64,000 bases of DNA, taken from positions 248,001 to 312,000 of the forward strand of contig JARFXP010000002.1 of the NCBI GenBank assembly GCA_029194675.1, given 5' to 3'. Made by a program: the position numbers and the translations under genes. Positions 1 to 64,000 of the stretch are shown piece after piece (the first letter of the stretch is position 1; each line of letters begins with the position of its first letter). The stretch is from Nitrospira sp. Lineage in GTDB: Bacteria > Nitrospirota > Nitrospiria > Nitrospirales > Nitrospiraceae. The notes beneath the pieces are model-generated. The model made no database searches and was not told the origin of the DNA. It saw only the letters and a program-made list of their open reading frames with translations.

Positions 1-2
1 TG

Positions 3-1340
3 GCCGGGAGTAGTCAAACATTCGTGGAAATAGCAAAATCAGTCAAACCGGCAGTGGTGAATATCTACGCGACCAAAAGCGGACGTGGTGAAGGCTCCGG
101 CACCGCACCGTTCGATGACCCATTGTTTAGAAAGTTTTTCGGCGACGAGTTTTTCCGGAAGTTTGAACACCCGAAAGAACGAAAAGAGCGAGGACTTGGG
201 TCCGGCGTGATCGTCGAATCAAACGGACTCATCATCACCAACAATCATGTCGTCGGCAAGGCGGATGAAATTCGCGTCACCTTGTCAGACAAGCGCGAAT
301 TCAAAGCGAAGCTGATCGGCACCGATCCGAAGACTGACGTGGCCGTCGTGAAGATCGACGCGACGGGGCTTCCGACCGTAGCCTGGGCCGATTCAGACAA
401 ACTGGAGGTCGGAGAGTTTGTTCTGGCCGTCGGGAATCCATTCGGACTAACCCAAACCGTCACCTTGGGGATCGTCAGTGCCCTAGGGCGAGCCGCAGGT
501 ATTGCTGAATACGAAGATTTCATCCAGACGGATGCGGCCATCAACCCGGGCAACTCCGGTGGTCCCTTGGTCAATGTGCGGGGCGAATTGGTAGGGATGA
601 ATACCGCTATATTCAGCCAGAGCGGCGGAAACATGGGGATCGGTTTTGCCGTGCCGAGCAATATGGCTATGTCCATTATGAACCAGCTCGTACAAACGGG
701 AAAAGTCGTCCGTGGCTGGCTTGGGGTATCTATTCAGGAGTTGACGCCGGAACTGGCATCCCAATTTGGCATCACGGAGACGAAGGGTGTGCTCGTGAGC
801 GATGTCATGGACGACAGCCCGGCGAAAAAAGCCGGATTCGAACGAGCCGACGTCATCGTCGAGTATGACGGCAAACCCATGGATTCACCGACTCACCTGC
901 GTAATGCCGTGGCTCAAACGCCGGCTGGGAAAAAAGTCACCATCAAGTTCATTCGCGATAAAAAACCGAAAACAGTCGACCTCATCATCGCCGAACAGCC
1001 CAAGTCTATGTCGCAAAGCGGCGAGGACGATGGAGGGGAATCGACCACGCCGACGGGTGTGCTCTCCAGCCTTGATGTCCGAGACTTGACCCAAGAGTTG
1101 GCGAGTCGGTACGGGCTGAAGTCGAGTGAGCGGGGCGTGGTGATCGTTCGGGTCAAGCCCGGGAGTACGGCCGAGGAATTGGGAGTTCGCGAAGGCGATA
1201 TCGTCCTGGAGGTGAATCGCCAAGCTGTGTCGTCGGTGAAGGTTTTTGAGCGAATCGCCGGCAAGTTGCCCAAGGACCAACCGGTCTTGCTTTTGTTGAA
1301 ACGGCAGGGACGGACGATCTACCTGACGCTTCGTCCATGA
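3..1340 (+). CDS. HtrA/Deg-family periplasmic serine protease (5' end cut by window)
   Basis: Trypsin-like serine protease with two C-terminal PDZ domains, expected to degrade or refold damaged proteins in the periplasm. The reading frame is open to the first bases of the window, so the signal peptide lies upstream; the GTG at 24 is only the first possible internal start. Counting from that GTG, the catalytic triad is visible as His75 (NNHVV), Asp105 (KTDVAVV) and Ser178 (GNSGGP). PDZ1 spans about residues 223-305 and PDZ2 about 335-430, separated by a Ser/Gly/Glu-rich linker. This is the usual DegP/DegQ/MucD layout. No gene follows closely on the same strand; ispD begins 105 bases later. The family call is secure; which Deg paralogue it is cannot be told from the sequence alone. 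Confidence 0.93.
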   Translation, partial: AGSSQTFVEIAKSVKPAVVNIYATKSGRGEGSGTAPFDDPLFRKFFGDEFFRKFEHPKERKERGLGSGVIVESNGLIITNNHVVGKADEIRVTLSDKREFKAKLIGTDPKTDVAVVKIDATGLPTVAWADSDKLEVGEFVLAVGNPFGLTQTVTLGIVSALGRAAGIAEYEDFIQTDAAINPGNSGGPLVNVRGELVGMNTAIFSQSGGNMGIGFAVPSNMAMSIMNQLVQTGKVVRGWLGVSIQELTPELASQFGITETKGVLVSDVMDDSPAKKAGFERADVIVEYDGKPMDSPTHLRNAVAQTPAGKKVTIKFIRDKKPKTVDLIIAEQPKSMSQSGEDDGGESTTPTGVLSSLDVRDLTQELASRYGLKSSERGVVIVRVKPGSTAEELGVREGDIVLEVNRQAVSSVKVFERIAGKLPKDQPVLLLLKRQGRTIYLTLRP

Positions 1341-1445
1341 GGACCTGCCGAAGTGGTTAGGTACCGGATTGTGGTGCCGAGGTTGCATAAAGGCCCTGCA
1401 TTCGTACGCTTCCCGCGATGAGTAAGAATAGTCTAGATTCCAGTC

Positions 1446-2165
1446 GTGAATAACCACACCGTGGCTCTTGTCCCTGCCGCTGGGCGGGGGCTTCGCATGG
1501 GCGGCTCGGTACCCAAACAATTTCTCGTGCTCGGCGGCCAGCCCCTCGTCCTCCATTCGCTCCATGTGCTTCAGGCTTCTTCCGTCATTGAGGAAATCAT
1601 TCTGGCGGTTCCCCAGAACGAGATGGACTATTGCCTCAATGAGATCGTGGCGAAGCATGGGTTTACCAAGGTGACGAAAGTGGTGCCGGGAGGACAGGAA
1701 CGGCAAGACTCCGTCAGACATGCGCTTGAGGTGGTCCATGACGATGTCGATGTGGTGTTGGTGCATGACGCAGTTCGTCCGTTTCTCACAGAGCAGATGG
1801 TGGAAGGAGTTGTGAAGGGGGCACGGGCCATGGGAGCGGCAATTATCGCCCTTCCCGTGAGGGATACCGTCAAGCAAGTGAGAGCTGATCATGTCATTGA
1901 GCGCACGGTTGATCGGCAGTCATTGTGGCTGGCTCAAACCCCGCAAGCCTTCCGTCGAGACTGGTTGTTGGCAGCCCATCGCAAGGCTCACGCTGAAGGA
2001 GTACGTGCCACCGATGATGCCTATCTCATCGAGTGGACTGGACATCCTGTGTCTGTGGTCGAAGGAAGCGGCGAAAACATCAAGGTCACGAGGCCGGAAG
2101 ACATGGGGATCGGCGAGGCGATCTTGGCATCGCGCCGATTGAGCGGCACAAAGGGATCGGTATGA
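1446..2165 (+). CDS. ispD: 2-C-methyl-D-erythritol 4-phosphate cytidylyltransferase
   Basis: Third enzyme of the MEP isoprenoid pathway: transfers CMP from CTP to methylerythritol phosphate in the cytoplasm. The N-terminal nucleotide-binding signature PAAGRGLRMG, with Lys of the PKQFL segment, and the later DAVRPF and ENIKVTRPEDM motifs are all present. Length (239 residues) is normal for the family. The start is a GTG. The stop codon overlaps the start of ispF (ATGA), so the two are translationally coupled, and cysE follows 17 bases after ispF. The run ispD-ispF-cysE is a common bacterial housekeeping arrangement. Confidence 0.95.
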   Translation: MNNHTVALVPAAGRGLRMGGSVPKQFLVLGGQPLVLHSLHVLQASSVIEEIILAVPQNEMDYCLNEIVAKHGFTKVTKVVPGGQERQDSVRHALEVVHDDVDVVLVHDAVRPFLTEQMVEGVVKGARAMGAAIIALPVRDTVKQVRADHVIERTVDRQSLWLAQTPQAFRRDWLLAAHRKAHAEGVRATDDAYLIEWTGHPVSVVEGSGENIKVTRPEDMGIGEAILASRRLSGTKGSV

Positions 2166-2647
2166 AGAAGGGATCTCGTATCGGCTATGGCTATGATGTC
2201 CACCCGCTCGGAGCGGATCGTCAATTGATCCTGGGAGGAATTGAGATTCCACACACGAAAGGATTGCTCGGCCATTCTGACTCTGACGTCCTCGTTCACG
2301 CGATTTGCGATGCTTTATTGGGGGCGATGGGGGAGGGGGATCTCGGTCGGCACTATCCAAGTTCCGATCCCAAGTATAAGGGGATCTCAAGTTTGAAACT
2401 CTTGGAAGACGTCACGGTGAAGCTGCAAGCGAAGGGGTATCGGGTGGGAAATATCGACAGCGTGATTGTGGCCCAGGCCCCTCGGCTTGGTCCGCATCTT
2501 CCGACGATGCAGAAGAAAATAGCGGAAATTGCCGGCATCGAGCCGGATCTAGTCAATGTAAAGGTGAAAAGTGGGGAAGGCTTGGATGCGGTCGGACGAG
2601 AAGAGGCGATGACCGCTCACGCGGTATGTTTGATAGAACCGGTTTGA
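2162..2647 (+). CDS. ispF: 2-C-methyl-D-erythritol 2,4-cyclodiphosphate synthase
   Basis: Fifth step of the MEP pathway; cyclises the CDP-methylerythritol phosphate intermediate with loss of CMP. I chose the ATG at 2162, which overlaps the ispD stop by four bases and gives a 161-residue protein beginning MKKGSRIGYGYDVHPLG, the normal family start with the metal ligands Asp and His in DVH. An open frame extends upstream to 2033 but this would add residues encoded inside ispD and is not needed. The GHSDSDVLVHA, GDLGRHYPSSD and KSGEGLDAVGR motifs are conserved. Confidence 0.95.
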   Translation: MKKGSRIGYGYDVHPLGADRQLILGGIEIPHTKGLLGHSDSDVLVHAICDALLGAMGEGDLGRHYPSSDPKYKGISSLKLLEDVTVKLQAKGYRVGNIDSVIVAQAPRLGPHLPTMQKKIAEIAGIEPDLVNVKVKSGEGLDAVGREEAMTAHAVCLIEPV

Positions 2648-2667
2648 CGTCATAAGATCGGCTCGTG

Positions 2668-3306
2668 ATGTTAGCGAAAATTAAACAAGATCTCCAAGCC
2701 GTTTTCGACCGGGACCCGGCGGCCACAAGCAAGCTCGAAGTGATCCTCACCTATGCAGGCTTCCACGCACTGCTCGCCTATCGCATCTCCCATTGGCTCA
2801 AGTCATACGAAGTACCGATCCTGCCGCGCGTGATTTCGCAATTGGCCCGTTGGGTGACCGGCGTGGAGATCCATCCTTCCGCCAAAATCGGGACCGGCTT
2901 TTTCATCGATCATGGCATGGGAGTTGTGATCGGAGAGACGGCGGAGATCGGCGATTATGTCACCCTCTTTCAAGACGTAACCTTGGGAGGAACGGGCAAG
3001 GAACGTGGCAAACGGCATCCGACGCTCGGCAATCATGTGGTGGTGGGGGCCGGTGCGAAGATTCTCGGCGGCATCAAGATCGGCGATAACGTCAAGATCG
3101 GCGCAAATTCGGTCGTGTTGAAACACGTGCCTGCTAATTCGACGGTGATCGGTGTGCCGGCCCGGGTCATCAAGTCCCAGGGCGAACGCCTGCCTGACGC
3201 GACGATGGATCAGGTCGATCTGCCCGATCCGATTAGTGACCGCCTGATCGCCCTGGAGCAGGAATTGATCGAACTCCGCAAAAAAGTCGATGACCGGAAT
3301 TCCTGA
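2668..3306 (+). CDS. cysE: Serine O-acetyltransferase
   Basis: Acetylates L-serine with acetyl-CoA, the first committed step of cysteine synthesis. The protein has a helical N-terminal part and a C-terminal left-handed beta-helix made of hexapeptide repeats (from about residue 70 on), including the signature [15 protein letters not shown] and the [13 protein letters not shown] loop. Its 212 residues make it a short-form CysE. Two adjacent starts are possible (GTG 2665 or ATG 2668); the ATG is preferred. It is downstream of ispF on the same strand and faces convergent truA across a 205-base gap that contains a short palindrome (3335-3349, 7-base arms) but no clear terminator. Confidence 0.93.
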
Positions 3307-3511
3307 CCGGAGTCACTCTTCCCAGGTTGCTCCTACCAGAAATTCTGGTTCCTGTCTGACCGTCCAACCAGACACAGTCATCCCCCCTTCCTTCAACCAT
3401 GAGCCTTTTTCATCTTCCTTGATCCGATGCAACGGCCTTCGGGGTCATACCTAGACCCACCATGAGCAGCTCAGGTGTGAGGACTTGCTGCCGTCCAAAC
3501 AGGATTTGAGT

Positions 3512-4249
3512 TTACTTATAGTCGACTCGCACTAGGAAGAGCCCATGCGGAGGAGCTGTTTTACCGGCAGCCGAGCGGTCACGTGCCTTGAGGATGGTAC
3601 TGAGGCTCTCCGGTGTGCGCTTGCTCAAGCCGACCTCCACGAGTGTCCCGACGATCGAGCGGACCATTTGCTTCAAGAACCGATCAGCATAGGCTTCGAT
3701 CTGCAGCCGATCGCCTTCGCGGAAGACGGTGAATCGCTGCAGATGACAGATGGGATCGTCGTTGTCGGTTGGCTGGGTCTGAAACGAAGAAAAATCGTGT
3801 GAGCCGATCAGGGCCATCCCGGCCTTATTCATCGCAGCGTCGTCGAGAGGCTGATGGATGTGCCAGCAATAGTCGCGCTCAACCGCCGGACGCTCCGGGC
3901 GATTCAGAATGCGATATTCATACAATTTGCCTTGAGCCGAATGTCTCGCGTGGAACGTGTTCGGCATGAGCGCGGATGATCGCACCACAATACTCTTCGG
4001 GAGATGGGCGTTCAGCGCCCTGGTCCATTCCCGGGGCGTCATATCTCGATCGATACGAAAACTCGCGGCTTGACCCAGCGCGTGCACTCCTGCATCAGTG
4101 CGCCCCGCGCCCATGACGGATACGCTGGTTTGAGTAACGCCTAGGATAGCTATTTCGAGGGCTTCTTGGATCGTCGGCTGGTCGGGCTGACGCTGCCAGC
4201 CTGCGTAGGCCGTGCCGTCATATTCGAGAATCAGTTTGATGATGGGCAT
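3512..4249 (-). CDS. truA: tRNA pseudouridine(38-40) synthase TruA
   Basis: Converts uridines 38-40 in tRNA anticodon arms to pseudouridine. The catalytic Asp is in GRTDAGVHALGQ at about residue 53; the N-terminal LEYDGTAYAGWQRQ block and the C-terminal FLKQMVRSIVGTLVEVG block are typical of the family. Length of 245 residues is normal. It lies on the minus strand, 30 bases downstream of the amidase gene, so the two may be co-transcribed. Confidence 0.95.
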   Translation of the reverse strand: MPIIKLILEYDGTAYAGWQRQPDQPTIQEALEIAILGVTQTSVSVMGAGRTDAGVHALGQAASFRIDRDMTPREWTRALNAHLPKSIVVRSSALMPNTFHARHSAQGKLYEYRILNRPERPAVERDYCWHIHQPLDDAAMNKAGMALIGSHDFSSFQTQPTDNDDPICHLQRFTVFREGDRLQIEAYADRFLKQMVRSIVGTLVEVGLSKRTPESLSTILKARDRSAAGKTAPPHGLFLVRVDYK

Positions 4250-4279
4250 GGAGCACGTGAATGGCGATGAGGGAAACGA

Positions 4280-5560
4280 TCATCGGATGTTCTGTCGATT
4301 ATCGGTAAGGAATGAAACAATGCCATGGTAGAGGGATTGAGCGACATCCCGGACGAACGCAGGTTTTCTGAGGAGATCTTCTTCATCAGGGTTGGAAATA
4401 TAGGCGATCTCGGCCAGGATGCTCGGCATACTCGTAAACCGCAATACATAAAATGGTGCCGTCTTCACGCCATGGTCGTTGACCACGTATTGCCCGTTCA
4501 TCCGGGAAATCATGGCTTCTTTCGCGTTCCAAGCGAGGTCAAGGGACGCCTCGATCTTCTTCGTCGTTAAGAGATCCGCCACGAGGTATTCCCATCCGAC
4601 TCCGGTGTTGCTGATGGGGGTGCCGTTCTCCCGTGCTGCGACCTCGAGAGCCCGCTGATCCTTGGCCTCTCCAAAGTGATAGATTTCAATCCCTTTGACC
4701 GCGCGTGACGGATGAGAGTTGACATGGATGGAGACAAAGAGATCGGCTTCGTTGCTGTTTGCAAACCTGGCCCGGTCTTCCAGGTCAATGAACATATCAC
4801 GGTCCCGGGTCATCAACACGCGTACGCCAGGCCGTCGGCCTAGGAGCTCACGAAGCTGGAGTCCCACCTTGAGGGTAATATCCTTCTCCTCGGTCTTTCT
4901 GAGGCCTCTTGCGCCAGGATCTTTCCCACCATGGCCGGGATCGATCACAATGGTTGTGTATCCCTTGGCGCGCGGCGTTATGGGTTGCGAGACTGGTGAA
5001 GTTGACTGCTGAGGGACTCCATGCGAGTCAGGTGTGTTAGGAAGGACTTGTGCAGGGGGCGGAGTCACGTCAATGACTAAGCGAGGCGGATGAGAAAGAG
5101 AGAAGTGCCTATAGGTCCGGAACGAGATGGTCGGAAGAGACACCGTGACAGCGTGGGAGGATGGTTGAGTGACTATGAAGGGTGACGGGATGGTCCCATT
5201 CGTGGCCTTCGTTTGAACTGGTTGGCTGAGCCTTGCGTTGGGAAGGGCGATCATCACGCGACTTGGATTGGTCGCTCGTTGTTGGATGACAGTGGCATGC
5301 CAATCAAGATCCAAGACCAGTCTGGTTCTCTCCGGGGTCGTCATCACAGGGAAATTGCGAACGGTAACGGGAGCAAGGGAAGCAGTCGTTCCTGCGACGC
5401 GACTGTGTTCCGATGACATCACCGGCAGAGGATAGTGATCATGGGAAGTCCAAGCCCAGGCCGCTTGGATGAGGATCCCGTATGCGGACAGGAAGATGGT
5501 ACTGGACAAGAGAAGGGTGAGGGACTTGATTGAAAGCAGCCGAGGCTTTCGTGCGCGCAT
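4280..5560 (-). CDS. N-acetylmuramoyl-L-alanine amidase with AMIN domain (AmiC-like)
   Basis: Zinc-dependent peptidoglycan amidase that cleaves the bond between MurNAc and the stem peptide during daughter-cell separation. An N-terminal signal peptide is visible (basic start, hydrophobic residues about 12-35, Ala-x-Ala site near AAWA). An AMIN septal-targeting domain covers about residues 60-155, followed by a Pro/Ser-rich linker and an Amidase_3 catalytic domain (about 200-420). Zinc ligands and catalytic Glu can be seen in PGHGGKDPGA, the Glu of KTEEKDITL, SIHVNSH and LAEIAYISNPDEE. It is upstream of truA on the minus strand and divergent from the NYN gene, leaving a 126-base shared promoter region. 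Confidence 0.92.
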   Translation of the reverse strand: MRARKPRLLSIKSLTLLLSSTIFLSAYGILIQAAWAWTSHDHYPLPVMSSEHSRVAGTTASLAPVTVRNFPVMTTPERTRLVLDLDWHATVIQQRATNPSRVMIALPNARLSQPVQTKATNGTIPSPFIVTQPSSHAVTVSLPTISFRTYRHFSLSHPPRLVIDVTPPPAQVLPNTPDSHGVPQQSTSPVSQPITPRAKGYTTIVIDPGHGGKDPGARGLRKTEEKDITLKVGLQLRELLGRRPGVRVLMTRDRDMFIDLEDRARFANSNEADLFVSIHVNSHPSRAVKGIEIYHFGEAKDQRALEVAARENGTPISNTGVGWEYLVADLLTTKKIEASLDLAWNAKEAMISRMNGQYVVNDHGVKTAPFYVLRFTSMPSILAEIAYISNPDEEDLLRKPAFVRDVAQSLYHGIVSFLTDNRQNIR

Positions 5561-5686
5561 GGGCCCTTATCAGTAGAAGTCAATGGGAAACTATTCTCAG
5601 ATGTCTGCCGCCTTGTCAAGAATTACACCGGTTGGCTATGCGGAGTTCAGATTGACTGTTTGCGCATGACCACGATAGCGTGAGGT

Positions 5687-6208
5687 ATGCCGACACATCT
5701 GATCGTCGATGGGTATAACGTGCTGGCTGGTGCCGGAAGCCTTTCCGGACACCTTGAATCGGCCCGCGAAACGTTGGTGCACGATCTTGCGGCCTATCGG
5801 CATCGAAAGAATTACTTCATCACCGTCGTCTTCGACGGCTGGCAGCAGGGCCGACCATCGGAGCAGCGGGAGCATCGTGCCGGAGTCCAGGTGATCTATT
5901 CAAAACGGGGTGAGCGGGCGGATCAGGTCATCCAACGGTTGGCACGGGAGTATGGGGCGGATTGTGCGGTCGTCAGCTCCGATCACGAGATCGTGAATGC
6001 GGCCAAAGCCCATGGGGCCTTTTCCATAGGTGCTCGGGAGTTTGCGGGTAAGCTCCGCATGTCATCGGGGGCGGTCGGCACCATACCATACAAAGAACTA
6101 GATTCTGGGGACGACACTCGCCCGAGACGCGGACCGGAGAAGAAGGGAAATCCTCGCAAGCTTCCAAAGGCGCAGAGGCAGCGAGACCGCCGACTCAGGC
6201 GATTTTGA
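5687..6208 (+). CDS. NYN-domain protein (YacP/Rae1-like RNase)
   Basis: PIN-like NYN domain of the YacP family; the Bacillus member Rae1 is a ribosome-associated endoribonuclease. The acidic metal-site residues are present: Asp in LIVDGYNVL near the start, Asp in VFDGW, the ERADQVI helix and the SSDHEI loop. The last 40 residues are very basic and could contact RNA. Its stop lies 14 bases inside the convergent tatD gene, so the 3' ends overlap. The family is clear; a function in this organism is inferred only from the relatives. Confidence 0.82.
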   Translation: MPTHLIVDGYNVLAGAGSLSGHLESARETLVHDLAAYRHRKNYFITVVFDGWQQGRPSEQREHRAGVQVIYSKRGERADQVIQRLAREYGADCAVVSSDHEIVNAAKAHGAFSIGAREFAGKLRMSSGAVGTIPYKELDSGDDTRPRRGPEKKGNPRKLPKAQRQRDRRLRRF

Positions 6209-6971
6209 AAAGTCGCCTGGCATTCACGGTGGTTATTCGCTGCACATCGTCGAGGGACAGTTCGGGGTGGAGCACGGCAAGTTGTTTGGCCACCTGGGAT
6301 ACATAGGCTGGTTCGTTGCGTTTCCCTCGGTAGGGAACGGGCGTGAGATATGGGCAATCGGTTTCGATGAGCACGCGATCCAACGGGGTCTGTTTGGCGA
6401 TCTCGCGCAGCGGAGTCGCGTTTTGAAACGTGAGAATTCCGGAAAACGACAGGTAGAATCCAAGCTCCAAAGCTTTTTCCGCCAGCCAGCTATCTCCGGA
6501 AAAACAGTGAAATACCCCACCAATCTCTGACGCTCTCTCTTCCTTTAGAATTGTAACCGTATCCTCCTGTGCCTCCCTCGTGTGAATGATCACGGGCAGC
6601 GCGAGCTCGCGCGCAAGCTGAATCTGTTCGCGGAACCGATCACGTTGTTCATCTGGTGAGGAGTGATTGTAATGGTAGTCGAGCCCGATTTCCCCATAGG
6701 CCACCACGTTTTTGTTTTTCGCCAGGCGCCGGAATTCATCGTACCAGCCGTCCCGGACATGTTTGACCTCGTGCGGATGAACACCGACTGACGCGTACAC
6801 AAAAGGATATCGCTCAGCGAGCGCGACGGCTGCTTGGCTGGTCGTCAGATCACAGCCGATAGTGACGAATGCCTCAACCCCTGCATTCCGCGCGCGGGTG
6901 ATGACTGTGTCTCTATCGTCGTTATAACGAGCATCATCGAGGTGCGTGTGCGTGTCGATCATCGGGCGCAT
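6195..6971 (-). CDS. tatD: TatD-family metal-dependent deoxyribonuclease
   Basis: TIM-barrel metallohydrolase of the TatD family (3'-5' DNase/RNase activity in characterised members). Metal ligands are visible in order: IDTHTHLD at the start, Glu in GEIGLDYHY, His in IIHTRE, His in VFHCFSG, Asp in ETDCPYL. I chose the start at 6971 (protein beginning MRPMIDTHTHL, 258 residues), because a longer open frame back to 7148 adds 59 residues that do not belong to the family. The 3' end overlaps the convergent NYN gene. Confidence 0.93.
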   Translation of the reverse strand: MRPMIDTHTHLDDARYNDDRDTVITRARNAGVEAFVTIGCDLTTSQAAVALAERYPFVYASVGVHPHEVKHVRDGWYDEFRRLAKNKNVVAYGEIGLDYHYNHSSPDEQRDRFREQIQLARELALPVIIHTREAQEDTVTILKEERASEIGGVFHCFSGDSWLAEKALELGFYLSFSGILTFQNATPLREIAKQTPLDRVLIETDCPYLTPVPYRGKRNEPAYVSQVAKQLAVLHPELSLDDVQRITTVNARRLFKIA

Positions 6972-7178
6972 CGTAACATGGGCGATTGCTCCGGAGATAG
7001 TCGGACAGGGCGCTGAATGACGGAAGCCATCGAATCGATCAGTCGTGGAGCCGCCTAAACTAAGGAGAGGGATTGCTAGAACGAAACGTGATGATGTACG
7101 GACCGTAATCCTCACAATCAATGCCGAGGCCGCGATGAAATAGGCCATCGGTCAGAGGCCAGAGTACTGTACCTCCAG

Positions 7179-7217
7179 AGCCCAAGATCGCCAGGCGGCG
7201 GTCTTGGGCTTTTTATT
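7179..7217 (+). terminator. Intrinsic terminator upstream of exbB
   Basis: A 14-base-pair stem (one G-U wobble) with a 4-base AGGC loop, 7179-7210, is followed by a T-rich run. It reads on the plus strand although no plus-strand gene ends just upstream. It therefore ends either read-through or an unrecognised short transcript. A box GAGGCCAGAG lies 13 bases before the GAGCCCAAG that enters the stem, and the same arrangement recurs at 11337-11397. Confidence 0.8.
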
Positions 7218-7302
7218 GCCGGCCGATATGGAATGGATAGGTCAATGTCGCCGACGTTCCAGTGATTTGGGAGTCATAGAGGAGAAGATTTGATCATTTC
7301 AT

Positions 7303-7332
7303 GGTGAGGGTTTTGTACGCTCAATCGTCTTC
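7303..7332 (+). promoter_or_regulatory. Candidate ECF-sigma promoter before exbB
   Basis: GGTGAGG (7303-7309), 16-base spacer, CGTCTTC (7326-7332), ending 59 bases before the exbB start. Spacing and a CGTC-type -10 fit extracytoplasmic-function sigma promoters. Matching elements precede fecR, the receptor and the first NRPS gene. Assignment to the sigma factor encoded in this window is an inference. Confidence 0.55.
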
Positions 7333-7391
7333 TATATGAAGTGGTGCCGTCGGGAATGTTCAGCGTCGGCTCAGAACCAAGGAATCGCAAT

Positions 7392-7817
7392 ATGGACGCG
7401 CTTAAGGATTTGGTGGATTACGGGATCATTGGGCTGCTCTTAGCGCTCAGTCTCTGGGCACTGGCCGTGGCGGTGGAACGATGGCTCTACTATCGACGTG
7501 TGGGCCTCAATCAGTTCGAGAATATTCAGATCATGGAAATCGACCTGACAAAACGGCTGGTCGTGATCGGAACGGTGGCTGCCAATGCGCCGTACATTGG
7601 TCTCTTGGGCACCGTGTTGGGGATTATGTTGACCTTCCATACGATGGGCACATCGGGAACGATGGCGGTCAGTTCCATTATGGTCGGGTTAAGCCTGGCG
7701 CTCAAGGCGACGGCTATTGGGCTGTTGGTCGCGATCCCGTGCGTCGTGCTGAACAACATCCTCCGACGTCGTGTCTCCGAACTGCTTACGCTGTACAAGG
7801 TGCAGCATGGAGCGTGA
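7392..7817 (+). CDS. exbB: ExbB-type proton-channel subunit
   Basis: Inner-membrane proton-channel subunit that powers TonB. The 141-residue form starting at ATG 7392 is preferred: it has an AAGGA ribosome site 8 bases upstream and begins MDALKDLVDYGIIG. An upstream in-frame start at 7341 would add 17 unrelated residues. Three hydrophobic segments are visible (about residues 8-28, 58-80 and 95-120), the last two carrying the family pattern GTVAANAPYIGLLGTVLGIM. It is of the short ExbB class, without the long N-terminal extension of the E. coli protein. The stop overlaps exbD by 11 bases. Confidence 0.9.
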   Translation: MDALKDLVDYGIIGLLLALSLWALAVAVERWLYYRRVGLNQFENIQIMEIDLTKRLVVIGTVAANAPYIGLLGTVLGIMLTFHTMGTSGTMAVSSIMVGLSLALKATAIGLLVAIPCVVLNNILRRRVSELLTLYKVQHGA

Positions 7818-8181
7818 GCTGAATCAGATCAATGTCATTCCTCTCGTGGACGTGATGCTGGTCCTCTTGGTCATTGTCTTGACCACGGCGACGTTCATTT
7901 CGACGGGACAAGTGCCGGTCGAACTGGCGAAAGCGAAGGAAGTCAGCGATCACCAGGACGTGCCGCTGATGATTACCTTGACGTCCGATGGCCGGCTGTT
8001 TCTGAATGACCAATCCATCCCCACGAACGGGCTGACGACCGCCTTGAATGGGCATCCTCGCGAGTCAGCGGTCGTATTGCGGGCTGATCGAGTCACCGTC
8101 TTGGAGCGGTTCGTGGGAGTGGTCGATGAAGTGAGGGGACTTGGATTTAGACATGTGAGTCTTGAGGTCCTGCGATCATGA
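7807..8181 (+). CDS. exbD: ExbD-type TonB-energising protein
   Basis: Partner of ExbB. Starts at ATG 7807 inside the end of exbB, giving 124 residues. One N-terminal membrane helix (about 10-32) includes the key Asp that carries protons (LVDVMLVLLVI), followed by a periplasmic domain. The end overlaps tonB (ATGA), so exbB-exbD-tonB form a translationally coupled operon. Confidence 0.9.
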   Translation: MERELNQINVIPLVDVMLVLLVIVLTTATFISTGQVPVELAKAKEVSDHQDVPLMITLTSDGRLFLNDQSIPTNGLTTALNGHPRESAVVLRADRVTVLERFVGVVDEVRGLGFRHVSLEVLRS

Positions 8182-9008
8182 CGACCATCGAGTTTAGTCA
8201 GGTCGGCGTACGCACTGCCGTCGACAGAAGTGCTGTTGGAGAGCAGGCCCGAGGGTGGACGGTCTCCCTGCTGCTTCATGGCATGGCTGTGGTGGGCGCT
8301 GTTCTCTTCATGGCGGAAATTGACAAGCCGATTCTGCTGGAGTCGTTTCACTGGGACGTCTCGATGGTGGAAGCTCCGACGCAATCCGAATCGCCACCGG
8401 CCGAATCGGTGGTTCAGCCTCCTCCTTCACCCGTCACGCCGAAGCCACCCGTCAGACCGACATCCAAGCCGATCGCTCAACAGCCTCAGCCAATGACACA
8501 CCAGGAGTCGGTGGTCACCAACGCAGAGCCAGTGATGGAACATGCTCCCGTGGAGTCGGCTGAAAATCAGGTCGTCACATCGGAAGCCGCCGTCGCACAA
8601 ACGGTCGAATCATTCACTCCGCAGATTGTTGAACAGGCGTCTCCGGTTGAATCTCAAGGGCCTGTCTTGGAGCACCGCATGGTGCAGTACCGGCCGGTGC
8701 AATATCGCCGGACCCAAGCAGATTACGGCTGGCTCCGCGACATGCTTTGGAAGCGGATCGAAGAATTAAAGCGCTATCCGGCCCTGGCGAGAACCAACCA
8801 TTGGGAAGGCCGAGTCGTCGTCCAGGCAGTCATCAAGGCGGACGGGACAGTGGGAGAGCTCAGTGTCGCTGAAAGCTCAGGCCACGCGCTGCTGGATGAG
8901 GAGGCCTTGGTGGTCATGAAGAAAGCCTCCCCGTTGACGCTCAAACATCAATTGGAGAGGTCGCAGATTACCATTCTGGTTCCGATCAGTTATCGATTGG
9001 ACGGGTAA
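8178..9008 (+). CDS. tonB: TonB energy transducer
   Basis: Transmits the proton-motive force from ExbBD to outer-membrane receptors. A single N-terminal anchor lies at about residues 27-50 (SLLLHGMAVVGAVLFM), a Pro/Glu-rich periplasm-spanning linker at 65-165, and a C-terminal TonB domain at 185-276 with the characteristic YPALAR, GRVVVQAVIKADG and SSGHALLDEEAL segments. The position a few kilobases from a ferric-siderophore receptor suggests that it serves that system. Confidence 0.92.
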   Translation: MTTIEFSQVGVRTAVDRSAVGEQARGWTVSLLLHGMAVVGAVLFMAEIDKPILLESFHWDVSMVEAPTQSESPPAESVVQPPPSPVTPKPPVRPTSKPIAQQPQPMTHQESVVTNAEPVMEHAPVESAENQVVTSEAAVAQTVESFTPQIVEQASPVESQGPVLEHRMVQYRPVQYRRTQADYGWLRDMLWKRIEELKRYPALARTNHWEGRVVVQAVIKADGTVGELSVAESSGHALLDEEALVVMKKASPLTLKHQLERSQITILVPISYRLDG

Positions 9009-9062
9009 CAAGCGGCGCAAGAAACTCTCGTCGAGTGGAACACATACACAAGGAGAATCACG

Positions 9063-9521
9063 ATGAATCGCCGGACGATCAGACGCTCAATCATTCGCTC
9101 CGCGTCCTTCATGTCTGTTATTGGGATGCTTTGCCTATTTGCCGATCCAGCCTGGGCCCAGAACAAGAGCGAGAAGGCCTTCCACGCCGTGGCGGTTGAT
9201 GCGAAGAGCGTTGAAACAGACGTCAAGAACGTCACTTTCTATTACGAAGAAAAGATCAGTGAAACCGCGTTTGTGCCGCACGAGATGCGTGAGCTACCCG
9301 TGAAGCGTGGTACTGCCACCGTCAAAATCAAGTTCGACGGTATCAAACATATCGACCTCAAGCCATCAGGTAACGGCACAGCGCCGAACGTGACGATTAC
9401 ACTCAACGACGGCAAGACGGGGGAGTTTATCTTGGCCGTCGCAGGCAGTTTCAAAGGGCAATCAGAATTCGGGGAAGTCGAATTGCCGGCCGCGGAACTG
9501 AAAAAACTGACATTCAAGTAG
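9063..9521 (+). CDS. Small secreted protein of unknown function in the tonB operon
   Basis: 152 residues with a clear signal peptide (basic start, hydrophobic core at about 17-30, cleavage after AWA). The mature part is about 120 residues, predicted beta-rich, with no cysteines and no motif that I recognise. A good ribosome site (AAGGAGA) precedes the ATG. It lies 54 bases after tonB on the same strand and is probably co-transcribed, suggesting a periplasmic role near the uptake machinery. The function is unknown. Confidence 0.75.
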   Translation: MNRRTIRRSIIRSASFMSVIGMLCLFADPAWAQNKSEKAFHAVAVDAKSVETDVKNVTFYYEEKISETAFVPHEMRELPVKRGTATVKIKFDGIKHIDLKPSGNGTAPNVTITLNDGKTGEFILAVAGSFKGQSEFGEVELPAAELKKLTFK

Positions 9522-9565
9522 GCCTTCTTCGCCGGACCACAGCATTCGGCGAACGGGGTAGGGTC

Positions 9566-9751
9566 ATGAATGAGTCGCGCGTGTCAACCGCATTGGGTAT
9601 GGACGTCCGGTGCCACTGCGGGAAGCTGGTGGCTCGCTGGGAAGGTCGAAGTCTGGTTATCAAGTGCGTGCGCTGCAGGCGATTCATCCGGATTCACGCG
9701 TCCGCCATAGGTGGCTGGCCGCCTCACGGGCTCATGTCGCGTCCGCGGTAA
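9566..9751 (+). CDS. Small zinc-ribbon protein (Com-like)
   Basis: 61 residues containing CHCGKL then, 18 residues on, KCVRCRR: two CxC/CxxC knuckles that could bind one zinc, with many basic residues. The layout resembles Com of phage Mu and similar small zinc-ribbon proteins, but no phage genes are nearby. It lies between the secreted protein and the PepSY-TM gene, 44 bases after the former. Role unknown; a nucleic-acid-binding or metal-sensing function is only a guess. Confidence 0.6.
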   Translation: MNESRVSTALGMDVRCHCGKLVARWEGRSLVIKCVRCRRFIRIHASAIGGWPPHGLMSRPR

Positions 9752-9850
9752 CTTCCGTCCACACACACCATCCCCTGCAAGGCCAAGGGATCGGGAATCT
9801 GAACTACCGGCTACAGGCCGCGCGGTTCTTATCCCATTAGGCGCAGCGAC

Positions 9851-11122
9851 ATGATTGCCGACCAGTTTAGGTCCAACATCACACAACCGGACTTGATCGA
9901 CCCCATTGGTGCTTCTGCGGGCCTTGATTCACCAGCGTCGGCGCAGCCTCATTTTAAATTAAAAAGGTTTTGGCTGAAGATCCATCTCTATCTGGGACTG
10001 TTCGGCGGCGGGCTGTTCGTATTGATGAGCCTCACCGGCAGCTTCTTGGTCTTCTATAAGGCCATCGACGAATGGTTGAATCCCGCGCTCGTGACGACGA
10101 ACGGCGAGAGTTCCTATCGACCCTTGAATGAGATCGTCGCGGTGGCCAGGACGGCTGGCCCATCCGATGGCGTACTGGATAGCGTCGAATGGCCGTCCCA
10201 CCCGCGGGGTGTCTTTCTCACCTGGCACAAGGTGCCGGCCGATACAGTCGGTGGCTTCAGTTGGTTTCAAGTGGCCATCGATCCGTATACGGCAGTCGTG
10301 CTGACCAAAGACCGTGAATGGGGCGGATACCTGGTTTCGTTCATCTACAAGCTGCATGCATCGCTTCTGATGGACGATGTTGGTGCGGCGATATTAGGGT
10401 TTGTCGCTATCGCCCTGCTTGTCTCGATCATTACCGGTCTGTACCTCTGGTGGCCGCGTCCCGGTCGCCTCCGTCAGGCACTCACCTTCACATCGGCCAG
10501 GAGCCCGATTCGTCGACAGTACGAATGGCACAAACTCAGTGGATTCTACAGCGCGATCATCCTGGGGATGCTCGCCTTCACCGGTCTGTACCTGGAATTC
10601 AGCGACTATGTGGTTCCGATCGTTCGACTCTTTTCGCCGGTTCAAGAATTTCCTGAAGAAGAAACGCTGCAATCCATTCCAATTGCAGGCACTCTGCCGT
10701 TGTCCGTCGAGGAGGCGATCGCGCTCACGGGGCGAGTGTTTCCGGAAGGGGAGTTGCGGTCCATCAGCATTCCTCATGGGGACACGGATGTCTATCAAAT
10801 CAGCCTGCGCCAGCCGGGCGAGGTCATGGAATCGAGCGGTCAAAGCCAAGTCTGGCTGGATCAATACAGCGGTAAGATCCTTCGTGTCCACGATTGGCGG
10901 CAGTTTACCGGCGGCGAAACGTTTTTGGCTTGGCTCTTCCCTCTGCACAACGGCGAAGCATTCGGCCTCGCCGGTCGATGGATCGTGTTCTTCATCGGGT
11001 TTGTTCCCCTCGTGCTTTACGTCACTGCGCTGCGCATGTGGTGGCTCAAGCGACAGGCGCATCGCCGGCAATCGGCATATGATCCAGAACATTATCATCG
11101 CCTTCCTCTGTTACCGGATTGA
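9851..11122 (+). CDS. PepSY-TM family membrane protein, probable ferric-siderophore reductase
   Basis: 423-residue inner-membrane protein with four membrane helices at about residues 42-65, 175-200, 232-252 and 370-395, and two periplasmic PepSY-like loops. Helix-associated histidines (KIHLYLG, YKLHASLL, YEWHKLSG, FPLHNGEAF) match the haem-type histidines of the PepSY_TM family, whose members FoxB, PiuB and FpvG act in iron release from siderophores. Given the neighbouring TonB system, sigma/anti-sigma pair and receptor, reduction of the imported ferric siderophore at the inner membrane is the likely job. Family call is firm, substrate inferred. Confidence 0.85.
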   Translation: MIADQFRSNITQPDLIDPIGASAGLDSPASAQPHFKLKRFWLKIHLYLGLFGGGLFVLMSLTGSFLVFYKAIDEWLNPALVTTNGESSYRPLNEIVAVARTAGPSDGVLDSVEWPSHPRGVFLTWHKVPADTVGGFSWFQVAIDPYTAVVLTKDREWGGYLVSFIYKLHASLLMDDVGAAILGFVAIALLVSIITGLYLWWPRPGRLRQALTFTSARSPIRRQYEWHKLSGFYSAIILGMLAFTGLYLEFSDYVVPIVRLFSPVQEFPEEETLQSIPIAGTLPLSVEEAIALTGRVFPEGELRSISIPHGDTDVYQISLRQPGEVMESSGQSQVWLDQYSGKILRVHDWRQFTGGETFLAWLFPLHNGEAFGLAGRWIVFFIGFVPLVLYVTALRMWWLKRQAHRRQSAYDPEHYHRLPLLPD

Positions 11123-11577
11123 TCGTATCTGAAGCCGTTCCATCGCGACAGGTGACTCGGCATCACGTCTTGCCACCCGCCATAGCGAACGTGACCCAAG
11201 ACAACGAAAGATTTCCCACCGAACTCTAGCCTGAGGGGTTGACAACGTCCTGCAATAATGATATTGAGAACTCCTATCAAGGAGATGTCTGCCAGGCAAC
11301 GAAGCCCTATCATCGATTAGCAGTCGCAGGAACCAAGAGGCCAGAGGTCGCATTGACCGGAGCCCAAGGCGTCGTTAGATGCTTTGGGCTTTTTTGTTTT
11401 GGGACAGAGATCCGAAAGCAGCGCTCCGCACTGCCGCGTTACGGTGTTGTTGGTTGGATGGAGGGCCGGCATCGGGTCGAGGACGAGCATCGTCCTGGCG
11501 GGGATCTCGGCAAGGCGATTGGCCGGTGGCAAAGCAGGAACAGGAACCGCTTCAGACAAGCCTGAGGAGAAGAAATC
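11123..11577. other. Intergenic region with terminator; possible short transcript
   Basis: A 455-base gap after the PepSY-TM gene. A perfect TTGACA hexamer sits at 11239-11244 with only a weak -10 (TATTGA, 17-base spacer). An intrinsic terminator lies at 11361-11397 with a GAGGCCAGAG box 13 bases before its GAGCCCAAG entry. A transcript of roughly 120 bases between these signals is possible but unproven. An open frame across 11239-11565 runs through the terminator and does not look like a gene. Confidence 0.45.
11361..11397 (+). terminator. Intrinsic terminator after the PepSY-TM gene
   Basis: A 10-base-pair stem (one G-U wobble) with a 10-base loop, 11361-11390, followed by TTTTTGTTTT. It is placed 240 bases after the PepSY-TM stop and about 180 bases before the next small gene. 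It shares stem sequence and the upstream box with the terminator at 7179. Confidence 0.8.
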
Positions 11578-11745
11578 ATGATATCAAACTGCAAGCGATG
11601 CGGAGGTTTCCTGGTAGGCGAGCAAGCGCTCGATTACTACCAAACGCGATGCTGGAAATGTGTTAACTGCGGTTGGTACCGCAGGGAGACTCAAATCCGC
11701 CCAAGCCGACCCATCACATTGATGAATCATCGTGTCGGCAAATAG
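11578..11745 (+). CDS. Tiny zinc-ribbon protein, 55 residues
   Basis: A short open frame beginning ATG ATA TCA AAC TGC, with an AGGAG ribosome site 8 bases upstream. It contains CKRCGG near the start and CWKCVNCGW about 17 residues later: a four- or five-cysteine knuckle typical of small zinc-ribbon proteins, followed by a basic tail. It resembles in size and cysteine layout, but not closely in sequence, the Com-like protein at 9566. Function unknown. Confidence 0.6.
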   Translation: MISNCKRCGGFLVGEQALDYYQTRCWKCVNCGWYRRETQIRPSRPITLMNHRVGK

Positions 11746-11779
11746 GTTCGAACATTGATCGACGAAAGGTGAGGACACT

Positions 11780-11998
11780 GTGAAAAATACGTTACAAGCC
11801 GATGGAGCGATGAGGTTGGTCCTGTGCGATTGCGGCAAACTGCATGTGACGTTAGGTTCCGTCACCCTGCACTTCACCCGCGACGAGTTTCAGAAGTTTG
11901 CTGAATCGATACGACGCCTTGCAGGGATTGTGGGACAATCCGGACCCTTTCAGGCGTCGGCAGGAGGACGGTCCTCCTTCTCCGAAGGATGTCACTGA
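11780..11998 (+). CDS. Small conserved-looking protein of unknown function
   Basis: 72 residues starting at GTG, with AGGTGAGG as ribosome site. The core MRLVLCDCGKLHVTLGSVT, with a CxC pair, is followed by an amphipathic stretch (FTRDEFQKFAESIRRL). I recognise no domain. It belongs to a string of very small genes between the uptake block and the sigma factor. The last 20 residues are low-complexity and could be less conserved. Confidence 0.55.
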   Translation: MKNTLQADGAMRLVLCDCGKLHVTLGSVTLHFTRDEFQKFAESIRRLAGIVGQSGPFQASAGGRSSFSEGCH

Positions 11999-12127
11999 GA
12001 CGAGAGCCACGAGTGTCCGACCCAAGTTGTGGAGAGGAATTGCTTGGAGGCGTGGGACGCACGCATGGACGACGCACAGGCCAGGCGTAGTGCACTGCCT
12101 TCGTGCAAGACCGTTGAAGGGTCGGCT

Positions 12128-12292
12128 GTGAAGAGGTATGGCATCGCATCTCGTAACGATCTTGCGGTGGTCCTTAGCTTGGCGACGGCGATCAGCATTC
12201 TCATGTCGGCTGGGGCAACTATGTGGATATGGTCGAATGTTTCGGAGAGTAGGGCGACGGTCACTGTCGAGGAAGGCTTGGATAGGCCGTAG
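12128..12292 (+). CDS. Possible 54-residue single-span membrane protein
   Basis: A GTG start at 12128 with AAGGG 8 bases upstream gives a peptide with one hydrophobic segment (VVLSLATAISILMSAGATMWIW) and a short charged tail. A longer frame back to 12029 has a non-coding-looking start. Only the hydrophobic segment and ribosome site support it. Confidence 0.35.
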   Translation: MKRYGIASRNDLAVVLSLATAISILMSAGATMWIWSNVSESRATVTVEEGLDRP

Positions 12293-12299
12293 AGGAACC

Positions 12300-12365
12300 A
12301 TGGACCTTGTTGTATTGATGGCCGCGGCCTTCGGCGCTTTTACAGCTGTGTTCGGGTCTAGTTGA
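12300..12365 (+). CDS. Possible 21-residue hydrophobic peptide
   Basis: ATG at 12300 with AGAGGA just upstream, encoding a very hydrophobic peptide (MDLVVLMAAAFGAFTAVFGS) that stops at 12365. It starts 7 bases after the preceding small membrane frame. It could be a membrane micropeptide or chance; evidence is weak. Confidence 0.25.
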   Translation: MDLVVLMAAAFGAFTAVFGSS

Positions 12366-12489
12366 AAACACTCGGTATCCAGCAACCAGCACTAAACGAG
12401 GCCCGGGGTCGTTGCAGATCGGACTCCGAGGTATCAAGGGACACCGTGGGCTTTCTTATTTCGCACAAAGGATTTTGAGGAGATACACG

Positions 12490-13086
12490 ATGAGGATCCA
12501 GGGCATGAATCTTGTTGGAATAGAGTCCATGGTATCGTGCGATGCTCGTGAGTCGGCGGGTACCTCTCTAACGCTCACGTATGAGCAGATCGCAGGCTTG
12601 TTTCATCAGTACCGCGAGGAACTCACCCGTCGCCTTGTCGGTATGGTGAGATCTCACGAGACAGCCGCCGATCTTGTGCAAGATACGTATGTGCGGCTGC
12701 TGCGGCTGGGCGATCAGCAAGCCGTCGAGCAGCCGCGCGCCTTGCTTCACCGGATTGCGGCCAACCTGGCGATCGACCATTTACGAAAAGAAAAGCATCC
12801 GGTCCATGCCGCCGATGGTTTGGATGCCGCGATGGCGGTGCCCAGCCACGCGCCCTCTCCGGAACGCGAGTTGCTCGGAAAACAGCGGTTTCGAATCGTC
12901 CTTCAAGCGATTGAACGTTTGCCCTCTCGAACCCGCGAAGCCTTCCTGCTCTGCCGGGTGTATGGGTACTCCTATCAAGAGATCGCGAGGCGTATGAATA
13001 TCTCTGAAAGCGCTGTGGAGAAGTTGCTGATGCGCGCGCTGGATCGGAGCTGTGAAGCGCTCGAATCGTTAAACAACGCTGAGTGA
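12490..13086 (+). CDS. ECF RNA polymerase sigma factor, FecI type
   Basis: Directs RNA polymerase to iron-uptake genes when released by its anti-sigma factor. The start at ATG 12490 (198 residues) has a GAGGAG ribosome site; a TTG further upstream (12412) would add 26 residues. Sigma region 2 is seen at about residues 45-95 (ETAADLVQDTYVRLLRL) and region 4 at about 140-190 (LPSRTREAFLLCRVYGYSYQEIARRMN, a helix-turn-helix). It sits directly before a FecR-type gene and a receptor with signalling domain, the classic FecI-FecR-FecA order. Confidence 0.9.
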   Translation: MRIQGMNLVGIESMVSCDARESAGTSLTLTYEQIAGLFHQYREELTRRLVGMVRSHETAADLVQDTYVRLLRLGDQQAVEQPRALLHRIAANLAIDHLRKEKHPVHAADGLDAAMAVPSHAPSPERELLGKQRFRIVLQAIERLPSRTREAFLLCRVYGYSYQEIARRMNISESAVEKLLMRALDRSCEALESLNNAE

Positions 13087-13110
13087 GGAAGGTGGTCCTC
13101 CGATTCGTCA
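13083..13110 (+). promoter_or_regulatory. Candidate ECF-sigma promoter before fecR
   Basis: GTGAGG (13083-13088) overlaps the sigma-factor stop codon and is followed by a 17-base spacer and CGTCA (13106-13110), 50 bases before the FecR start. It is the weakest of four similar elements (-10 is CGTCAC, not CGTCTAC). It would give autogenous expression of the anti-sigma gene. Confidence 0.4.
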
Positions 13111-13123
13111 CACTGTATACTAA

Positions 13124-13156
13124 GCGGCCTCGTCGAGCATCAGCCGACGAGGCCGC
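13124..13156 (+). promoter_or_regulatory. 12-base-pair hairpin over the fecR ribosome site
   Basis: A perfect inverted repeat: left arm GCGGCCTCGTCG (13124-13135), 9-base loop, right arm 13145-13156, ending three bases before the ATG at 13160. No T-run follows, so it is not a normal terminator. The only ribosome-site-like GAGG (13150-13153) is inside the right arm, so folding would hide it. Confidence 0.6.
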
Positions 13157-13159
13157 CTC

Positions 13160-14149
13160 ATGCAGCGAACAAACGAATCAGGCGACATGTTTCCTTGTGA
13201 AGAAGCCAGGCTCCGGAAGGAAGCCGTGGCGTGGCTTATTCGGTTACAGAACGATAGCCTGTCGCCGGAAGAGCGACGGGCATTCAATGGGTGGCACGAG
13301 CAGAGTCCGGCGCATGCGCTGATGTTTCGTAAGGTTTCGACCGTTTGGAACAGTCCCGATTTGCGCGCGGCTGCGGAAGCGGCTGTGCAGGCCGATCCTT
13401 CCTCGTTCAAGATAAGAACTACGGTGCGTCGACGGTGGTCGATTCTAGCCTCCGCTTGTGTCATCCTAGTCATTGTCGTCGCGGTACACCTCGATGTTAT
13501 TACGCGATGGCGGGCCGATTATCGGACCGAAGTCGGCGAGCGCCGCACCGTTGAATTGCCGGACCGGTCGATTGTTACCCTCAACACTCAATCAGCGATC
13601 GAGCTTTCGTTTGACGCCTCGACACGACGAATCCGTTTGCTCAAAGGGGAAGCGCTCTTCAACGTCCGGCATGATCCAGCCCATCCGTTCATCGTGGAAA
13701 GCGCCGACACCACCACGCGGGCTGTCGGAACGGCTTTTGTCGTGCGGGCAGAGCCGGATGGTGATCAGATTATCGTCATCGAAGGCGCCGTCGAAGTCGA
13801 TGTGATCAGTGCTGGACGAGAGGCTCACCTACCGGCAATCGCGACTTCCGGATCGCGGATCGATATGGTGCAAGGCCGGATGGGGGAACCGTATCCCGTC
13901 GATGTCTCGGCGGCCTCAGCCTGGGCGCGAGGGCGGCTCGTGGTCAACGGCGTCCCGTTCGCCCAGGTGATCGACGAATTGCGTCGGTACTATCCTGGCA
14001 CGATCGTCTTGTGGAACCACGCCATCGATGAGATGCAGGTGACCGGGACCTATAACCTTGAAGACCCCGCAAGAGTCTTGTCTCTTCTGACCCAGACCCT
14101 TCCGATCCGACAGGTCAGCTTGACCGATCGCATTGTGATTCTTTTCTAA
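13160..14149 (+). CDS. FecR-type anti-sigma / signal-transducing membrane protein
   Basis: Holds the ECF sigma factor and receives the signal from the outer-membrane receptor. The cytoplasmic DUF4880 part (about residues 14-60) carries the conserved AVAWLIRLQ and FNGWHEQSPAHA segments. One membrane helix lies at about 92-112, a periplasmic FecR domain at about 118-215 (VGERRTVELPDRSIVTLNTQS), and a C-terminal STN-like DUF4974 region at about 255-329 (GRLVVNGVPFAQVIDELRRY). Start at ATG 13160; ATG 13187 is an alternative that would free the ribosome site from the hairpin. Confidence 0.9.
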   Translation: MQRTNESGDMFPCEEARLRKEAVAWLIRLQNDSLSPEERRAFNGWHEQSPAHALMFRKVSTVWNSPDLRAAAEAAVQADPSSFKIRTTVRRRWSILASACVILVIVVAVHLDVITRWRADYRTEVGERRTVELPDRSIVTLNTQSAIELSFDASTRRIRLLKGEALFNVRHDPAHPFIVESADTTTRAVGTAFVVRAEPDGDQIIVIEGAVEVDVISAGREAHLPAIATSGSRIDMVQGRMGEPYPVDVSAASAWARGRLVVNGVPFAQVIDELRRYYPGTIVLWNHAIDEMQVTGTYNLEDPARVLSLLTQTLPIRQVSLTDRIVILF

Positions 14150-14180
14150 ATTCGTCGTCACTCTTTTTCAGCCTCAAGTA

Positions 14181-14211
14181 GGTGAGGTGAATCCTGTCGC
14201 CTTCCGTCTAC
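14181..14211 (+). promoter_or_regulatory. Candidate ECF-sigma promoter before the siderophore receptor
   Basis: GGTGAGG (14181-14187), 17-base spacer, CGTCTAC (14205-14211), ending 35 bases before the receptor start. Ten consecutive bases around the -10 (TTCCGTCTAC) are identical to those before the first NRPS gene at 16987-16996, and AGGTGAGG is shared too. Confidence 0.6.
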
Positions 14212-14246
14212 AGGAGGATGGGCAAGCACGGGAGGCGCTGAGCTGA

Positions 14247-16856
14247 GTGAAGAGAGAGGAACGAGACAACGGACATATTTCACGACACGACGATCGAAAC
14301 CGCCGATGGTTTCCTGCGTGGTCGCAGGATTTCTGTCGGCGCCTGCTGCTTCTCGCGCTCATCGTGACGGTCGCCGACGACCTATTCGCGCAACAGGGCG
14401 TCCCGCCGGGAACAAAAGGCGCCCCAATCGAGTTCAACATTTCTGCACAACCGCTCGGCTCCGCGCTGAACGCCTTCGCCGAGACGACGGGCTGGCAGGT
14501 CAGTGTGCCGACCGAGCTGGTCGCCGATCGGGCCTCCTCCGGGCTCAGCGGGACCCACCAGCCCGAAGCTGCACTGCAGGCGCTGTTGGCCGGGACAGGA
14601 CTGATCTATCGTTTGACCGAGAGCAATGCCGTCACGCTCGTGCCGGGAGCCGCAATGCCGACCGTGGCCTCGCCGTCGATCGGTGAAAGTCAGGCCACAA
14701 CGCCGGGATCGCAGGCTGGGTCGATGGATACCACAATGGCGAAGCCCATTAAGGTGTCTGAAATTGTGGTGAAAGAAAAACGTGAGCGGCGAGATTCCTA
14801 TACCGTTGACGAGGCCTCGAGTGCGACCAGGATTCCCGTTCCGGTTCACGACACCCCTCGGTCTGTCGAGGTGGTAACGAGGCAGGTGATGGACGATCAA
14901 AAAGTCACCCGGTTCAGTGAGGCCCTGCGGAATGTAAGCGGGGTGGCGGAATCCAACACTCAGGGCGGTCGCGCCGGCGAATTCACGATCCGGGGATTTG
15001 CATCGGAATTCAACGTCTTCAAGAACGGCTTTCGCGATGACGCCAGATTCGCCTCAACCGACGCGCGAGACGTCATCAACCTAGAGCGCATCGAGGTCGT
15101 CAAAGGTCCACCATCCTATCTGTACGGTCGAGGCGATCCGGGTGGTGTCATCAATCAAATCACGAAGGCGCCGCTGAAAACTCCTTATTACTCGGCGGAA
15201 ATGCTCATCGGCAGTTATAACCTGTATCGTCCACAGTTCGACATCGGCGGCCCGCTGAACGCCAGCAAGACGCTGACCTTTCGATTTAACGGCCTGTTCG
15301 AGTCATCTGGCAGTTACCGAGAAGGGGTCGAGTCGACCAGGACCTTCCTGGCGCCGACGATCGGGTGGGAGATCGGGCCTCGGACGACCTTGAGGTTCGA
15401 AGGTGAGTACCTATACAGTCGCGCCCCCATCGACCGCGGATTGACCGCCTTCGGCGGAGGCGTCTTGCCGATCCCGATCAGCACCTTCTTAGGCGATCCG
15501 ACTCGTATGAATATAGCGCAAAATGGGAAAGCCACGCTGATCTTGTTGCACGACTTCAACGACATGTTCAGGTGGCGCACCGGTTTTAGAGCGGCGGTGA
15601 ACAGCGACCAGTATCGGAGCCGGGAAGCGTGGTTCTACGTCGGGGACGAAAGCAATGGCATTTTGAATCTGGCACAGTTTTACATCCCCGCTTTCAACCA
15701 GAGTTACTATTTGCAGAATGAATTGCACGGAAATTTTTCCACCGGCCCGATCAAGCACAAGACCATCCTCGGGATCGAGCTGGGACGTGAAGTCTCTGAT
15801 AGTACAACAGCCGACGATAATCAGGGTCAGGATACCAGCATACCTGGCGCCTTCAGCTATATTAACGTTTTTAATCCTGCCGACCGACTCTTTCTGGATA
15901 CCCCGCTCACCACAATCAATGATAGCAAAGAAGTCAACGGTATTCTGGGCGTCTATTTCGGCGATCACGTGAGTCTCACGGACAAGCTCCACCTGCACGC
16001 CGGTGGCCGGTTCGATTACTTTAAGCAGGATCTCACCAATCGTCCCACCGATCTCGATCCGACTCAAACTGAGGAAGGCCAAACCGACACGGCTTTCAGC
16101 CCGTCCGTTGGACTGACCTATCAACCCTGGAAACCCATCGCGTTGTATGCCAACTATACCGAGTCCTTCATGCCTAATATCGGAACCAGAAGCTTTGACC
16201 GGGCGCTGTTGAGTCCACAGCGGGGCAAGGCCTATGAAGGAGGGGTCAAGTTTCGATTCTTCGAGGACCGGTTGCGGGCGACCATCGCCGGTTTTCACAT
16301 CAATAAGACAAATGTGCCAACGATCGATCCGATCAACGGATTCCCGTTTTTGGTAGCGACGGGTGAACAGCGGAGTCAAGGTATCGAGTTCGACGTGGCA
16401 GGAAGGATTTTGCCGGGGTGGGATCTCATCGGCAACTATGCCTACATCGACGCGAGGGTCACCGAAGATAATGAATTTTTGGTAGGAAGCCGACTGCCCA
16501 ACGTCCCCCTCAACCAGGGCAGTCTCTGGACGACCTATTTTCTCCAGGAGGGTCCGCTCAAAGGCCTTGGCGCTGGACTCGGCATGTATGCCCAAGGCAA
16601 GCGGAACGGCATGTTCCAATGCCAGAATCCGGGCGATTGCCCGGAACCGTTCGAACTTCCCGGGTTTGTTCGCATGGATGCCGCGGTGTACTATCGGAAA
16701 CCGGAGATATTCACCCGAACCAACTTACTCGCTGCCGTGAACTTCACCAACGTCTTGGATCAGCGGTACTTTACCGGAACGTTGGGGATGCGGGAAGTTG
16801 TCTACACCGGCGCGCCCTTCACGGTGATCGGCTCTGTGAAGCTGGAGTTTTTCTAG
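14247..16856 (+). CDS. TonB-dependent ferric-siderophore receptor with STN signalling domain
   Basis: Outer-membrane receptor of the FpvA/FecA class. It starts at GTG 14247 with a basic N-terminus and signal peptide (hydrophobic residues about 32-45, cleavage near LFAQ). An STN (secretin/TonB N-terminal) domain at about 55-130 would contact FecR. A TonB box candidate (VSEIVVKE) lies near 170. The plug, about 200-330, carries the motifs NVSGVAES, FTIRGFASEFNVFKNG and RIEVVKGPPSYLYGRGDPGGVIN. A 22-strand-type barrel follows and ends in Phe-Phe, as expected for outer-membrane insertion. 869 residues is normal for this class. Confidence 0.93.
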   Translation: MKREERDNGHISRHDDRNRRWFPAWSQDFCRRLLLLALIVTVADDLFAQQGVPPGTKGAPIEFNISAQPLGSALNAFAETTGWQVSVPTELVADRASSGLSGTHQPEAALQALLAGTGLIYRLTESNAVTLVPGAAMPTVASPSIGESQATTPGSQAGSMDTTMAKPIKVSEIVVKEKRERRDSYTVDEASSATRIPVPVHDTPRSVEVVTRQVMDDQKVTRFSEALRNVSGVAESNTQGGRAGEFTIRGFASEFNVFKNGFRDDARFASTDARDVINLERIEVVKGPPSYLYGRGDPGGVINQITKAPLKTPYYSAEMLIGSYNLYRPQFDIGGPLNASKTLTFRFNGLFESSGSYREGVESTRTFLAPTIGWEIGPRTTLRFEGEYLYSRAPIDRGLTAFGGGVLPIPISTFLGDPTRMNIAQNGKATLILLHDFNDMFRWRTGFRAAVNSDQYRSREAWFYVGDESNGILNLAQFYIPAFNQSYYLQNELHGNFSTGPIKHKTILGIELGREVSDSTTADDNQGQDTSIPGAFSYINVFNPADRLFLDTPLTTINDSKEVNGILGVYFGDHVSLTDKLHLHAGGRFDYFKQDLTNRPTDLDPTQTEEGQTDTAFSPSVGLTYQPWKPIALYANYTESFMPNIGTRSFDRALLSPQRGKAYEGGVKFRFFEDRLRATIAGFHINKTNVPTIDPINGFPFLVATGEQRSQGIEFDVAGRILPGWDLIGNYAYIDARVTEDNEFLVGSRLPNVPLNQGSLWTTYFLQEGPLKGLGAGLGMYAQGKRNGMFQCQNPGDCPEPFELPGFVRMDAAVYYRKPEIFTRTNLLAAVNFTNVLDQRYFTGTLGMREVVYTGAPFTVIGSVKLEFF

Positions 16857-17194
16857 CCGGCTCTTCATCATCTCAACAGAAGCGAGACAATACGTAGGCC
16901 GTGGGAACCTCACAGGGCGCGTCGTGGTCTGGAGCTGATCCTCTCGGCAAAAGGTCGCGTAGGCCAGGTGAGGGAAATGCTTCGTGTTCCGTCTACGTAG
17001 TAAAGAGCGCTTCAGTCATCAGAGAAGGGACGCGGCCCTGGCACGCCGCTAGTCTGGCTCCCTTCGATGCAGATGGCCTTCGAGCTCACCGGCTGAGGCA
17101 ACGAGAGAAACCCTACAGAGGTTCACGAGGATTCGGGATGCAGGCAACCGGCATCCCACGCCCTGGGTGTCTCTCATGATCGAGAAAGACTCCA
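16857..17194. other. Intergenic region before the biosynthetic operon
   Basis: A 338-base gap between receptor and first NRPS gene. It contains the ECF-type promoter candidate at 16967-16996, leaving a leader of roughly 200 bases. A short frame at 17176-17205 (ATG start, 9 codons) overlaps the proposed NRPS start but lacks a ribosome site. An open frame 16901-17179 has no coding character. No terminator was seen after the receptor. Confidence 0.5.
16967..16996 (+). promoter_or_regulatory. Candidate ECF-sigma promoter of the biosynthetic operon
   Basis: GGTGAGG (16967-16973), 16-base spacer, CGTCTAC (16990-16996). It is the only strong promoter-like signal I see before the more than 47 kb of packed biosynthetic genes. 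See the matching elements before exbB, fecR and the receptor. Confidence 0.6.
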
Positions 17195-20100
17195 TTGGCA
17201 TCTGATGAACACAAAGACATGGTAACGCTCGTCGATCTTGCTCGTCAAAGAGCCGACCGTTTCACGAATCGAACGGCCTACACATTTTTGACCGACGGCG
17301 AGTCAGAGACCTGCGAAGTCACGTATGGTGAATTGGATCGTCAAGCACGTGCCATTGCGGCTTGGCTTCAGTCGCTGGGAGCTCAGGGAGAACGAGCCAT
17401 CCTTCTCTATCCGCCTGGTCTGGACTATATCGCGGCATTCTTCGGTTGTCTGTACGCGGAGGTCGTCGCAGTACCGGCCTATCCTCCGCAACGGAAGCGA
17501 ACGCTGGGAAGATTGCATGCGGTCCTTGCAGACTCAGGAGCCACCTTTGCCTTGACGACGGCGAAAGTCCGCGCCGGCATCGATCGTCTGTGCCGCCAAG
17601 ATCCAGGAATGGACGAGTTCCGGAAGGTCCAGTGGATCGAAACCGATGCCATACCCGAAGGCATCGAACGCACTTGGAGACCGCCTGCCTTGACGGCGAG
17701 GACGCTCGCCTTTCTCCAATACACCTCCGGGTCAACCGGATCTCCGAAAGGAGTCATGGTCAGTCATGAGAATCTGCTGCACAACCAACGCATGATTCAA
17801 GAGGCGTTCGGCCATACCGAGGAGACGACGGTTCTTGGGTGGCTTCCGCTCTATCACGACATGGGACTGATCGGGAACGTTCTTCAACCCCTCTATCTCG
17901 GCCGGCCTTGTGTGCTGATGTCGCCCGTGCACTTCATGCAGAAACCGGTTCGGTGGTTGTCCGCCATTTCTCGATATCGTGCCACAACCAGCGGCGCGCC
18001 GAATTTTGCCTATGACCTCTGTGTGCGCCAGATTTCTGCAGAGGAACGAGCTTCGCTGGACTTGAGTTCTTGGTTGGTGGCTTTCAACGGGGCTGAGCCC
18101 ATTCACGCCGGAACGCTGGATCGATTTTCGGAAAAATTCGGTCCTTGCGGGTTCAGGCGCGAGGCATTCTATCCCTGTTACGGGCTGGCCGAAGCGACAT
18201 TGTTTGTCGCTGGAGGTGAACGCGGGGCGGCACCCGTTGTGAGAACCGTTCAGAAAGCCGCGATGGAGCGAGGCCGGATCATCGATTCCACTCGGGCGGA
18301 TAGCTCCACTCAACGCTTGGTCGGATGTGGTCGAATCGGCGCTGATCAGCAAGTGATGATTGTGAACCCCGAAACCCTGTCGCGCTGCCTCCAAAGACAG
18401 GTGGGCGAAATCTGGGTGAAAGGTCCAAGCGTGGCACAGGGGTACTGGAAATGCCCTGAAACCACGGCGCTGACGTTTGCGGCAACGATGGCGGATACAG
18501 GTGAGGGTCCGTATCTTCGGACCGGCGATCTGGGAGTGAGCCAGGACGGCGAACTGTTCGTGGTCGGGAGATTGAAAGATCTGATCATTATCCGCGGCAG
18601 AAACCATCACCCGCAGGACATTGAGACCACGGTGCAGGAAAGCCATTCGTCTCTCAAGCCCGGCTGCGGCGCGGCCTTCTCCATCCCCATCAACGATGAG
18701 GAACAGTTGGTTGTGGTGCAGGAAGTTGTCGGCGCTCCCACGGTCGATCTCGACCATGTCGCGTCGGAAATCAGTCGGGCTGTCACGGAGCATCACGAAA
18801 TCCAAGTACATGCTGTGGTTCTCATCAAGCCTGGAACCCTTCCCAAGACTTCGAGCGGGAAGGTTCAGCGGCACCTGTGTCGGACGAAATTTCTTGCGCA
18901 AGAGCTGGAAGCAATTGAAACGTTTCTGGATAAGAGGGTGGCAGGACCGACCGATTCTGCCGCTGAGGATGCCGACAATGGCATGATTAAAACAGTGGGC
19001 GAAATCTGGGCTCAGGTGCTTGACTGTGCCCGCATAGGGCCTCACGACAATTTTTTCGAACTGGGCGGAGACTCGTTGCGAGGGACGCAAGTACTGGCGA
19101 GGGTACGCGAAACCTACGCAGTCGATCTTCCCCTCGAATCTCTGTTCGACGCACCAACGGTAGCGGGTCTGGCGGCGCTGATCAAACCGACATGTCGATC
19201 GACCGAATCTCTGTCGCAGAGAAAGCCCGAATCGACGAGTTGGAACGGCATCATGCCCCTATCTTTTTCCCAAGAACGATTCTGGTTTCTCGATCAACTT
19301 TCGCAGGTAAACTCGTTCAACAATATTCCGGTCGCCTTGAGGATTGAGGGAGCGCTCAATCTTGAGTCGTTTCATCGTGCTTTGGCTGAAATCGTGCGGC
19401 GCCATGAAATCCTTCGGGCGAGATTTGTTGTCTCTCACGGCTATCCCGGTCAGGTTATCGCTCCGCATGTTGACCTGCCTCTTCCAATTGAGAATCTCAC
19501 AGGTGTGTCAGGACCGGCTCAAGAAGAACAGGTCAGACGGTTGACCTTGAAAGAGGCCCGACAGTCGTTTGATCTGGCGACCGGACCCTTGATTCGAGTG
19601 CGGCTTCTTCGTCTCAGCCAAACCGAGCATGTCTTGTTGCTCACGATCCATCACATTGTCGCCGACGGCTGGTCCATGCGCCTCCTTGCCCGGGAACTGG
19701 TGCAGCTGTATGGGGCATTCAAAAACGGGTTTGATTCCCCTTTGCCCATTCTATCGAAACAGTATTTGGATATGGTCCTCCATCAACGTGAATGTGTGGA
19801 CAGTCACGAATGGAAACGGCAAGAGACCTATTGGCGTCGACAGCTGGAATCCGTACCTGTGCTCACGCTGCCATTCGATTTTCCGCGACCCGCTGTGCAA
19901 GGGCAGCAGGGTGAGCGATATGCCTGGACAGTGGATGCGGAGGTAGGACGGCAACTATTCGTAATTGGTTGCAGCCAGCAGGCGTCACTGTTCATGACCG
20001 TTCTAGCTTCGTTCAACGTGCTCTTGGCCCGCTACAGCGGGCAGTCTGAATTTTGTGTCGGCACACCTGTGGCCAACCGATCACAGCCGGAATGTGATTC

Positions 20101-22567
20101 GATTATCGGCTGTTTCGTCAACACGGTCGCATTGCGTGCCGATCTGTCCGGTAGTCCTTCATTTTTAGAGCTTCTAGCACGAGTCCGAAAGACCGTCCTT
20201 GGAGCACAGGCCAACCAAGAGCTTCCTTTTGAGCGGTTGGTCGATGTGCTCCACGTGCCGCGCAGCCTCAGCCATACACCGCTCTATCAGGTCATGTTGA
20301 CTGTGGAGGAGGACCAGCCCGATCTCTGCCGACTGGACGGTCTGGATGTCCGCCGGATGAAGACGAGCCCACAGACATCCGCCTTCGACCTCACGCTTGA
20401 GCTGGTGGCAATGAAAGACGGGACATTGGAGGCAGTGTTTGAGTACAACACGGACCTGTTCGCCGGCGAAACCATCGCGCGCATGGCCGGACATTTTCAG
20501 GAATTGTTGAGGCAGGTTGCGCTGCATCCTGAAGCCCGCGTGAGCGAACTCGGCATGTTGAGCCAGGATGAGAGAAGACACTTACTTGAGGATTGTAATA
20601 ATACGGCCGCGTCTTATCCACACGAGTCCTGCCTCCATCACCTGTTCGAAGAGCAAGCACGACTCACGCCGGATGCCCTTGCGATGGTGTGGAACGGGGC
20701 GTCGTACAGCTACCGATTCCTCAATGAACGAGCCAACCAACTTGCCCGTTATCTCAGATCGCAGGGCATCGCGATAGAAAGCCGCGTGGCGCTTTGCATG
20801 GAACGCTCGCTGGAGATGGTCGCTGGTCTGCTGGGAATTCTCAAAGCCGGAGCCACCTATGTGCCGATGGATCCATCGTATCCCCGCGAACGACTCGGTT
20901 TCATGATCGAGGACAGCGGCGCGCAGCTGGTGCTCACTCAAAAACGATTTGTCGAGAATTTTCAGAACCGGACGGTTCCGATCATCGCACTGGACGAAGC
21001 GTGGACGACCGTTACGACTTTGCCCGACAGCGATTCCCGGTGGCGCACTGTTCCGGAGAACTTGGCCTATGTTCTGTATACCTCCGGGACGACAGGTGCA
21101 CCGAAGGGGATCGAAATCTCCCACCGAGCGTTGGTCAATCATAGTACGGCCATGGCGAGGCATTACGGTCTTCAGCCGACCGATCGTGTGCTGCAATTCG
21201 CCTCGATCAGCTTCGATGTCGCGGCTGAGGAGTGCTTTCCGACCTGGGCGGCCGGTGCAACGGTGGTGTTGCGCCCGAACGAGCCGGTGCCGGCGTTTTC
21301 GGATTTGGAGCAGTTCATCGAGGACCACGGTCTCACCGTGTTGAACTTGCCGACGCCATACTGGGATGAATGGATTGAGGCGAGTGAGCAGACCGAAACA
21401 GCGCTTCCGCCTTCGATCCGTTGGGTCATCGTGGGGAGTGAGAAGGCTCTGCCGGATAGTCTGGTGCGGTGGCAACGACTTGCCGGGGACCGCATCGCCT
21501 GGTGCAACTCGTATGGACCGACTGAAGCCACGATCACGGCGAGCTACTTTGTGCCGGAGCGACAGAAGGATTGGATGTCGGCAGCTACGGTGCCGATCGG
21601 CCGACCGATTGCGAACGTGCAATTGTATGTCCTCAATCCTGCCTTGCAACCGGTTCCGATCGGGGTGGCAGGAGAGCTCTACATCGGTGGGGTTGGCTTA
21701 GTCCGAGGGTACCATCGTCAGCCGGCTTGGACTGCCGAAAAGTTTCTCCCGGACTGTTTCAGCCACGCACCGGGCCGGCGACTGTATCGGACCGGCGACA
21801 AGGTCCGGCGACTCGCGGACGGGAATGTGGAATTTCTCGGGCGATACGACGACCAAATAAAGGTTCGCGGATTCCGGGTCGAACCGGAGGAAATTGAGGT
21901 TCGGGTGAAGCAACATCCGGCCGTGAAGGATGCGCGGGTCTTCCAGGAATTGAACGCTCAGTCTGGTTTGCCGGCTGGGGCACGAAGGGGAGAGCCGCAA
22001 TTGGTGGGCTATGTCGTGTCGCGGGCGGAGGGCGGCGTGACGGCGCAGGATCTTCGGAGTTTCCTGGCCGACCGTCTGCCCGGGTACATGATTCCCACGG
22101 CATGGGTATTCCTCGACGGCTTTCCGCTCACATCGCGTGGGAAGGTGGATCGTCAAGCCTTGAGGAATCTCGCCGGACGGATTCAGATGGCGGAGCCACG
22201 GTCGGCTCCACTTCAGACCGAGACCGAGCGGGCGATCGCAGACATTTGGAAAGCTGTTCTCGGCCTTGAAGCAGTCGGTCGGCACGACAACTTTTTCGAT
22301 CTCGGCGGGCATTCTCTTCTCCTCGGTAAGGTGCTGACGCAGGTTCGCTCACTGAGCAAGCGGCCACTGGGGATGGTGGAGTTATTTCAATATCCCACCG
22401 TGCAGGACTTGGCCGCATATGTCACCGATGGGCGGCCCCTCATGGAAGGTCGTGGAGCGGCTGCTCAAACCGAACAGACACAAGAGGTAAAGGAACGACG
22501 AATAGCAGGCGCGCAACGGTTGAAGCGGCAGCGAGAACAACGACGGACGATGACACGCGGAATCTGA
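17195..22567 (+). CDS. Loading NRPS: FAAL-ACP-C-A-PCP
   Basis: Starts the lipopeptide. A fatty-acyl-AMP ligase (about residues 1-575; LQYTSGSTGSPKG near 173) would activate a fatty acid and load the following ACP (about 595-665, GGDSLRG). A condensation domain (about 683-1110; HHIVADGW near 819) links it to the amino acid of the adenylation domain (about 1135-1640; YTSGTTGAPKG near 1294), carried on the last PCP (about 1665-1735, DLGGHSL). My reading of the specificity positions is D-V-E-N-I-G-S-I-T, which I cannot assign; it shares E-N with hydroxy-ornithine codes. The TTG at 17195 is the longest start, but ATG 17219 (MVTLVDLARQRAD) better fits FAAL proteins. The layout parallels PvdL's first part. 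The PKS gene begins one base after its stop. Confidence 0.92.
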   Translation: MASDEHKDMVTLVDLARQRADRFTNRTAYTFLTDGESETCEVTYGELDRQARAIAAWLQSLGAQGERAILLYPPGLDYIAAFFGCLYAEVVAVPAYPPQRKRTLGRLHAVLADSGATFALTTAKVRAGIDRLCRQDPGMDEFRKVQWIETDAIPEGIERTWRPPALTARTLAFLQYTSGSTGSPKGVMVSHENLLHNQRMIQEAFGHTEETTVLGWLPLYHDMGLIGNVLQPLYLGRPCVLMSPVHFMQKPVRWLSAISRYRATTSGAPNFAYDLCVRQISAEERASLDLSSWLVAFNGAEPIHAGTLDRFSEKFGPCGFRREAFYPCYGLAEATLFVAGGERGAAPVVRTVQKAAMERGRIIDSTRADSSTQRLVGCGRIGADQQVMIVNPETLSRCLQRQVGEIWVKGPSVAQGYWKCPETTALTFAATMADTGEGPYLRTGDLGVSQDGELFVVGRLKDLIIIRGRNHHPQDIETTVQESHSSLKPGCGAAFSIPINDEEQLVVVQEVVGAPTVDLDHVASEISRAVTEHHEIQVHAVVLIKPGTLPKTSSGKVQRHLCRTKFLAQELEAIETFLDKRVAGPTDSAAEDADNGMIKTVGEIWAQVLDCARIGPHDNFFELGGDSLRGTQVLARVRETYAVDLPLESLFDAPTVAGLAALIKPTCRSTESLSQRKPESTSWNGIMPLSFSQERFWFLDQLSQVNSFNNIPVALRIEGALNLESFHRALAEIVRRHEILRARFVVSHGYPGQVIAPHVDLPLPIENLTGVSGPAQEEQVRRLTLKEARQSFDLATGPLIRVRLLRLSQTEHVLLLTIHHIVADGWSMRLLARELVQLYGAFKNGFDSPLPILSKQYLDMVLHQRECVDSHEWKRQETYWRRQLESVPVLTLPFDFPRPAVQGQQGERYAWTVDAEVGRQLFVIGCSQQASLFMTVLASFNVLLARYSGQSEFCVGTPVANRSQPECDSIIGCFVNTVALRADLSGSPSFLELLARVRKTVLGAQANQELPFERLVDVLHVPRSLSHTPLYQVMLTVEEDQPDLCRLDGLDVRRMKTSPQTSAFDLTLELVAMKDGTLEAVFEYNTDLFAGETIARMAGHFQELLRQVALHPEARVSELGMLSQDERRHLLEDCNNTAASYPHESCLHHLFEEQARLTPDALAMVWNGASYSYRFLNERANQLARYLRSQGIAIESRVALCMERSLEMVAGLLGILKAGATYVPMDPSYPRERLGFMIEDSGAQLVLTQKRFVENFQNRTVPIIALDEAWTTVTTLPDSDSRWRTVPENLAYVLYTSGTTGAPKGIEISHRALVNHSTAMARHYGLQPTDRVLQFASISFDVAAEECFPTWAAGATVVLRPNEPVPAFSDLEQFIEDHGLTVLNLPTPYWDEWIEASEQTETALPPSIRWVIVGSEKALPDSLVRWQRLAGDRIAWCNSYGPTEATITASYFVPERQKDWMSAATVPIGRPIANVQLYVLNPALQPVPIGVAGELYIGGVGLVRGYHRQPAWTAEKFLPDCFSHAPGRRLYRTGDKVRRLADGNVEFLGRYDDQIKVRGFRVEPEEIEVRVKQHPAVKDARVFQELNAQSGLPAGARRGEPQLVGYVVSRAEGGVTAQDLRSFLADRLPGYMIPTAWVFLDGFPLTSRGKVDRQALRNLAGRIQMAEPRSAPLQTETERAIADIWKAVLGLEAVGRHDNFFDLGGHSLLLGKVLTQVRSLSKRPLGMVELFQYPTVQDLAAYVTDGRPLMEGRGAAAQTEQTQEVKERRIAGAQRLKRQREQRRTMTRGI

Positions 22568-22568
22568 G

Positions 22569-25500
22569 ATGGATCGAAACAGCGGCGATCAAGCCAACGA
22601 GCATGATGGATTGGACATTGCAGTCATTGGACTGGCCTGTCGCTTTCCCGGCAGCTATGACAGCACGGCATTCTGGACCAATCTGCGCGACGGAGTGGAA
22701 TCCATTACAGCCCTTAGCGAGGAGGATCTGCGATCAGCTGGCGTTCAGGCGCGTCTGCGTCAGGATCCGAGCTATGTTCGAATGCGGGGCATCATCGACG
22801 GGATCGATCTCTTCGATGCCGATTTCTTCGGCGTGACGCCCAAAGAAGCCGAGTCGATGGATCCGCAGCATCGGCTGTTTCTCGAATGTGCGTGGGAGAC
22901 CTTCGAACATGCGGGCTATGACCCTGAACGGTTCCACGGATCGATCGGTGTCTACGCGGGCTCAAGTACCAGCGGTTACCTGTTCAATCTTTTCCCTGAT
23001 GGCGTGCTGTTACAGTCGGCCTCCGATATGGCGAGACTGCTTGGTGTGGAAAAAGATTCGCTGCCAACCCGCGTGTCCTACAAATTGAATCTGGAAGGGC
23101 CAAGCATCGCGGTCCAGACTGCCTGTTCCACATCCCTGGTCGCCGTCCACCTGGCTTGTCAGGGGTTGCTCGCCGGCGAATGCGACATGGCGCTGGCGGG
23201 CGGCATCTCCGTCAACGTGCCGCAAGCAGTCGGCTATCTCTATCAGAAGAGCGGGATTGCCTCTCCCGATGGACATTGTCGGGCCTTTGATGCGGACGCA
23301 CGTGGAACGGTCGGAGGGAGTGGGGTGGGAATCGTGCTCTTGAAGCGATTGGACGAGGCACGAATCGACAGGGACCATATCTTGGCAGTGATCAAGGGCA
23401 CCGCGATCAATAACGATGGAGCGCATAAGGTCGGGTACACCGCGCCGCGAGTCGAAGGGCAGGCCAAGGTGATCCGGGCGGCACATGTGGCGGCCAGGGT
23501 CGAGTCGGAATCGATACGATATGTCGAAGCGCATGGTACCGGGACACCCATGGGCGATCCGATAGAAGTTGCGGCCCTCACCCAGGCATTTCGTGCCGGC
23601 ACCGACCGAAACGGTTTCTGTGCCATCGGATCGGTCAAGACCAACATCGGACACCTCGATGCAGCGGCAGGGATCGCAGGGCTGATCAAGACAGCCCTCG
23701 CTCTGTCGCACAAACAGATTCCTCCCAGTCTGCATTTTTCCTCGCCGAACTCAGAAATTGATTTTGCTGAGACGCCTTTCTACGTCAATACAAAACTGAC
23801 CGACTGGAACGCACACGATAGTCCTCGACGTGCCGGTGTCAGCTCGTTCGGCATCGGCGGTACCAATGCGCATGTGATCATGGAAGAAGCACCACCGGTT
23901 GAGCGTGAGCCGCATCGTGTCGATAAACGTCCGAGGCTTGTCGTGTTGTCCGCCAAGTCCGAGGCGACGCTGAACGAGATGACGGCTCGATTGGTCGTCT
24001 ATCTTCAGCAACAGCCGGCGGTTGAATTGCCGGATGTTGTCTATACGCTGCAGACCGGACGAAGAGCATTTTCCTATCGGCGGTGGGTGGTGGCCGATAA
24101 CGTGGAATCTGCGACGCGCGCCTTGAGCCGGCACGACTCTGTGAAAACGATCGCCCAAGCCGGCGAACCGAGGCCGGTGGTGTTTCTGTTCTCGGGGCAG
24201 GGCGCGCAGTATTGCACGATGGGACGTGGTCTCTATGCCCAAGAACCCATTTTCCGTGAACAGGCGGACCGATGCGCAGCTCTTCTCGTTCCTCACATTG
24301 GAACGGACATCAAGTCGGTTCTGTTTGACGAGTTCCCGTCGGATCCGGAAAGGCTCCACCGCACGGCGTTAACACAACCGGCATTGTTCGTGCTGGAGTA
24401 TGCGCTTGCCAAACTTTGGATGAGCCTCAATGTGCATCCTGCCGGCATGATCGGACATAGTATCGGGGAATATGTTGCCGCCTGTCTCTCAGGTGTTTTC
24501 TCGCTCGAAGATGCGCTGCGATTGGTCGCGGCTCGCGGACGACTCATGCAGAGTATGCCGCCCGGTTCGATGCTGGCCGTGTCGATGTCGGAAGCTGATG
24601 CAACATCTCTTCTGCACGAAGACTTAGACCTCGCGGCGGTCAACGCGCCGAGTCAGTGCGTCCTGTCTGGGTCGGAACCCAGCATCAAAGATCTGCAAGA
24701 AACTCTGACGAAAAAAGGTGTACAGAGCGTACGGCTTCAAACTTCCCATGCGTTTCACTCCCGCATGATGGACCCCATCCTGGAATCCTTCAACGCACAA
24801 GTCGCCGGCGTCGCGCGTCACGCGCCGACTATTCCCTGGATTTCCAATGTGACCGGCGACTGGATTATGCCCGATCAAGCCATGGATCCATCGTATTGGG
24901 CTGATCATTTGCGACGGACCGTCCGCTTCACCGACGGTATCGAGACATTGTGCCGGGAGCCGGAGCGAATTCTGCTTGAAGTGGGACCGGGACAAACCTT
25001 ATGCACATTGGCTCGGCGACAGATTGATGGACGGCCGGTGATGGCGTTGGCCTCTCTGAGCAAACCGCGAGACGGTTCTTCCTCAGCATTCGAACCGTCA
25101 AGTTTTCTTGAGGCGGTCGGGCAGCTCTGGGCAACCGGTGTAGCAATCGATTGGGCCGGGTTGTATTGCGGCGAACGTCCTAGGCGACTTCCCCTGCCCA
25201 CCTATCCATTTGAACGTCGACGGTTCTGGGTAGAACCGGTCAAGCCATCATCTTCGACAAGTCAGAATGAAGCGCGCTCCAAGAAACCGAATATCAGTGA
25301 CTGGTTCTACGAACCGTCGTGGAGGCGATCCAGAGCAGCTCTACCGGCTCACCCCATTCGGGGCGGCTCATGGCTGGTATTTGTCGGCGAGCGGGGAGAA
25401 GGAATCGGCATCGTCGAGCAATTGGAATCAGATGGACGGCTGGTCGTGACGGTATCGGCAGGGGAGCGATACGAACGACACGCAAAGGGAAGGTATTCGA

Positions 25501-27170
25501 TACGCCCCGGAGTTCGTGAGGACTATCACAAGTTGATCGAGGATTTGCGTCGACAGGACCCATGGCCGGATCGGTTGGTGCATTGTTGGAATGTACGCCC
25601 TCGCGATGGTTCGTTATCCGTCGAGACTTTCCGCCGCGCCCAAAATAAAGGTTTGTACAGTCTCCTGTTCCTCTCCCAGGCTTTGGGAAGCAGAACATCA
25701 GCGAATCCGACATTCATGTGCATCCTGACAGTCGGGTTGCATGATGTCACAGGAGAAGAAACGTTGCGTCCGGAACTGGCTCCGATCGTGGGGGCCTGTC
25801 GGGTCATTCCTCAGGAATACGGCAATCTCACATGTCGGGTGGTCGATCTCCAAGTATCGACACCTACTGAGGAAGCTCTGACGCGTTCTGTGATCGCGCA
25901 ACTTCTTGCCGAGGATCCTGCTCGACAGGATGAACCAATCGTTGCGTACCGGGGAATGCATCGATGGATCCCGACATTCCAGCCGGTGAAGCTGGACCAT
26001 TCGGACGAACGGCCAGCCTTACTCCGGGCACGAAACGTCTATCTCATCACCGGTGGGCTTGGAGGAGTCGGTCTTCAACTCGCCGACTATCTCGTCCGGA
26101 CCGTCAAGGCGCGTCTTGTCCTCATAGGTCGCTCAAAGCCGACAGAAGGACAGGTGCAGCAACTGAAGACGCTCGAACAAGTCGGCGGAGAAATTCTCAC
26201 CATCCAGGCGAATGTGGCCGATGAGCCGCAGATGCGGTTCGCGTTGGCGCAGGCTCTGGATCGGTTCGGCGCAGTGCATGGAGTGATACATGCCGCCGGG
26301 GTGCCAGGAGGAGGACTGATCGATCTCAAAACCGCGGAGGCCGTGGAGACTGAGTTTGCTCCAAAAGTAATCGGCGCTTTGGTCCTCGACCATGTGTTGC
26401 GTAAAGTCCCATTGGATTTCATCTGCTTCTGTTCCTCCTTGAATGCGCTGACCGGAGGAGTGGGACAAGTCGGTTATTGTGCCGCCAACGCCACCTTGGA
26501 TGCGATGGCTCACGCGCTCTCGAAGCGTGGGTCGCGTGTCGTCTCCGTGAACTTCGATCGGTGGAATGAGGTTGGAATGGCGGTGCAGGCCGAAGCCCGG
26601 TTGAAAACCTTACAGATCGATGCGTCGGAATTCGACGGCATGGCGGCATCGGAAGCGCAGGACGTGTTCGGCCGTATCTTGCACGGATGGATCTCTCCGC
26701 AGGCCATCGTGTCCGTTCGAGACTGTTCATCCCTTGTAATGCAGGGCGCCGGAGCCGCGCTTTTGAACGTCGTTGGTATCACGGCCAAGGGAGGAGATGC
26801 GAGCCAAGAATTGCTCCGTGGCAAGGCGAATCAGATAGCCGGCGCGGCGATTGAGGACAAAGTGACGTTTGTCTGGCAACACATTCTCGGCATCGAGCGC
26901 ATCGGTTTGCATGACGACTTTTTCACATTGGGCGGCGAATCATTGGCGGCTCTGCAGATCTTGAACCGCGTGCAGGAGCTTTTCGGTACGGAGATCTCTC
27001 TCAAAAAGTTTTTTGAACATCCGACGGTCGCCGGACTGTCCGAACAAATCCGGTGTCCACAGAAGGGCGGCATCACGGCGGTACCGGACATCGTTCCGCT
27101 TCCTCGAAAAGCCAGCTCTCAACGGATGAGTTCCGTCCATTCGGGGGGGGCGGGCCGACCGGAATCATGA
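22569..27170 (+). CDS. Type I polyketide synthase module: KS-AT-KR-ACP
   Basis: Extends the aminoacyl chain by one malonyl unit and reduces the resulting ketone. KS covers about residues 15-440, with Cys in TACSTS near 186 and His in EAHGTGT and KTNIGH. AT covers about 535-840, with GHSIGEY near 629 and the HAFH motif typical of malonyl-CoA selection. A structural part is followed by KR at about 1155-1330 (GGLGGVG near 1163; Ser, Tyr and Asn of FCSSLNAL and GYCAANA present). An ACP lies near 1425-1495 (GGESLAALQ). No DH, ER or methyltransferase is seen, so a beta-hydroxy group should remain. Placed after an amino-acid module, this predicts a statine-like gamma-amino-beta-hydroxy acid unit. 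Confidence 0.93.
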   Translation: MDRNSGDQANEHDGLDIAVIGLACRFPGSYDSTAFWTNLRDGVESITALSEEDLRSAGVQARLRQDPSYVRMRGIIDGIDLFDADFFGVTPKEAESMDPQHRLFLECAWETFEHAGYDPERFHGSIGVYAGSSTSGYLFNLFPDGVLLQSASDMARLLGVEKDSLPTRVSYKLNLEGPSIAVQTACSTSLVAVHLACQGLLAGECDMALAGGISVNVPQAVGYLYQKSGIASPDGHCRAFDADARGTVGGSGVGIVLLKRLDEARIDRDHILAVIKGTAINNDGAHKVGYTAPRVEGQAKVIRAAHVAARVESESIRYVEAHGTGTPMGDPIEVAALTQAFRAGTDRNGFCAIGSVKTNIGHLDAAAGIAGLIKTALALSHKQIPPSLHFSSPNSEIDFAETPFYVNTKLTDWNAHDSPRRAGVSSFGIGGTNAHVIMEEAPPVEREPHRVDKRPRLVVLSAKSEATLNEMTARLVVYLQQQPAVELPDVVYTLQTGRRAFSYRRWVVADNVESATRALSRHDSVKTIAQAGEPRPVVFLFSGQGAQYCTMGRGLYAQEPIFREQADRCAALLVPHIGTDIKSVLFDEFPSDPERLHRTALTQPALFVLEYALAKLWMSLNVHPAGMIGHSIGEYVAACLSGVFSLEDALRLVAARGRLMQSMPPGSMLAVSMSEADATSLLHEDLDLAAVNAPSQCVLSGSEPSIKDLQETLTKKGVQSVRLQTSHAFHSRMMDPILESFNAQVAGVARHAPTIPWISNVTGDWIMPDQAMDPSYWADHLRRTVRFTDGIETLCREPERILLEVGPGQTLCTLARRQIDGRPVMALASLSKPRDGSSSAFEPSSFLEAVGQLWATGVAIDWAGLYCGERPRRLPLPTYPFERRRFWVEPVKPSSSTSQNEARSKKPNISDWFYEPSWRRSRAALPAHPIRGGSWLVFVGERGEGIGIVEQLESDGRLVVTVSAGERYERHAKGRYSIRPGVREDYHKLIEDLRRQDPWPDRLVHCWNVRPRDGSLSVETFRRAQNKGLYSLLFLSQALGSRTSANPTFMCILTVGLHDVTGEETLRPELAPIVGACRVIPQEYGNLTCRVVDLQVSTPTEEALTRSVIAQLLAEDPARQDEPIVAYRGMHRWIPTFQPVKLDHSDERPALLRARNVYLITGGLGGVGLQLADYLVRTVKARLVLIGRSKPTEGQVQQLKTLEQVGGEILTIQANVADEPQMRFALAQALDRFGAVHGVIHAAGVPGGGLIDLKTAEAVETEFAPKVIGALVLDHVLRKVPLDFICFCSSLNALTGGVGQVGYCAANATLDAMAHALSKRGSRVVSVNFDRWNEVGMAVQAEARLKTLQIDASEFDGMAASEAQDVFGRILHGWISPQAIVSVRDCSSLVMQGAGAALLNVVGITAKGGDASQELLRGKANQIAGAAIEDKVTFVWQHILGIERIGLHDDFFTLGGESLAALQILNRVQELFGTEISLKKFFEHPTVAGLSEQIRCPQKGGITAVPDIVPLPRKASSQRMSSVHSGGAGRPES

Positions 27171-27183
27171 GGAACGCACGACG

Positions 27184-28848
27184 ATGAGTTTGCTCCGCTT
27201 TTTGTACGGTAATTCCTGGCGACTGGTCATCCTCTCTATGGTCGCCGGCTTGATCAGCGGCCTGGCAAGCGCGGGAATCATCGCCCTGATCAATTCAGCT
27301 CTGGAAGAGAGCCAGCGCACGGTTGCCCTCGGCTTGAGTTTTCTTGGAGGGGTCGTGCTCGTGGTGGTTACGAAAGCCTTTTCAGAGGTGGTGCTGACGA
27401 GATTGGGCCAGGACATCATCGCCCAGCTCCGGATGCATCTCAGCGAACAAATTCTCCGCGCTCCTCTCCGACACGTGCAGGAACTTGGCCGCCATCGATT
27501 ACTGGCCGCACTCAACGAAGATACGGATGTCATTGCTCATGCCTACGTCCAAATTCCGTTGATTTGCGTGAACGGTGCAACGGTTGTCGGTTGCCTCGCA
27601 TATCTCGGATGGCTCTCATGGACCATGTTGGCCATCGTTATCGGCTTCATGATTTTCGGCGCGCTATCGTTCCAAACGCAGGAGAAGCGAGCCCTCCATT
27701 CGTTCAAGCAAGCTCGAGAAACGAACGACACCCTCTTCCGCCATTTTCAATCGATCCTCGAGGGCATCAAGGAACTCAAGCTTCACCGTGAACGTCGCCA
27801 TGCATTTCTCACCACCGCACTCCGGCCGACAGTGACCAGTTACAAGGGCGACTTCGTCGAGGGCATGACGGTGTATGCCATCGCCACCAACTGGGGGATG
27901 TTCTTGTTCTACGCGGTGATCGGGCTCGTTCTCTTCATCCTCCCGGAGTCGCTGGCGCTGACTCCTCAAGCGGTTGCGGGATCGACACTCGTGCTCCTGT
28001 ATATGATGGGGCCGTTCGCGCAGATTGTTGAAACCCTTCCGACTGTCGGCCGCGCAGATGTGGCACTGGAAAAGGTCGAAGCGTTGGGGCTGTCGTTGGA
28101 AGCGGCCTCCGCGCAGGACCAGATCGAGAAACGTGAAACGATCAGGACCAACGGCGCTGGTGGACCCGTTCTCAACGTCCCGTGGAAGCGGATCGAGATG
28201 GTCAGTGTGACGCATCGATACTTCCGGGAGGAGGAGGGCAGTTTTCATCTCGGTCCGATCGAGCTCAGTTTCACGCCAGGTGAGCTGGTATTTCTTGTGG
28301 GTGGAAACGGCAGCGGAAAGACCACGCTCGCTCTGCTCCTGTTGGGGCTCTACGCGCCGGAGTCCGGAACGATTCGTCTCGATGGAGTTCCGATCGACGA
28401 AGTCAATCGCGAGAACTATCGTCAGCTCTTCTCCGCCGTCTTCTCCGATTACCATCTGTTCGACATGTTGTTCGGGTTGCACCAGTCCGACCTCGACACG
28501 CAAGCACGCGAATACTCGGACCGTCTACAGCTTCGCGACAAAGTGCGGATCAGAGACGGAGCGTTATCCACGCAAGCGCTTTCACAAGGACAGCGCAAAC
28601 GCCTGGCATTGTTGACCGCCTATCTTGAGGACCGTCCGTTCTATGTGTTTGATGAGTGGGCCGCCGATCAGGATCCGATTTTTCGTAGAGTGTTCTATGA
28701 GGAGCTGCTGCCTGACTTGAAGGCACGCGGAAAAACGGCACTCGTCATCACCCACGATGATCAATACTTTTCTGTCGCGGACCGATGTCTCCGGATGGAC
28801 CTTGGAAAGATCACAACAGCGACAGAAGGAGTGGGCGCATTTCGATAA
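27184..28848 (+). CDS. Cyclic-peptide/siderophore export ABC transporter (SyrD/PvdE family)
   Basis: Half-transporter with an N-terminal six-helix membrane domain (about residues 1-300) and a C-terminal ATPase (about 335-550). Walker A is GGNGSGKTT near 373, the signature is LSQGQRKRL and Walker B is FYVFDEWAADQDP. The family exports NRPS products, and PvdE moves acylated pre-pyoverdine to the periplasm. It lies 13 bases after the PKS gene, in the same operon, and the next gene but one encodes a secreted acylase, which fits export of an acylated precursor to the periplasm. A closely related role is likely; the substrate is inferred. Confidence 0.92.
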   Translation: MSLLRFLYGNSWRLVILSMVAGLISGLASAGIIALINSALEESQRTVALGLSFLGGVVLVVVTKAFSEVVLTRLGQDIIAQLRMHLSEQILRAPLRHVQELGRHRLLAALNEDTDVIAHAYVQIPLICVNGATVVGCLAYLGWLSWTMLAIVIGFMIFGALSFQTQEKRALHSFKQARETNDTLFRHFQSILEGIKELKLHRERRHAFLTTALRPTVTSYKGDFVEGMTVYAIATNWGMFLFYAVIGLVLFILPESLALTPQAVAGSTLVLLYMMGPFAQIVETLPTVGRADVALEKVEALGLSLEAASAQDQIEKRETIRTNGAGGPVLNVPWKRIEMVSVTHRYFREEEGSFHLGPIELSFTPGELVFLVGGNGSGKTTLALLLLGLYAPESGTIRLDGVPIDEVNRENYRQLFSAVFSDYHLFDMLFGLHQSDLDTQAREYSDRLQLRDKVRIRDGALSTQALSQGQRKRLALLTAYLEDRPFYVFDEWAADQDPIFRRVFYEELLPDLKARGKTALVITHDDQYFSVADRCLRMDLGKITTATEGVGAFR

Positions 28849-28866
28849 ACGGCATCGTCGTCGTCA

Positions 28867-28902
28867 TGCGGCAATCGGCGTAACAGTCTCAAGGTTGCCG
28901 CA
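28867..28902 (+). repeat. Inverted repeat in the gap before the aminotransferase gene
   Basis: TGCGGCAA (28867-28874) and TTGCCGCA (28895-28902) form 8-base arms around a 20-base loop in the 76-base gap between the exporter and aminotransferase genes, the widest gap of the operon. No T-run follows. It could be a messenger-processing or protein-binding site; no direct evidence. Confidence 0.35.
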
Positions 28903-28924
28903 CTAGTGAAGGAAGGAGCGCGTC

Positions 28925-30331
28925 ATGACCGTTCAAGCGGGTGAGATGAAGAGGATATTCCCGACGCAGCCGTATTCTGTAGTGCAGGAAAGAGAAAACA
29001 ACCACTATCTGGCGCGACAAGCAGAAAGGGAGTCGAACGCCCGTAGTTACCCGAGACGGCTCCCCTTGGCGCTCAGCAAAGCCAAGGGTATCTATGTGCA
29101 GGATACCGACGGCCGCATCTACATCGATTGTCTCGCCGGAGCCGGCGCTCTGACGTTGGGGCACAACCACCCGGTCGTATTGGAGGCCATCCAGCAATTG
29201 TTGCGGGAAGGCGTACCCTTCCAGACGCTGGATCTGACGACCCCTGTGAAAGACCGATTTGTCGATGCTCTCTTCGGTGCGTTGCCGAAAGCGTTTGCAG
29301 AAGACGCGCGTATCCAGTTTTGCGGACCCTCCGGTGCCGATGCCGTTGAGGCTGCCGTCAAGCTGGTGAAGACGGCGACCGGTCGGCGAACGATTCTGTC
29401 GTTTCATGGCGCCTATCACGGAATGACGCACGGCGGTCTGGCGCTGACTGGTCACCTGGGACCGAAAGCCGCCGTCAGTGGTCTGATGCCGGATGTTCAG
29501 TTCCTTCCCTATCCCTACGAGTATCGTTGTCCATTCGGCGTCGGTGGCGAGGAAGGACACCGCCTCTCCAGCACCTATATCGAGCGGTTACTCGACGATC
29601 CGAACAGCGGTGTCGTATCACCGGCCGGTGTGATCTTGGAAGTGGTTCAGGGTGAGGGAGGTGTGATCCCTTCGCCTGATGCCTGGCTACGGGACATTCG
29701 AAGGATCACGAGAGATCGCAATATTCCCCTGATCATCGATGAGATTCAGACCGGTCTGGGACGCACCGGTTCGTTGTTTGCGTTTGAACGGGCCGGGATC
29801 ATTCCTGACGCGTTGGTGCTGTCGAAGGCAATCGGAGGCGGGCTGCCGTTGAGCGTGGTGGTATATCGAGCAGAGCTGGATCAGTGGCAGCCGGGAGCTC
29901 ATGCCGGCACCTTCCGAGGAAACCAGATGGCCATGGCTGCGGGGGCGGCGACCATCGAATTTGTCCTGACCCATCGTCTCGATCAGCACGCTCAGATCAT
30001 GGGAGAGCGTCTCTTGTCGCATCTGCGTAATGCCCGAGCGTCGTTGCACAGTTTCGGCGACGTGCGAGGACGTGGGTTGATGATCGGCGTCGAAATCGTC
30101 GATGTCAATGCTCGTCCCGATATCGGTGGAGCCCATCCCGCGGCTCCGGAAGTTGCGCGAAAGATTCAATCAGAGGCCCTCAATCGCGGTCTGATCCTTG
30201 AGTTGGGCGGACGCAACGGCAGTGTTGTGCGGTTTTTGTCGCCGCTCATTGTCACAGCCGAGGAAGTGGAGATGATTGCCTCCACTTTCTGCGAAGCCGT
30301 CCGCGCAGCGGAGCAAGATTCACGTTTATGA
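28925..30331 (+). CDS. L-2,4-diaminobutyrate:2-oxoglutarate aminotransferase (PvdH/Dat type)
   Basis: Class III PLP aminotransferase that makes 2,4-diaminobutyrate (Dab) from aspartate semialdehyde and glutamate. The N-terminal block ERESNARSYPRRLPLALSKA is characteristic of the Dab subgroup. PLP-binding Lys301 is in LSKAIGGGLP, with the cofactor Asp in IIDEIQTGLGR. A GAAG ribosome site precedes ATG 28925. The stop overlaps the acylase gene (ATGA). Its presence agrees with the Dab-type codes of four adenylation domains downstream, so it probably supplies a dedicated precursor. Confidence 0.9.
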   Translation: MTVQAGEMKRIFPTQPYSVVQERENNHYLARQAERESNARSYPRRLPLALSKAKGIYVQDTDGRIYIDCLAGAGALTLGHNHPVVLEAIQQLLREGVPFQTLDLTTPVKDRFVDALFGALPKAFAEDARIQFCGPSGADAVEAAVKLVKTATGRRTILSFHGAYHGMTHGGLALTGHLGPKAAVSGLMPDVQFLPYPYEYRCPFGVGGEEGHRLSSTYIERLLDDPNSGVVSPAGVILEVVQGEGGVIPSPDAWLRDIRRITRDRNIPLIIDEIQTGLGRTGSLFAFERAGIIPDALVLSKAIGGGLPLSVVVYRAELDQWQPGAHAGTFRGNQMAMAAGAATIEFVLTHRLDQHAQIMGERLLSHLRNARASLHSFGDVRGRGLMIGVEIVDVNARPDIGGAHPAAPEVARKIQSEALNRGLILELGGRNGSVVRFLSPLIVTAEEVEMIASTFCEAVRAAEQDSRL

Positions 30332-32772
30332 AGCGAGTCGTTCTTCCGTTGGTCCTCCTCTTGCTCGTGTTGGCGACAGGTCTCGGTTATGCCGTGATGA
30401 CGATTCGAGCCTCATTGCCGATGTTGGACGGCAAATTGGACGTCACGAGCTTGCACGAACCGGTCACGGTCGCCTCGGATGCCTACGGTATCCCGACGAT
30501 CACGGCTCGCTCACGAGGAGACGCGATTCGCGCTCTCGGTTATGTCACGGCGCGTGATCGCCTTTTTCAAATGGACTTGCTGCGGCGTACAGCCGCAGGG
30601 CGGTTGGCCGAGATTCTCGGCGAGACGATGCGCCAAACCGATCTTAAGCAGCGGACTTTTGGTTTCAGTGGGACAGCCGGAGCCATTGCTGCGCGGCTGC
30701 CTCAAGATCAACGAGATGCCCTCGACGCCTACACAGAAGGGGTGAACGAGTACTTGGCTCAGATGGAAAACCCGCCGTTCGAATTCTTGCTACTCGGCTA
30801 TGAACCGGATCCCTGGAAGGTCGAGGACAGTCTTCTCATCTTGCTTGGAATCTTCCAGATACTCAGCGGGACCGAGGACGATGAGCGGATGCGGACGGTG
30901 ATGGAGCAGACGTTGCCGTCCGAAGTCGTCGCGTTTCTCGTTCCGGACAGCGATCCTTATACGGAAACGTTGTTAAATGGGAAGTCTCATGCTGCTGTCC
31001 GCTCGCTCATTCCTGTGCAGGCACTGGCGGCCTTACGGAGGCCGGTCGACCAGATGCAAGTCCGAAGGACGACCATGGTCCGTTTCGAGAGGAGTGGATT
31101 GGGTTCGAACGGATGGGCCGTCCATGGGGCCAAGACCGTGGATGGACGATCCGTTCTCGCAAACGACATGCACTTGGATATGACCGTTCCCAATATTTGG
31201 TACCGTGTCCAGCTTCGATACGAGCAGATCAGGGTGACCGGGGTTGTGGTTCCAGGCGTTCCGGTCGCCGTTGCAGGCACAAACGGCTTTGTGGCTTGGG
31301 GCGTGACGAATGTCGAGGGAGATTTTTTGGACCTGGTGCGCTTGGAGATCAATCCCGCCAATTCAAATGAGTACAGGACTCCTGAAGGATGGAAACTGTT
31401 CACGAACAGGCGGGAAGTCATCACAGTGAAGGGCGCGCAGGATTCCGTGGCGGAGTTCAAAGAAACGATCTGGGGCCCAGTGTCACAGGATCCTCTGTTG
31501 AAGAGGCCTGTGGCCGTTCGCTGGACCGCACTCGATCCGGAGGCCGTTGATCTCGGTCAGCTTGCTATGGATCGGGTCCGGTCGGTGGGCGAGGCCATTG
31601 CCGTGATGAACCGCGCAGGCGGACCTGCAAATAACGTCATTCTTGCCGACAGTAGCGGCCATATTGCCTGGACCTACACAGGCAGGATTCCCGTCCGCCG
31701 AGGATTTAACGGTTCGGTCAGTGTTTCTTGGGCAGACGGCCGCTTTGGGTGGATGGGATATGTGTCGCCGGAGGCCTTACCCAGAATTGTGGACCCTCCG
31801 TCAGGATTCGTTGTCAGCGCCAACCATCGCATGCTGGATGCCTCCTATCCCTATGTAGTCGGCCATTCCTTCGTCAACGGGTATCGCGCGTTCAGGATCT
31901 CTCAGCGGCTGGAGGCCATGACGAACATCCAGGAGCGAGACCTGTTTGACCTACAATTGGATTCGACCAGTCAATTCTATGAGTTCTACAGGCAACTCGC
32001 GCAAGAGCTCCTAACGGACAGTGTGATTCGACGCAGCCCGTCCTTAATGAAGGCCCGGCATGCCTTCACGGCCTGGAACGGGAAAGCTGACGCCGATAGC
32101 CGTGGCTTCGCGCTTGTACTCCGCTTTAGTGAACTGCTTTTACGCTCGGTGTTTGCTCCTTATTTGTCCACTTGTCATGAGCGCGACGCGCAGTTCAGCT
32201 ACGACGGTGATTTGGACACTCCGTTACGTGAGCTTCTGACGACGAAAATCCCGGAGCTGAATCCGGATCCGGACCGTTTCTCCAGTTGGACGGAGTTTCT
32301 TCTGAACGCGGTCGAGCAAAGTGTCCGGGAATTGGAAGAGGAACATCCTTCCGTGTCACTGACCGAGCTCACTTGGGGACAACTGAATCGTGTAAGGATC
32401 GAGCATCCTCTCGCCGGGGCACTGCCGGGACTGGGGTACATCCTCAACATGCCGGATAAACCTGCGTCGGGATGCGGGCAGTGCATTCGGGTGATGCAGG
32501 ATGGCCTCGGAGCGAGTCAAAGGCTCGTGGTATCCCCTGGCCATGAAGACGAAGGCATTCTTCATATGCCCGGTGGACAGTCCGGACATCCGCTCTCACT
32601 ACACTATCGGGATCAGCACCACTATTGGAGTGAGGGATTGCCGCTTCCCTTGTTGGCAGGAACACCGGTCCATACGCTAACGCTGGTTCCTCGTTCACGA
32701 ACCACACAGATTGTTGCTGAACAGAAACCGGCATCTGACGAACTTCAATTACACCAGGAGGAGGGACGATGA
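30328..32772 (+). CDS. Penicillin-acylase-family Ntn hydrolase, PvdQ-like role proposed
   Basis: 814-residue N-terminal-nucleophile amidohydrolase. A hydrophobic N-terminal signal or anchor (about residues 4-25) sends it to the periplasm. The precursor would be cut before Ser260 in [10 protein letters not shown], the conserved nucleophile with its SNxW neighbourhood; LANDMHLDM follows, as in penicillin acylases. The A-chain portion ([26 protein letters not shown]) is also typical. In pyoverdine synthesis PvdQ removes the fatty-acid tail in the periplasm. A FAAL-loaded NRPS and a PvdE-type exporter in the same operon make deacylation of the product the most likely role. Relation to AHL acylases proper is not established here. 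Confidence 0.85.
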
Positions 32773-33011
32773 ACAGCGAGGAACGTGAGGACACAACCGT
32801 ATACAAGGTCGTCGTGAACCATGAAGAGCAATACTCGATCTGGCCATCCTATCGCGAGAATCCGCTCGGCTGGAGAGACGAGGGGAAAACCGGCCTCAAG
32901 GCCGAATGTCTGGCCCATATCGCGGAGGTCTGGACCGACATGCGCCCGTTGAGTTTAAGGAAATGGATGGACGAACAGGCCAACGCGGAACAATCGACAT
33001 CCTCATGCTGA
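32769..33011 (+). CDS. MbtH-like protein
   Basis: Small chaperone that binds and activates NRPS adenylation domains. Signature residues are present: [22 protein letters not shown], the Cys in ECLAHI and [11 protein letters not shown]. The 80 residues include a short acidic N-terminal tail. It overlaps the acylase gene by four bases and the thioesterase gene by seven. Usual partners would be all the A domains of this operon. Confidence 0.95.
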
Positions 33012-33772
33012 CCGTTTCACACGTATCTCCATCAGTCGTCACCCATCGGCCCGTCAATTCGGGAATGCGCTTAATTTGTTTTCCATATGCGGGCGGGGGA
33101 GCCTCCGTGTTTCGAAGCTGGGCCGACAGTGAGTTCTTGGCGGATATCGAAGTCTGCGCCGTCCAGCTTCCGGGGCGGGAGGCCAGGATCACGGAGTCGC
33201 CTGTCGGCGATTTGCGTCGGCTGGTGCAGATGTTGTGCGGGACATTGGAGCCCTATTTCGATCGACCGTTCGTCTTTTTCGGTCACAGTATTGGTGCACT
33301 GGTGGGGTTTGAATTGACACGCGAGTTGCGCCGGATCCGGGGTATCGAGCCGAGCCATCTCTTCGTGTCCGGTTGTCCGGCTCCACATCTCCCGGATTCA
33401 GAACGGATCTGTGATCTGCCTGACGACGAATTTCTCGAACGGGTGTGTCGGTTCAACGGCACTCCGCCGGAAGTCCTCAATCATTCGGAACTGATGCAAT
33501 TGATGCTTCCCGCGCTTCGCGCCGACTTTGCGCTTCGCGATCGATATGTCCACCGTGAGGAGCCGTCGTTGAGCTGCCCTATCACCGCATTCGGAGGGAT
33601 GAGCGATAAGCATGTCGACGGTTTAATGTTAGGGGCTTGGCGACAGCACACTCGCGAGCGATTTCAATTGTGGCTGTTTCAAGGAGATCACTTTTTTGTA
33701 AGGAGCGCTCAAGGACTAATGCTGGAAACTCTCTCCACTGTGTTGTCCCTACATCAGAGGACCGCGCGATGA
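33005..33772 (+). CDS. Type II thioesterase
   Basis: Editing alpha/beta hydrolase that clears stalled or mis-primed carrier proteins. The start at ATG 33005 lies within the last codons of the MbtH gene, giving 255 residues; an open frame upstream to 32906 is overlap only. The catalytic Ser95 is in GHSIGAL, the His229 in GDHFFV, and the Asp is in the [10 protein letters not shown] region. The N-terminal [17 protein letters not shown] block is typical of GrsT/SrfAD/PvdG proteins. It overlaps the hydroxylase gene (ATGA). Confidence 0.93.
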
Positions 33773-34794
33773 CCGCCAACCACAATAATACTGCGCCGAT
33801 ACCCGTAGTGGAAACAGGAGGAGAGTCTGTCGGTCGGCTGTCTTGCCGGGTGAGCTACTTGGCCTCGGATACCCTCCTTCCTGTCGTGGTCAATCCCACA
33901 GAGAACCAGTCGTTGGCAGAATACCGAAACGCCATAGAGCGGGTGGTGAGTACACATCTGTCGACCGTGGGAGGTCTGCTGTTCAGGGGATTTCCGATCG
34001 AATCGGCGGCTGACTTCGAAGCCTTCGTCCGGATGATTTCGCCTGACCTGGCTTCTTACGAGTTCGGATCAACACCACGGTCTCAGGTCCACCATCAGAT
34101 TTATACATCGACGGAATATCCTCCACATCAGCACATCCCCCTGCACAACGAACAAGCCTATACCGCCGAGTGGCCGATGAAAATCTGGTTTTATTGTGCG
34201 CAGGCGCCGCCGGAAGGAGGCTACACGCCGATTGCGGATAGCCGCGAGGTGTATCGGCAGATCCCGATCCGTATCAGAGCGCGGTTCATCGAGAAGGGTG
34301 TGATGTATGTGCGCAACTACGGGAACGGACTGGATGTGCCCTGGACCAAAGTGTTCAACACCGTGGACCGTCGAGTCGTAGAACGGTTCTGCCGTGCGGC
34401 TGGGATCGCCTATGAATGGAAGCCGGACGGAGAACTCCGCACGCGTCAGGTCTGTCAGGCCGTTGCCGTCCATCCCCGCACCGATGAAACGGTCTGGTTC
34501 AACCAAGCGCATCTGTTTCATGTCTCGAATCTGGAGCCGGCCGTCCGCGAGGCGCTGCTGTCCGTGGTCAGTGAGGCGGATCTTCCTCGGCAGGCCTGCT
34601 ACGGAGACGGAACCCCGATCGAGACGGCCGTATTGGACGAAATCCGGGATGCCTATCAATGCCACGCCGTCCAGTTTCCGTGGCAGGAAGGGGACGTATT
34701 GATGCTGGACAATATGCTGGCGGCGCATGGGCGCACGCCCTTCAAGGGACCGAGAAAAATTCTGGTGGCGATGGCTGAATCGAGCAAGAGTTGA
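33769..34794 (+). CDS. SyrP/TauD-like Fe(II)/2-oxoglutarate amino-acid beta-hydroxylase (first copy)
   Basis: 341-residue non-haem iron dioxygenase. The iron ligands are His126 and Glu128 (LHNEQAY) and His320 (LAAHGRT); Arg329 (GPRKI) would bind 2-oxoglutarate. The family includes SyrP, which hydroxylates PCP-bound aspartate at the beta carbon, and related enzymes acting on other residues. The start at ATG 33769 overlaps the thioesterase stop, and a TTG NRPS start overlaps its own stop. The first domain of that NRPS is an ordinary C domain with intact HHIVCDGW, so no partner interface domain is next to it. The Asp module further downstream is a plausible target (inference). Confidence 0.88.
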   Translation: MTANHNNTAPIPVVETGGESVGRLSCRVSYLASDTLLPVVVNPTENQSLAEYRNAIERVVSTHLSTVGGLLFRGFPIESAADFEAFVRMISPDLASYEFGSTPRSQVHHQIYTSTEYPPHQHIPLHNEQAYTAEWPMKIWFYCAQAPPEGGYTPIADSREVYRQIPIRIRARFIEKGVMYVRNYGNGLDVPWTKVFNTVDRRVVERFCRAAGIAYEWKPDGELRTRQVCQAVAVHPRTDETVWFNQAHLFHVSNLEPAVREALLSVVSEADLPRQACYGDGTPIETAVLDEIRDAYQCHAVQFPWQEGDVLMLDNMLAAHGRTPFKGPRKILVAMAESSKS

Positions 34795-37700
34795 CGGTGA
34801 AACCGATACATTCCGACGCACTCATTACCGGCGCGACGGCGCCGGCCGGGCCTCAATCGAATGCGGACGTCTTTCCTACGAGCTTCGCGCAGCAGCGATT
34901 GTGGTTTCTCTCTCAGCTGGAACCGGACAGTGCCTCATACAATACGGCGCTGGAGGTACGGCTGCGAGGCCTGCTCAACCGAGCGGCACTGGCACAGAGT
35001 CTCGACGAAATCGTCCGGCGGCATGAAGTTCTCCGCACGACTTTCGATGAAGTGGACGGCGAGTTGGTTCAAGTGATCGCCGATGACTGTCCGATGGACC
35101 TGCCGGTGGTGGATTTCAGCATGGAGTTGCCGCCCGGGCGCGAGGCCTCGGCAGCCGTGGCCGCACGGGTGGAGGCGCATCGTCCGTTCGATCTCCGCAC
35201 CGGACCCTTGATGCGGGTGCGCCTGCTCAAACTGGGGCCACAGGATCATAGGTTCATCCTCACGCTGCACCATATTGTCTGCGACGGGTGGTCGTCGCAG
35301 ATTCTCGCGCGGGAATTCGTGACTCTCTACGAAGCGTTCGACGCAGGTCTGCCGGCACCGCTGCCTCCGTTGCCGATTCAGTATGCGGATTACGCGGTGT
35401 GGCAGCGCGGGTGGCTGCAAGGATCGGTCATTGAAGAGCGACTGGCCTATTGGAAAGAAAAATTGAAGGGGAGGTTGCCGGTTCTCGACCTGCCGACGGA
35501 CCGCCCGCGTCCAGCCGTGCAGAGCGACCGAGGTGCGCGCTTTCCTTTTTCGGTGTCGCATGTCCTGACCGATCGGCTGCATGCATTGAGCCGCCGGCAA
35601 GGCGCGACGCTGTTCATGACGCTTGCGGCGGCCTTCCAGGTATTTCTGATGCGGTATAGCGGCATGGAAGATTTTTGCATCGGCACGCCGGTCGCGAACC
35701 GCCCGAAGCGGGAGACGGAGTCGTTGATCGGCTTTTTCGCGAACACGCTCGTTCTGCGGGCCGACCTCTCGGGCAACCCGCCGTTCGCCGACCTGTTGGC
35801 GCGCGTACAGGAAACAGTTCTTGGCGCGCAGGCTCATCAAGATTTGCCTTTCGAGCAACTGGTCGACACCCTGCAGCCGGTCCGTGCACTCAGCCATACG
35901 CCGCTGTTCCAAGTGATGTTTGCGCTGCAGACTTCACTCGCTCGGACGCTGGCCATCACGTCACTGGAAGTCAGCGCGATGGAGTTGGATGCTGGAGGAG
36001 CCAAGTTTGATCTGTCACTCGACATGGCGGAAGACGAGATCGGACTGGAATGCGCCTTTGAGTATAACCAGGATCTCTTCGATCAGAAGACTGTCGGCAG
36101 GATGGCAATCCATCTGCAACAGCTTCTGGCAAGCATCGTCGACGACCCACAGGCGCGTCTCAGCGATCTCACCATACTGACGGCAGCTGAGCGTCGGAAG
36201 ATTCTGATCGAGTGGAATGACACTGCGGTACCGGATGCCGCTGATGGCCAGGTGGCCCGTCTCTTTGAGGCACAGGCGGCGCGATCGGCGGAGGCCGTGG
36301 CCGTCGCTTGTGGTGAAGAAACACTCAGCTATCAGGATTTGAACGATCGCGCTGACCGGATTGCCCGCACGCTTTCGATTACCGGTGTCGGCTGCGAGAC
36401 CGTCGTCGCCGTGCTCGGCGAACGTGGCATCGACTATGTGGCCATGATTGTGGGTCTATGGAAGTGTGGAGGAGTCTACCTGCCGCTCGATCCCGGACAT
36501 CCGCCGTCGCGATGGATGTCCATTCTCGAAGCGAGCCGGGCTTCGATGGTGCTGACGACGGAGGCCTGGATGTCCAGGACACAGGACATGATCGCTCAGC
36601 TGCCACAGGCCGCGCGACCTGTGATACTCACGGTCGAGGCCTGTTTCTTAGAAAAGCCGGCTCTGTTTAGGGAGCGAACCGCGTGGCCGTTCGCGAAGTT
36701 GTCCTATGTGATTTACACGAGTGGATCGACCGGTGTTCCGAAGGGAGCGATGGTGACGGAGCGAGGGCTGGTCAATCATCTTCGGAGCAAGATCTCTATG
36801 CTCCAGCTTGGACCGACCGACATCATCGCGCAGACCGCGTCCCAGGGATTCGACATTTCGATCTGGCAGCTCACGGCCGCGCTCCTCTGCGGCGCCCGCA
36901 CACTCGTCGTGCCCGACGAAGTCGCTCGCGATCCAGAGCAACTGCTTCGTTATGTCGATGTTCGGAAAGTGACCGTCCTCCAAACGGTGCCGACTTTGCT
37001 GCAGGGCATGCTCGACAGCGCTGCCGCGGCCGGAGCCAACGCACCGGCATTGACTCGCCTGCGATGGCTCTTGCCTACCGGAGAAGCGCTACCGCCTGCC
37101 TTGATCCGCCGATGGTTCGAGCGATACCGACATGTGCCGTTGATCAATGCCTATGGACCGGCCGAATGCGCCGACGATGTCGCCATGGCGACTATCACGG
37201 CACCACCGGACGAAGCCTATGCTCATGCTCCGATCGGCAAGCCCATCGCTAACATTCGGGGCTATGTCGTGGACGGCTGGCTGGAACCGGTGCCGATCGG
37301 CGCCGCAGGTGAACTGTGCGTAGCAGGAGCCGGCGTCGGCCGCGGCTATCTCCACGATCCGGCCAGGACAGCCGAGGCGTTCGTGCCGGACCCCTTCTCC
37401 GATGAACCGGGCGCGCGGCTCTATCGGACCGGCGACCGCGTCCGTCATCGTCCGGACGGGACGATGGAGTTTCTCGGACGCAGGGATCATCAAGTCAAAG
37501 TCCGGGGTGTGCGCATCGAGTTGGGCGAAGTCGAATTGCGGTTGCAGGCTCATCCGGATGTTCGCGAAGCGGCGGCTGTCGTGCGCCAGGACCGTCCGGG
37601 ACAGAAACGATTAACGGCCTATGTGGTGTCTCGCGACGGTGCGTCGTGCGATTCCGATGTGTTGGTCCGCCTGCTGCGCGAGCAATTGCCGGAGCCGATG

Positions 37701-40700
37701 GTCCCCTCTGCGATCGTCACGCTCCAAGCATTGCCTCGCAACGACAACGGCAAGATCGACCGGCAGGCCTTGCCCGAGCCGGACCATGCGGCGGTAAAGG
37801 AATGGACTGCTGCCCGCACGCCGACTGAAGCGCGGTTGGCGGCGGTCTGGGCCGAGGTGTTGAGGTTGGAGCGTGTCGGCGTTCACGACAATTTCTTCGA
37901 GCTGGGCGGGGATTCCATCCTTAGTTTACAGGTGATTTCACGTGCCAAGGCACAAGGCCTGCCGCTCACACCGCGACATCTGTTCCAACATCAGACGATC
38001 GCCGAACTGGCGGAGGCCGCAGGCTGCAGGATTGAAGGAGTCGATTCGAAGCTGAATCACGGGATACGGGTTCAGAGACCGACAGATCCAGCCCTACTAG
38101 AAGCGGCGCGGCGATTGTATCCCACAATCGAAGATGTCTATCCGCTCACCCCGTTGCAGCAGGGGCTGCTGTTTCACAGTCTGTACGAACCGCAATCCGG
38201 CGTCTACATCGAGCAGCTGAGTTGTCGTCTCCGCGGCCACCTTGATCATGCCGCATTCCTCGATGCATGGCGGATGGTGATCGCACGCTCGACACCGCTC
38301 CGCACCGCGTTTGTGTGGCAGGAACTCGACAGGCCCGTGCAGGTTGTGTTGCCGGGCGAGGCGCCGCCCATCATCGAACTCGATTGGCGCGATGCATCCG
38401 AATTCAACCAGAGAGAACGGCTACGGGATTTTCTCCGGAACGATAGGCTGACGGACTTCGACCTGACAAGACCGCCGCTGATGCGTCTTGCCTTGATCCG
38501 TGTGGCAGATGACGCGCGCTACCTGATTTGGACGCATCATCACATCGTCCTCGACGGCTGGTGTCTTCCCATCATTCTGGGTGATCTGTTCGCCTGCTAC
38601 GCCTTCTTCAAAGGTGGTCCCGATCCAGGCGAGCCGCAGTCGCAACCGTATCGAAACTATGTTGACTGGATTGTATCGCAGGACCAGACGGCGGCGGAGC
38701 AGTACTGGCGCAAGACCCTGGCGGGAATCACTTCTACCACACCCCTTCCGACTGATCGCTCGCCGGACGGCGCGCAGTCAGATGCCGGATACGGCATGCA
38801 TCGATTGACGATCTCAGCGGTCAGAACATCCGCCCTTCATGAGTATGCCTCCAGAGAACGCATCACGGTCAATACGCTGGTACAGGGAGCGTGGGCACTG
38901 TTACTGAGCCGTTACTGTGGCGAGGAAGACGTGCTGTTCGGCACGACGGTGTCGGGACGCTCTGCGGATATCTCGGGTATCGAAACAATGCTCGGGCTAT
39001 TCATCAACACGTTGCCGCTACGGATCACTGCGTCTCCAGACGCCGTTCTGCAGGATTGGTTGCGAGGATTGCTGCAGCAGAATGCCGAGTTGCGCCAGTA
39101 CGAGCATATTTCCCTCGCACAGATCCAGAGCTGGAGTCAGATGCCGCGCGGCACTCAGCTCTTCAACAGCCTCCTGGTCTTTGACAACCATCCGACTGAC
39201 CAAACCCTGGATGACGGCGGCGCCGGTTTGACCGCTCATGATGTCTACCTGGAGGGCCAGACCAATTATCCGTTGACCGTCAACGTCGTGCCGGGCGAAT
39301 CGCTCTGTTTTCTCCTGTCCTATCAGCAGAAGCGCTTTTCTCCTGAACGCGTGCAACATATCGCAGCGCATCTGGACCTGGTGCTGAGTCAGTTGGTCGC
39401 GCAGCCGGATCTGCGTCTCTCGGCGATCGGGGTGTTGGGGGCGGAAGAGCGGCGGCAGGTGGTGGAGGAGTGGAATGCGACACGACGAGAGTATCCGATA
39501 GGCGCGACAGTGCCGGAATTGATCTACCATTGCGTACTGCGCACACCGGCAGCGGCAGCGGTACGGTTAGATGAGCAGGTGTTGAGTTATGCGGAGTTAT
39601 GGCGCCGAAGCACCGTGTTGGCAGCCCAGCTGCGACGGCAGGGTGTCGGTCCCGATGTGTTGGTGGGGATATGTGCCGAGCGGTCGCTGGAAATGGTCAT
39701 CGGCCTTCTGGGGATCTTGCAGGCAGGCGGGGCCTACGTGCCGATCGATCCCAGTTATCCGGCCGATCGGATCGCCTACATGCTGGCCGACGTGGCGCCC
39801 TCTGTGCTGCTGACGCAACCGGCTCTACGGGGGCAGCTGCCGCCGTTCGCCGGGCTGTGTCTCGAACTCTCTGCCGCTGCGCCGGAAGAATCTGAAACGG
39901 CGTATCTCCCGCCGACGCCGGTGAGGCTGGAACATCTGGCCTACACGATCTATACGTCCGGCTCCACCGGGCGCCCCAAAGGGGCGGGCAACACGCATGG
40001 AGGATTACTCAATCGACTGCAATGGATGCAGGAATATTTCGGCCTGACGCCGGCCGACCGCGTGTTGCAGAAGACGCCGTTCAGCTTCGACGTGTCGGTG
40101 TGGGAGTTGTTCTGGCCCTTGATGACCGGCGCGGAGTTAGTGCTGGCTCTGCCGGAGGAACACAAGGACGGACTGCGACTCAAAGAGCGGATCCTCAAGC
40201 AGCAGATCACGACGCTGCACTTCGTACCGCCGATGCTGCAGGCGTTTCTGGAGACACCAGGGGTGGAGGTTTGTGCCGGAACGTTGCGGCGAGTGGTCTG
40301 CAGCGGGGAAGCGCTGAGCGAAGCGGTCCAGCGGCAGTGTTGGGCGCGGCTGCCGGGGGTGGAACTGCACAATCTCTATGGCCCGACGGAAGCGGCGATC
40401 GATGTGACGGTATGGTCGTGTGATCCGACAGTTCCAGCCGATCCAGTCCCGATCGGGCGACCGATCGCCAACACCCAAATTTATATCTTGGATGATCGAG
40501 GCGAGCCGATCCCAATCGGCGTCCCGGGGGAAGTGCATATCGGGGGCGTGAACGTGGCGCGTGGCTATCACCGGCGACCGGCGTTGACAGCGGAGCGGTT
40601 CGTGCCGGATGCGTTCAGCGCGGAGCCGGGTCGGCGCATGTACCGGACGGGTGATCTGGCGCGGTACCGGCCGGATGGCGCGATCGAGTATCTGGGCCGG

Positions 40701-41366
40701 CTGGACCATCAGGTGAAGATCCGAGGCGTACGCATCGAACTGGGCGAGGTCGACAGCTGCCTGCTCCAACATTCGGCGGTGCAAGAGGCAATCGTCGTGG
40801 CGCAGGACACAGTGGCGGGGAACAAACGGTTGGTCGGCTATGTGGTTCTCCGATCGGGTCACGAGGTGTCGGTCGAGGTTTTACGGCAATGGGTCGGGGA
40901 GCGGCTGCCGGATGCGTTCGTCCCAAGCGTCGTGCTGGCGCTCGCAGCTCTGCCGCTAACGCCCAACGGCAAGGTCGATCGCAAGACGTTGCCGGTTCCG
41001 GATCTGCTGGCACGGCGGACGCAGGCCTATGAAGAGCCGATCACAGAATTTGAACGAAATCTGGCTGCTATTTGGGCCGAAGTGCTTGGACAGCCGCGTG
41101 TGAGCCGGTTCGACAACTTCTTCGAGCTCGGCGGTGATTCGATCAACACGCTGCAAGTATTGGCACGCGCCCATCAGCGCGGCTTGAAACTGACTCCCAA
41201 GCAATTGTTCGAGCATCCGACGGTGGCGGCAGCCGCCGCAGTGGCGGTGCCGATAGAGGCGACTTCCGAAGTGGAGATATCGGGAAAAGACACAGAAATC
41301 GGCGGGCTCGTGGGCATTGGGCTGTCCGACGAAGACATGAGTAATCTGTTGGAAGAATTGAAATAG
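34791..41366 (+). CDS. NRPS, two modules: C-A(Dab-like)-PCP-C-A(Ser)-PCP
   Basis: 2191 residues. Module 1 has an LCL-type C (about 22-450; HHIVCDGW at 160) that would accept the chain from the PKS ACP, an A domain (about 475-985; YTSGSTGVPKG near 642) with code D-I-W-Q-L-T-A-D-D, one change from the Dab code, and a PCP near 1033 (GGDSI). Module 2 begins with a DCL-type C (YPLTPLQQGLLFH near 1117; HHIVLDGW near 1250), then A (about 1560-2055) with code D-V-W-H-V-S-L-I-D, which is the serine pattern, and a PCP near 2108. No epimerisation domain is present although both PCPs are followed by DCL-type C domains. The start is a TTG overlapping the upstream stop. Confidence 0.93.
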   Translation: MTVKPIHSDALITGATAPAGPQSNADVFPTSFAQQRLWFLSQLEPDSASYNTALEVRLRGLLNRAALAQSLDEIVRRHEVLRTTFDEVDGELVQVIADDCPMDLPVVDFSMELPPGREASAAVAARVEAHRPFDLRTGPLMRVRLLKLGPQDHRFILTLHHIVCDGWSSQILAREFVTLYEAFDAGLPAPLPPLPIQYADYAVWQRGWLQGSVIEERLAYWKEKLKGRLPVLDLPTDRPRPAVQSDRGARFPFSVSHVLTDRLHALSRRQGATLFMTLAAAFQVFLMRYSGMEDFCIGTPVANRPKRETESLIGFFANTLVLRADLSGNPPFADLLARVQETVLGAQAHQDLPFEQLVDTLQPVRALSHTPLFQVMFALQTSLARTLAITSLEVSAMELDAGGAKFDLSLDMAEDEIGLECAFEYNQDLFDQKTVGRMAIHLQQLLASIVDDPQARLSDLTILTAAERRKILIEWNDTAVPDAADGQVARLFEAQAARSAEAVAVACGEETLSYQDLNDRADRIARTLSITGVGCETVVAVLGERGIDYVAMIVGLWKCGGVYLPLDPGHPPSRWMSILEASRASMVLTTEAWMSRTQDMIAQLPQAARPVILTVEACFLEKPALFRERTAWPFAKLSYVIYTSGSTGVPKGAMVTERGLVNHLRSKISMLQLGPTDIIAQTASQGFDISIWQLTAALLCGARTLVVPDEVARDPEQLLRYVDVRKVTVLQTVPTLLQGMLDSAAAAGANAPALTRLRWLLPTGEALPPALIRRWFERYRHVPLINAYGPAECADDVAMATITAPPDEAYAHAPIGKPIANIRGYVVDGWLEPVPIGAAGELCVAGAGVGRGYLHDPARTAEAFVPDPFSDEPGARLYRTGDRVRHRPDGTMEFLGRRDHQVKVRGVRIELGEVELRLQAHPDVREAAAVVRQDRPGQKRLTAYVVSRDGASCDSDVLVRLLREQLPEPMVPSAIVTLQALPRNDNGKIDRQALPEPDHAAVKEWTAARTPTEARLAAVWAEVLRLERVGVHDNFFELGGDSILSLQVISRAKAQGLPLTPRHLFQHQTIAELAEAAGCRIEGVDSKLNHGIRVQRPTDPALLEAARRLYPTIEDVYPLTPLQQGLLFHSLYEPQSGVYIEQLSCRLRGHLDHAAFLDAWRMVIARSTPLRTAFVWQELDRPVQVVLPGEAPPIIELDWRDASEFNQRERLRDFLRNDRLTDFDLTRPPLMRLALIRVADDARYLIWTHHHIVLDGWCLPIILGDLFACYAFFKGGPDPGEPQSQPYRNYVDWIVSQDQTAAEQYWRKTLAGITSTTPLPTDRSPDGAQSDAGYGMHRLTISAVRTSALHEYASRERITVNTLVQGAWALLLSRYCGEEDVLFGTTVSGRSADISGIETMLGLFINTLPLRITASPDAVLQDWLRGLLQQNAELRQYEHISLAQIQSWSQMPRGTQLFNSLLVFDNHPTDQTLDDGGAGLTAHDVYLEGQTNYPLTVNVVPGESLCFLLSYQQKRFSPERVQHIAAHLDLVLSQLVAQPDLRLSAIGVLGAEERRQVVEEWNATRREYPIGATVPELIYHCVLRTPAAAAVRLDEQVLSYAELWRRSTVLAAQLRRQGVGPDVLVGICAERSLEMVIGLLGILQAGGAYVPIDPSYPADRIAYMLADVAPSVLLTQPALRGQLPPFAGLCLELSAAAPEESETAYLPPTPVRLEHLAYTIYTSGSTGRPKGAGNTHGGLLNRLQWMQEYFGLTPADRVLQKTPFSFDVSVWELFWPLMTGAELVLALPEEHKDGLRLKERILKQQITTLHFVPPMLQAFLETPGVEVCAGTLRRVVCSGEALSEAVQRQCWARLPGVELHNLYGPTEAAIDVTVWSCDPTVPADPVPIGRPIANTQIYILDDRGEPIPIGVPGEVHIGGVNVARGYHRRPALTAERFVPDAFSAEPGRRMYRTGDLARYRPDGAIEYLGRLDHQVKIRGVRIELGEVDSCLLQHSAVQEAIVVAQDTVAGNKRLVGYVVLRSGHEVSVEVLRQWVGERLPDAFVPSVVLALAALPLTPNGKVDRKTLPVPDLLARRTQAYEEPITEFERNLAAIWAEVLGQPRVSRFDNFFELGGDSINTLQVLARAHQRGLKLTPKQLFEHPTVAAAAAVAVPIEATSEVEISGKDTEIGGLVGIGLSDEDMSNLLEELK

Positions 41367-41374
41367 GAGACGGA

Positions 41375-44300
41375 GTGACGAAGTCCGCATTACCCGATCA
41401 CATCGACTCGATCTATCCTCTCTCTCCGATGCAGGAGGGGATGCTGTTTCATACGCTCATGAATCCCGGCACCGGGATTTATCTGATGCAGAACCGGTAT
41501 CTCCTCGAGGGCGACCTGAATTATGACGCGTTCGTGCGAGCGTGGAATGTCGTGCTCGACCGACATCCGGTGCTCCGAACCTCGTTCGTGTGGAAGAACC
41601 AAAAGCGTCCGCTGCAAGCGGTGCACAAACGGGTGGATGTGCCGATCGTCTCGCTGGATTGGAGAGGTCAGACCCGCCGCGAGCAGATCGCGCGGTTGGA
41701 CGCCGAGCTGGAAGCCGAACTCCGGGAAGGATTCGATTTCGCAAAGGCGCCGCTTATGCGGCTGTGGCTGATCCGGCTGGCGGATGACCGTTACCAGTTC
41801 GTGCACAGCTTCCACCATATTCTCCTCGACGAATGGTGCATCTCTCTCCTCTTAATGGATTTCCTCGGTCACTATGGATCGCTTGTGCGGGGTGAGCGAC
41901 TCACGCGCGAGAAACCGCGTCCCTATCGCGATTACATCGCGTGGTTGCAGAAACAGGACATCACTGCTTCGGAATCCTTCTGGCGGGGGTACCTCAAAAA
42001 CTTCCCCACGCCGACGCCGCTGCCTTATGACCGGTTGCCGGAAGGCCTCGCCGACCAAAACGAAGACGCGGCGGATCACTGTTTGTACCTGAGTGCCGAC
42101 ACCTCGGCGACGCTCGTGGATCTGGCCCAGCGGCATCGTCTGACGGTAAACACGTTCTTTCAGGGCGCGTGGGCGCTATTGCTCAGCTACTACAGCAGCG
42201 AACGCGAGGTCCTCTTCGGGGTTACGGTGGCCGGCCGTCCGACCGAATTGCTGGGCGTCGAGTCGATCCTTGGTCTGTTCATCAATACTCTGCCGCTTCG
42301 AATCTCCATGCAGCCGGACCGTCCCCTGACGGATTGGTTGAAGGACCTGTTGGCGGAGAACGTGCGCGTGCGGCAGTACGACTATGCACCGCTCGTCCAG
42401 ATGCAGCGATGGAGTGAGGTGCCGCGGGGGGAGGCGCTATTCCACAGTCTGTTCGTCTTTGAAAACGCACCGGTGGATCGGGAACTTAGCGAGGGACGGA
42501 TCATTTTCAAGGGCGAAGAGGAACAGTACCGAGTCCACACGAACTATCCCCTTACCGTCATGGGATGGCCGGGACGAGAATTGGGGCTGAAGATTTCCTA
42601 CGACAAGCGGCTGTTCGACCCCGATACGACCGGCCGCATGATCAGGCATTTCAAGACACTGCTCGAAGTGATGGCGGAACAGCCGACTGCTCGGCTCGCC
42701 GACCTATCGCCGCTCAAACAGGATGAGCGGCTGCAACTGTTGACCGAATGGAATCCTGAAGCCGTGGCTGCCTGCGAGGAACAGTCCGAAAGCCTCCCGC
42801 GGCTGTTCGAAGCACAGGTCGAGCGTCGTCCGGATGCGGTGGCGGTTGAATGCCTCGAAGAGAAGGCGACGTATCGTGAATTGAATCGGCGGGTCAACCG
42901 AGTCGCGCATGCGTTGGCCGAAGCGGGGGTGCAGCCGGACACCGTCGTGGCGCTGCTGGACGATCGTGGCATCGATCTGCTCACGATGATGCTGGGAGTC
43001 TTCAAGGCAGGCGGCGCGTATTTGCCTCTCGACCCACATCATCCTGTGTCGCGTCTGATACAGGTTGTGAAATTGAGCCGCTCCTCAGTCGTGCTCACGT
43101 CGCAGAAGTATCTTGCGCGACTGCAGGAAGCGGTCGTGGTGATCGATGAAGCGTCACGTCCCAGGCTCATGGCGATCGAACGGATTCTCGATGAAGCCTG
43201 TCGTGAAGATAACCCAGGCGATCGAGGACAATCCGAACATCTGGCCTACGTCATCTATACCTCCGGTTCCACCGGAGTGCCGAAGGGAGCGATGGTCACA
43301 AGGCGCGGCATGCTCAACAATATCCGCAGCAAGGTATCGGGGTTGGCGCTTGGGCCTGCCGACGTTATCGCGCAGACCGCCTCGCAATGTTTCGACATTT
43401 CCGTCTGGCAGTTCCTGACGGCGCTCACATGCGGAGCCAGGACGAGCATCGTTCCTGACGATACATCACAAGATCCATTTCAGCTACTCACGCATCTTGA
43501 ACGGGTGGACATCACAATTCTGGAAACCGTCCCGGCTCTCCTCCAGGGCCTGTTGGATGCGGCATCGGAAGTACGATCCGATGCCGCGCCTCGGCTTCAA
43601 AGGCTTCGATGGGTCCTGCCGACCGGCGAGGCCCTTCCGCCGCCGGTGTGTCGCCAGTGGCTGGCCCGCTATCCGACAATTCCATTGCTGAACGCCTACG
43701 GACCAGCGGAATGCGCGGACGATGTGGCCGTCCATCCCATCCTTGAGCCGCCGGCGGCCGACATGACGCATATGCCGATCGGATGCCCGATCGAAGGGAC
43801 CCGCCTGCACATTTTGAACGCCTGGTTGGAGCCGGTGCCGCCGGGGGTTTGCGGTGAACTCTATGTGGCGGGGATCGGGGTCGGTCGTGGATATTTGCAA
43901 GATCCCGCCCGAACTGCCGAAGTCTTTCTGCCGGACCGGTTCGGATCCGAGCCGGGCGCACGGATGTATCGGACCGGTGATCTGGCCCGTTATCGGAGAG
44001 ATGGAGCTATCGAATTCGTCGGACGCGTCGATCAGCAGATCAAGCTGCGCGGGTTTCGGATCGAATTGGGCGAAATCGAAACGCATCTGTTGTCGAGCCC
44101 GCTCGTCCGCGAAGCGGCCGTGTTGCTGCATACCGACGCACGAGGCGAGAAACGATTGGCGGCCTATCTCGTCGGTCATGAGGAGGGAGGCCTGAGCGTG
44201 CCCGCATTGCGCGAACTCTTACTGCCGCAGCTCCCCGAATACATGGTGCCGACGGCGTTTGTGCCGTTGCCGGTGCTTCCTCGTACGCCGAACGGCAAGA

Positions 44301-47300
44301 TCGATCGCCTCGCGCTGGAGGCGTTGGATCTGGGCGATCAGTTCGCCCGTTCCTATACGGCGCCGCGCACGGCGACGGAGGAAATTCTGGCAGGCATCTG
44401 GTCTGATGTGCTGGGTGTCGAGCGGGTCGGCGTTCACGACGACTTCTTCGAGTTGGGAGGGCATTCGCTGCTGGCGACGCAGATCATGTCCCGGCTCCGC
44501 AGCACGTTCCACGTTGAGCTTTCGCTGCGGACCGTGTTCGAGTCCACCAGCGTCGCGGCCTTGGCTGCAGCCGTGGATCGTGCGCGGGAAGACGTCGCGG
44601 CCATCCAGGCACCACCATTAGTACCGGTCGACCGCACCGGCCCGCTGCCCGCGTCCTTCGCCCAACAGCGTCTTTGGTTCCTCGCGCAGCTGGAGCCGGA
44701 CAGCCCCTTCTACAATCTTCCGGCCGGGTTCCGCCTGCTGGGCAGGTTGGATGTGGATCTGTTGACGGCCGGTCTCAATCAAGTGATCGGGCGGCACGAA
44801 GCCTTACGGACGGTGTTTCAGGAAACCGACGGACAACCGACGCAGGTCGTGCTGTCATCGATGATGGTCGAGATTCCCGTCGTCGATCTCCGCGAGATCC
44901 CTGAGGAAAAGCGGACGGACGAGTTGACCAAGCAGACCGAAGCGGAAGCACAGCGAATTTTCGATCTGACGCGCGGGCCGCTGGTGCGCGCGCGAGTCTG
45001 GCGCATCGGGGAAGAGGAGTACGTGTTGCTGATGACCCTTCATCACATCGTCTCCGACGGCTGGGCGATGGACGTCTTGATCAGGGAATTGGTGACGTAC
45101 TATCAGGCCGGTTTCTCGGGACAACCGTCAGCGTTGCCGCCGTTGTCCATCCAGTATGCCGATTATGCGGTCTGGCAGCGTGACTGGATGCAGGGGGCCG
45201 TGCTGGAGACTCAGCTGGCCTATTGGAAAGACCGCTTGGGGGATGCGCCGGCCGCCTTGGAGTTACCGACCGATCGACCTCGTCCCACGGTGCAGACCTA
45301 TCGTGGCGCATGCTGCGAGTTTGCGGTACCGGGCGAGTTGGTGCAGCAGATCACAGGCTTTAGCCGACGGCAGGGCCTCACCCTCTATATGACCCTGCTC
45401 ACGGCGTTCACGGCGTTGCTGCACCATTATAGTGGCCGAACCAGCATTCTGGTCGGCAGTCCTGTCGCGAACCGGCTCCGAATCGAGGTGGAAGAGCTGA
45501 TCGGACTCTTCGTCAACACGCTCGTGTTGCGAACGGATATTCCGGACAACCCGCGCTGGATCGATCTGTTAGATCGTGTCAGAAAGGAAGTACTGGATGC
45601 CCAGACCCATCAAGATCTTCCCTTCGAACATCTGGTGGACGCGCTGCGGCCGGAGCGGAATTTGAGCCATTCTCCGCTCTTTCAGGTCATGTTCACCGTG
45701 CAGACGCCGGCGGAACAATCCATGGAACCCCCGGGACTTCGGGTGGACAACATGGAGATCGATCCAGGTACCGCGCTGTTCGACCTGTCACTGGACATGG
45801 TCGTCGAGCCGGACCGGCTGTCCGGGTCCTTCGAATACAATACGGATCTTTTCGATGAAAGCACCGTCCGAGAGTTTGCGGACGGCTTCCTGAAGATTCT
45901 GGCTTCCATAATCGCCAAGCCGGAAGGACGACTACACGATACGTCTCCCTTGACGGAACGCGAGCGTCACCTACAACTCGTCGAGTGGAACAATGTTCCG
46001 GGTCCGGATTTGACGCTCGACTATGTCGCGCGGTTCGCCGCGCAAGTTGAGCGCACGCCCGAATCTACGGCAGTCGTATGTCGGGAACAGAGTTGGACCT
46101 ATCGGGAGCTCCATCAACGGGCGAGCAAGACGGCGGACGCGTTGGCGGCAGCCGGAGTCGGTCCGGACTCGGTCGTGGCCTTGCTCGGAGAACGGGGCCC
46201 TGGGCTGCTGGCGATGATCCTCGGAGTCCTGGAGGCGGGGGGCGCCTATCTGCCGTTGGATCCGCGGCACCCCAAACAGCGCATGGCGCAGATCGGGGAA
46301 CTCAGCCGTCCGCTCGTTCTGTTGGTGACGCGGGAATGGGAGGCTCGAGCCACCGACCTGGTGAACGAACTTCCGGCGGACAGGCGGCCGCGGATGCTGA
46401 CGATCGAACAGGTGATGGAGCGGGATATTGATCCGGCCGGTCTCAGACCGATCCGCGCAGCCGGACGCTTGGCCTATCTCATCTATACATCGGGCTCGAC
46501 CGGCACGCCCAAAGGGGTGATGGTCGCGCAGGAGGGCATGCTCAACAATATCTTGTACAAGCTGGACAGTCTGGAGATGAGCGCCGACGATGTCGTCGCG
46601 CAGACCGCCTCGCAATGTTTCGACATCTCCGTCTGGCAGTTTCTGGCGGCCCTGTTGTGCGGCGCGAGGGTACACATCGTTCTGGACGACGTGGCCCATG
46701 ATCCAACGGCGTTGTTGTATCACTTGGACGAGGCCGGCATCACCATCGTCGAGCCGGTTCCTGCGGTGCTGCAGGGGCTTCTTGCCGTTGATGGGAGCGT
46801 GCCTGCTTTGGCAAGAGTACGGTGGGTCCTGCCGACGGGGGAGGCCCTATCCTCGGCCCTCTGTCGTCGATGGTTCGCGCGCTACCCGACTATTCCATTG
46901 ATGAACGTGTACGGACCGGCCGAATGTTCGGACGACGTCGCCACTCACGCGATGTATGCGCCTCCGGACGATGGGGACCGTCCGGTGCCGATCGGTCGGC
47001 CCGTTCCAGGCCTGCGTCTCTACATTCTGAATCGCCATCTGTCCCCTGTGCCGGTCGGCACAGCCGGAGAACTCTGTGTCGGAGGTGTGGGAGTGGGACG
47101 CGGCTATCTCCACGATTCCAAGCGGACGGCGGCGGCTTTCGTACCGGATCCCTTTGGACCGGATGCGGGAGCGAGGCTGTATCGCACAGGGGACCTCGCC
47201 CGCTATCGGCCGGACGGGGCCATCGAGTTTGTAGGACGCGTGGATCACCAGGTCAAGATACGCGGCTACCGCATCGAGCCGGGTGAGATCGAGGCCAGAG

Positions 47301-49246
47301 TGCTGGAGCAGCCGGGGGTTCTGGAAGCTGTGGTGATGGCGCGTGAAGATCAGCCCGGACAGCGGCGGCTGGTCGCATACGTGATACCGGATGGCCCGGA
47401 AGCGTTGGATCTCCAAGAAGTGCGGCGTCGGCTCCAAGACAGGTTGCCGGACTATATGATTCCGAGTTCGTTCGTCCTCATGGATACCTTGCCGCGGAGC
47501 TCAAACGGAAAGATCGACCGCCGAGCGCTGCCGGCTCCGGACCTCGCCGGACAGGCGGAACGCTCCTACCGGCCTCCGGCTACGCCGGCAGAGGCGGCAC
47601 TCACGAAAATTTGGGAAGAAGTATTGGGGTTGGCGCAGGTCGGCACGCAGGACAATTTTTTCGAACTGGGCGGCGATTCCATCGTAAGCCTACAAGTGAT
47701 TGCCCGGGCCAAACAGGTTGGATTGTTGCTCAGCCCCCGCCAGATCTTTCAACACCAAACGGTGGCCGAGCTTGCGGCGGTGGCCGGACGGGAAGCAGTG
47801 GTCGCGCTGGAAGCGGAGCAGGGAGCGGTCACGGGAGAGGCGCCATTGACGCCTATTCAACGCGCGTTCTTCGAATTGCCGCTGGTCAATCCTCACCACT
47901 GGAATCAATCGGTCTTGCTGGAAGCGAAAGAGCCGCTCGCGGAGTCGGCCTTGGAGACCGCGGTGGCGGCGCTCATCGCACACCATGACGCGCTACGGCT
48001 TCGATTCGTGCAGACGGATGGCGGTTGGCGCCAATCGCACGCGCCGATTCCGCAGGGGCCGCTTGTCCGCCGTGTGAATCTTGCCGCGCTCTCCGACTCG
48101 GAACGCTGTGCGTCGTTCGAAGCGCAGGCCACGCAGTGGCAGGGGAGTTTAAATATCTCGGAAGGGCCGCTCTTGCACGTAGTCTGGTTCGAGATGGGGG
48201 ACGGTTCGTCTGATCGGTTGTTGATTGCGGTGCATCATCTTGCGGTGGACGGTGTTTCCTGGAGAATCTTCTTGGAGGATCTGCAGACCCTCTACCGGCA
48301 GGCCGTGGAAAACCGTCCGATACCATTGGCGCCCAAAACGACTTCTTTCCGCCAGTGGGCCGAACGGTTACGGCGGTATGCCGAAACCGAAGTCACGAAA
48401 GATCCGTCTTCCGCCGTCTGGCTGACGACAGAGGGAGAGCGATCGATCGTGCTGCCCGTCGACGATCCAACCGGCAGTGATCGGGAGGCCGCCTCCGAGA
48501 CGCTGACTGTGTCATTGGACGAACGGGATACGCAGGCGCTGTTACATGATATCTCTGCCGCGTACGGAACGCAGATCAACGATGCGCTGTTGACGGCGTT
48601 GGTCCAGACGCTTGGTCGATGGATCGGTCTCGATCGTGTGACGATCGATCTCGAAGGGCACGGGCGGGAGGATTTGTTTCCAGAACTGGATATCTCGCGC
48701 ACGGTCGGGTGGTTCACCAGCGTCTTCCCAGTGACCTTGGACTTGACACACTCGGATTCGCCCGGAGAAGCGCTCAAGACGGTGAAAGAACAACTGCGGA
48801 AAATTCCAGGCCGCGGTGTCGGTTACGGGATCGTTCGATATCTGACGAAGCACGGTCTCGAGGCAGCCGGGGCGCGCCCTGCCCCGCGGGTTCCGGTGGG
48901 ATTCAACTATCTCGGACAGTTCGATGCGGTCGCCACGGAAGAGTCGTCCTTCGTTCTGTCTACAGAATCGGTCGGCAAGGAGCACGATCCCCGCAATCCG
49001 ATGGAATATGAACTGGATATCAATGCGTCAGTCGTGAACGGATGCCTGGAGGTCATGTGGACATACAGCCGCGAACGCTATCGTTCTGGCACGATCACGT
49101 CCCTGGCGACGGCATATCAAAGAGATTTGCGAAGGTTGATCGCCCATTGTCTGTCCACCGACGCAGGCGGTTACACGCCGTCCGATTTTCCAAATGTGGA
49201 TTTGGAACAGGACGCGCTGGACGCGATCTTAGAGCAAATGAACTGA
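41375..49246 (+). CDS. NRPS, two modules: C-A(Dab)-PCP-C-A(Dab-like)-PCP-E
   Basis: 2623 residues, GTG start with AGGAGA upstream. Module 1 has a DCL-type C (YPLSPMQEGMLFH; active-site motif HHILLDEW near 147, with Glu in place of the usual Gly), A near 628 with code D-I-W-E-L-T-A-D-D, the Dab code, and PCP near 1023 (GGHSL). Module 2 has an LCL C (HHIVSDGW near 1223), A near 1704 with D-I-W-E-L-T-V-D-D (Dab-like, Ala to Val at one pocket position), and PCP near 2092 (GGDSI). It ends in an epimerisation domain (about 2160-2600; HHLAVDGVSW, EGHGRE, GWFTSVFP, FNYLGQ), so this residue should be D-configured. It is the only E domain in the window. Confidence 0.93.
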   Translation: MTKSALPDHIDSIYPLSPMQEGMLFHTLMNPGTGIYLMQNRYLLEGDLNYDAFVRAWNVVLDRHPVLRTSFVWKNQKRPLQAVHKRVDVPIVSLDWRGQTRREQIARLDAELEAELREGFDFAKAPLMRLWLIRLADDRYQFVHSFHHILLDEWCISLLLMDFLGHYGSLVRGERLTREKPRPYRDYIAWLQKQDITASESFWRGYLKNFPTPTPLPYDRLPEGLADQNEDAADHCLYLSADTSATLVDLAQRHRLTVNTFFQGAWALLLSYYSSEREVLFGVTVAGRPTELLGVESILGLFINTLPLRISMQPDRPLTDWLKDLLAENVRVRQYDYAPLVQMQRWSEVPRGEALFHSLFVFENAPVDRELSEGRIIFKGEEEQYRVHTNYPLTVMGWPGRELGLKISYDKRLFDPDTTGRMIRHFKTLLEVMAEQPTARLADLSPLKQDERLQLLTEWNPEAVAACEEQSESLPRLFEAQVERRPDAVAVECLEEKATYRELNRRVNRVAHALAEAGVQPDTVVALLDDRGIDLLTMMLGVFKAGGAYLPLDPHHPVSRLIQVVKLSRSSVVLTSQKYLARLQEAVVVIDEASRPRLMAIERILDEACREDNPGDRGQSEHLAYVIYTSGSTGVPKGAMVTRRGMLNNIRSKVSGLALGPADVIAQTASQCFDISVWQFLTALTCGARTSIVPDDTSQDPFQLLTHLERVDITILETVPALLQGLLDAASEVRSDAAPRLQRLRWVLPTGEALPPPVCRQWLARYPTIPLLNAYGPAECADDVAVHPILEPPAADMTHMPIGCPIEGTRLHILNAWLEPVPPGVCGELYVAGIGVGRGYLQDPARTAEVFLPDRFGSEPGARMYRTGDLARYRRDGAIEFVGRVDQQIKLRGFRIELGEIETHLLSSPLVREAAVLLHTDARGEKRLAAYLVGHEEGGLSVPALRELLLPQLPEYMVPTAFVPLPVLPRTPNGKIDRLALEALDLGDQFARSYTAPRTATEEILAGIWSDVLGVERVGVHDDFFELGGHSLLATQIMSRLRSTFHVELSLRTVFESTSVAALAAAVDRAREDVAAIQAPPLVPVDRTGPLPASFAQQRLWFLAQLEPDSPFYNLPAGFRLLGRLDVDLLTAGLNQVIGRHEALRTVFQETDGQPTQVVLSSMMVEIPVVDLREIPEEKRTDELTKQTEAEAQRIFDLTRGPLVRARVWRIGEEEYVLLMTLHHIVSDGWAMDVLIRELVTYYQAGFSGQPSALPPLSIQYADYAVWQRDWMQGAVLETQLAYWKDRLGDAPAALELPTDRPRPTVQTYRGACCEFAVPGELVQQITGFSRRQGLTLYMTLLTAFTALLHHYSGRTSILVGSPVANRLRIEVEELIGLFVNTLVLRTDIPDNPRWIDLLDRVRKEVLDAQTHQDLPFEHLVDALRPERNLSHSPLFQVMFTVQTPAEQSMEPPGLRVDNMEIDPGTALFDLSLDMVVEPDRLSGSFEYNTDLFDESTVREFADGFLKILASIIAKPEGRLHDTSPLTERERHLQLVEWNNVPGPDLTLDYVARFAAQVERTPESTAVVCREQSWTYRELHQRASKTADALAAAGVGPDSVVALLGERGPGLLAMILGVLEAGGAYLPLDPRHPKQRMAQIGELSRPLVLLVTREWEARATDLVNELPADRRPRMLTIEQVMERDIDPAGLRPIRAAGRLAYLIYTSGSTGTPKGVMVAQEGMLNNILYKLDSLEMSADDVVAQTASQCFDISVWQFLAALLCGARVHIVLDDVAHDPTALLYHLDEAGITIVEPVPAVLQGLLAVDGSVPALARVRWVLPTGEALSSALCRRWFARYPTIPLMNVYGPAECSDDVATHAMYAPPDDGDRPVPIGRPVPGLRLYILNRHLSPVPVGTAGELCVGGVGVGRGYLHDSKRTAAAFVPDPFGPDAGARLYRTGDLARYRPDGAIEFVGRVDHQVKIRGYRIEPGEIEARVLEQPGVLEAVVMAREDQPGQRRLVAYVIPDGPEALDLQEVRRRLQDRLPDYMIPSSFVLMDTLPRSSNGKIDRRALPAPDLAGQAERSYRPPATPAEAALTKIWEEVLGLAQVGTQDNFFELGGDSIVSLQVIARAKQVGLLLSPRQIFQHQTVAELAAVAGREAVVALEAEQGAVTGEAPLTPIQRAFFELPLVNPHHWNQSVLLEAKEPLAESALETAVAALIAHHDALRLRFVQTDGGWRQSHAPIPQGPLVRRVNLAALSDSERCASFEAQATQWQGSLNISEGPLLHVVWFEMGDGSSDRLLIAVHHLAVDGVSWRIFLEDLQTLYRQAVENRPIPLAPKTTSFRQWAERLRRYAETEVTKDPSSAVWLTTEGERSIVLPVDDPTGSDREAASETLTVSLDERDTQALLHDISAAYGTQINDALLTALVQTLGRWIGLDRVTIDLEGHGREDLFPELDISRTVGWFTSVFPVTLDLTHSDSPGEALKTVKEQLRKIPGRGVGYGIVRYLTKHGLEAAGARPAPRVPVGFNYLGQFDAVATEESSFVLSTESVGKEHDPRNPMEYELDINASVVNGCLEVMWTYSRERYRSGTITSLATAYQRDLRRLIAHCLSTDAGGYTPSDFPNVDLEQDALDAILEQMN

Positions 49247-49258
49247 CTTGGAGCAGGC

Positions 49259-52200
49259 ATGAGTAAGAAAAAGGATATCGAGTCGATTCATTATCTCTCT
49301 CCACTGCAAGAAGGACTGCTCTTCCATGCCGTGTCCGACGCGGATGCGGATCCATATTTCACGCAGACCGGCTTCATCATCGACGGAGAGCTGGACATCA
49401 AGCCGTTCGAGCAGGCCTGGCAAAAGGTGGTGGAGCGTCATCCCATTCTCAGGACCGGCTTCGTTTGGGACGGCCTCAAGAAACCCATGCAGGTTGCGCG
49501 GCGTGGCGTGCGGGTTCCGCTGCAACTCCTCGACTGGCGGGCCCATCACAGCCGCCGGCGGGACGAAGCGCTGGCGATGTTTCTACGCGAAGATCGCCGG
49601 AAACCGTTCGATTTGCTGACGCCGCCCATGATGCGGCTCACGCTGATCCAGATGGAGAATAATCGCTGGTATTTCATCAACAGCCACCACCACATTCTAT
49701 TGGATGGTTGGAGCGTGGCGCTGCTCCTGCGCGAGGTGCTGAACTGTTACGACGCGCTGGCGCACGGGCGACAGCCGGTGCTACCACCCGTGAGACCCTA
49801 TGCGGAGTATTTAACTTGGCTGAGGAGCCGCAATCTGGAGTCCGCCGAGATATTCTGGCGGAACGGCCTGGCGGAATTTTCGACACCGACCGCGTTGCCG
49901 CTGGAGATGCCGCAACGCGTGGCTTCCGACGAACTGAAATCCCTGCCGTACGCGGAGCAGGAAGTGCGCCTGTCGAAGGCGGAAGTCGAAACATTGACCG
50001 CCGCCGCCAAACGCCGCCGCCTTACGTTGAACACTTTGGCGCAAGGGGCATGGTCGATCCTATTGCACCGGTGCACCGGGGCGCGCGAGGTGCTGTTCGG
50101 TGCGACCGTCTCGGGCAGACCGGCGGAACTTCCCGGGTCGGACGTCATGGTCGGACTGTTCATCAACACGCTGCCGGTTCGGGTCACCCTGCCCCCTGAT
50201 GTAAAACTGGAAGACTGGCTTGCTTCGCTACAGGAACAGAATAGCCTGCTGCGGCAATACGAGTGGACGCCTTTGTCACGGATTCAACGCTGGAGCGACA
50301 CACCGGGCGGGCGGCCGTTGTTCGACAGTATCATCGTTTTTGAAAGCTACCCGGAAGATGGGAGCGACAGGGATCAGCTCGGTTTGCGGATCACTCCCTT
50401 GGCTTCTCACCGGCAAGATGCCGAGTATGTCCTGACGGCCGGTCGCAACAACTATCCGCTGTCACTGATGGTGGAGCCGGCCGCGGAGCTACGGTTGATT
50501 CTCTCCTATGCGCGCGAGCGGTTTGCACATGGAGACATTGCGCGCCTCCTTGGTTATTACCGCACGCTCCTGATGGCGATGGCGGAACGGCCGGAGGTCC
50601 GCCTGGGCGAACTGTCTCCGCTGAACGAGGCGGAGCGTGGCCGTCTTCTGATGGACTGGAACCGCACCATGGTTCCCGTGAAGAGCGAACGTATCCATGA
50701 ACGGATTGCACGAGTTGCGCACGAACGATCCGATGCCGTGGCCGTCGTCTATGAGGGGCAGTCCTTGACCTATGGAGAACTGGACGCCCGGGCGAACCGG
50801 CTTGCGCAGTACTTGCAAAAACTCGGTATCGGTCCGGACATGAGGGTCGGTCTCTGTGTGGAACGATCGCTCGACTTGATCGTCGGATTGCTCGGGGTGC
50901 TCAAAGCAGGCGGCGCGTATGTGGCGCTCGATCCCAAGCTTCCGAAAGAACGGCTGGCTTTTATGCTGTCGGACAGCGGCGCACGGGTAGTCCTCACGCA
51001 GGCCGCATCCGGTGACCTGTCCAGCGATTCGATGTTGCGGCAAGTTTATCTTGACCGCGATTGGCCGGAAATCGTGGCTGGGACCGATGAGCCGCTGCGG
51101 CGTCACGTGCGACCGGAAAACTTGGCCTACGTCATCTACACTTCCGGTTCGACCGGGCGGCCGAAGGGAGTCACCGTCGAGCATCGTCAGGTCGTCAACT
51201 ACGTTTCCGGACTCCTGTCGCGCCTCTCGCTCGATGAAGCGACCAGTTTCGCGACCCTGTCCACGGTGGCGGCAGATCTCGGCAACACCTCGATCTTCGG
51301 TGCACTCTGTTCCGGTCGCACACTGCACATGCTGTCGGTCGATCGGGGATTCGATCCCGACGCCGTCGCGGACTACATGGCCGGCCACCGGATCGACGTG
51401 CTGAAAATCGTGCCGAGCCATCTGACCGGCCTACTTGAAGCGGGACGGCCGGAGCATGTGCTTCCGCGGCGTTGCCTGATCCTGGGCGGTGAGGCAGTTC
51501 ATAGCAGCCTTGTCGAACGGATCCGGACGCTCGCACCGGACTTGGAGATCATCAATCACTATGGACCTACGGAAACGACGGTCGGAGTCCTCACCCATCG
51601 AATCGATGCGGAACCGGACCGGCATGCGGCTATTCCAATCGGACGACCCTTGGCAAACAGCCAAGTCTTCATTTTGAATCCTGACGGTCAGCCGACGCCG
51701 GTGGGAGTCTCCGGCGAATTGTATGTTGGCGGTGACGGGCTGGCGAGAGGTTATCTCGCTCGTCCGGACCTGACTGCGGAGCGGTTTGTGCCGAATCCCT
51801 TCAGCGGGCGGGGCGGGCGTCTGTACCGCACCGGTGACCGGGCACGGTATCGACCGGACGGCACCGTTGAGTTCCACGGCCGCTTGGACAATCAAGTAAA
51901 GGTGCGCGGATTTCGGATCGAGTTGGGAGAAATCGAAACGCAGTTGCGGGGAGACGGCAGATTGAAGGACGCCGTCGTGATCGTGCGAGAAGCAGCCGAC
52001 GGCACGAAGCAGCTTGCAGCCTATGTCGCGGGGCCGGCCGATCTCGACCTAGACTCAGTTCGGTCCCATCTGGCGGTTCATTTGCCGGATTATATGATTC
52101 CTTCCACCCTTACCGTACTGGATGCGCTTCCCCTGACCGCCAACGGCAAGATCGATCGAGCGGCGCTTCCTGACCCCGAGCAGGCACAGACGCCGCAGCG

Positions 52201-55200
52201 TGACGCCTACGCCGCTCCACGGAACGACGTCGAAACGACGCTTGCGCAAATCTGGGCCGATGTCTTGCATGTTGATCGGGTCGGAATTCACGACAACTTC
52301 TTTGCGATCGGCGGCGATTCCATCCTCTGTCTACAGATTGTTGCCAAGGCTCACCGCGCGGGCATCAAGCTAACGCCCAAACTGGTGTTTCAACATCATA
52401 CGATCGCCGCTCTGGTGGCTTCTCTCGATGAACAAGTTCCCCTCACGGGAGCAGAAGAACCGCGCCCGGATACCGCGTCGATCGAACCGTTTGCTCTTGC
52501 GAGGGTCGATAAAAGTCAGTTGGACTCCATCCTTGCCCGATTCGGAGCGGATGTCGAAGACGTGTACCCGAGTTCTCCAATGCAACAGGGCATGCTGCTT
52601 CATTCCTTTCAAGGGGATAAGACGGGCGTTTATCACAACCAGCTGACATATACGTTCTCTGCTGACTTTGACGACCGTGCCTTCACGCAAGCCTGGCAAC
52701 GGATGATCGAAGACCATGCCATTCTGCGGACCGGATTTCTGTGGAACGTCGCACCGGAACCACTGCAAATAGTTTTTCGCAGCATCCCTGTTCCGATCGA
52801 ACGTCGTGATTGGCGAGGATTGTCAGATGAGAGGGAACGGGAAACTGCATTGCGTGAATACTTGGCGCAGGACCGGATACGCGGATTTGACGTTGCGAAA
52901 CCACCGCTCATGCGGTTGTGTATCATCCGCATGAGGGAACAGCTATGGTGCATCGTGTGGAGCCTCCATCATGCAATCCTCGATGGATGGTGCCAGGCCC
53001 TGTTGCTTAAGGAAGTGCTGGAAACTTATTACCTGCTTCGGAGTGGGCAGGTCCCCAGGAAGCACTCCACATCATCCTACCGAAACTATATTCAGTGGCT
53101 CCTGCGGCAGGACATGACAGCGGCGGAAGCGTTCTGGAGGCAGTTTCTACATTCCTTCCACACGCCAACTAGATTGATTTACTCGACGAAGCCTGTTCGG
53201 CCTCTTGATCGCCGCTATGGAGAGCACCGAGTCGAGTTTTCACAAGGGCGCACCGCTGGAATCCATCGGCTCGCTCAATCCCTGCACGTGACGGTGAACA
53301 CGGTGATTCAGGGGGCCTGGGCGATCCTCCTGTCTCGCTACAGCGGTGAGCAGGATGTCCTCTTCGGTATTACAGTTTCCGGTCGTCCTCCCGATCTACC
53401 AGGTGGACAGGCGATCATCGGGCTGTTCATCAATACGCTGCCTCTTCGGGTGCAGGTCGCCCCAGAGGCCAACTTGGAGAATTGGCTGCGCGACATTCAG
53501 GCAACTAATGTGGAGTTGCGAGGATACGAATACAGTCCCTTGCTCCGGGTGCAGGGATGGAGCGGGATCAAACGAGGAGTTCCACTTTTTGATAGCGTGC
53601 TCGTTTTTCAGAACTATGTGATCGACGATGCTATCGAGAAGCACAGTCAAGAGCTCGGCATTGATCTACTCGATGGCGAAGAAGGGTGGACCGACTTTCC
53701 ACTGACCGTCACAGTCGTTCCAGATCAGCAATTATCACTGATCTTTTCGTATGACAGGCAGTGCATAGACGATCGATCGGTGGAATGCATAGCGGAGCAT
53801 TGGGGACTATTGCTCGACAGCATGGTCGCAAATTCCGCATCCAGACTGACCGAGTTGTCGATTGTCTCGACTGGCGATCAGCAGCGACTGTTGGTCGACT
53901 GGAATGCGACCGAGCGGTCTTATCCTTCCCGTTGCCTGCACGAAATATTCGAATCCCAGGTTGAACACACACCAGATGCCATTGCGGTAATCTCCGAAGA
54001 GATTGCTTTAACGTACCGAGAACTGAACACCCGCGCCAACCAGCTGGCTCGGGTATTACGAGAAGAAGGTGTTGGGTCGGATGTCCTGATAGCCCTATGC
54101 CTTGAACGTTCTCATGACCTGCTTGTCGCGATGCTTGGGATCCTGAAGGCAGGAGGTGCTTATGTGCCGCTCGATCCGACGTATCCTAAGGAACGTTTGA
54201 AATACATGCTAAGGGATTCCATGGCACCAATAGCGCTAACGCACAGGAAACTGCTTGAGGGGATGAAGCTGGACGGCGTTCAGTTAATCGACATGGATGA
54301 TTGGGGTCGAATGGTCGGTCAATCCGATCAGAACTTGCCGGTAACGCAATCGCCTGATCACTTAGCTTATGTCATCTACACCTCCGGATCGACAGGCAAG
54401 CCGAAAGGGGTCATGGTCCGGCATTGCAGCGTGGTGAACTTCCTCCTGTCAATGATCGAGGCTCTGCGTCCGTGCAATGACGAAGTTGTTGCGGCCACAA
54501 CATCGGTTTCCTTCGACATTGCGGTCTTGGAATTGTTCTTGCCCTTGGTGATCGGAGCTAAAACGGTCATTGTAAGCCGCGACGTGGTGGTCGAAGGTCC
54601 TAGATTGGTTGCGGAACTCGAGCGGGTCGGCGCAACCTTCATGCAGGCGACCCCATCGGGATGGAGGTTGTTGCTCAGTGCCAAGCGTCTTCCAAAGCTG
54701 AAAGTATTGTGCGGTGGCGAGGTGTTTCCGCGGGAACTGGCTCGTGAATTCCTAGCCAATCAATTGAATCCCTACAATCTATATGGCCCAACCGAAACAA
54801 CTGTCTGGTCAATGATAGCTTCTGTGACCCATGCCGATGATACCGTCCCAATCGGTCTTCCAATTGGCAATACTCAGGTGTACTTACTCGATGCTTCGTT
54901 CTGCCTAGTTCCGATAGGTGTTCCCGGTGAAGTCTATATCGGTGGTGATGGCTTAGCCAGAGGTTATTGGCAGAGACCAGAACTAACGGCGGAACGATTT
55001 ATTCCGAATCCGTTCAGTCGGCAACCTGGTGGCCGGCTCTATAGAACCGGTGATCAGGCCCGTTATCGTCCGGATGGGACAGTGGAATTCCTTGGGCGTG
55101 TCGACCATCAGGTCAAGATCCGAGGGTATCGAATTGAATTGGGAGAAATCGAAGCGCGGATGATGCAGCATCCACACGTTCGGGAAGCCGTCGTGGTCGT

Positions 55201-57157
55201 CAGGGAAGACCGTCCGGGAGACAAGCGGCTGATTGCCTACATCGTGAGCGAGAGTCCCGCATGCGACGCAGCAGCCATCCGATCATTCACGGCCGAAACG
55301 CTGCCGGACTACATGGTCCCTTCCGTGGTGATGTTCCTGGATACATTGCCATTGACGCCGAACGGAAAGGTTGATCGGAAGGCCTTGCCGGTGCCGGATG
55401 ACGATCAACTGTCGCCGCGCGACGGAGCCCCGGGCACCGCGACCGAAGAGATTCTGGCCGGGATCTGGGCCGAGATCCTCGGCCTCAAGCACCTCGGCGT
55501 CCACGATAACTTTTTCGAGCTGGGCGGCCATTCGCTCCTCGCGACACAGGTGGTATCACGGGTTCGCTCGGTCTTTCATATTGAATTGCCGTTGCGCGCT
55601 TTATTCGATCATCCCACCGTTGAAGAGTTTGCCGCTGCTGTCGACCGTTCTGTGGCAGCAGAAGGAGGTAGACAACTTCCGCCGCTTGTGCTTACGCCGA
55701 GAATCGAATCCATGCCGTTATCATTTGCGCAGCAGCGGCTCTGGTTTCTATGGCAACTCGCCCCGGACAGTCCGATGTATAACGTTCCCGTGGCTCTGCG
55801 AATCACCGGCTCCTTGGATGAAGCGGCGCTGGCAAACAGTTTCTATCAATTGGCGTGCCGCCATGAGGTAGTACGTACAACGTTTCCCATGAGCGGAGGT
55901 CAGCCGATACAGGTCATCGCCCCGGAACCCATACATTCGATGTCCGTATCCGACCTCAGGGATGTGTCGACGGACGAACGCGAGGCAATCGTTCAATCGC
56001 TGACGCGGGAAGAAGCACTAAAGCTATTTGATCTGTCGAGCGGACCATTACTGCGCGTGCACTTGTTGCGAATAGACGACCAAGAACAGGTCCTGCTCGT
56101 CACCATGCACCATATTATTTCAGATGCTTGGTCAATGACTGTACTTATTGATGAGATAACGAAGTTATACGCCGCATCTGTGACCGGACAGGCATGCTCG
56201 TTGTCGCCGCTGTCGGCGCAATACGCAGATTATGCGGTATGGCAGCGGACATGGCTGGCGGGAGATGTACTGGACAGACAATTGGCGTATTGGAAACAAC
56301 AGTTGAAAGATGTTCCCGTGATTGCCTTGCCGACGGATCGGCCGAGACCAACTGTCCAGACCTACCGAGGTGCCATTCATTCTATGAGCATATCCAATGG
56401 TGTGGTGGACCGGCTCAGAACCTTGGGGCGAAGGCGTGGGGCGACGTTGTTTATGACCCTCCTGACTGTGCTGAAGGTGCTGCTTAGATATGAGACCGGT
56501 CAGCGGGACATCGTGGTGGGGACCGACGTGACCAATCGCAACCTGCTAGAAGTTGAAAACCTCATAGGCTTCTTTGTCAATCAAATCGTACTGCGTGTGG
56601 CTGTCGATTCTACGCTCTCATTCCAAGAGCTGCTTGATCGGGTTCGTGATGTGACGCTGGCGGGGCATGCTCATCAGGATGTACCGTTTGAAATGCTGGT
56701 CGCTTCCCTCAAGGTGAAGCGCGAGCTTCAGTACTCGCCCTTGTTTCAAATCAAACTGATTCTGCAACAAGCCCCTCCACCGGCAGACGAGCCTCCGGGC
56801 TTGTCGCTCAGCGTCATGGACAATGAAAAGACAACCGCCGAATTGGATATGTTACTCAATTTTGAAGAGAGCGCCGATGGATTGAGTGGATGGGTTGAGT
56901 ACAACATCGATCTCTTCGATGCCGGGAGCATCGCTCGGCTTGCGAGATATTTCTCAGTGATTGTCGAGCAGGTTGCAACGAATCCCCACGTCACGGTTGA
57001 AGAACTCGAACGCATGCTGGCGGAGCACGACAATCTCCAGCGAACCAGATTCCGGCAAGAACATCACCAAGCGACCAGTAGGAATCTCAAGAGCATCCGG
57101 CGAAGGGCAATGAGCCCGCCCCCTATAAACCTCTCAAGCATGAGGACCGATCGATGA
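49259..57157 (+). CDS. NRPS: C-A(Asp)-PCP-C-A(Gly)-PCP-C, ending in a lone C domain
   Basis: 2632 residues, ATG with GGAG upstream. Module 1 has a DCL-type C (HHILLDGW near 144), A near 627 with code D-L-T-K-I-G-H-V-G, the aspartate pattern, and PCP near 1011 (GGDSI). Module 2 has a DCL-type C (HHAILDGW near 1236), A near 1706 with D-I-L-Q-L-G-L-V-W, the glycine pattern, and PCP near 2083 (GGHSL). It then ends with an LCL C domain (about 2150-2575; HHIISDAW near 2284) and a short basic tail, with no A domain following. The matching A domain is in the NRPS after the second hydroxylase gene, so one module is split between proteins. The second half is lower in GC than the first. Confidence 0.92.
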   Translation: MSKKKDIESIHYLSPLQEGLLFHAVSDADADPYFTQTGFIIDGELDIKPFEQAWQKVVERHPILRTGFVWDGLKKPMQVARRGVRVPLQLLDWRAHHSRRRDEALAMFLREDRRKPFDLLTPPMMRLTLIQMENNRWYFINSHHHILLDGWSVALLLREVLNCYDALAHGRQPVLPPVRPYAEYLTWLRSRNLESAEIFWRNGLAEFSTPTALPLEMPQRVASDELKSLPYAEQEVRLSKAEVETLTAAAKRRRLTLNTLAQGAWSILLHRCTGAREVLFGATVSGRPAELPGSDVMVGLFINTLPVRVTLPPDVKLEDWLASLQEQNSLLRQYEWTPLSRIQRWSDTPGGRPLFDSIIVFESYPEDGSDRDQLGLRITPLASHRQDAEYVLTAGRNNYPLSLMVEPAAELRLILSYARERFAHGDIARLLGYYRTLLMAMAERPEVRLGELSPLNEAERGRLLMDWNRTMVPVKSERIHERIARVAHERSDAVAVVYEGQSLTYGELDARANRLAQYLQKLGIGPDMRVGLCVERSLDLIVGLLGVLKAGGAYVALDPKLPKERLAFMLSDSGARVVLTQAASGDLSSDSMLRQVYLDRDWPEIVAGTDEPLRRHVRPENLAYVIYTSGSTGRPKGVTVEHRQVVNYVSGLLSRLSLDEATSFATLSTVAADLGNTSIFGALCSGRTLHMLSVDRGFDPDAVADYMAGHRIDVLKIVPSHLTGLLEAGRPEHVLPRRCLILGGEAVHSSLVERIRTLAPDLEIINHYGPTETTVGVLTHRIDAEPDRHAAIPIGRPLANSQVFILNPDGQPTPVGVSGELYVGGDGLARGYLARPDLTAERFVPNPFSGRGGRLYRTGDRARYRPDGTVEFHGRLDNQVKVRGFRIELGEIETQLRGDGRLKDAVVIVREAADGTKQLAAYVAGPADLDLDSVRSHLAVHLPDYMIPSTLTVLDALPLTANGKIDRAALPDPEQAQTPQRDAYAAPRNDVETTLAQIWADVLHVDRVGIHDNFFAIGGDSILCLQIVAKAHRAGIKLTPKLVFQHHTIAALVASLDEQVPLTGAEEPRPDTASIEPFALARVDKSQLDSILARFGADVEDVYPSSPMQQGMLLHSFQGDKTGVYHNQLTYTFSADFDDRAFTQAWQRMIEDHAILRTGFLWNVAPEPLQIVFRSIPVPIERRDWRGLSDERERETALREYLAQDRIRGFDVAKPPLMRLCIIRMREQLWCIVWSLHHAILDGWCQALLLKEVLETYYLLRSGQVPRKHSTSSYRNYIQWLLRQDMTAAEAFWRQFLHSFHTPTRLIYSTKPVRPLDRRYGEHRVEFSQGRTAGIHRLAQSLHVTVNTVIQGAWAILLSRYSGEQDVLFGITVSGRPPDLPGGQAIIGLFINTLPLRVQVAPEANLENWLRDIQATNVELRGYEYSPLLRVQGWSGIKRGVPLFDSVLVFQNYVIDDAIEKHSQELGIDLLDGEEGWTDFPLTVTVVPDQQLSLIFSYDRQCIDDRSVECIAEHWGLLLDSMVANSASRLTELSIVSTGDQQRLLVDWNATERSYPSRCLHEIFESQVEHTPDAIAVISEEIALTYRELNTRANQLARVLREEGVGSDVLIALCLERSHDLLVAMLGILKAGGAYVPLDPTYPKERLKYMLRDSMAPIALTHRKLLEGMKLDGVQLIDMDDWGRMVGQSDQNLPVTQSPDHLAYVIYTSGSTGKPKGVMVRHCSVVNFLLSMIEALRPCNDEVVAATTSVSFDIAVLELFLPLVIGAKTVIVSRDVVVEGPRLVAELERVGATFMQATPSGWRLLLSAKRLPKLKVLCGGEVFPRELAREFLANQLNPYNLYGPTETTVWSMIASVTHADDTVPIGLPIGNTQVYLLDASFCLVPIGVPGEVYIGGDGLARGYWQRPELTAERFIPNPFSRQPGGRLYRTGDQARYRPDGTVEFLGRVDHQVKIRGYRIELGEIEARMMQHPHVREAVVVVREDRPGDKRLIAYIVSESPACDAAAIRSFTAETLPDYMVPSVVMFLDTLPLTPNGKVDRKALPVPDDDQLSPRDGAPGTATEEILAGIWAEILGLKHLGVHDNFFELGGHSLLATQVVSRVRSVFHIELPLRALFDHPTVEEFAAAVDRSVAAEGGRQLPPLVLTPRIESMPLSFAQQRLWFLWQLAPDSPMYNVPVALRITGSLDEAALANSFYQLACRHEVVRTTFPMSGGQPIQVIAPEPIHSMSVSDLRDVSTDEREAIVQSLTREEALKLFDLSSGPLLRVHLLRIDDQEQVLLVTMHHIISDAWSMTVLIDEITKLYAASVTGQACSLSPLSAQYADYAVWQRTWLAGDVLDRQLAYWKQQLKDVPVIALPTDRPRPTVQTYRGAIHSMSISNGVVDRLRTLGRRRGATLFMTLLTVLKVLLRYETGQRDIVVGTDVTNRNLLEVENLIGFFVNQIVLRVAVDSTLSFQELLDRVRDVTLAGHAHQDVPFEMLVASLKVKRELQYSPLFQIKLILQQAPPPADEPPGLSLSVMDNEKTTAELDMLLNFEESADGLSGWVEYNIDLFDAGSIARLARYFSVIVEQVATNPHVTVEELERMLAEHDNLQRTRFRQEHHQATSRNLKSIRRRAMSPPPINLSSMRTDR

Positions 57158-58224
57158 ACGATTCAAATCAGAAAACCGAGACCATGCCAAGATTGAGAGG
57201 CATACGCCGGAAGGCCATCAGCTTATCCCAGGAGCACCTTGTGACGGCGGAACCGCTTCTCCCCGGGAAAGTGCTTCCCTTGCTGGTTCAGCCAACTGTA
57301 ACAGGACTCAGCATAGTGGGTTGGGCCGAGCAACAACGAGAATGGGTGCAGACGCGGCTTCTGTATCACGGTGCCATCTTGTTTCGAAACTTTCAGGTCA
57401 ACGGGGTCACAGATTTTGAGCAGTGTGTGACGGCCCTATCCGGAGGTGCGCTGGAGTATCGTTTCCGGGCCTCACCGCGCACGCAAGTGGGTGCGAATGT
57501 GTATACGGCTACCGATTATCCGCCGGACCAGAGCATTTTCCCCCACAACGAGCACGCGTACTCTCCGGTCTTCCCGCTTCAGCTGTTCTTTTATTGCGCT
57601 GTTCCGGCGCAAAACGGCGGAGAAACTCCGATTGGGGATACGCGCGAGGTTCATCGGAGTATCGATCCAGAAATCAAGCGACGATTCCTCAAGAAGCAAA
57701 TCATGTATGTGCGTAATTATGGCGACGGTTTCGGCCTTCCATGGCCGACGGTCTTTCAGACTGAGGATAGATCTCAAGTGGAGGCATACTGCCGAAGCGT
57801 GGGAATAGAAGTGGAATGGAAGACAGGGAACCGACTGAGGACCAGGCAAGTGGGGCCGGCCGTCATGCGTCATCCACGAACCCAGGAGCCCATTTGGTTC
57901 AACCATGGAACATTCTTTCACGTCTCAACATTGGAACCAACCATACGAGAAGCGCTTCTGAAAGAATTCACTGAAGAGGATTTGCCTCAGAACACATACT
58001 ACGGAGATGGGCAGCCAATCGAGCCGGACGTTCTTGAACATCTTCGGTCGATCTATCAGGAAGCCATGGTTGTGTTTCCATGGCAACAGGGGGATGTGTT
58101 GCTATTGGACAACATGCTGGCCCTTCACGGGCGCAGGCCGTTCAGCGGACCGCGCAAAATCTTGGTGGCGATGGCAGAAGCCTGCCGCGGAGCCGATTTT
58201 CGCCTAGTGGCGGAGGAGATGTGA
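57154..58224 (+). CDS. SyrP/TauD-like Fe(II)/2-oxoglutarate amino-acid beta-hydroxylase (second copy)
   Basis: 356 residues, homologous along its length to the copy at 33769 but clearly diverged. Iron ligands are His131 and Glu133 (PHNEHAY) and His325 (LALHGRR); Arg334 (GPRKI) would hold 2-oxoglutarate. It sits exactly between an NRPS ending in a C domain and one starting with a C-like domain that has lost its catalytic motif, overlapping the first by four bases and two bases before the second. This placement suggests it docks on that degenerate domain and hydroxylates the residue loaded by the following A domain, for which I read a His-like code. The substrate is inferred, the enzyme family is secure. 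Confidence 0.88.
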   Translation: MNDSNQKTETMPRLRGIRRKAISLSQEHLVTAEPLLPGKVLPLLVQPTVTGLSIVGWAEQQREWVQTRLLYHGAILFRNFQVNGVTDFEQCVTALSGGALEYRFRASPRTQVGANVYTATDYPPDQSIFPHNEHAYSPVFPLQLFFYCAVPAQNGGETPIGDTREVHRSIDPEIKRRFLKKQIMYVRNYGDGFGLPWPTVFQTEDRSQVEAYCRSVGIEVEWKTGNRLRTRQVGPAVMRHPRTQEPIWFNHGTFFHVSTLEPTIREALLKEFTEEDLPQNTYYGDGQPIEPDVLEHLRSIYQEAMVVFPWQQGDVLLLDNMLALHGRRPFSGPRKILVAMAEACRGADFRLVAEEM

Positions 58225-58226
58225 TC

Positions 58227-61200
58227 ATGTCAGGGAGCGACGCACCGAATAGTATGGTCCAAGGGTATCGCCTGTCACCCCAACAAGAACGTGTGTGGTT
58301 GTTAGAGCGCGGTGCGCAGTCAATACGTCTTTTCGCCCGATGCCGCGTGATGCTCGAGGGCTCGCTTGATGCAGCGGTGTTGAAAATGGCGCTTGAGGAT
58401 ATCCTGCAACGTCATGAGATTCTCCGCACCACACTCCAATGTATTCCGGGCATGACGTTGCCTGTGCAGGTGATCGCAGAACAGAGTGCGTTGTCGCATC
58501 AGGAGTATGATTTGACGGGACGGATGCCTAGCGACCAGGAGTGTCAGATCGAAACGCTCCTGCAAGGATTGCAAGAGGAACGGGCCGATTCGATGAGCAG
58601 TTCGTCGATGCATACGATCTTGATAAAGCTCAGTGACGTCAAGCATCTGTTGATGATCGACTTGCCCGGCTATTGTGTAGATGGGGTGACATTCAAGAAT
58701 CTCATCCGCGAACTCGAAGCAACCCACGAGGCCTATGCTCAAGGCGTCAGTGCTGTTCTCGATGATCCGTTGCAGTACGCGGACTTTGCAGAATGGCAGC
58801 ACTCGTTATTGTCGGATGAAGCGGGGCAGGTTGGGCGTACGCATTGGCGCAAGCAGGCAGAGGGGATCGTCGGTCCGCTTGGAAATCGGTTGCCCTTCGA
58901 GCGGGCGCTCAGCGACGGTGTGAATCTCACTCTCAAGCGAATACCCATTGCCATATCGAAGAAGTGCTTGGCTCAAGTCAATTCCCTTGTCGAACAGAAG
59001 GCGAGTGCAAGCTCGACGTTTTTCTTGGCATGTTGGCGCATCTTGCTCCAACGGCTCATCGGACGAGAAGACATCGTGGTTGGTGTGGCCTGTGACGGCC
59101 GGACGCATGACGAAATGCGGAATGCCTTCGGGCCTTTTGCAAGATATCTCCCAGTACTGACCACTCTCGATCAGAACCTCCCATTTAGCACGGCTCTCGA
59201 GCGGCTCCAACAAGCTGTGGCTGAGGCTCATGAATGGCAAGAGTATTTCGCGTGGGAGGACATCCAGAACGCGCCAATACGCGGCGATGGTTCTTACTTT
59301 CCATTTTGTTTCGAATTCGAGGAAGAACAATCATCCTGCTCGAATGCCACGCTTTCATTCAGAATCGAGAGCAAAGAAACGTACCTCGATCGATTCAAAA
59401 TTCGACTCGTCTGTCATCGAAAAGACGGTTTCATCGATGCCATATTGCAATACGACGAATCGTGCTATCCGGATGAAGTGATGGCATGCCTTGCGAAACA
59501 GTTGGAGACGCTTGTGAGTCAAGCTGCATGCCAACCAGAGGCAGCCATCGGTGACATCGAGACATTGGGCGAGCTGGAATGCCACCAAGTGTTGCACACC
59601 TTCAATGTCTGTCCCCCTCAAGAGCGGTGCGATCAATGCCTACATCACTTATTTGAGGCACAGTCCGCGCATGCACCGGACAATATTGCTCTGGTATATG
59701 AGGAGCAATCAGTCACGTATCGCGAGCTTGATAGGCGGGCCAACCAATTGGCCCACTATCTGAAAAGTCAGGGAGTTGGACCTGAAACAGCGGTTGGGAT
59801 TTGTGTGGAGCGCTCCCCGGAATTGATCGTGGGGCTACTGGGGATTCTCAAGGCAGGCGGAGCCTATGTACCGATTGATCCATCGTATCCGAAGGATCGA
59901 AGGGACTATCTCCTCCACGATTCACGAGCTCCCATTCTGTTGATTCAGAATCGGTTTCGGGAGGAATTCCTCGGAACGCCGGTCTCCATCGTGAGTATTG
60001 ATTCGGAGACTCAGCCATTCGAGGAATACAGCGAGCTGAAACCATCGACTCATGAGACTCCGGCCGGAGTGGCCTATATCATCTACACTTCGGGTTCGAC
60101 CGGTCGCCCCAAAGGTGTGCTGGTCACTCATCGTAATGCGGTTCACTCTACAAAGGCACGGCGAGCTTACTACAAGAAGCCCGTGACCAGCTTTCTCTTA
60201 TTGTCTTCGTTTGCGTTCGATAGCTCGGTGGCGGGAATTTTTTGGACGTTGAGCCAGGGTGGCAGGCTCTGTCTTGTCCGGGAGGGAGTTCAGAAGGCTC
60301 CATCTGAACTTGGGGCGTTGATCGAACAGGCGCAAGTGACCCATTTGTTGTGTTTGCCCTCGCTGTATTCCGTATTGCTCGAACAAGTACCTGTCGCACA
60401 GCTGAACTCGCTCCACACCATCATTGTCGCGGGAGAATCCTGTCCGAAGGACTTGGTGGCTAGACACCAGGCGAATCTACCTCTTGCGCTGCTTTTTAAT
60501 GAGTATGGGCCAACTGAGGGGACCGTTTGGAGCACAGTGCATCGGACCAGTGTTTCAGATGAGGGGGCAACCGTATCGATCGGCCGACCGATTGCCGGTG
60601 TGAGGATCTACATTTTGGATGCCCACATGAGACCTGTGTCTATCGGCATGCTGGGTGAATTGTTCATAGCCGGAGAGGGACTGGCTCGTGCGTATCACGA
60701 CCGGCCGGACCTGACTGCGATGAAATTTATTCCAGACCCCTTTTCTCCAGTAGAGGGTGGCCGGTTGTATCGAACCGGTGATCTGGCTCGCTATAGACCA
60801 GACGGCACTATCGAGTTCGCGGGCCGAGGTGACCAGCAAGTAAAAATTCGCGGCTACCGCATCGAGCCGGGTGAGATCGAAGCACGACTTCTCGAACATC
60901 CTGCTGTACAGGACGCCATCGTTCTAGCGCGGGAAGCTGTTACAGGGGACATGCTCATGGTGGCGTACGTCGTCCAGCGGGAAAACGCCCAGGACACGAC
61001 TGCATTGCGAGAATTCCTCAAGGAGCGTCTGCCTGAATACATGATTCCGTCAGCGACGATCGTGTTGACAGGGTTTCCGCTGACGCCAAACGGGAAGGTC
61101 GATCGTAAGGCGTTGCCGATGCCGGATGTGACCGGGCAATTGGCGCATCAATATGTCGCGCCTCGATCGCCGACAGAAGAACTATTATGTGGGATTTGGG

Positions 61201-64000
61201 CGAATGTGTTGCAGGTGGCGCAGGTGGGTGTTCACGATAACTTCTTTGATTTAGGCGGACACTCCTTGCTGGCGACACAGGTGATGGTGAGGTTGCGTGA
61301 TGTGTTTCGCGTAGATCTGCCGATGCGAGTCTTGTTCGAGACCGCAACGGTGGCCAAACTGGCCGAAGCAGTGGAATCGGCCCGTCTTCTGGACGGAAGC
61401 ATGGACGCGCCGTCGATCTCGCGAGTGGAACGTGACGGACCGGTTCCGTTGTCCTTCGCCCAGCAGCGTCTATGGGTATTGACGCAACTGGAACCGCATG
61501 GAGCTTCCTACAATCTTCCGATTGCGCTGCGGCTATCGGGAAGGCTCGATGTAGCGGCCCTGGAACGGAGTGTCAACGAACTGGTCCGTCGGCATGAAGT
61601 GCTGCAGACTATAGTGTCTCTGTCGGACGGACAACCGGTACAAACCGTGACGCCGGCATCGACGATGTCAGTGCCTCTTGTCGCACTCGATCATTTGTCT
61701 GGATCGGAGCGGGAGGCGGCTGTATTGCGGCTTGCGACGGACGAAGCTCAGCGTCCATTCGAGCTGGCCTATGGCCCCATGCTGCGTGTCACGCTGCTTA
61801 AACTCGACGCGGAGGAACACGTTCTGCTCTTGACGATGCACCACATCGTGTCCGACGCGTGGTCCTCACACATTCTGGTGCGGGAAATGACCGAGCTGTA
61901 TATCGCTCAGGTTCAAGGCAGACCGGCGTCCCTGCCCGAACTGCCGGCTCAATACGCGGATTTCGCGATATGGCAACGACAATGGTTGTCCGGCGCGCGC
62001 TTGGATCGCCAAGTCGATTACTGGAAGGAGCGGCTGGCCGGTGCGCTCGAGCCGTTGAATCTTCCGATGGATCGTGCGCGATCACCGGTTCAGACTTCCC
62101 GCGGCGCGTCGCTGACGCTTTTGTTGTCCTCTGAATTGTCCGCAGCCATGACCGAGCTCAGCCGGCGCGAGGGTGTGACCATGTTCATGACCCTACTGGC
62201 GGGGTTCTATACGTTGCTGTTCAGGTATACGGGCCGGACGGACCTTATCGTCGGGTCTCCGATCGCCAACCGCACCCGTAGCGAGATCGAAGGGCTCATC
62301 GGGTTCTTCGTGAACACGCTGGCGTTGCGGGCCGATCTGTCGGGAAGACAGACCGTTCGCGAGCTCCTCGCGCTGGTTCGGCAGGTGTGCCTCGGCGCCT
62401 ACACACATCAGGACGTGCCGTTCGAAAAACTGGTAGAAGTGCTGCAGCCAGTGCGCGACGTCAGCTACTCGCCGATCTTCCAGGTCATGTTCGAGCTGCA
62501 AAACGCCCCTGCATCGGAACTGGACATACCCGGACTTCGCATCGATACAGTGGATGTAGAATCGCTGACAGCCAAGTTCGATCTGACCCTGACGCTGTGC
62601 GAAACCGACAGTGGGCTGACCGCATCGATGGAATACAACACCGACCTGTTTTCCGCTGATCGCGTCATGCGTATGCTTCGGCACTATGAATTGATTCTTC
62701 AGAATATGGCTGCGAGGCCCGATGCGGCGATCGAGGAATTGCGCCTGTTGACCGGTGAGGAAGAGCAGCGCTTGTTGACGGACTGGAACGTGGGACCCAG
62801 CCTTCCGGTGCCGGATCGGTCATTTTCCCGGTTGTTCGAAGCGCAGACGTCGGCGACACCGGACAGCGTGGCGGCCGTCTGGTTGGATCGGCGTGTGACC
62901 TATCACGAATTGAATCGCCGGGCCAACCGAGTCGCCCACGCGTTGCTGCTCAAAGGAGTGGGGCCCGAAACGGCCGTGGCGCTTTTAGGCGACCGAGATT
63001 TGGACTTTCTCACGATGCTGCTGGGAATTCTCAAGGCAGGGGGTATTTATCTACCGCTCGACGCGGGGCACCCGGATCATCGGCTGGCGCATATGCTCGG
63101 CGAAAGCCGCGCGCCTGTGCTGTTGACCACGGAGGCCTATCGGCAGCGTGTGAAGCCACTGACGGAAGGGCTTGCAGAGAACTCAAAGCAGATCCTGCTG
63201 ACGATGGAGGAAATTCAGTCGTCGGTGGAGCAGGACAGCAATCCCAGTACGCCGTGGCATGCCGCGCAGACCGTCTATGTGATCTATACCTCCGGCTCCA
63301 CGGGACTGCCCAAAGGCGCGATGGTCGAACATCGAGGGATGCTCAATCACCTGTGGGGAAAAGTGACGACGCTTCGGCTGACCGCCACTGACGTGATTGC
63401 TCAGACGGCGTCCCAGTGCTTCGATATTTCCGTCTGGCAATTTTTGGCCCCGCTCTTGTGCGGGGGACGCGTCTGCATCGTTCCCGACGACATCGCTCAT
63501 GACCCAGCGCGGCTATTGCGCCACGTGGAAGCGGCTGGCGTCACGGTTTTCGAGACCGTGCCAGCGTTGCTGCAGGGCATGCTCGATATGGCGGCCGATG
63601 CGGACGATCGTGAGCCTGAACTCAAACGGCTGCGGATGGTTCTGCCGACTGGAGAGGCGCTGTCCGGGCAACTGTGCCGCCGCTGGCTCGGCCGCTATCC
63701 GTCGATTCCGCTGGTCAATGCCTATGGCCCGGCGGAATGTGCGGACGACGTGGCTCTGCATCAGATTATCGAGAGTCCGGACGGGGAGGCCGCCTTTATG
63801 CCGATCGGCATGCCGGTGCCCAATCTCGATCTCTATGTGTTGTCGCCGTCTCTCAAGCCGCTGCCGGTCGGAGTGGCGGGAGAATTATGCGTGGCGGGAG
63901 TCGGCGTTGGGCGGGGATACCTGTTGAATCCGGCCAAGACGGCCGAAGTATTTGTGCCCCATCCCTTCGCGAAAGAGCCGGGCGCCCGTCTGTACCGGAC
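58227..64000 (+). CDS. NRPS (3' end beyond window): interface-like C*-A(His-like)-PCP-C-A(Dab)-
   Basis: Open frame from ATG 58227 to the window end without a stop (1924 codons visible). The first domain (about 12-440) is C-like (LSPQQERVWLL, RHEILRTTL) but HHxxxDG is replaced by LPGYCVDG (Pro147), so condensation activity is unlikely. The A domain near 619 has code D-S-A-C-I-A-E-V-W, closest among codes I remember to histidine (D-S-E-L-T-A-E-V-C). PCP is near 1002 (GGHSL). Next come an LCL C (HHIVSDAW near 1205) and a second A (YTSGSTGLPKG near 1687) with D-I-W-E-L-T-A-D-D, the Dab code; the window ends inside this A domain. Further modules and a terminating thioesterase must lie downstream. 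Confidence 0.9.
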   Translation, partial: MSGSDAPNSMVQGYRLSPQQERVWLLERGAQSIRLFARCRVMLEGSLDAAVLKMALEDILQRHEILRTTLQCIPGMTLPVQVIAEQSALSHQEYDLTGRMPSDQECQIETLLQGLQEERADSMSSSSMHTILIKLSDVKHLLMIDLPGYCVDGVTFKNLIRELEATHEAYAQGVSAVLDDPLQYADFAEWQHSLLSDEAGQVGRTHWRKQAEGIVGPLGNRLPFERALSDGVNLTLKRIPIAISKKCLAQVNSLVEQKASASSTFFLACWRILLQRLIGREDIVVGVACDGRTHDEMRNAFGPFARYLPVLTTLDQNLPFSTALERLQQAVAEAHEWQEYFAWEDIQNAPIRGDGSYFPFCFEFEEEQSSCSNATLSFRIESKETYLDRFKIRLVCHRKDGFIDAILQYDESCYPDEVMACLAKQLETLVSQAACQPEAAIGDIETLGELECHQVLHTFNVCPPQERCDQCLHHLFEAQSAHAPDNIALVYEEQSVTYRELDRRANQLAHYLKSQGVGPETAVGICVERSPELIVGLLGILKAGGAYVPIDPSYPKDRRDYLLHDSRAPILLIQNRFREEFLGTPVSIVSIDSETQPFEEYSELKPSTHETPAGVAYIIYTSGSTGRPKGVLVTHRNAVHSTKARRAYYKKPVTSFLLLSSFAFDSSVAGIFWTLSQGGRLCLVREGVQKAPSELGALIEQAQVTHLLCLPSLYSVLLEQVPVAQLNSLHTIIVAGESCPKDLVARHQANLPLALLFNEYGPTEGTVWSTVHRTSVSDEGATVSIGRPIAGVRIYILDAHMRPVSIGMLGELFIAGEGLARAYHDRPDLTAMKFIPDPFSPVEGGRLYRTGDLARYRPDGTIEFAGRGDQQVKIRGYRIEPGEIEARLLEHPAVQDAIVLAREAVTGDMLMVAYVVQRENAQDTTALREFLKERLPEYMIPSATIVLTGFPLTPNGKVDRKALPMPDVTGQLAHQYVAPRSPTEELLCGIWANVLQVAQVGVHDNFFDLGGHSLLATQVMVRLRDVFRVDLPMRVLFETATVAKLAEAVESARLLDGSMDAPSISRVERDGPVPLSFAQQRLWVLTQLEPHGASYNLPIALRLSGRLDVAALERSVNELVRRHEVLQTIVSLSDGQPVQTVTPASTMSVPLVALDHLSGSEREAAVLRLATDEAQRPFELAYGPMLRVTLLKLDAEEHVLLLTMHHIVSDAWSSHILVREMTELYIAQVQGRPASLPELPAQYADFAIWQRQWLSGARLDRQVDYWKERLAGALEPLNLPMDRARSPVQTSRGASLTLLLSSELSAAMTELSRREGVTMFMTLLAGFYTLLFRYTGRTDLIVGSPIANRTRSEIEGLIGFFVNTLALRADLSGRQTVRELLALVRQVCLGAYTHQDVPFEKLVEVLQPVRDVSYSPIFQVMFELQNAPASELDIPGLRIDTVDVESLTAKFDLTLTLCETDSGLTASMEYNTDLFSADRVMRMLRHYELILQNMAARPDAAIEELRLLTGEEEQRLLTDWNVGPSLPVPDRSFSRLFEAQTSATPDSVAAVWLDRRVTYHELNRRANRVAHALLLKGVGPETAVALLGDRDLDFLTMLLGILKAGGIYLPLDAGHPDHRLAHMLGESRAPVLLTTEAYRQRVKPLTEGLAENSKQILLTMEEIQSSVEQDSNPSTPWHAAQTVYVIYTSGSTGLPKGAMVEHRGMLNHLWGKVTTLRLTATDVIAQTASQCFDISVWQFLAPLLCGGRVCIVPDDIAHDPARLLRHVEAAGVTVFETVPALLQGMLDMAADADDREPELKRLRMVLPTGEALSGQLCRRWLGRYPSIPLVNAYGPAECADDVALHQIIESPDGEAAFMPIGMPVPNLDLYVLSPSLKPLPVGVAGELCVAGVGVGRGYLLNPAKTAEVFVPHPFAKEPGARLYR

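Follow-up and report, generated by a model that had tools for sequence, protein, structure and literature searches.

Nitrospira carry out nitrite oxidation and complete nitrification. The control of iron uptake in this group appears to be unstudied, and a literature search on Nitrospira that covered FecI, ECF sigma factors, promoter motifs, siderophores, NRPS and TonB, and that included PMC7005843, found no paper on this regulation. Here we asked how a siderophore locus in a Nitrospira genome is controlled and, in particular, which sigma factor reads a two-block element, GTGAGG followed after 16 or 17 nt by CGTC, that stands ahead of several of its genes. The window that we analysed is a stretch of 64,000 nt, and the genes and regulatory elements annotated in it below lie on its forward (+) strand.

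The presumed reader of the sites is encoded by fecI (12490..13086, 198 aa), an ECF sigma factor gene whose product matches Pfam Sigma70_r2 and Sigma70_r4_2 and TIGR02937 (sigma70-ECF) above cut-off. Its scores against the NCBIfam FecI equivalog models were 66.5 bits for NF041727 (cut-off 260) and 70.8 bits for NF007232 (cut-off 185), and the protein is FecI-type by gene context, not an equivalog of E. coli FecI. As in Fec-type systems, the adjoining gene, fecR (13187..14149; Pfam, alignment), encodes a sigma regulator with N-terminal DUF4880, FecR and FecR_C. The likelier fecR start is 13187, since two relatives have ATA in place of the ATG found at 13160. The next gene encodes a TonB-dependent siderophore receptor (14247..16856; Pfam, TIGR01783 above cut-off) with an N-terminal STN domain, which scored 28.1 bits against a cut-off of 28.4 in one search and 33.4 bits, above cut-off, in another.

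Upstream lie exbB (7392-7817; TIGR02805 above cut-off), exbD (about 7807-8181) and tonB (8178-9008), assigned by Pfam; judged by eye from the sequence, the ATG at 7392 is the likely exbB start. Downstream, NRPS/PKS genes for siderophore biosynthesis extend over 17195..58224, identified by profile matches except for the ORFs at 34791-57157, which were included from length and position only. This region also holds a cyclic-peptide-export ABC transporter (27184-28848), a penicillin-amidase-family protein (30328-32772), a thioesterase and two TauD-family proteins; the match to the PvdQ model, at 50 bits against a cut-off of 950, points to a distant PvdQ-like acylase.

The original prediction had placed four copies of the element in the window, and all four were found there, with GTGAGG at 7304, 13083, 14182 and 16968 and spacers of 16, 17, 17 and 16 nt. 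As putative FecI-type promoters they precede exbB (7303..7332), fecR (13083..13110), the receptor gene (14181..14211) and the first NRPS gene (16967..16996), the last at 202 nt ahead of the predicted gene start. They are the only matches in the window; when the spacer was widened to 15-19 nt, two more appeared, at 5680 and 32785. Another two sites lie beyond the window, before the adaptor gene of an RND exporter and before its outer-membrane gene, which makes six together with the four at spacers of 16 or 17 nt. The description of every copy as non-coding needed correction for the fecR site alone, whose GTGA (13083-13086) overlaps the last bases of fecI with its TGA stop codon, so that the first block of this site is partly under coding constraint.

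The four matches in the window compare with a mean of 0.53 in 100 dinucleotide shuffles, one of which reached four; the predicted chance rate of about 0.2 per 64 kb was therefore about 2.5-fold too low. By itself the short string lacks specificity, with 47 matches across the 5.2-Mb genome. A genome-wide scan, which had been suggested with a position matrix and was run here with the pattern, placed six matches in the 63.6-kb locus against about 0.5 expected, a post hoc enrichment given that the pattern was derived from four of the six, and 41 matches elsewhere. A tighter pattern, GTGAGGN14-15WYCGTCW, reduced the genome-wide matches to ten, of which five are upstream of genes of the locus and the remainder within ORFs or antisense to ORFs. 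Because relatives without FecR, in which the density of the pattern is also about 1 per Mb, show a similar excess over a reversed-pattern control, that control understates the background, and we dropped it as a genome-wide test.

Further evidence comes from 19 related stretches (298 kb) that had not been used in finding the motif. They contain 51 matches against about 2.4 expected, and 43 of these precede the start of a queried gene of the system by no more than 330 bp; because orthologous loci have a common ancestry, they are not independent samples. Chance occurrence within the 64-kb window, which the single shuffle with four matches and the many matches elsewhere in the genome might have favoured, is refuted by these held-out loci, in which both blocks are kept at the same genes, and we give it a negligible probability.

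Counted per gene, with the source genome included, 15 of the 16 fecR orthologues have the site upstream and none of seven distant fecR paralogues (29-35% identity) does; it stands before all eight exbB genes of the locus and none of four exbB copies outside it, and before none of 23 fecI genes. It precedes the first NRPS gene in 6/8 cases (the misses being that gene in L086 and a fragment in L038) and the RND adaptor gene in 4/5 (the miss being L081); the tally of misses by gene further lists 1 of 3 for the OMF gene, 1 of 12 for tonB and 1 of 14 for the PepSY gene. Receptor genes behind a site-bearing fecR carry the exact site in 13 of 15 cases and a site with one mismatch in the other two. 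In alignments of orthologous loci the position of the site is kept while the spacer sequence has diverged. The expectation that the motif would recur upstream of orthologous genes in relatives is thus borne out, and a general Nitrospira promoter is ruled out by the distant fecR paralogues and the outside-locus exbB copies, which are without the site.

With these data, we consider it very probable that the six sites are promoters at which RNA polymerase with the FecI-type ECF sigma factor from 12490 recognizes GTGAGG as the -35 and WTYCGTCW as the -10. The reading as an ECF regulon agrees with the way in which the motif tracks this FecI group and is kept at orthologous genes, both of which can be read from the sequence itself. 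The conserved sigma-type site before the receptor gene is a further Fec-type feature at this level of evidence. In N. defluvii-type loci, GGGGAWWW-N13-CGTC precedes both fecR and the receptor gene in 6/6 cases, which suggests that FecI systems of that type use the same -10 (CGTC) with another -35 (GGGGAWWW). The recognition helix differs in parallel, being SERAVEKHLVKA in most N. defluvii-type FecI proteins versus SES[AG]VEKLLMRA in the present FecI group. Two FecI groups with the same -10 and different -35 elements offer a natural data set for the reading of the -35 by region 4.

Two blocks at near-constant spacing could also be the half-sites of an operator for a DNA-binding repressor or activator. 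We regard this as very improbable, since the blocks are neither repeats nor palindromes of each other, the 16/17-nt spacer is typical of -35/-10 pairs, the sites point toward the gene, the -10 block is common to another FecI group with a different -35, and a palindromic operator that resembles a Fur box is present separately at 11259. It is somewhat less improbable, and still unlikely, that the sites are ECF promoters read by another ECF factor of the genome, alone or together with FecI. The source genome has 36 Sigma70_r4_2 matches, some of which are probably other ECF sigma factors, and a second, distant fecI-fecR pair precedes the exbB site of L082 and L084. Against such a reader, the site follows this FecI group within the compared set and is absent from the distant FecR paralogues, the -35 of another FecI group is not the same, and the genome has only one FecR. 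Of the two STN-domain proteins of the genome, one is the receptor of this locus. For FecI as the reader, the motif would define a testable regulon that places the synthesis, export and uptake of the siderophore, and the energy supply, under one sigma factor.

The control of fecI itself may lie further upstream. A palindromic Fur-box-like operator, TGATATTGAGAAnnnnTATCA (11259..11279), has no second match in the genome when two mismatches are allowed, and it overlaps a promoter-like TTGACA-N17-TATTGA. A Fur-box-like site recurs upstream of fecI in relatives, at about 240 nt before the gene in several of them and at 1.2 kb here. Between operator and gene, a covariance model (R1) detected a terminator-type leader RNA element after the operator (11332..11403, 79.3 bits) and again directly before fecI (12393..12465, 58 bits), where its terminator is weakened in this genome; another copy lies upstream of exbB (7150..7222, 54.1 bits), intergenic and divergent from TatD.

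This element of about 70 nt, which consists of GGCCAGAG, a hairpin P1, C[AG]GAGCCC and an intrinsic terminator, occurs in 42 of 59 Nitrospirales genomes. In the majority of the genomes searched it is placed ahead of fecI, exbB, tonB, genes for TonB receptors and a gene for an HD-domain protein. Two alternative structures are predicted for it, the terminator and a GGC/GCC pairing around P1. A known family was rejected, as only sub-threshold matches were obtained among the 4227 families of Rfam. That it is simply the terminator of an upstream gene is unlikely where that gene is divergent (window position 7150 and L082) and less clear-cut elsewhere. Placed between the Fur-like operator and the sigma factor gene, the leader may respond to iron status or to a linked signal as a riboswitch or attenuator, and we tentatively suggest, with somewhat less than even confidence, that a cis-regulatory RNA of a new class controls fecI. 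If real, the leader would add a new regulatory RNA to what is known of a group that is important and hard to grow. One copy of the leader is followed by a small gene, and its naming as a bacterioferritin-associated ferredoxin was an impression only and was set aside, the gene being a fragment without a Pfam match.

We infer the following circuit, in which the binding of FecI, the points of transcription start, the nature of the signal and the part of Fur are all predictions. Low iron would cause a Fur-like repressor to release fecI transcription; a ferric siderophore on the STN-domain receptor would then send a signal via TonB/ExbBD and FecR that renders FecI active; and active FecI would switch on fecR along with exbB-exbD-tonB, the receptor gene, the NRPS/PKS genes and the RND exporter. 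Since the targets include fecR but not fecI, it is the regulator, not the sigma factor, that would close the loop.

With the E. coli FecI-FecR-FecA system, the Nitrospira locus has in common an ECF sigma factor, a FecR-type regulator, an STN-domain TonB receptor, a sigma-type promoter before the receptor gene and, as a candidate, a Fur-like site ahead of the sigma factor gene. According to PMC9249621, the promoter of fecA is the only one under the control of E. coli FecI, and transcription of fecIR begins at a promoter ahead of fecI; unlike that system, the Nitrospira sites have GTGAGG as their -35 and also precede fecR, the ExbB gene, NRPS genes and the exporter. The wiring is that of HasI/HasS of Serratia marcescens, with a site before the regulator gene (15/16 fecR orthologues) and none before the sigma factor gene (0/23); the same paper describes HasI as driving the regulator and receptor genes and not its own, Fur-repressed gene, with a proposed -35 of TTTACGGGTTT, which differs from GTGAGG. 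HasI-HasS-HasR differs further in being a heme/hemophore system without siderophore synthesis.

In Pseudomonas PvdS/FpvI-FpvR-FpvA, receptor-to-sigma signalling also drives siderophore synthesis, and the ABC transporter and PvdQ-like acylase of the Nitrospira cluster add to the likeness with pyoverdine; there, however, two sigma factors share one regulator (PMC9249621, in part), whereas Nitrospira has one FecI and one FecR. Burkholderia OrbS and MbaS, as described in PMC8908255, are likewise iron-starvation sigma factors that each serve one siderophore cluster, and their genes carry a Fur box. According to PMC8908255 and PMC9023288 they lack an adjacent anti-sigma gene and fall outside the cell-surface signalling systems, whereas the Nitrospira FecI adjoins a FecR-type regulator.

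At fecR, alignment revealed a TATACT (13116..13121) 6 nt after the CGTC of the site and, 18 nt upstream of this TATACT, a -35-like hexamer that is GTGGTC here and TTGGTC/T in most relatives; together they form a possible overlapping housekeeping promoter for fecR. The fecR leader contains a strong hairpin (13124..13157; predicted fold -34.8 kcal/mol, z -4.4). A special constraint on the FecR N-terminus in truncated lineages was considered and rejected, as dN/dS values of 0.22-0.46 versus 0.12-0.82 in intact pairs are compatible with it and not distinctive. In L037, FecR is a short form of 83 aa. The FecR of L044 has an Arg at the first conserved Trp.

The original prediction placed four GTGAGG-N16/17-CGTC elements before exbB, fecR, the receptor gene and the first NRPS gene, and we confirmed exactly these four, with GTGAGG at 7304, 13083, 14182 and 16968 and spacers of 16, 17, 17 and 16 nt, respectively, and no other match in the whole window. 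The accompanying estimate of about 0.2 chance matches was too low: dinucleotide shuffles of the window averaged 0.53 matches, and four or more occurred in 1 of 100, and by window statistics themselves the excess is suggestive, not compelling. All sites had also been described as non-coding, which holds for three of them if exbB starts at the ATG at 7392 (judged by eye to follow a good ribosome-binding site) but not for the second, which covers the last bases of fecI and its stop codon.

In the 5.2-Mb genome, the pattern has 47 matches, six of which fall within the 63.6-kb siderophore locus, all on one strand, against about 0.5 expected from the other 41 (P ~1e-5, a post hoc value, as the motif was defined from four of those six sites). 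The tighter pattern GTGAGGN14-15WYCGTCW occurs ten times genome-wide: at the four predicted sites, at a fifth site 2.4 kb beyond the window (L090:4454 in the extended stretch of the same genome), and at five positions inside or antisense to ORFs. The fifth site lies upstream of genes for an RND periplasmic adaptor, an AcrB-family permease and an outer-membrane efflux protein; a sixth, looser match (L090:8858) precedes the outer-membrane gene.

The motif was also expected upstream of orthologous genes in relatives, and 19 held-out stretches (298,358 bp), none used in motif definition, contained 51 matches versus 2.4 predicted from the own-genome background, although these loci are related by ancestry and the counts are not independent events. 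Forty-three lie at most 330 bp upstream of a gene belonging to the FecI system; the other eight were unassigned and include coding matches and a site in L038. With all rows tallied, own genome included, the site precedes fecR in 15 of 23 cases, comprising 15 of 16 orthologues (at least 45.9% identity) and none of seven paralogues (29-35%). It precedes 13 of 24 receptor genes; of the 15 located after a fecR with the site, 13 carry it exactly and two have CTGAGG. It was further found before exbB (8/8), the first NRPS gene (6/8), the adaptor gene (4/5, plus one L038 site whose gene falls outside the stretch), the outer-membrane efflux gene of the RND exporter (1/3), tonB (1/12) and the PepSY gene (1/14), and in no case before the gene at window 9063 (0/10), the RND permease gene (0/6) or fecI (0/23). 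In alignments of the relatives' loci, the spacer diverges while the -35 and -10 blocks are retained, the latter mostly as WTYCGTCW (42 retyped sites).

The sites appear specific to one FecI group. No site was found before the four exbB copies outside the locus, and all six N. defluvii-type loci (L045-L050), whose FecI is 43-44% identical with dissimilar recognition-helix residues, carry GGGGAWWW-N13-CGTC before fecR and receptor alike. The sole orthologous fecR without a site, in L084 (49% identity), follows a FecI with altered recognition-helix residues, and its upstream intergenic sequence contains CGTC without GTGAGG. This agrees with the statement, in the available text of PMC9023288, that alike regions 4.2 accompany alike -35 sequences in OrbS and PvdS. 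Held-out loci and specificity support the predicted reading of the sites as putative promoters of the FecI-type ECF sigma factor, with two small corrections needed.

According to the available text of PMC9249621, iron-uptake sigma factors activate neither their own gene nor the anti-sigma gene, HasI/HasS being the exception. Because the site is present before fecR and absent before fecI, HasI-like wiring is the better model, the likeness being that the regulator gene, not the sigma gene, would be the target here. The fecR site has TATACT 6 nt after CGTC, with a TTGGTC-like hexamer 18 nt upstream of TATACT; together these may be a housekeeping promoter that overlaps the site. TATACT is present in 12 of 15 aligned loci; the three without it are exactly those with FecR shortened to 82-83 residues (L037:8700, L038:8697, L044:8267), which retain the sigma site and the receptor. 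The truncated protein stops ahead of the membrane segment, and in L044 the first conserved Trp is lost as well. Because the FecI proteins of these loci look like close relatives, the truncation was probably a single event. The available text of PMC9249621 reports that nonsense mutations at codon 82 in E. coli render FecI constitutive and that an FpvR N-terminal fragment inhibits its cognate sigma factors; by analogy, the short FecR could be either activating or inhibiting. The fecR leader (13124-13157) forms a strong predicted hairpin (z -4.4).

Relatives have a TTGACA-type promoter ahead of fecI, overlapping the palindrome TGATATTGAGAAnnnnTATCA, a putative operator that resembles a Fur box; the own genome has a single copy of it, at 11259, which is 1.2 kb ahead of fecI. 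Between this putative Fur-like operator and fecI sits a leader element of about 70 nt, with a hairpin (P1) and a terminal intrinsic terminator, copies of which occur at 7150-7222, 11332-11403, 12393-12465 and L090:13601-13670 (minus strand). A covariance model built from 25 copies had hits in 42 of the 59 Nitrospirales relatives searched and in 39 of 148 genomes of the phylum, 36 of them within Nitrospirales. P1, including a short GGC/GCC helix, and the terminator each show strong covariation: cells with changes on both sides numbered 78 versus 26 in shuffles for P1 and 242 versus 71 for the terminator, in 109 distinct rows of an alignment fitted to the model and so biased towards its structure. 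The alternative GGC/GCC pairing, which would compete with the terminator, is almost invariant and hence unproven. BLAST clustering of mechanically called ORFs downstream of 72 hits, which left out most fecI copies, yielded HD-domain proteins (24; the one member tested is Pfam HD_5), tonB-like genes (6), exbB (5), receptors (5) and FecI-like genes (4). No Rfam family scored above threshold, and a literature search including the available text of PMC12342949 found no description of the element, a good candidate regulatory RNA. Taken alone, the ECF regulon adds a member to a known type of system; what turns the whole into a variant worth testing is the new -35 together with the regulator-targeted wiring and the leader RNA.

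The closest named records are Nitrospira MAGs, and Pfam identified ExbB, ExbD, TonB, a PepSY-TM protein, the ECF sigma factor (fecI, 12490-13086), FecR, a TonB receptor and NRPS/PKS genes. The genome encodes one FecR and two STN-domain proteins, one being the window's receptor. A conserved 152-aa protein after tonB (9063-9521), present in most orthologous loci, had no Pfam match. In L036, a frameshift or assembly error at residue 125 divides the receptor gene (9761-12365) between two reading frames. The TonB-siderophore receptor, a cyclic-peptide-export ABC transporter and ExbB exceeded NCBIfam cut-offs. In the NRPS/PKS cluster (17195-58224), the transporter is paired with a penicillin-amidase-family protein, which recalls pyoverdine maturation, although the PvdQ match is weak (50 bits, cut-off 950). 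The DNA separating the NRPS gene from its sigma site (16994-17195) spans 202-204 nt in six loci, is strongly conserved and may contain another regulatory element.

Follow-up and report, generated by a model that had tools for sequence, protein, structure and literature searches.

Introduction

Nonribosomal peptide synthetase (NRPS) interface domains have a role that was proposed from genomics, and a search of the open literature found no biochemical test of it. Reitz and co-workers, in PNAS in 2019, reportedly described the NRPS interface domain together with I-type β-hydroxylases. IBH_His hydroxylases belong to β-hydroxyhistidine siderophores such as histicorrugatin. The interface domain of subtype I sits at the start of its synthetase (PMC10212144), and two kinds of hydroxylase in β-hydroxyaspartate siderophores have been named TBH and IBH (PMC12971057). 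In the paper on cyanochelin B the term interface domain does not appear (PMC12628792). Regions for NRP metallophores are found in 15 of 307 Nitrospirota genomes (PMC12971057). Here we analyse a locus of a Nitrospirales-type genome in which the hydroxylase gene lies between two synthetase genes, within a stretch of 64,000 nucleotides (the window).

The gene cluster

The + strand of the window carries a complete-looking lipopeptide siderophore cluster, in which only the last synthetase finishes past the window end. FecI/FecR-type regulators (12412–14149) lie next to a TonB-dependent receptor (14247–16856). The starter synthetase N1 (17195–22567) has the organisation FAAL-ACP-C-A-PCP, where the fatty acyl-AMP ligase (FAAL) is a lipopeptide marker, and is followed by N2, a type I PKS module (22569–27170). 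There follow an ABC exporter (starting at 27184), a diaminobutyrate (Dab) aminotransferase that would supply Dab (28925–30331), an acylase of the penicillin-amidase family (starting at 30328), a thioesterase (starting at 32906), and the first of two TauD hydroxylases, here called TauD1 (33637–34794). The remaining synthetases are N3, C-A(Dab)-PCP-C-A(Ser)-PCP (34791–41366); N4, C-A(Dab)-PCP-C-A(Dab)-PCP-E, with a terminal E domain (41375–49246); N5, C-A(Asp)-PCP-C-A(Gly)-PCP-C, of 2632 residues (49259–57157); and N6, interface-A(His)-PCP-C-A(Dab)-PCP-TE (58227–65450 in window numbering, completed from the host contig beyond 64000). The second hydroxylase, TauD2, is encoded between N5 and N6.

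Adenylation codes were read against GrsA, using a reference sequence that we take to be correct and that is internally consistent with the code DAWTIAAICK. The residues given above for N3, N4, N5 and the second A domain of N6 are those to which we take the codes to correspond; the code of N1 is of a basic type. On the basis of the FecI/FecR regulators, the TonB receptor, the FAAL and the Dab aminotransferase, the pathway is predicted to make an iron-scavenging lipopeptide siderophore. Scanning the window against Rfam and for tRNA genes gave no matches.

The split module

The original prediction, made from the sequence alone, was that N5 ends in a full C domain with no A domain, that a SyrP-like hydroxylase gene follows, and that in N6 a C-like domain comes first, ahead of A and PCP. 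Domain searches agree on all three points. The terminal C domain of N5 (55709–57019) belongs to the LCL group, scores 335 bits against Pfam Condensation and retains an intact HHIISDA motif (56108–56128), with no A domain after it. TauD2 (57154–58224) matches PF02668 with E=2e-47. Since N5 stops at a C domain, N6 opens C-like-A-PCP and TauD2 lies between them, the module is truly split over three genes. The region had been taken to start at 56000, which is slightly too late, because the terminal C domain begins already at 55.7 kb.

The start of TauD2 (57154) overlaps the stop of N5 by 4 nt, and only two bases separate the end of TauD2 from the start of N6. The three tightly spaced genes are probably co-translated. 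The terminal C domain of N5 had been proposed as the true condensation domain, and this is consistent both with its intact HH and with its position among active LCL domains in a tree built from 90 C-like domains.

The dead C-like domain

The first domain of N6 (58227–59585; Pfam Condensation 58263–59585) has the lowest score of the 11 Condensation matches in the cluster, 178 bits. Its HHxxxDG motif was originally read as replaced by LPGYCVDG. The motif is indeed lost, but that string is one residue too long, and the residues aligned to it are PGYCVDG (58665–58685). In all of the 82 copies of the dead domain that were compared, both His are absent and the Asp is kept, so the loss is not due to chance. 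The fourth motif position is Cys in 59 of the 82 and otherwise Y, I, S, L or N; the family consensus is PALCADx. A profile of the domain matches solved C domains with E 1e-60. An AlphaFold model, built from an alignment of 33 sequences taken from the window and the genome loci only, has a C-domain fold with a pLDDT of 86, and its best Foldseek matches are C domains (TM 0.8), with the glycopeptide X domain (4TX3) also near the top.

In the tree, which was made by a quick method and with X domains left out, the dead domain falls within a clade of 28 N-terminal dead domains (SH-aLRT 99), apart from the LCL, DCL-like, E and Cy domains, with the E domains forming a group of their own. Clustering with active C or starter domains had been named as the outcome that would count against an interface domain; the placement found rules out both a starter domain and an inactivated DCL or LCL domain. 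The members of the clade include dead domains adjoining hydroxylases in Nitrospirota, Acidobacteria, Chloroflexota and cyanobacteria, the last group taking in the dead domain of CcsL from the cyanochelin B cluster and the domain that follows the fused hydroxylase of that cluster. The clade also holds the dead domains of the fused-hydroxylase clusters of Variovorax (variochelin-type, L110) and Bradyrhizobium, whose exact place is less sure because of long branches and the quick tree. The sole row labelled as dead that falls outside the clade is a mislabelled DCL-like domain. No dead domain has a PCP before it on the same polypeptide.

The clade shared with hydroxylase-linked dead domains points to the known interface-domain arrangement, and so the earlier reading holds. 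The assignment of the N6 domain as an NRPS interface domain is well supported by its position and motif and by the variochelin- and cyanochelin-type loci, which served as stand-ins for the published reference set. A glycopeptide X domain was also considered and rejected, the domain being N-terminal with a TauD partner rather than C-terminal with a P450.

Pairing with hydroxylases

It had been claimed that interface-type domains are tied to TauD-type hydroxylases. This was examined over loci (L001–L109) that were gathered by their dead domain and not by a hydroxylase. After redundancy was removed, 72 dead domains had sufficient upstream sequence, and 57 of the 72 have a TauD gene or domain within 400 bp upstream, compared with 3 of 281 active C domains. 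In 20 of these 57 the TauD is fused to the upstream synthetase and in 37 it is separate; nearly all of the upstream synthetases have a terminal C domain with HH intact. The remaining 15 dead domains show that the adjacency is not absolute. For several of them a methyltransferase or another gene intervenes and the hydroxylase is slightly farther away; in about ten the DNA examined contains no hydroxylase.

The two partners also vary together. Over 62 pairs, hydroxylase and dead-domain identities are correlated with a Mantel r of 0.66, a value reached in 0 of 999 permutations, to which species history may contribute. In 9 of 9 clusters with two pairs, each dead domain is nearer to that of another organism than to its cluster-mate. 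The claimed tie is thus borne out by adjacency and covariation alike.

These observations bear on the alternative of a purely structural cap, in which the dead domain stabilises the A domain or docks N5 to N6 and leaves the hydroxylase to find the PCP unaided. A rigid platform of C and A domains is the norm, some dead domains lack a hydroxylase gene directly upstream, and TauD1 of the same cluster seems to work without a dead domain, all of which would fit such a role. However, the dead domains belong to a single conserved clade and are not the product of repeated inactivation of C domains, and they track the type of hydroxylase across organisms and inside clusters. We consider a purely structural role unlikely.

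The two hydroxylases and the substrate

TauD2 is predicted to be a TauD-type Fe(II)/2-oxoglutarate hydroxylase. Alignment to 1Y0Z places its Fe(II) facial triad at HNEHAY (57544–57561) and a distal His (58123–58143). TauD1 and TauD2 are 48% identical, and NCBIfam gives no specific name for either. TauD2 lies in a clade of 11 hydroxylases, every one of which is paired with a His code, and it falls outside the TBH_Asp-type clade, which rules out that type. TauD1 lies inside that TBH_Asp-type clade (SH-aLRT 99), made up of stand-alone hydroxylases that have no dead domain after them and occur in an MbtH-TE-TauD context. As N3 opens with an active C domain, TauD1 has no dead domain to work with, and not every hydroxylase therefore needs an interface domain. 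TauD1 is probably the partner of the Asp module of N5, and would be a better candidate for it than TauD2; its orthologues are constant among relatives. Judged by sequence, the two enzymes appear to resemble the TBH and IBH kinds of the β-hydroxyaspartate siderophores.

The A domain that follows the dead domain (59658–61115) has intact core motifs and the code DSALIAEVWK. This has been reported as a His code that accepts the β-hydroxy residue (PMC12283262). The presumed carrier for His hydroxylation is the adjoining PCP, with its phosphopantetheine site in DNFFDLGGHSL (61236–61268). Across the family of dead domains the codes specify Asp, Asn or His, apart from a few that are Gln-like or could not be read. 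Because of the code and the position of TauD2 in an all-His clade, the module product is predicted to be β-hydroxyhistidine rather than β-hydroxyaspartate. The precedent first invoked was for β-hydroxy-Asp or β-hydroxy-His; the His part stands, and Asp as the substrate of the split module gives way to His on the same two observations.

Exchange of the module among relatives

One relative (G017) has the same split His version, with a dead domain 93% identical to that in the window. Three others of the same genus (G006, G010 and G027) have in the same slot a fused C-TauD, an Asp code and a dead domain of only 28–30% identity. Two members of the same order (G055 and G058) also have the fused C-TauD, and the dead-domain identity to the window across all five fused relatives is 28–31%. 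Of the relatives that have a name, Nitrospira sp. HKST-UBA08 (L078) and a Nitrospirales MAG (L067) carry the fused version, and the genome of the latter holds an additional split version of the His type, whose hydroxylase is 69% identical. A split order with a stand-alone hydroxylase, as originally described, is correct for this locus. It is matched by a second version, in which the hydroxylase is part of the same chain as the upstream C domain.

A comparison of the window with G027 locates the change. The first C and A domains of N5 are 86–88% identical. Identity then drops to 59% for the PCP, 48% for the terminal C, 42% for the hydroxylase, 29% for the dead domain, 42% for the A domain and 71% for its PCP, before returning to 89–91% in the next C-A-PCP after the split module. 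The second C-A of N5, at 40% and 53%, varies separately, because G006 (fused, Asp) has a Gly code like the window while G017 (His) has a Dab code. The exchanged block is the whole split module plus the preceding PCP, moved as a unit.

The basic tail of N5

N5 ends in a basic C-terminal tail (57023–57154), a candidate docking element, with NLKSIRRRAM at 57083–57112; the full end reads SRNLKSIRRRAMSPPPINLSSMRTDR. A similar end, approximately QKLKxxKRKxIS after a helix-like stretch, is common to C-terminated synthetases upstream of dead-domain synthetases. A loose form of the motif is present in 38 of 48 such upstream synthetases and in 11 of 137 other synthetase ends, although the Fisher p of 2e-20 for this difference is overstated, because the motif was composed after viewing the tails, the sequences are related, and composition-matched shuffled tails match in 14.8 of 48. 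Over their last 25 residues the upstream synthetases carry a mean net charge of +4.4, compared with −1.4 and −0.4 for the other ends. In fused proteins the homologous element occurs once, as the C-TauD linker KFKSIxPKAV, and all of the 25 linkers fit a loose pattern. The element recurs at the N-terminus of separate hydroxylases, as in TauD2, where it reads RLRGIRRKAIS (57190–57222), and the tail is kept even where the hydroxylase gene between the synthetases is absent.

The tail is probably a docking element, either derived from the fused C-TauD linker or ancestral to it. It might instead be held that N5 and the hydroxylase were a single protein until recently and came apart by accident, leaving the tail as a decaying remnant without function, as the fused proteins of the same genus and the resemblance of the tail to the fused linker might suggest. 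Against this, stand-alone members of the His clade of hydroxylases occur in proteobacteria as well as in Nitrospirota and cyanobacteria, and dozens of loci conserve the tail, unlike a sequence in decay. A pure relic is less likely for a tail so widely conserved, and we regard an accidental break as quite improbable.

The exchange and the tail can be combined into a wider proposal, which we put forward tentatively and at somewhat less than even odds: that PCP-C-hydroxylase-interface-A is a natural cassette that swaps β-hydroxyaspartate for β-hydroxyhistidine, or the reverse, within one genus, and that, wherever the hydroxylase is its own protein, the basic tail, which is also seen at the N-terminus of the hydroxylase, stands in for the covalent linker as a docking element of a kind not described before.

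Proposed mechanism and significance

On the basis of these observations, we hypothesise, with a probability of roughly 0.8, that the locus encodes a split β-hydroxyhistidine module of a lipopeptide siderophore line, in which the dead domain holds TauD2 to the His-loaded PCP and the terminal C domain of N5 performs the condensation. The A domain of N6 would load L-His onto the N6 PCP. The dead domain, unable to condense, would hold the stand-alone TauD2 against this PCP, and TauD2 would oxidise the β carbon of the bound His. The terminal C domain of N5 would then link the chain, which after Gly sits on the last PCP of N5, to the β-hydroxyhistidine on the N6 PCP, while the basic tail probably keeps N5 docked to the complex. 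In the finished product, the β-hydroxyhistidine would be expected to take part in iron binding.

TauD2 could in principle act on another residue of the chain, with its position a coincidence; N5 does carry an Asp-coded module. However, TauD1, with orthologues that are constant in relatives, is the better Asp candidate, and TauD2 has only His-type hydroxylases in its clade and moved together with the His A domain in the exchange, leaving this very unlikely. That the dead domain catalyses a different reaction through its conserved Asp and Cys, for example a dehydration like that of modAA-type C domains, is hardly credible: the Asp is invariant and the Cys frequent, but in C domains the Asp of HHxxxDG has a structural role, both His are missing throughout, and the Cys is variable. 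Modified-amino-acid C domains do exist (PMC10212144), and we counted this in its favour.

Closely related synthetases fill one slot in two ways, fused with Asp or split with His, and this provides a clean test bed, in which natural breakpoints show the pieces that travel together. If the tail is a docking element, hydroxylases acting in trans could be placed on chosen modules, to make photoreactive or tighter siderophores and other peptides. The predicted machinery for β-hydroxyhistidine siderophores would also be extended to Nitrospirales-type bacteria and cyanobacteria.

Comparison with known systems

One parallel is the glycopeptide X domain (4TX3; structural match TM 0.80), an inactive C fold that brings a tailoring oxygenase to a substrate bound to a carrier, but is C-terminal and has P450 partners. 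The IBH_His hydroxylases share with TauD2 the TauD fold, a His-coded partner module and a lipopeptide siderophore. Among the hydroxylases compared, the nearest named relatives are in Massilia, Methylocapsa, Methylocystis and cyanobacteria. In 369 genomes of the class of Massilia, matches above the cut were found in three only, with no clear Pseudomonas-type His hydroxylase.

The fused C-TauD proteins of the five relatives are part of an orthologous siderophore cluster and occupy the same slot, with a terminal C and a dead domain also present; they differ in the fusion of the hydroxylase to that C domain, in the Asp code and in the low identity of the dead domain. The cyanochelin B proteins CcsK and CcsL of Leptolyngbya sp. 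NIES-3755 (PMC12628792; L006) have a terminal C domain with a basic tail, a stand-alone hydroxylase and dead domain-A-PCP in the same order as here, but that module is Asp-coded and is followed by an E domain.

With the interface and I-type arrangement, the locus shares a synthetase that opens with a C-like domain lacking HHxxxDG, a TauD directly upstream, an Asp or His A domain after it and a siderophore context. It differs in having a separate hydroxylase gene between the terminal C and the dead domain, a His code and a Nitrospirales-type genome. The interface domain with its I-type hydroxylase is already known, and what the present analysis adds is the split His version in the Nitrospirales-type group, the exchange of the cassette, and the tail.

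Terminal C domains and gene order

Behind the terminal C domain lies a conserved basic C-terminal tail, found in the window at 57083-57112 (near the end of the synthetase preceding the hydroxylase TauD#2) and in loci L031-L083. The hydroxylases repeat this basic element at their N-terminus, and in fused C-TauD proteins it forms the linker; the tail is possibly a docking element. In L071, L074, L038, L048, L077 and L073, a C-ending synthetase with a basic tail precedes the dead-domain synthetase, with no hydroxylase gene between them, and for most of these there is none anywhere in the examined locus DNA.

In L007, L041, L064 and L121, the hydroxylase is separated from the dead-domain synthetase by a SAM-dependent methyltransferase-like gene, whose position suggests that the hydroxylated residue is modified further. 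The genome search matched a hydroxylase in Massilia frigida (L130, G059:C22:169588-170637) inside a 2028-aa open frame with one internal TAA, possibly an intermediate between the fused and split forms.

In L072, the synthetase at 715-7536 lies upstream of a dead-domain synthetase, and its terminal C-like domain (residues 1806-2247) showed no canonical HHxxxD; it is either a motif variant or an exception to the intact HH seen in nearly all such upstream synthetases. The first C domain of the window synthetase N4 (41375-49246) has HHILLDE in place of HHxxxDG, and this HHILLDE variant is kept in relatives G006, G010 and G055.

Second hydroxylase and acylase

The window also encodes a penicillin-amidase-family acylase (30328-32772), which only weakly matches PvdQ and may deacylate the precursor, by analogy with pyoverdine maturation. 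A second TauD hydroxylase, TauD#1 (33637-34794), belongs to a different clade from TauD#2, one without interface domains, and is likely to be the Asp β-hydroxylase of the same siderophore. It adjoins a thioesterase gene, as do the TauD genes of proteobacterial MbtH-TE-TauD clusters.
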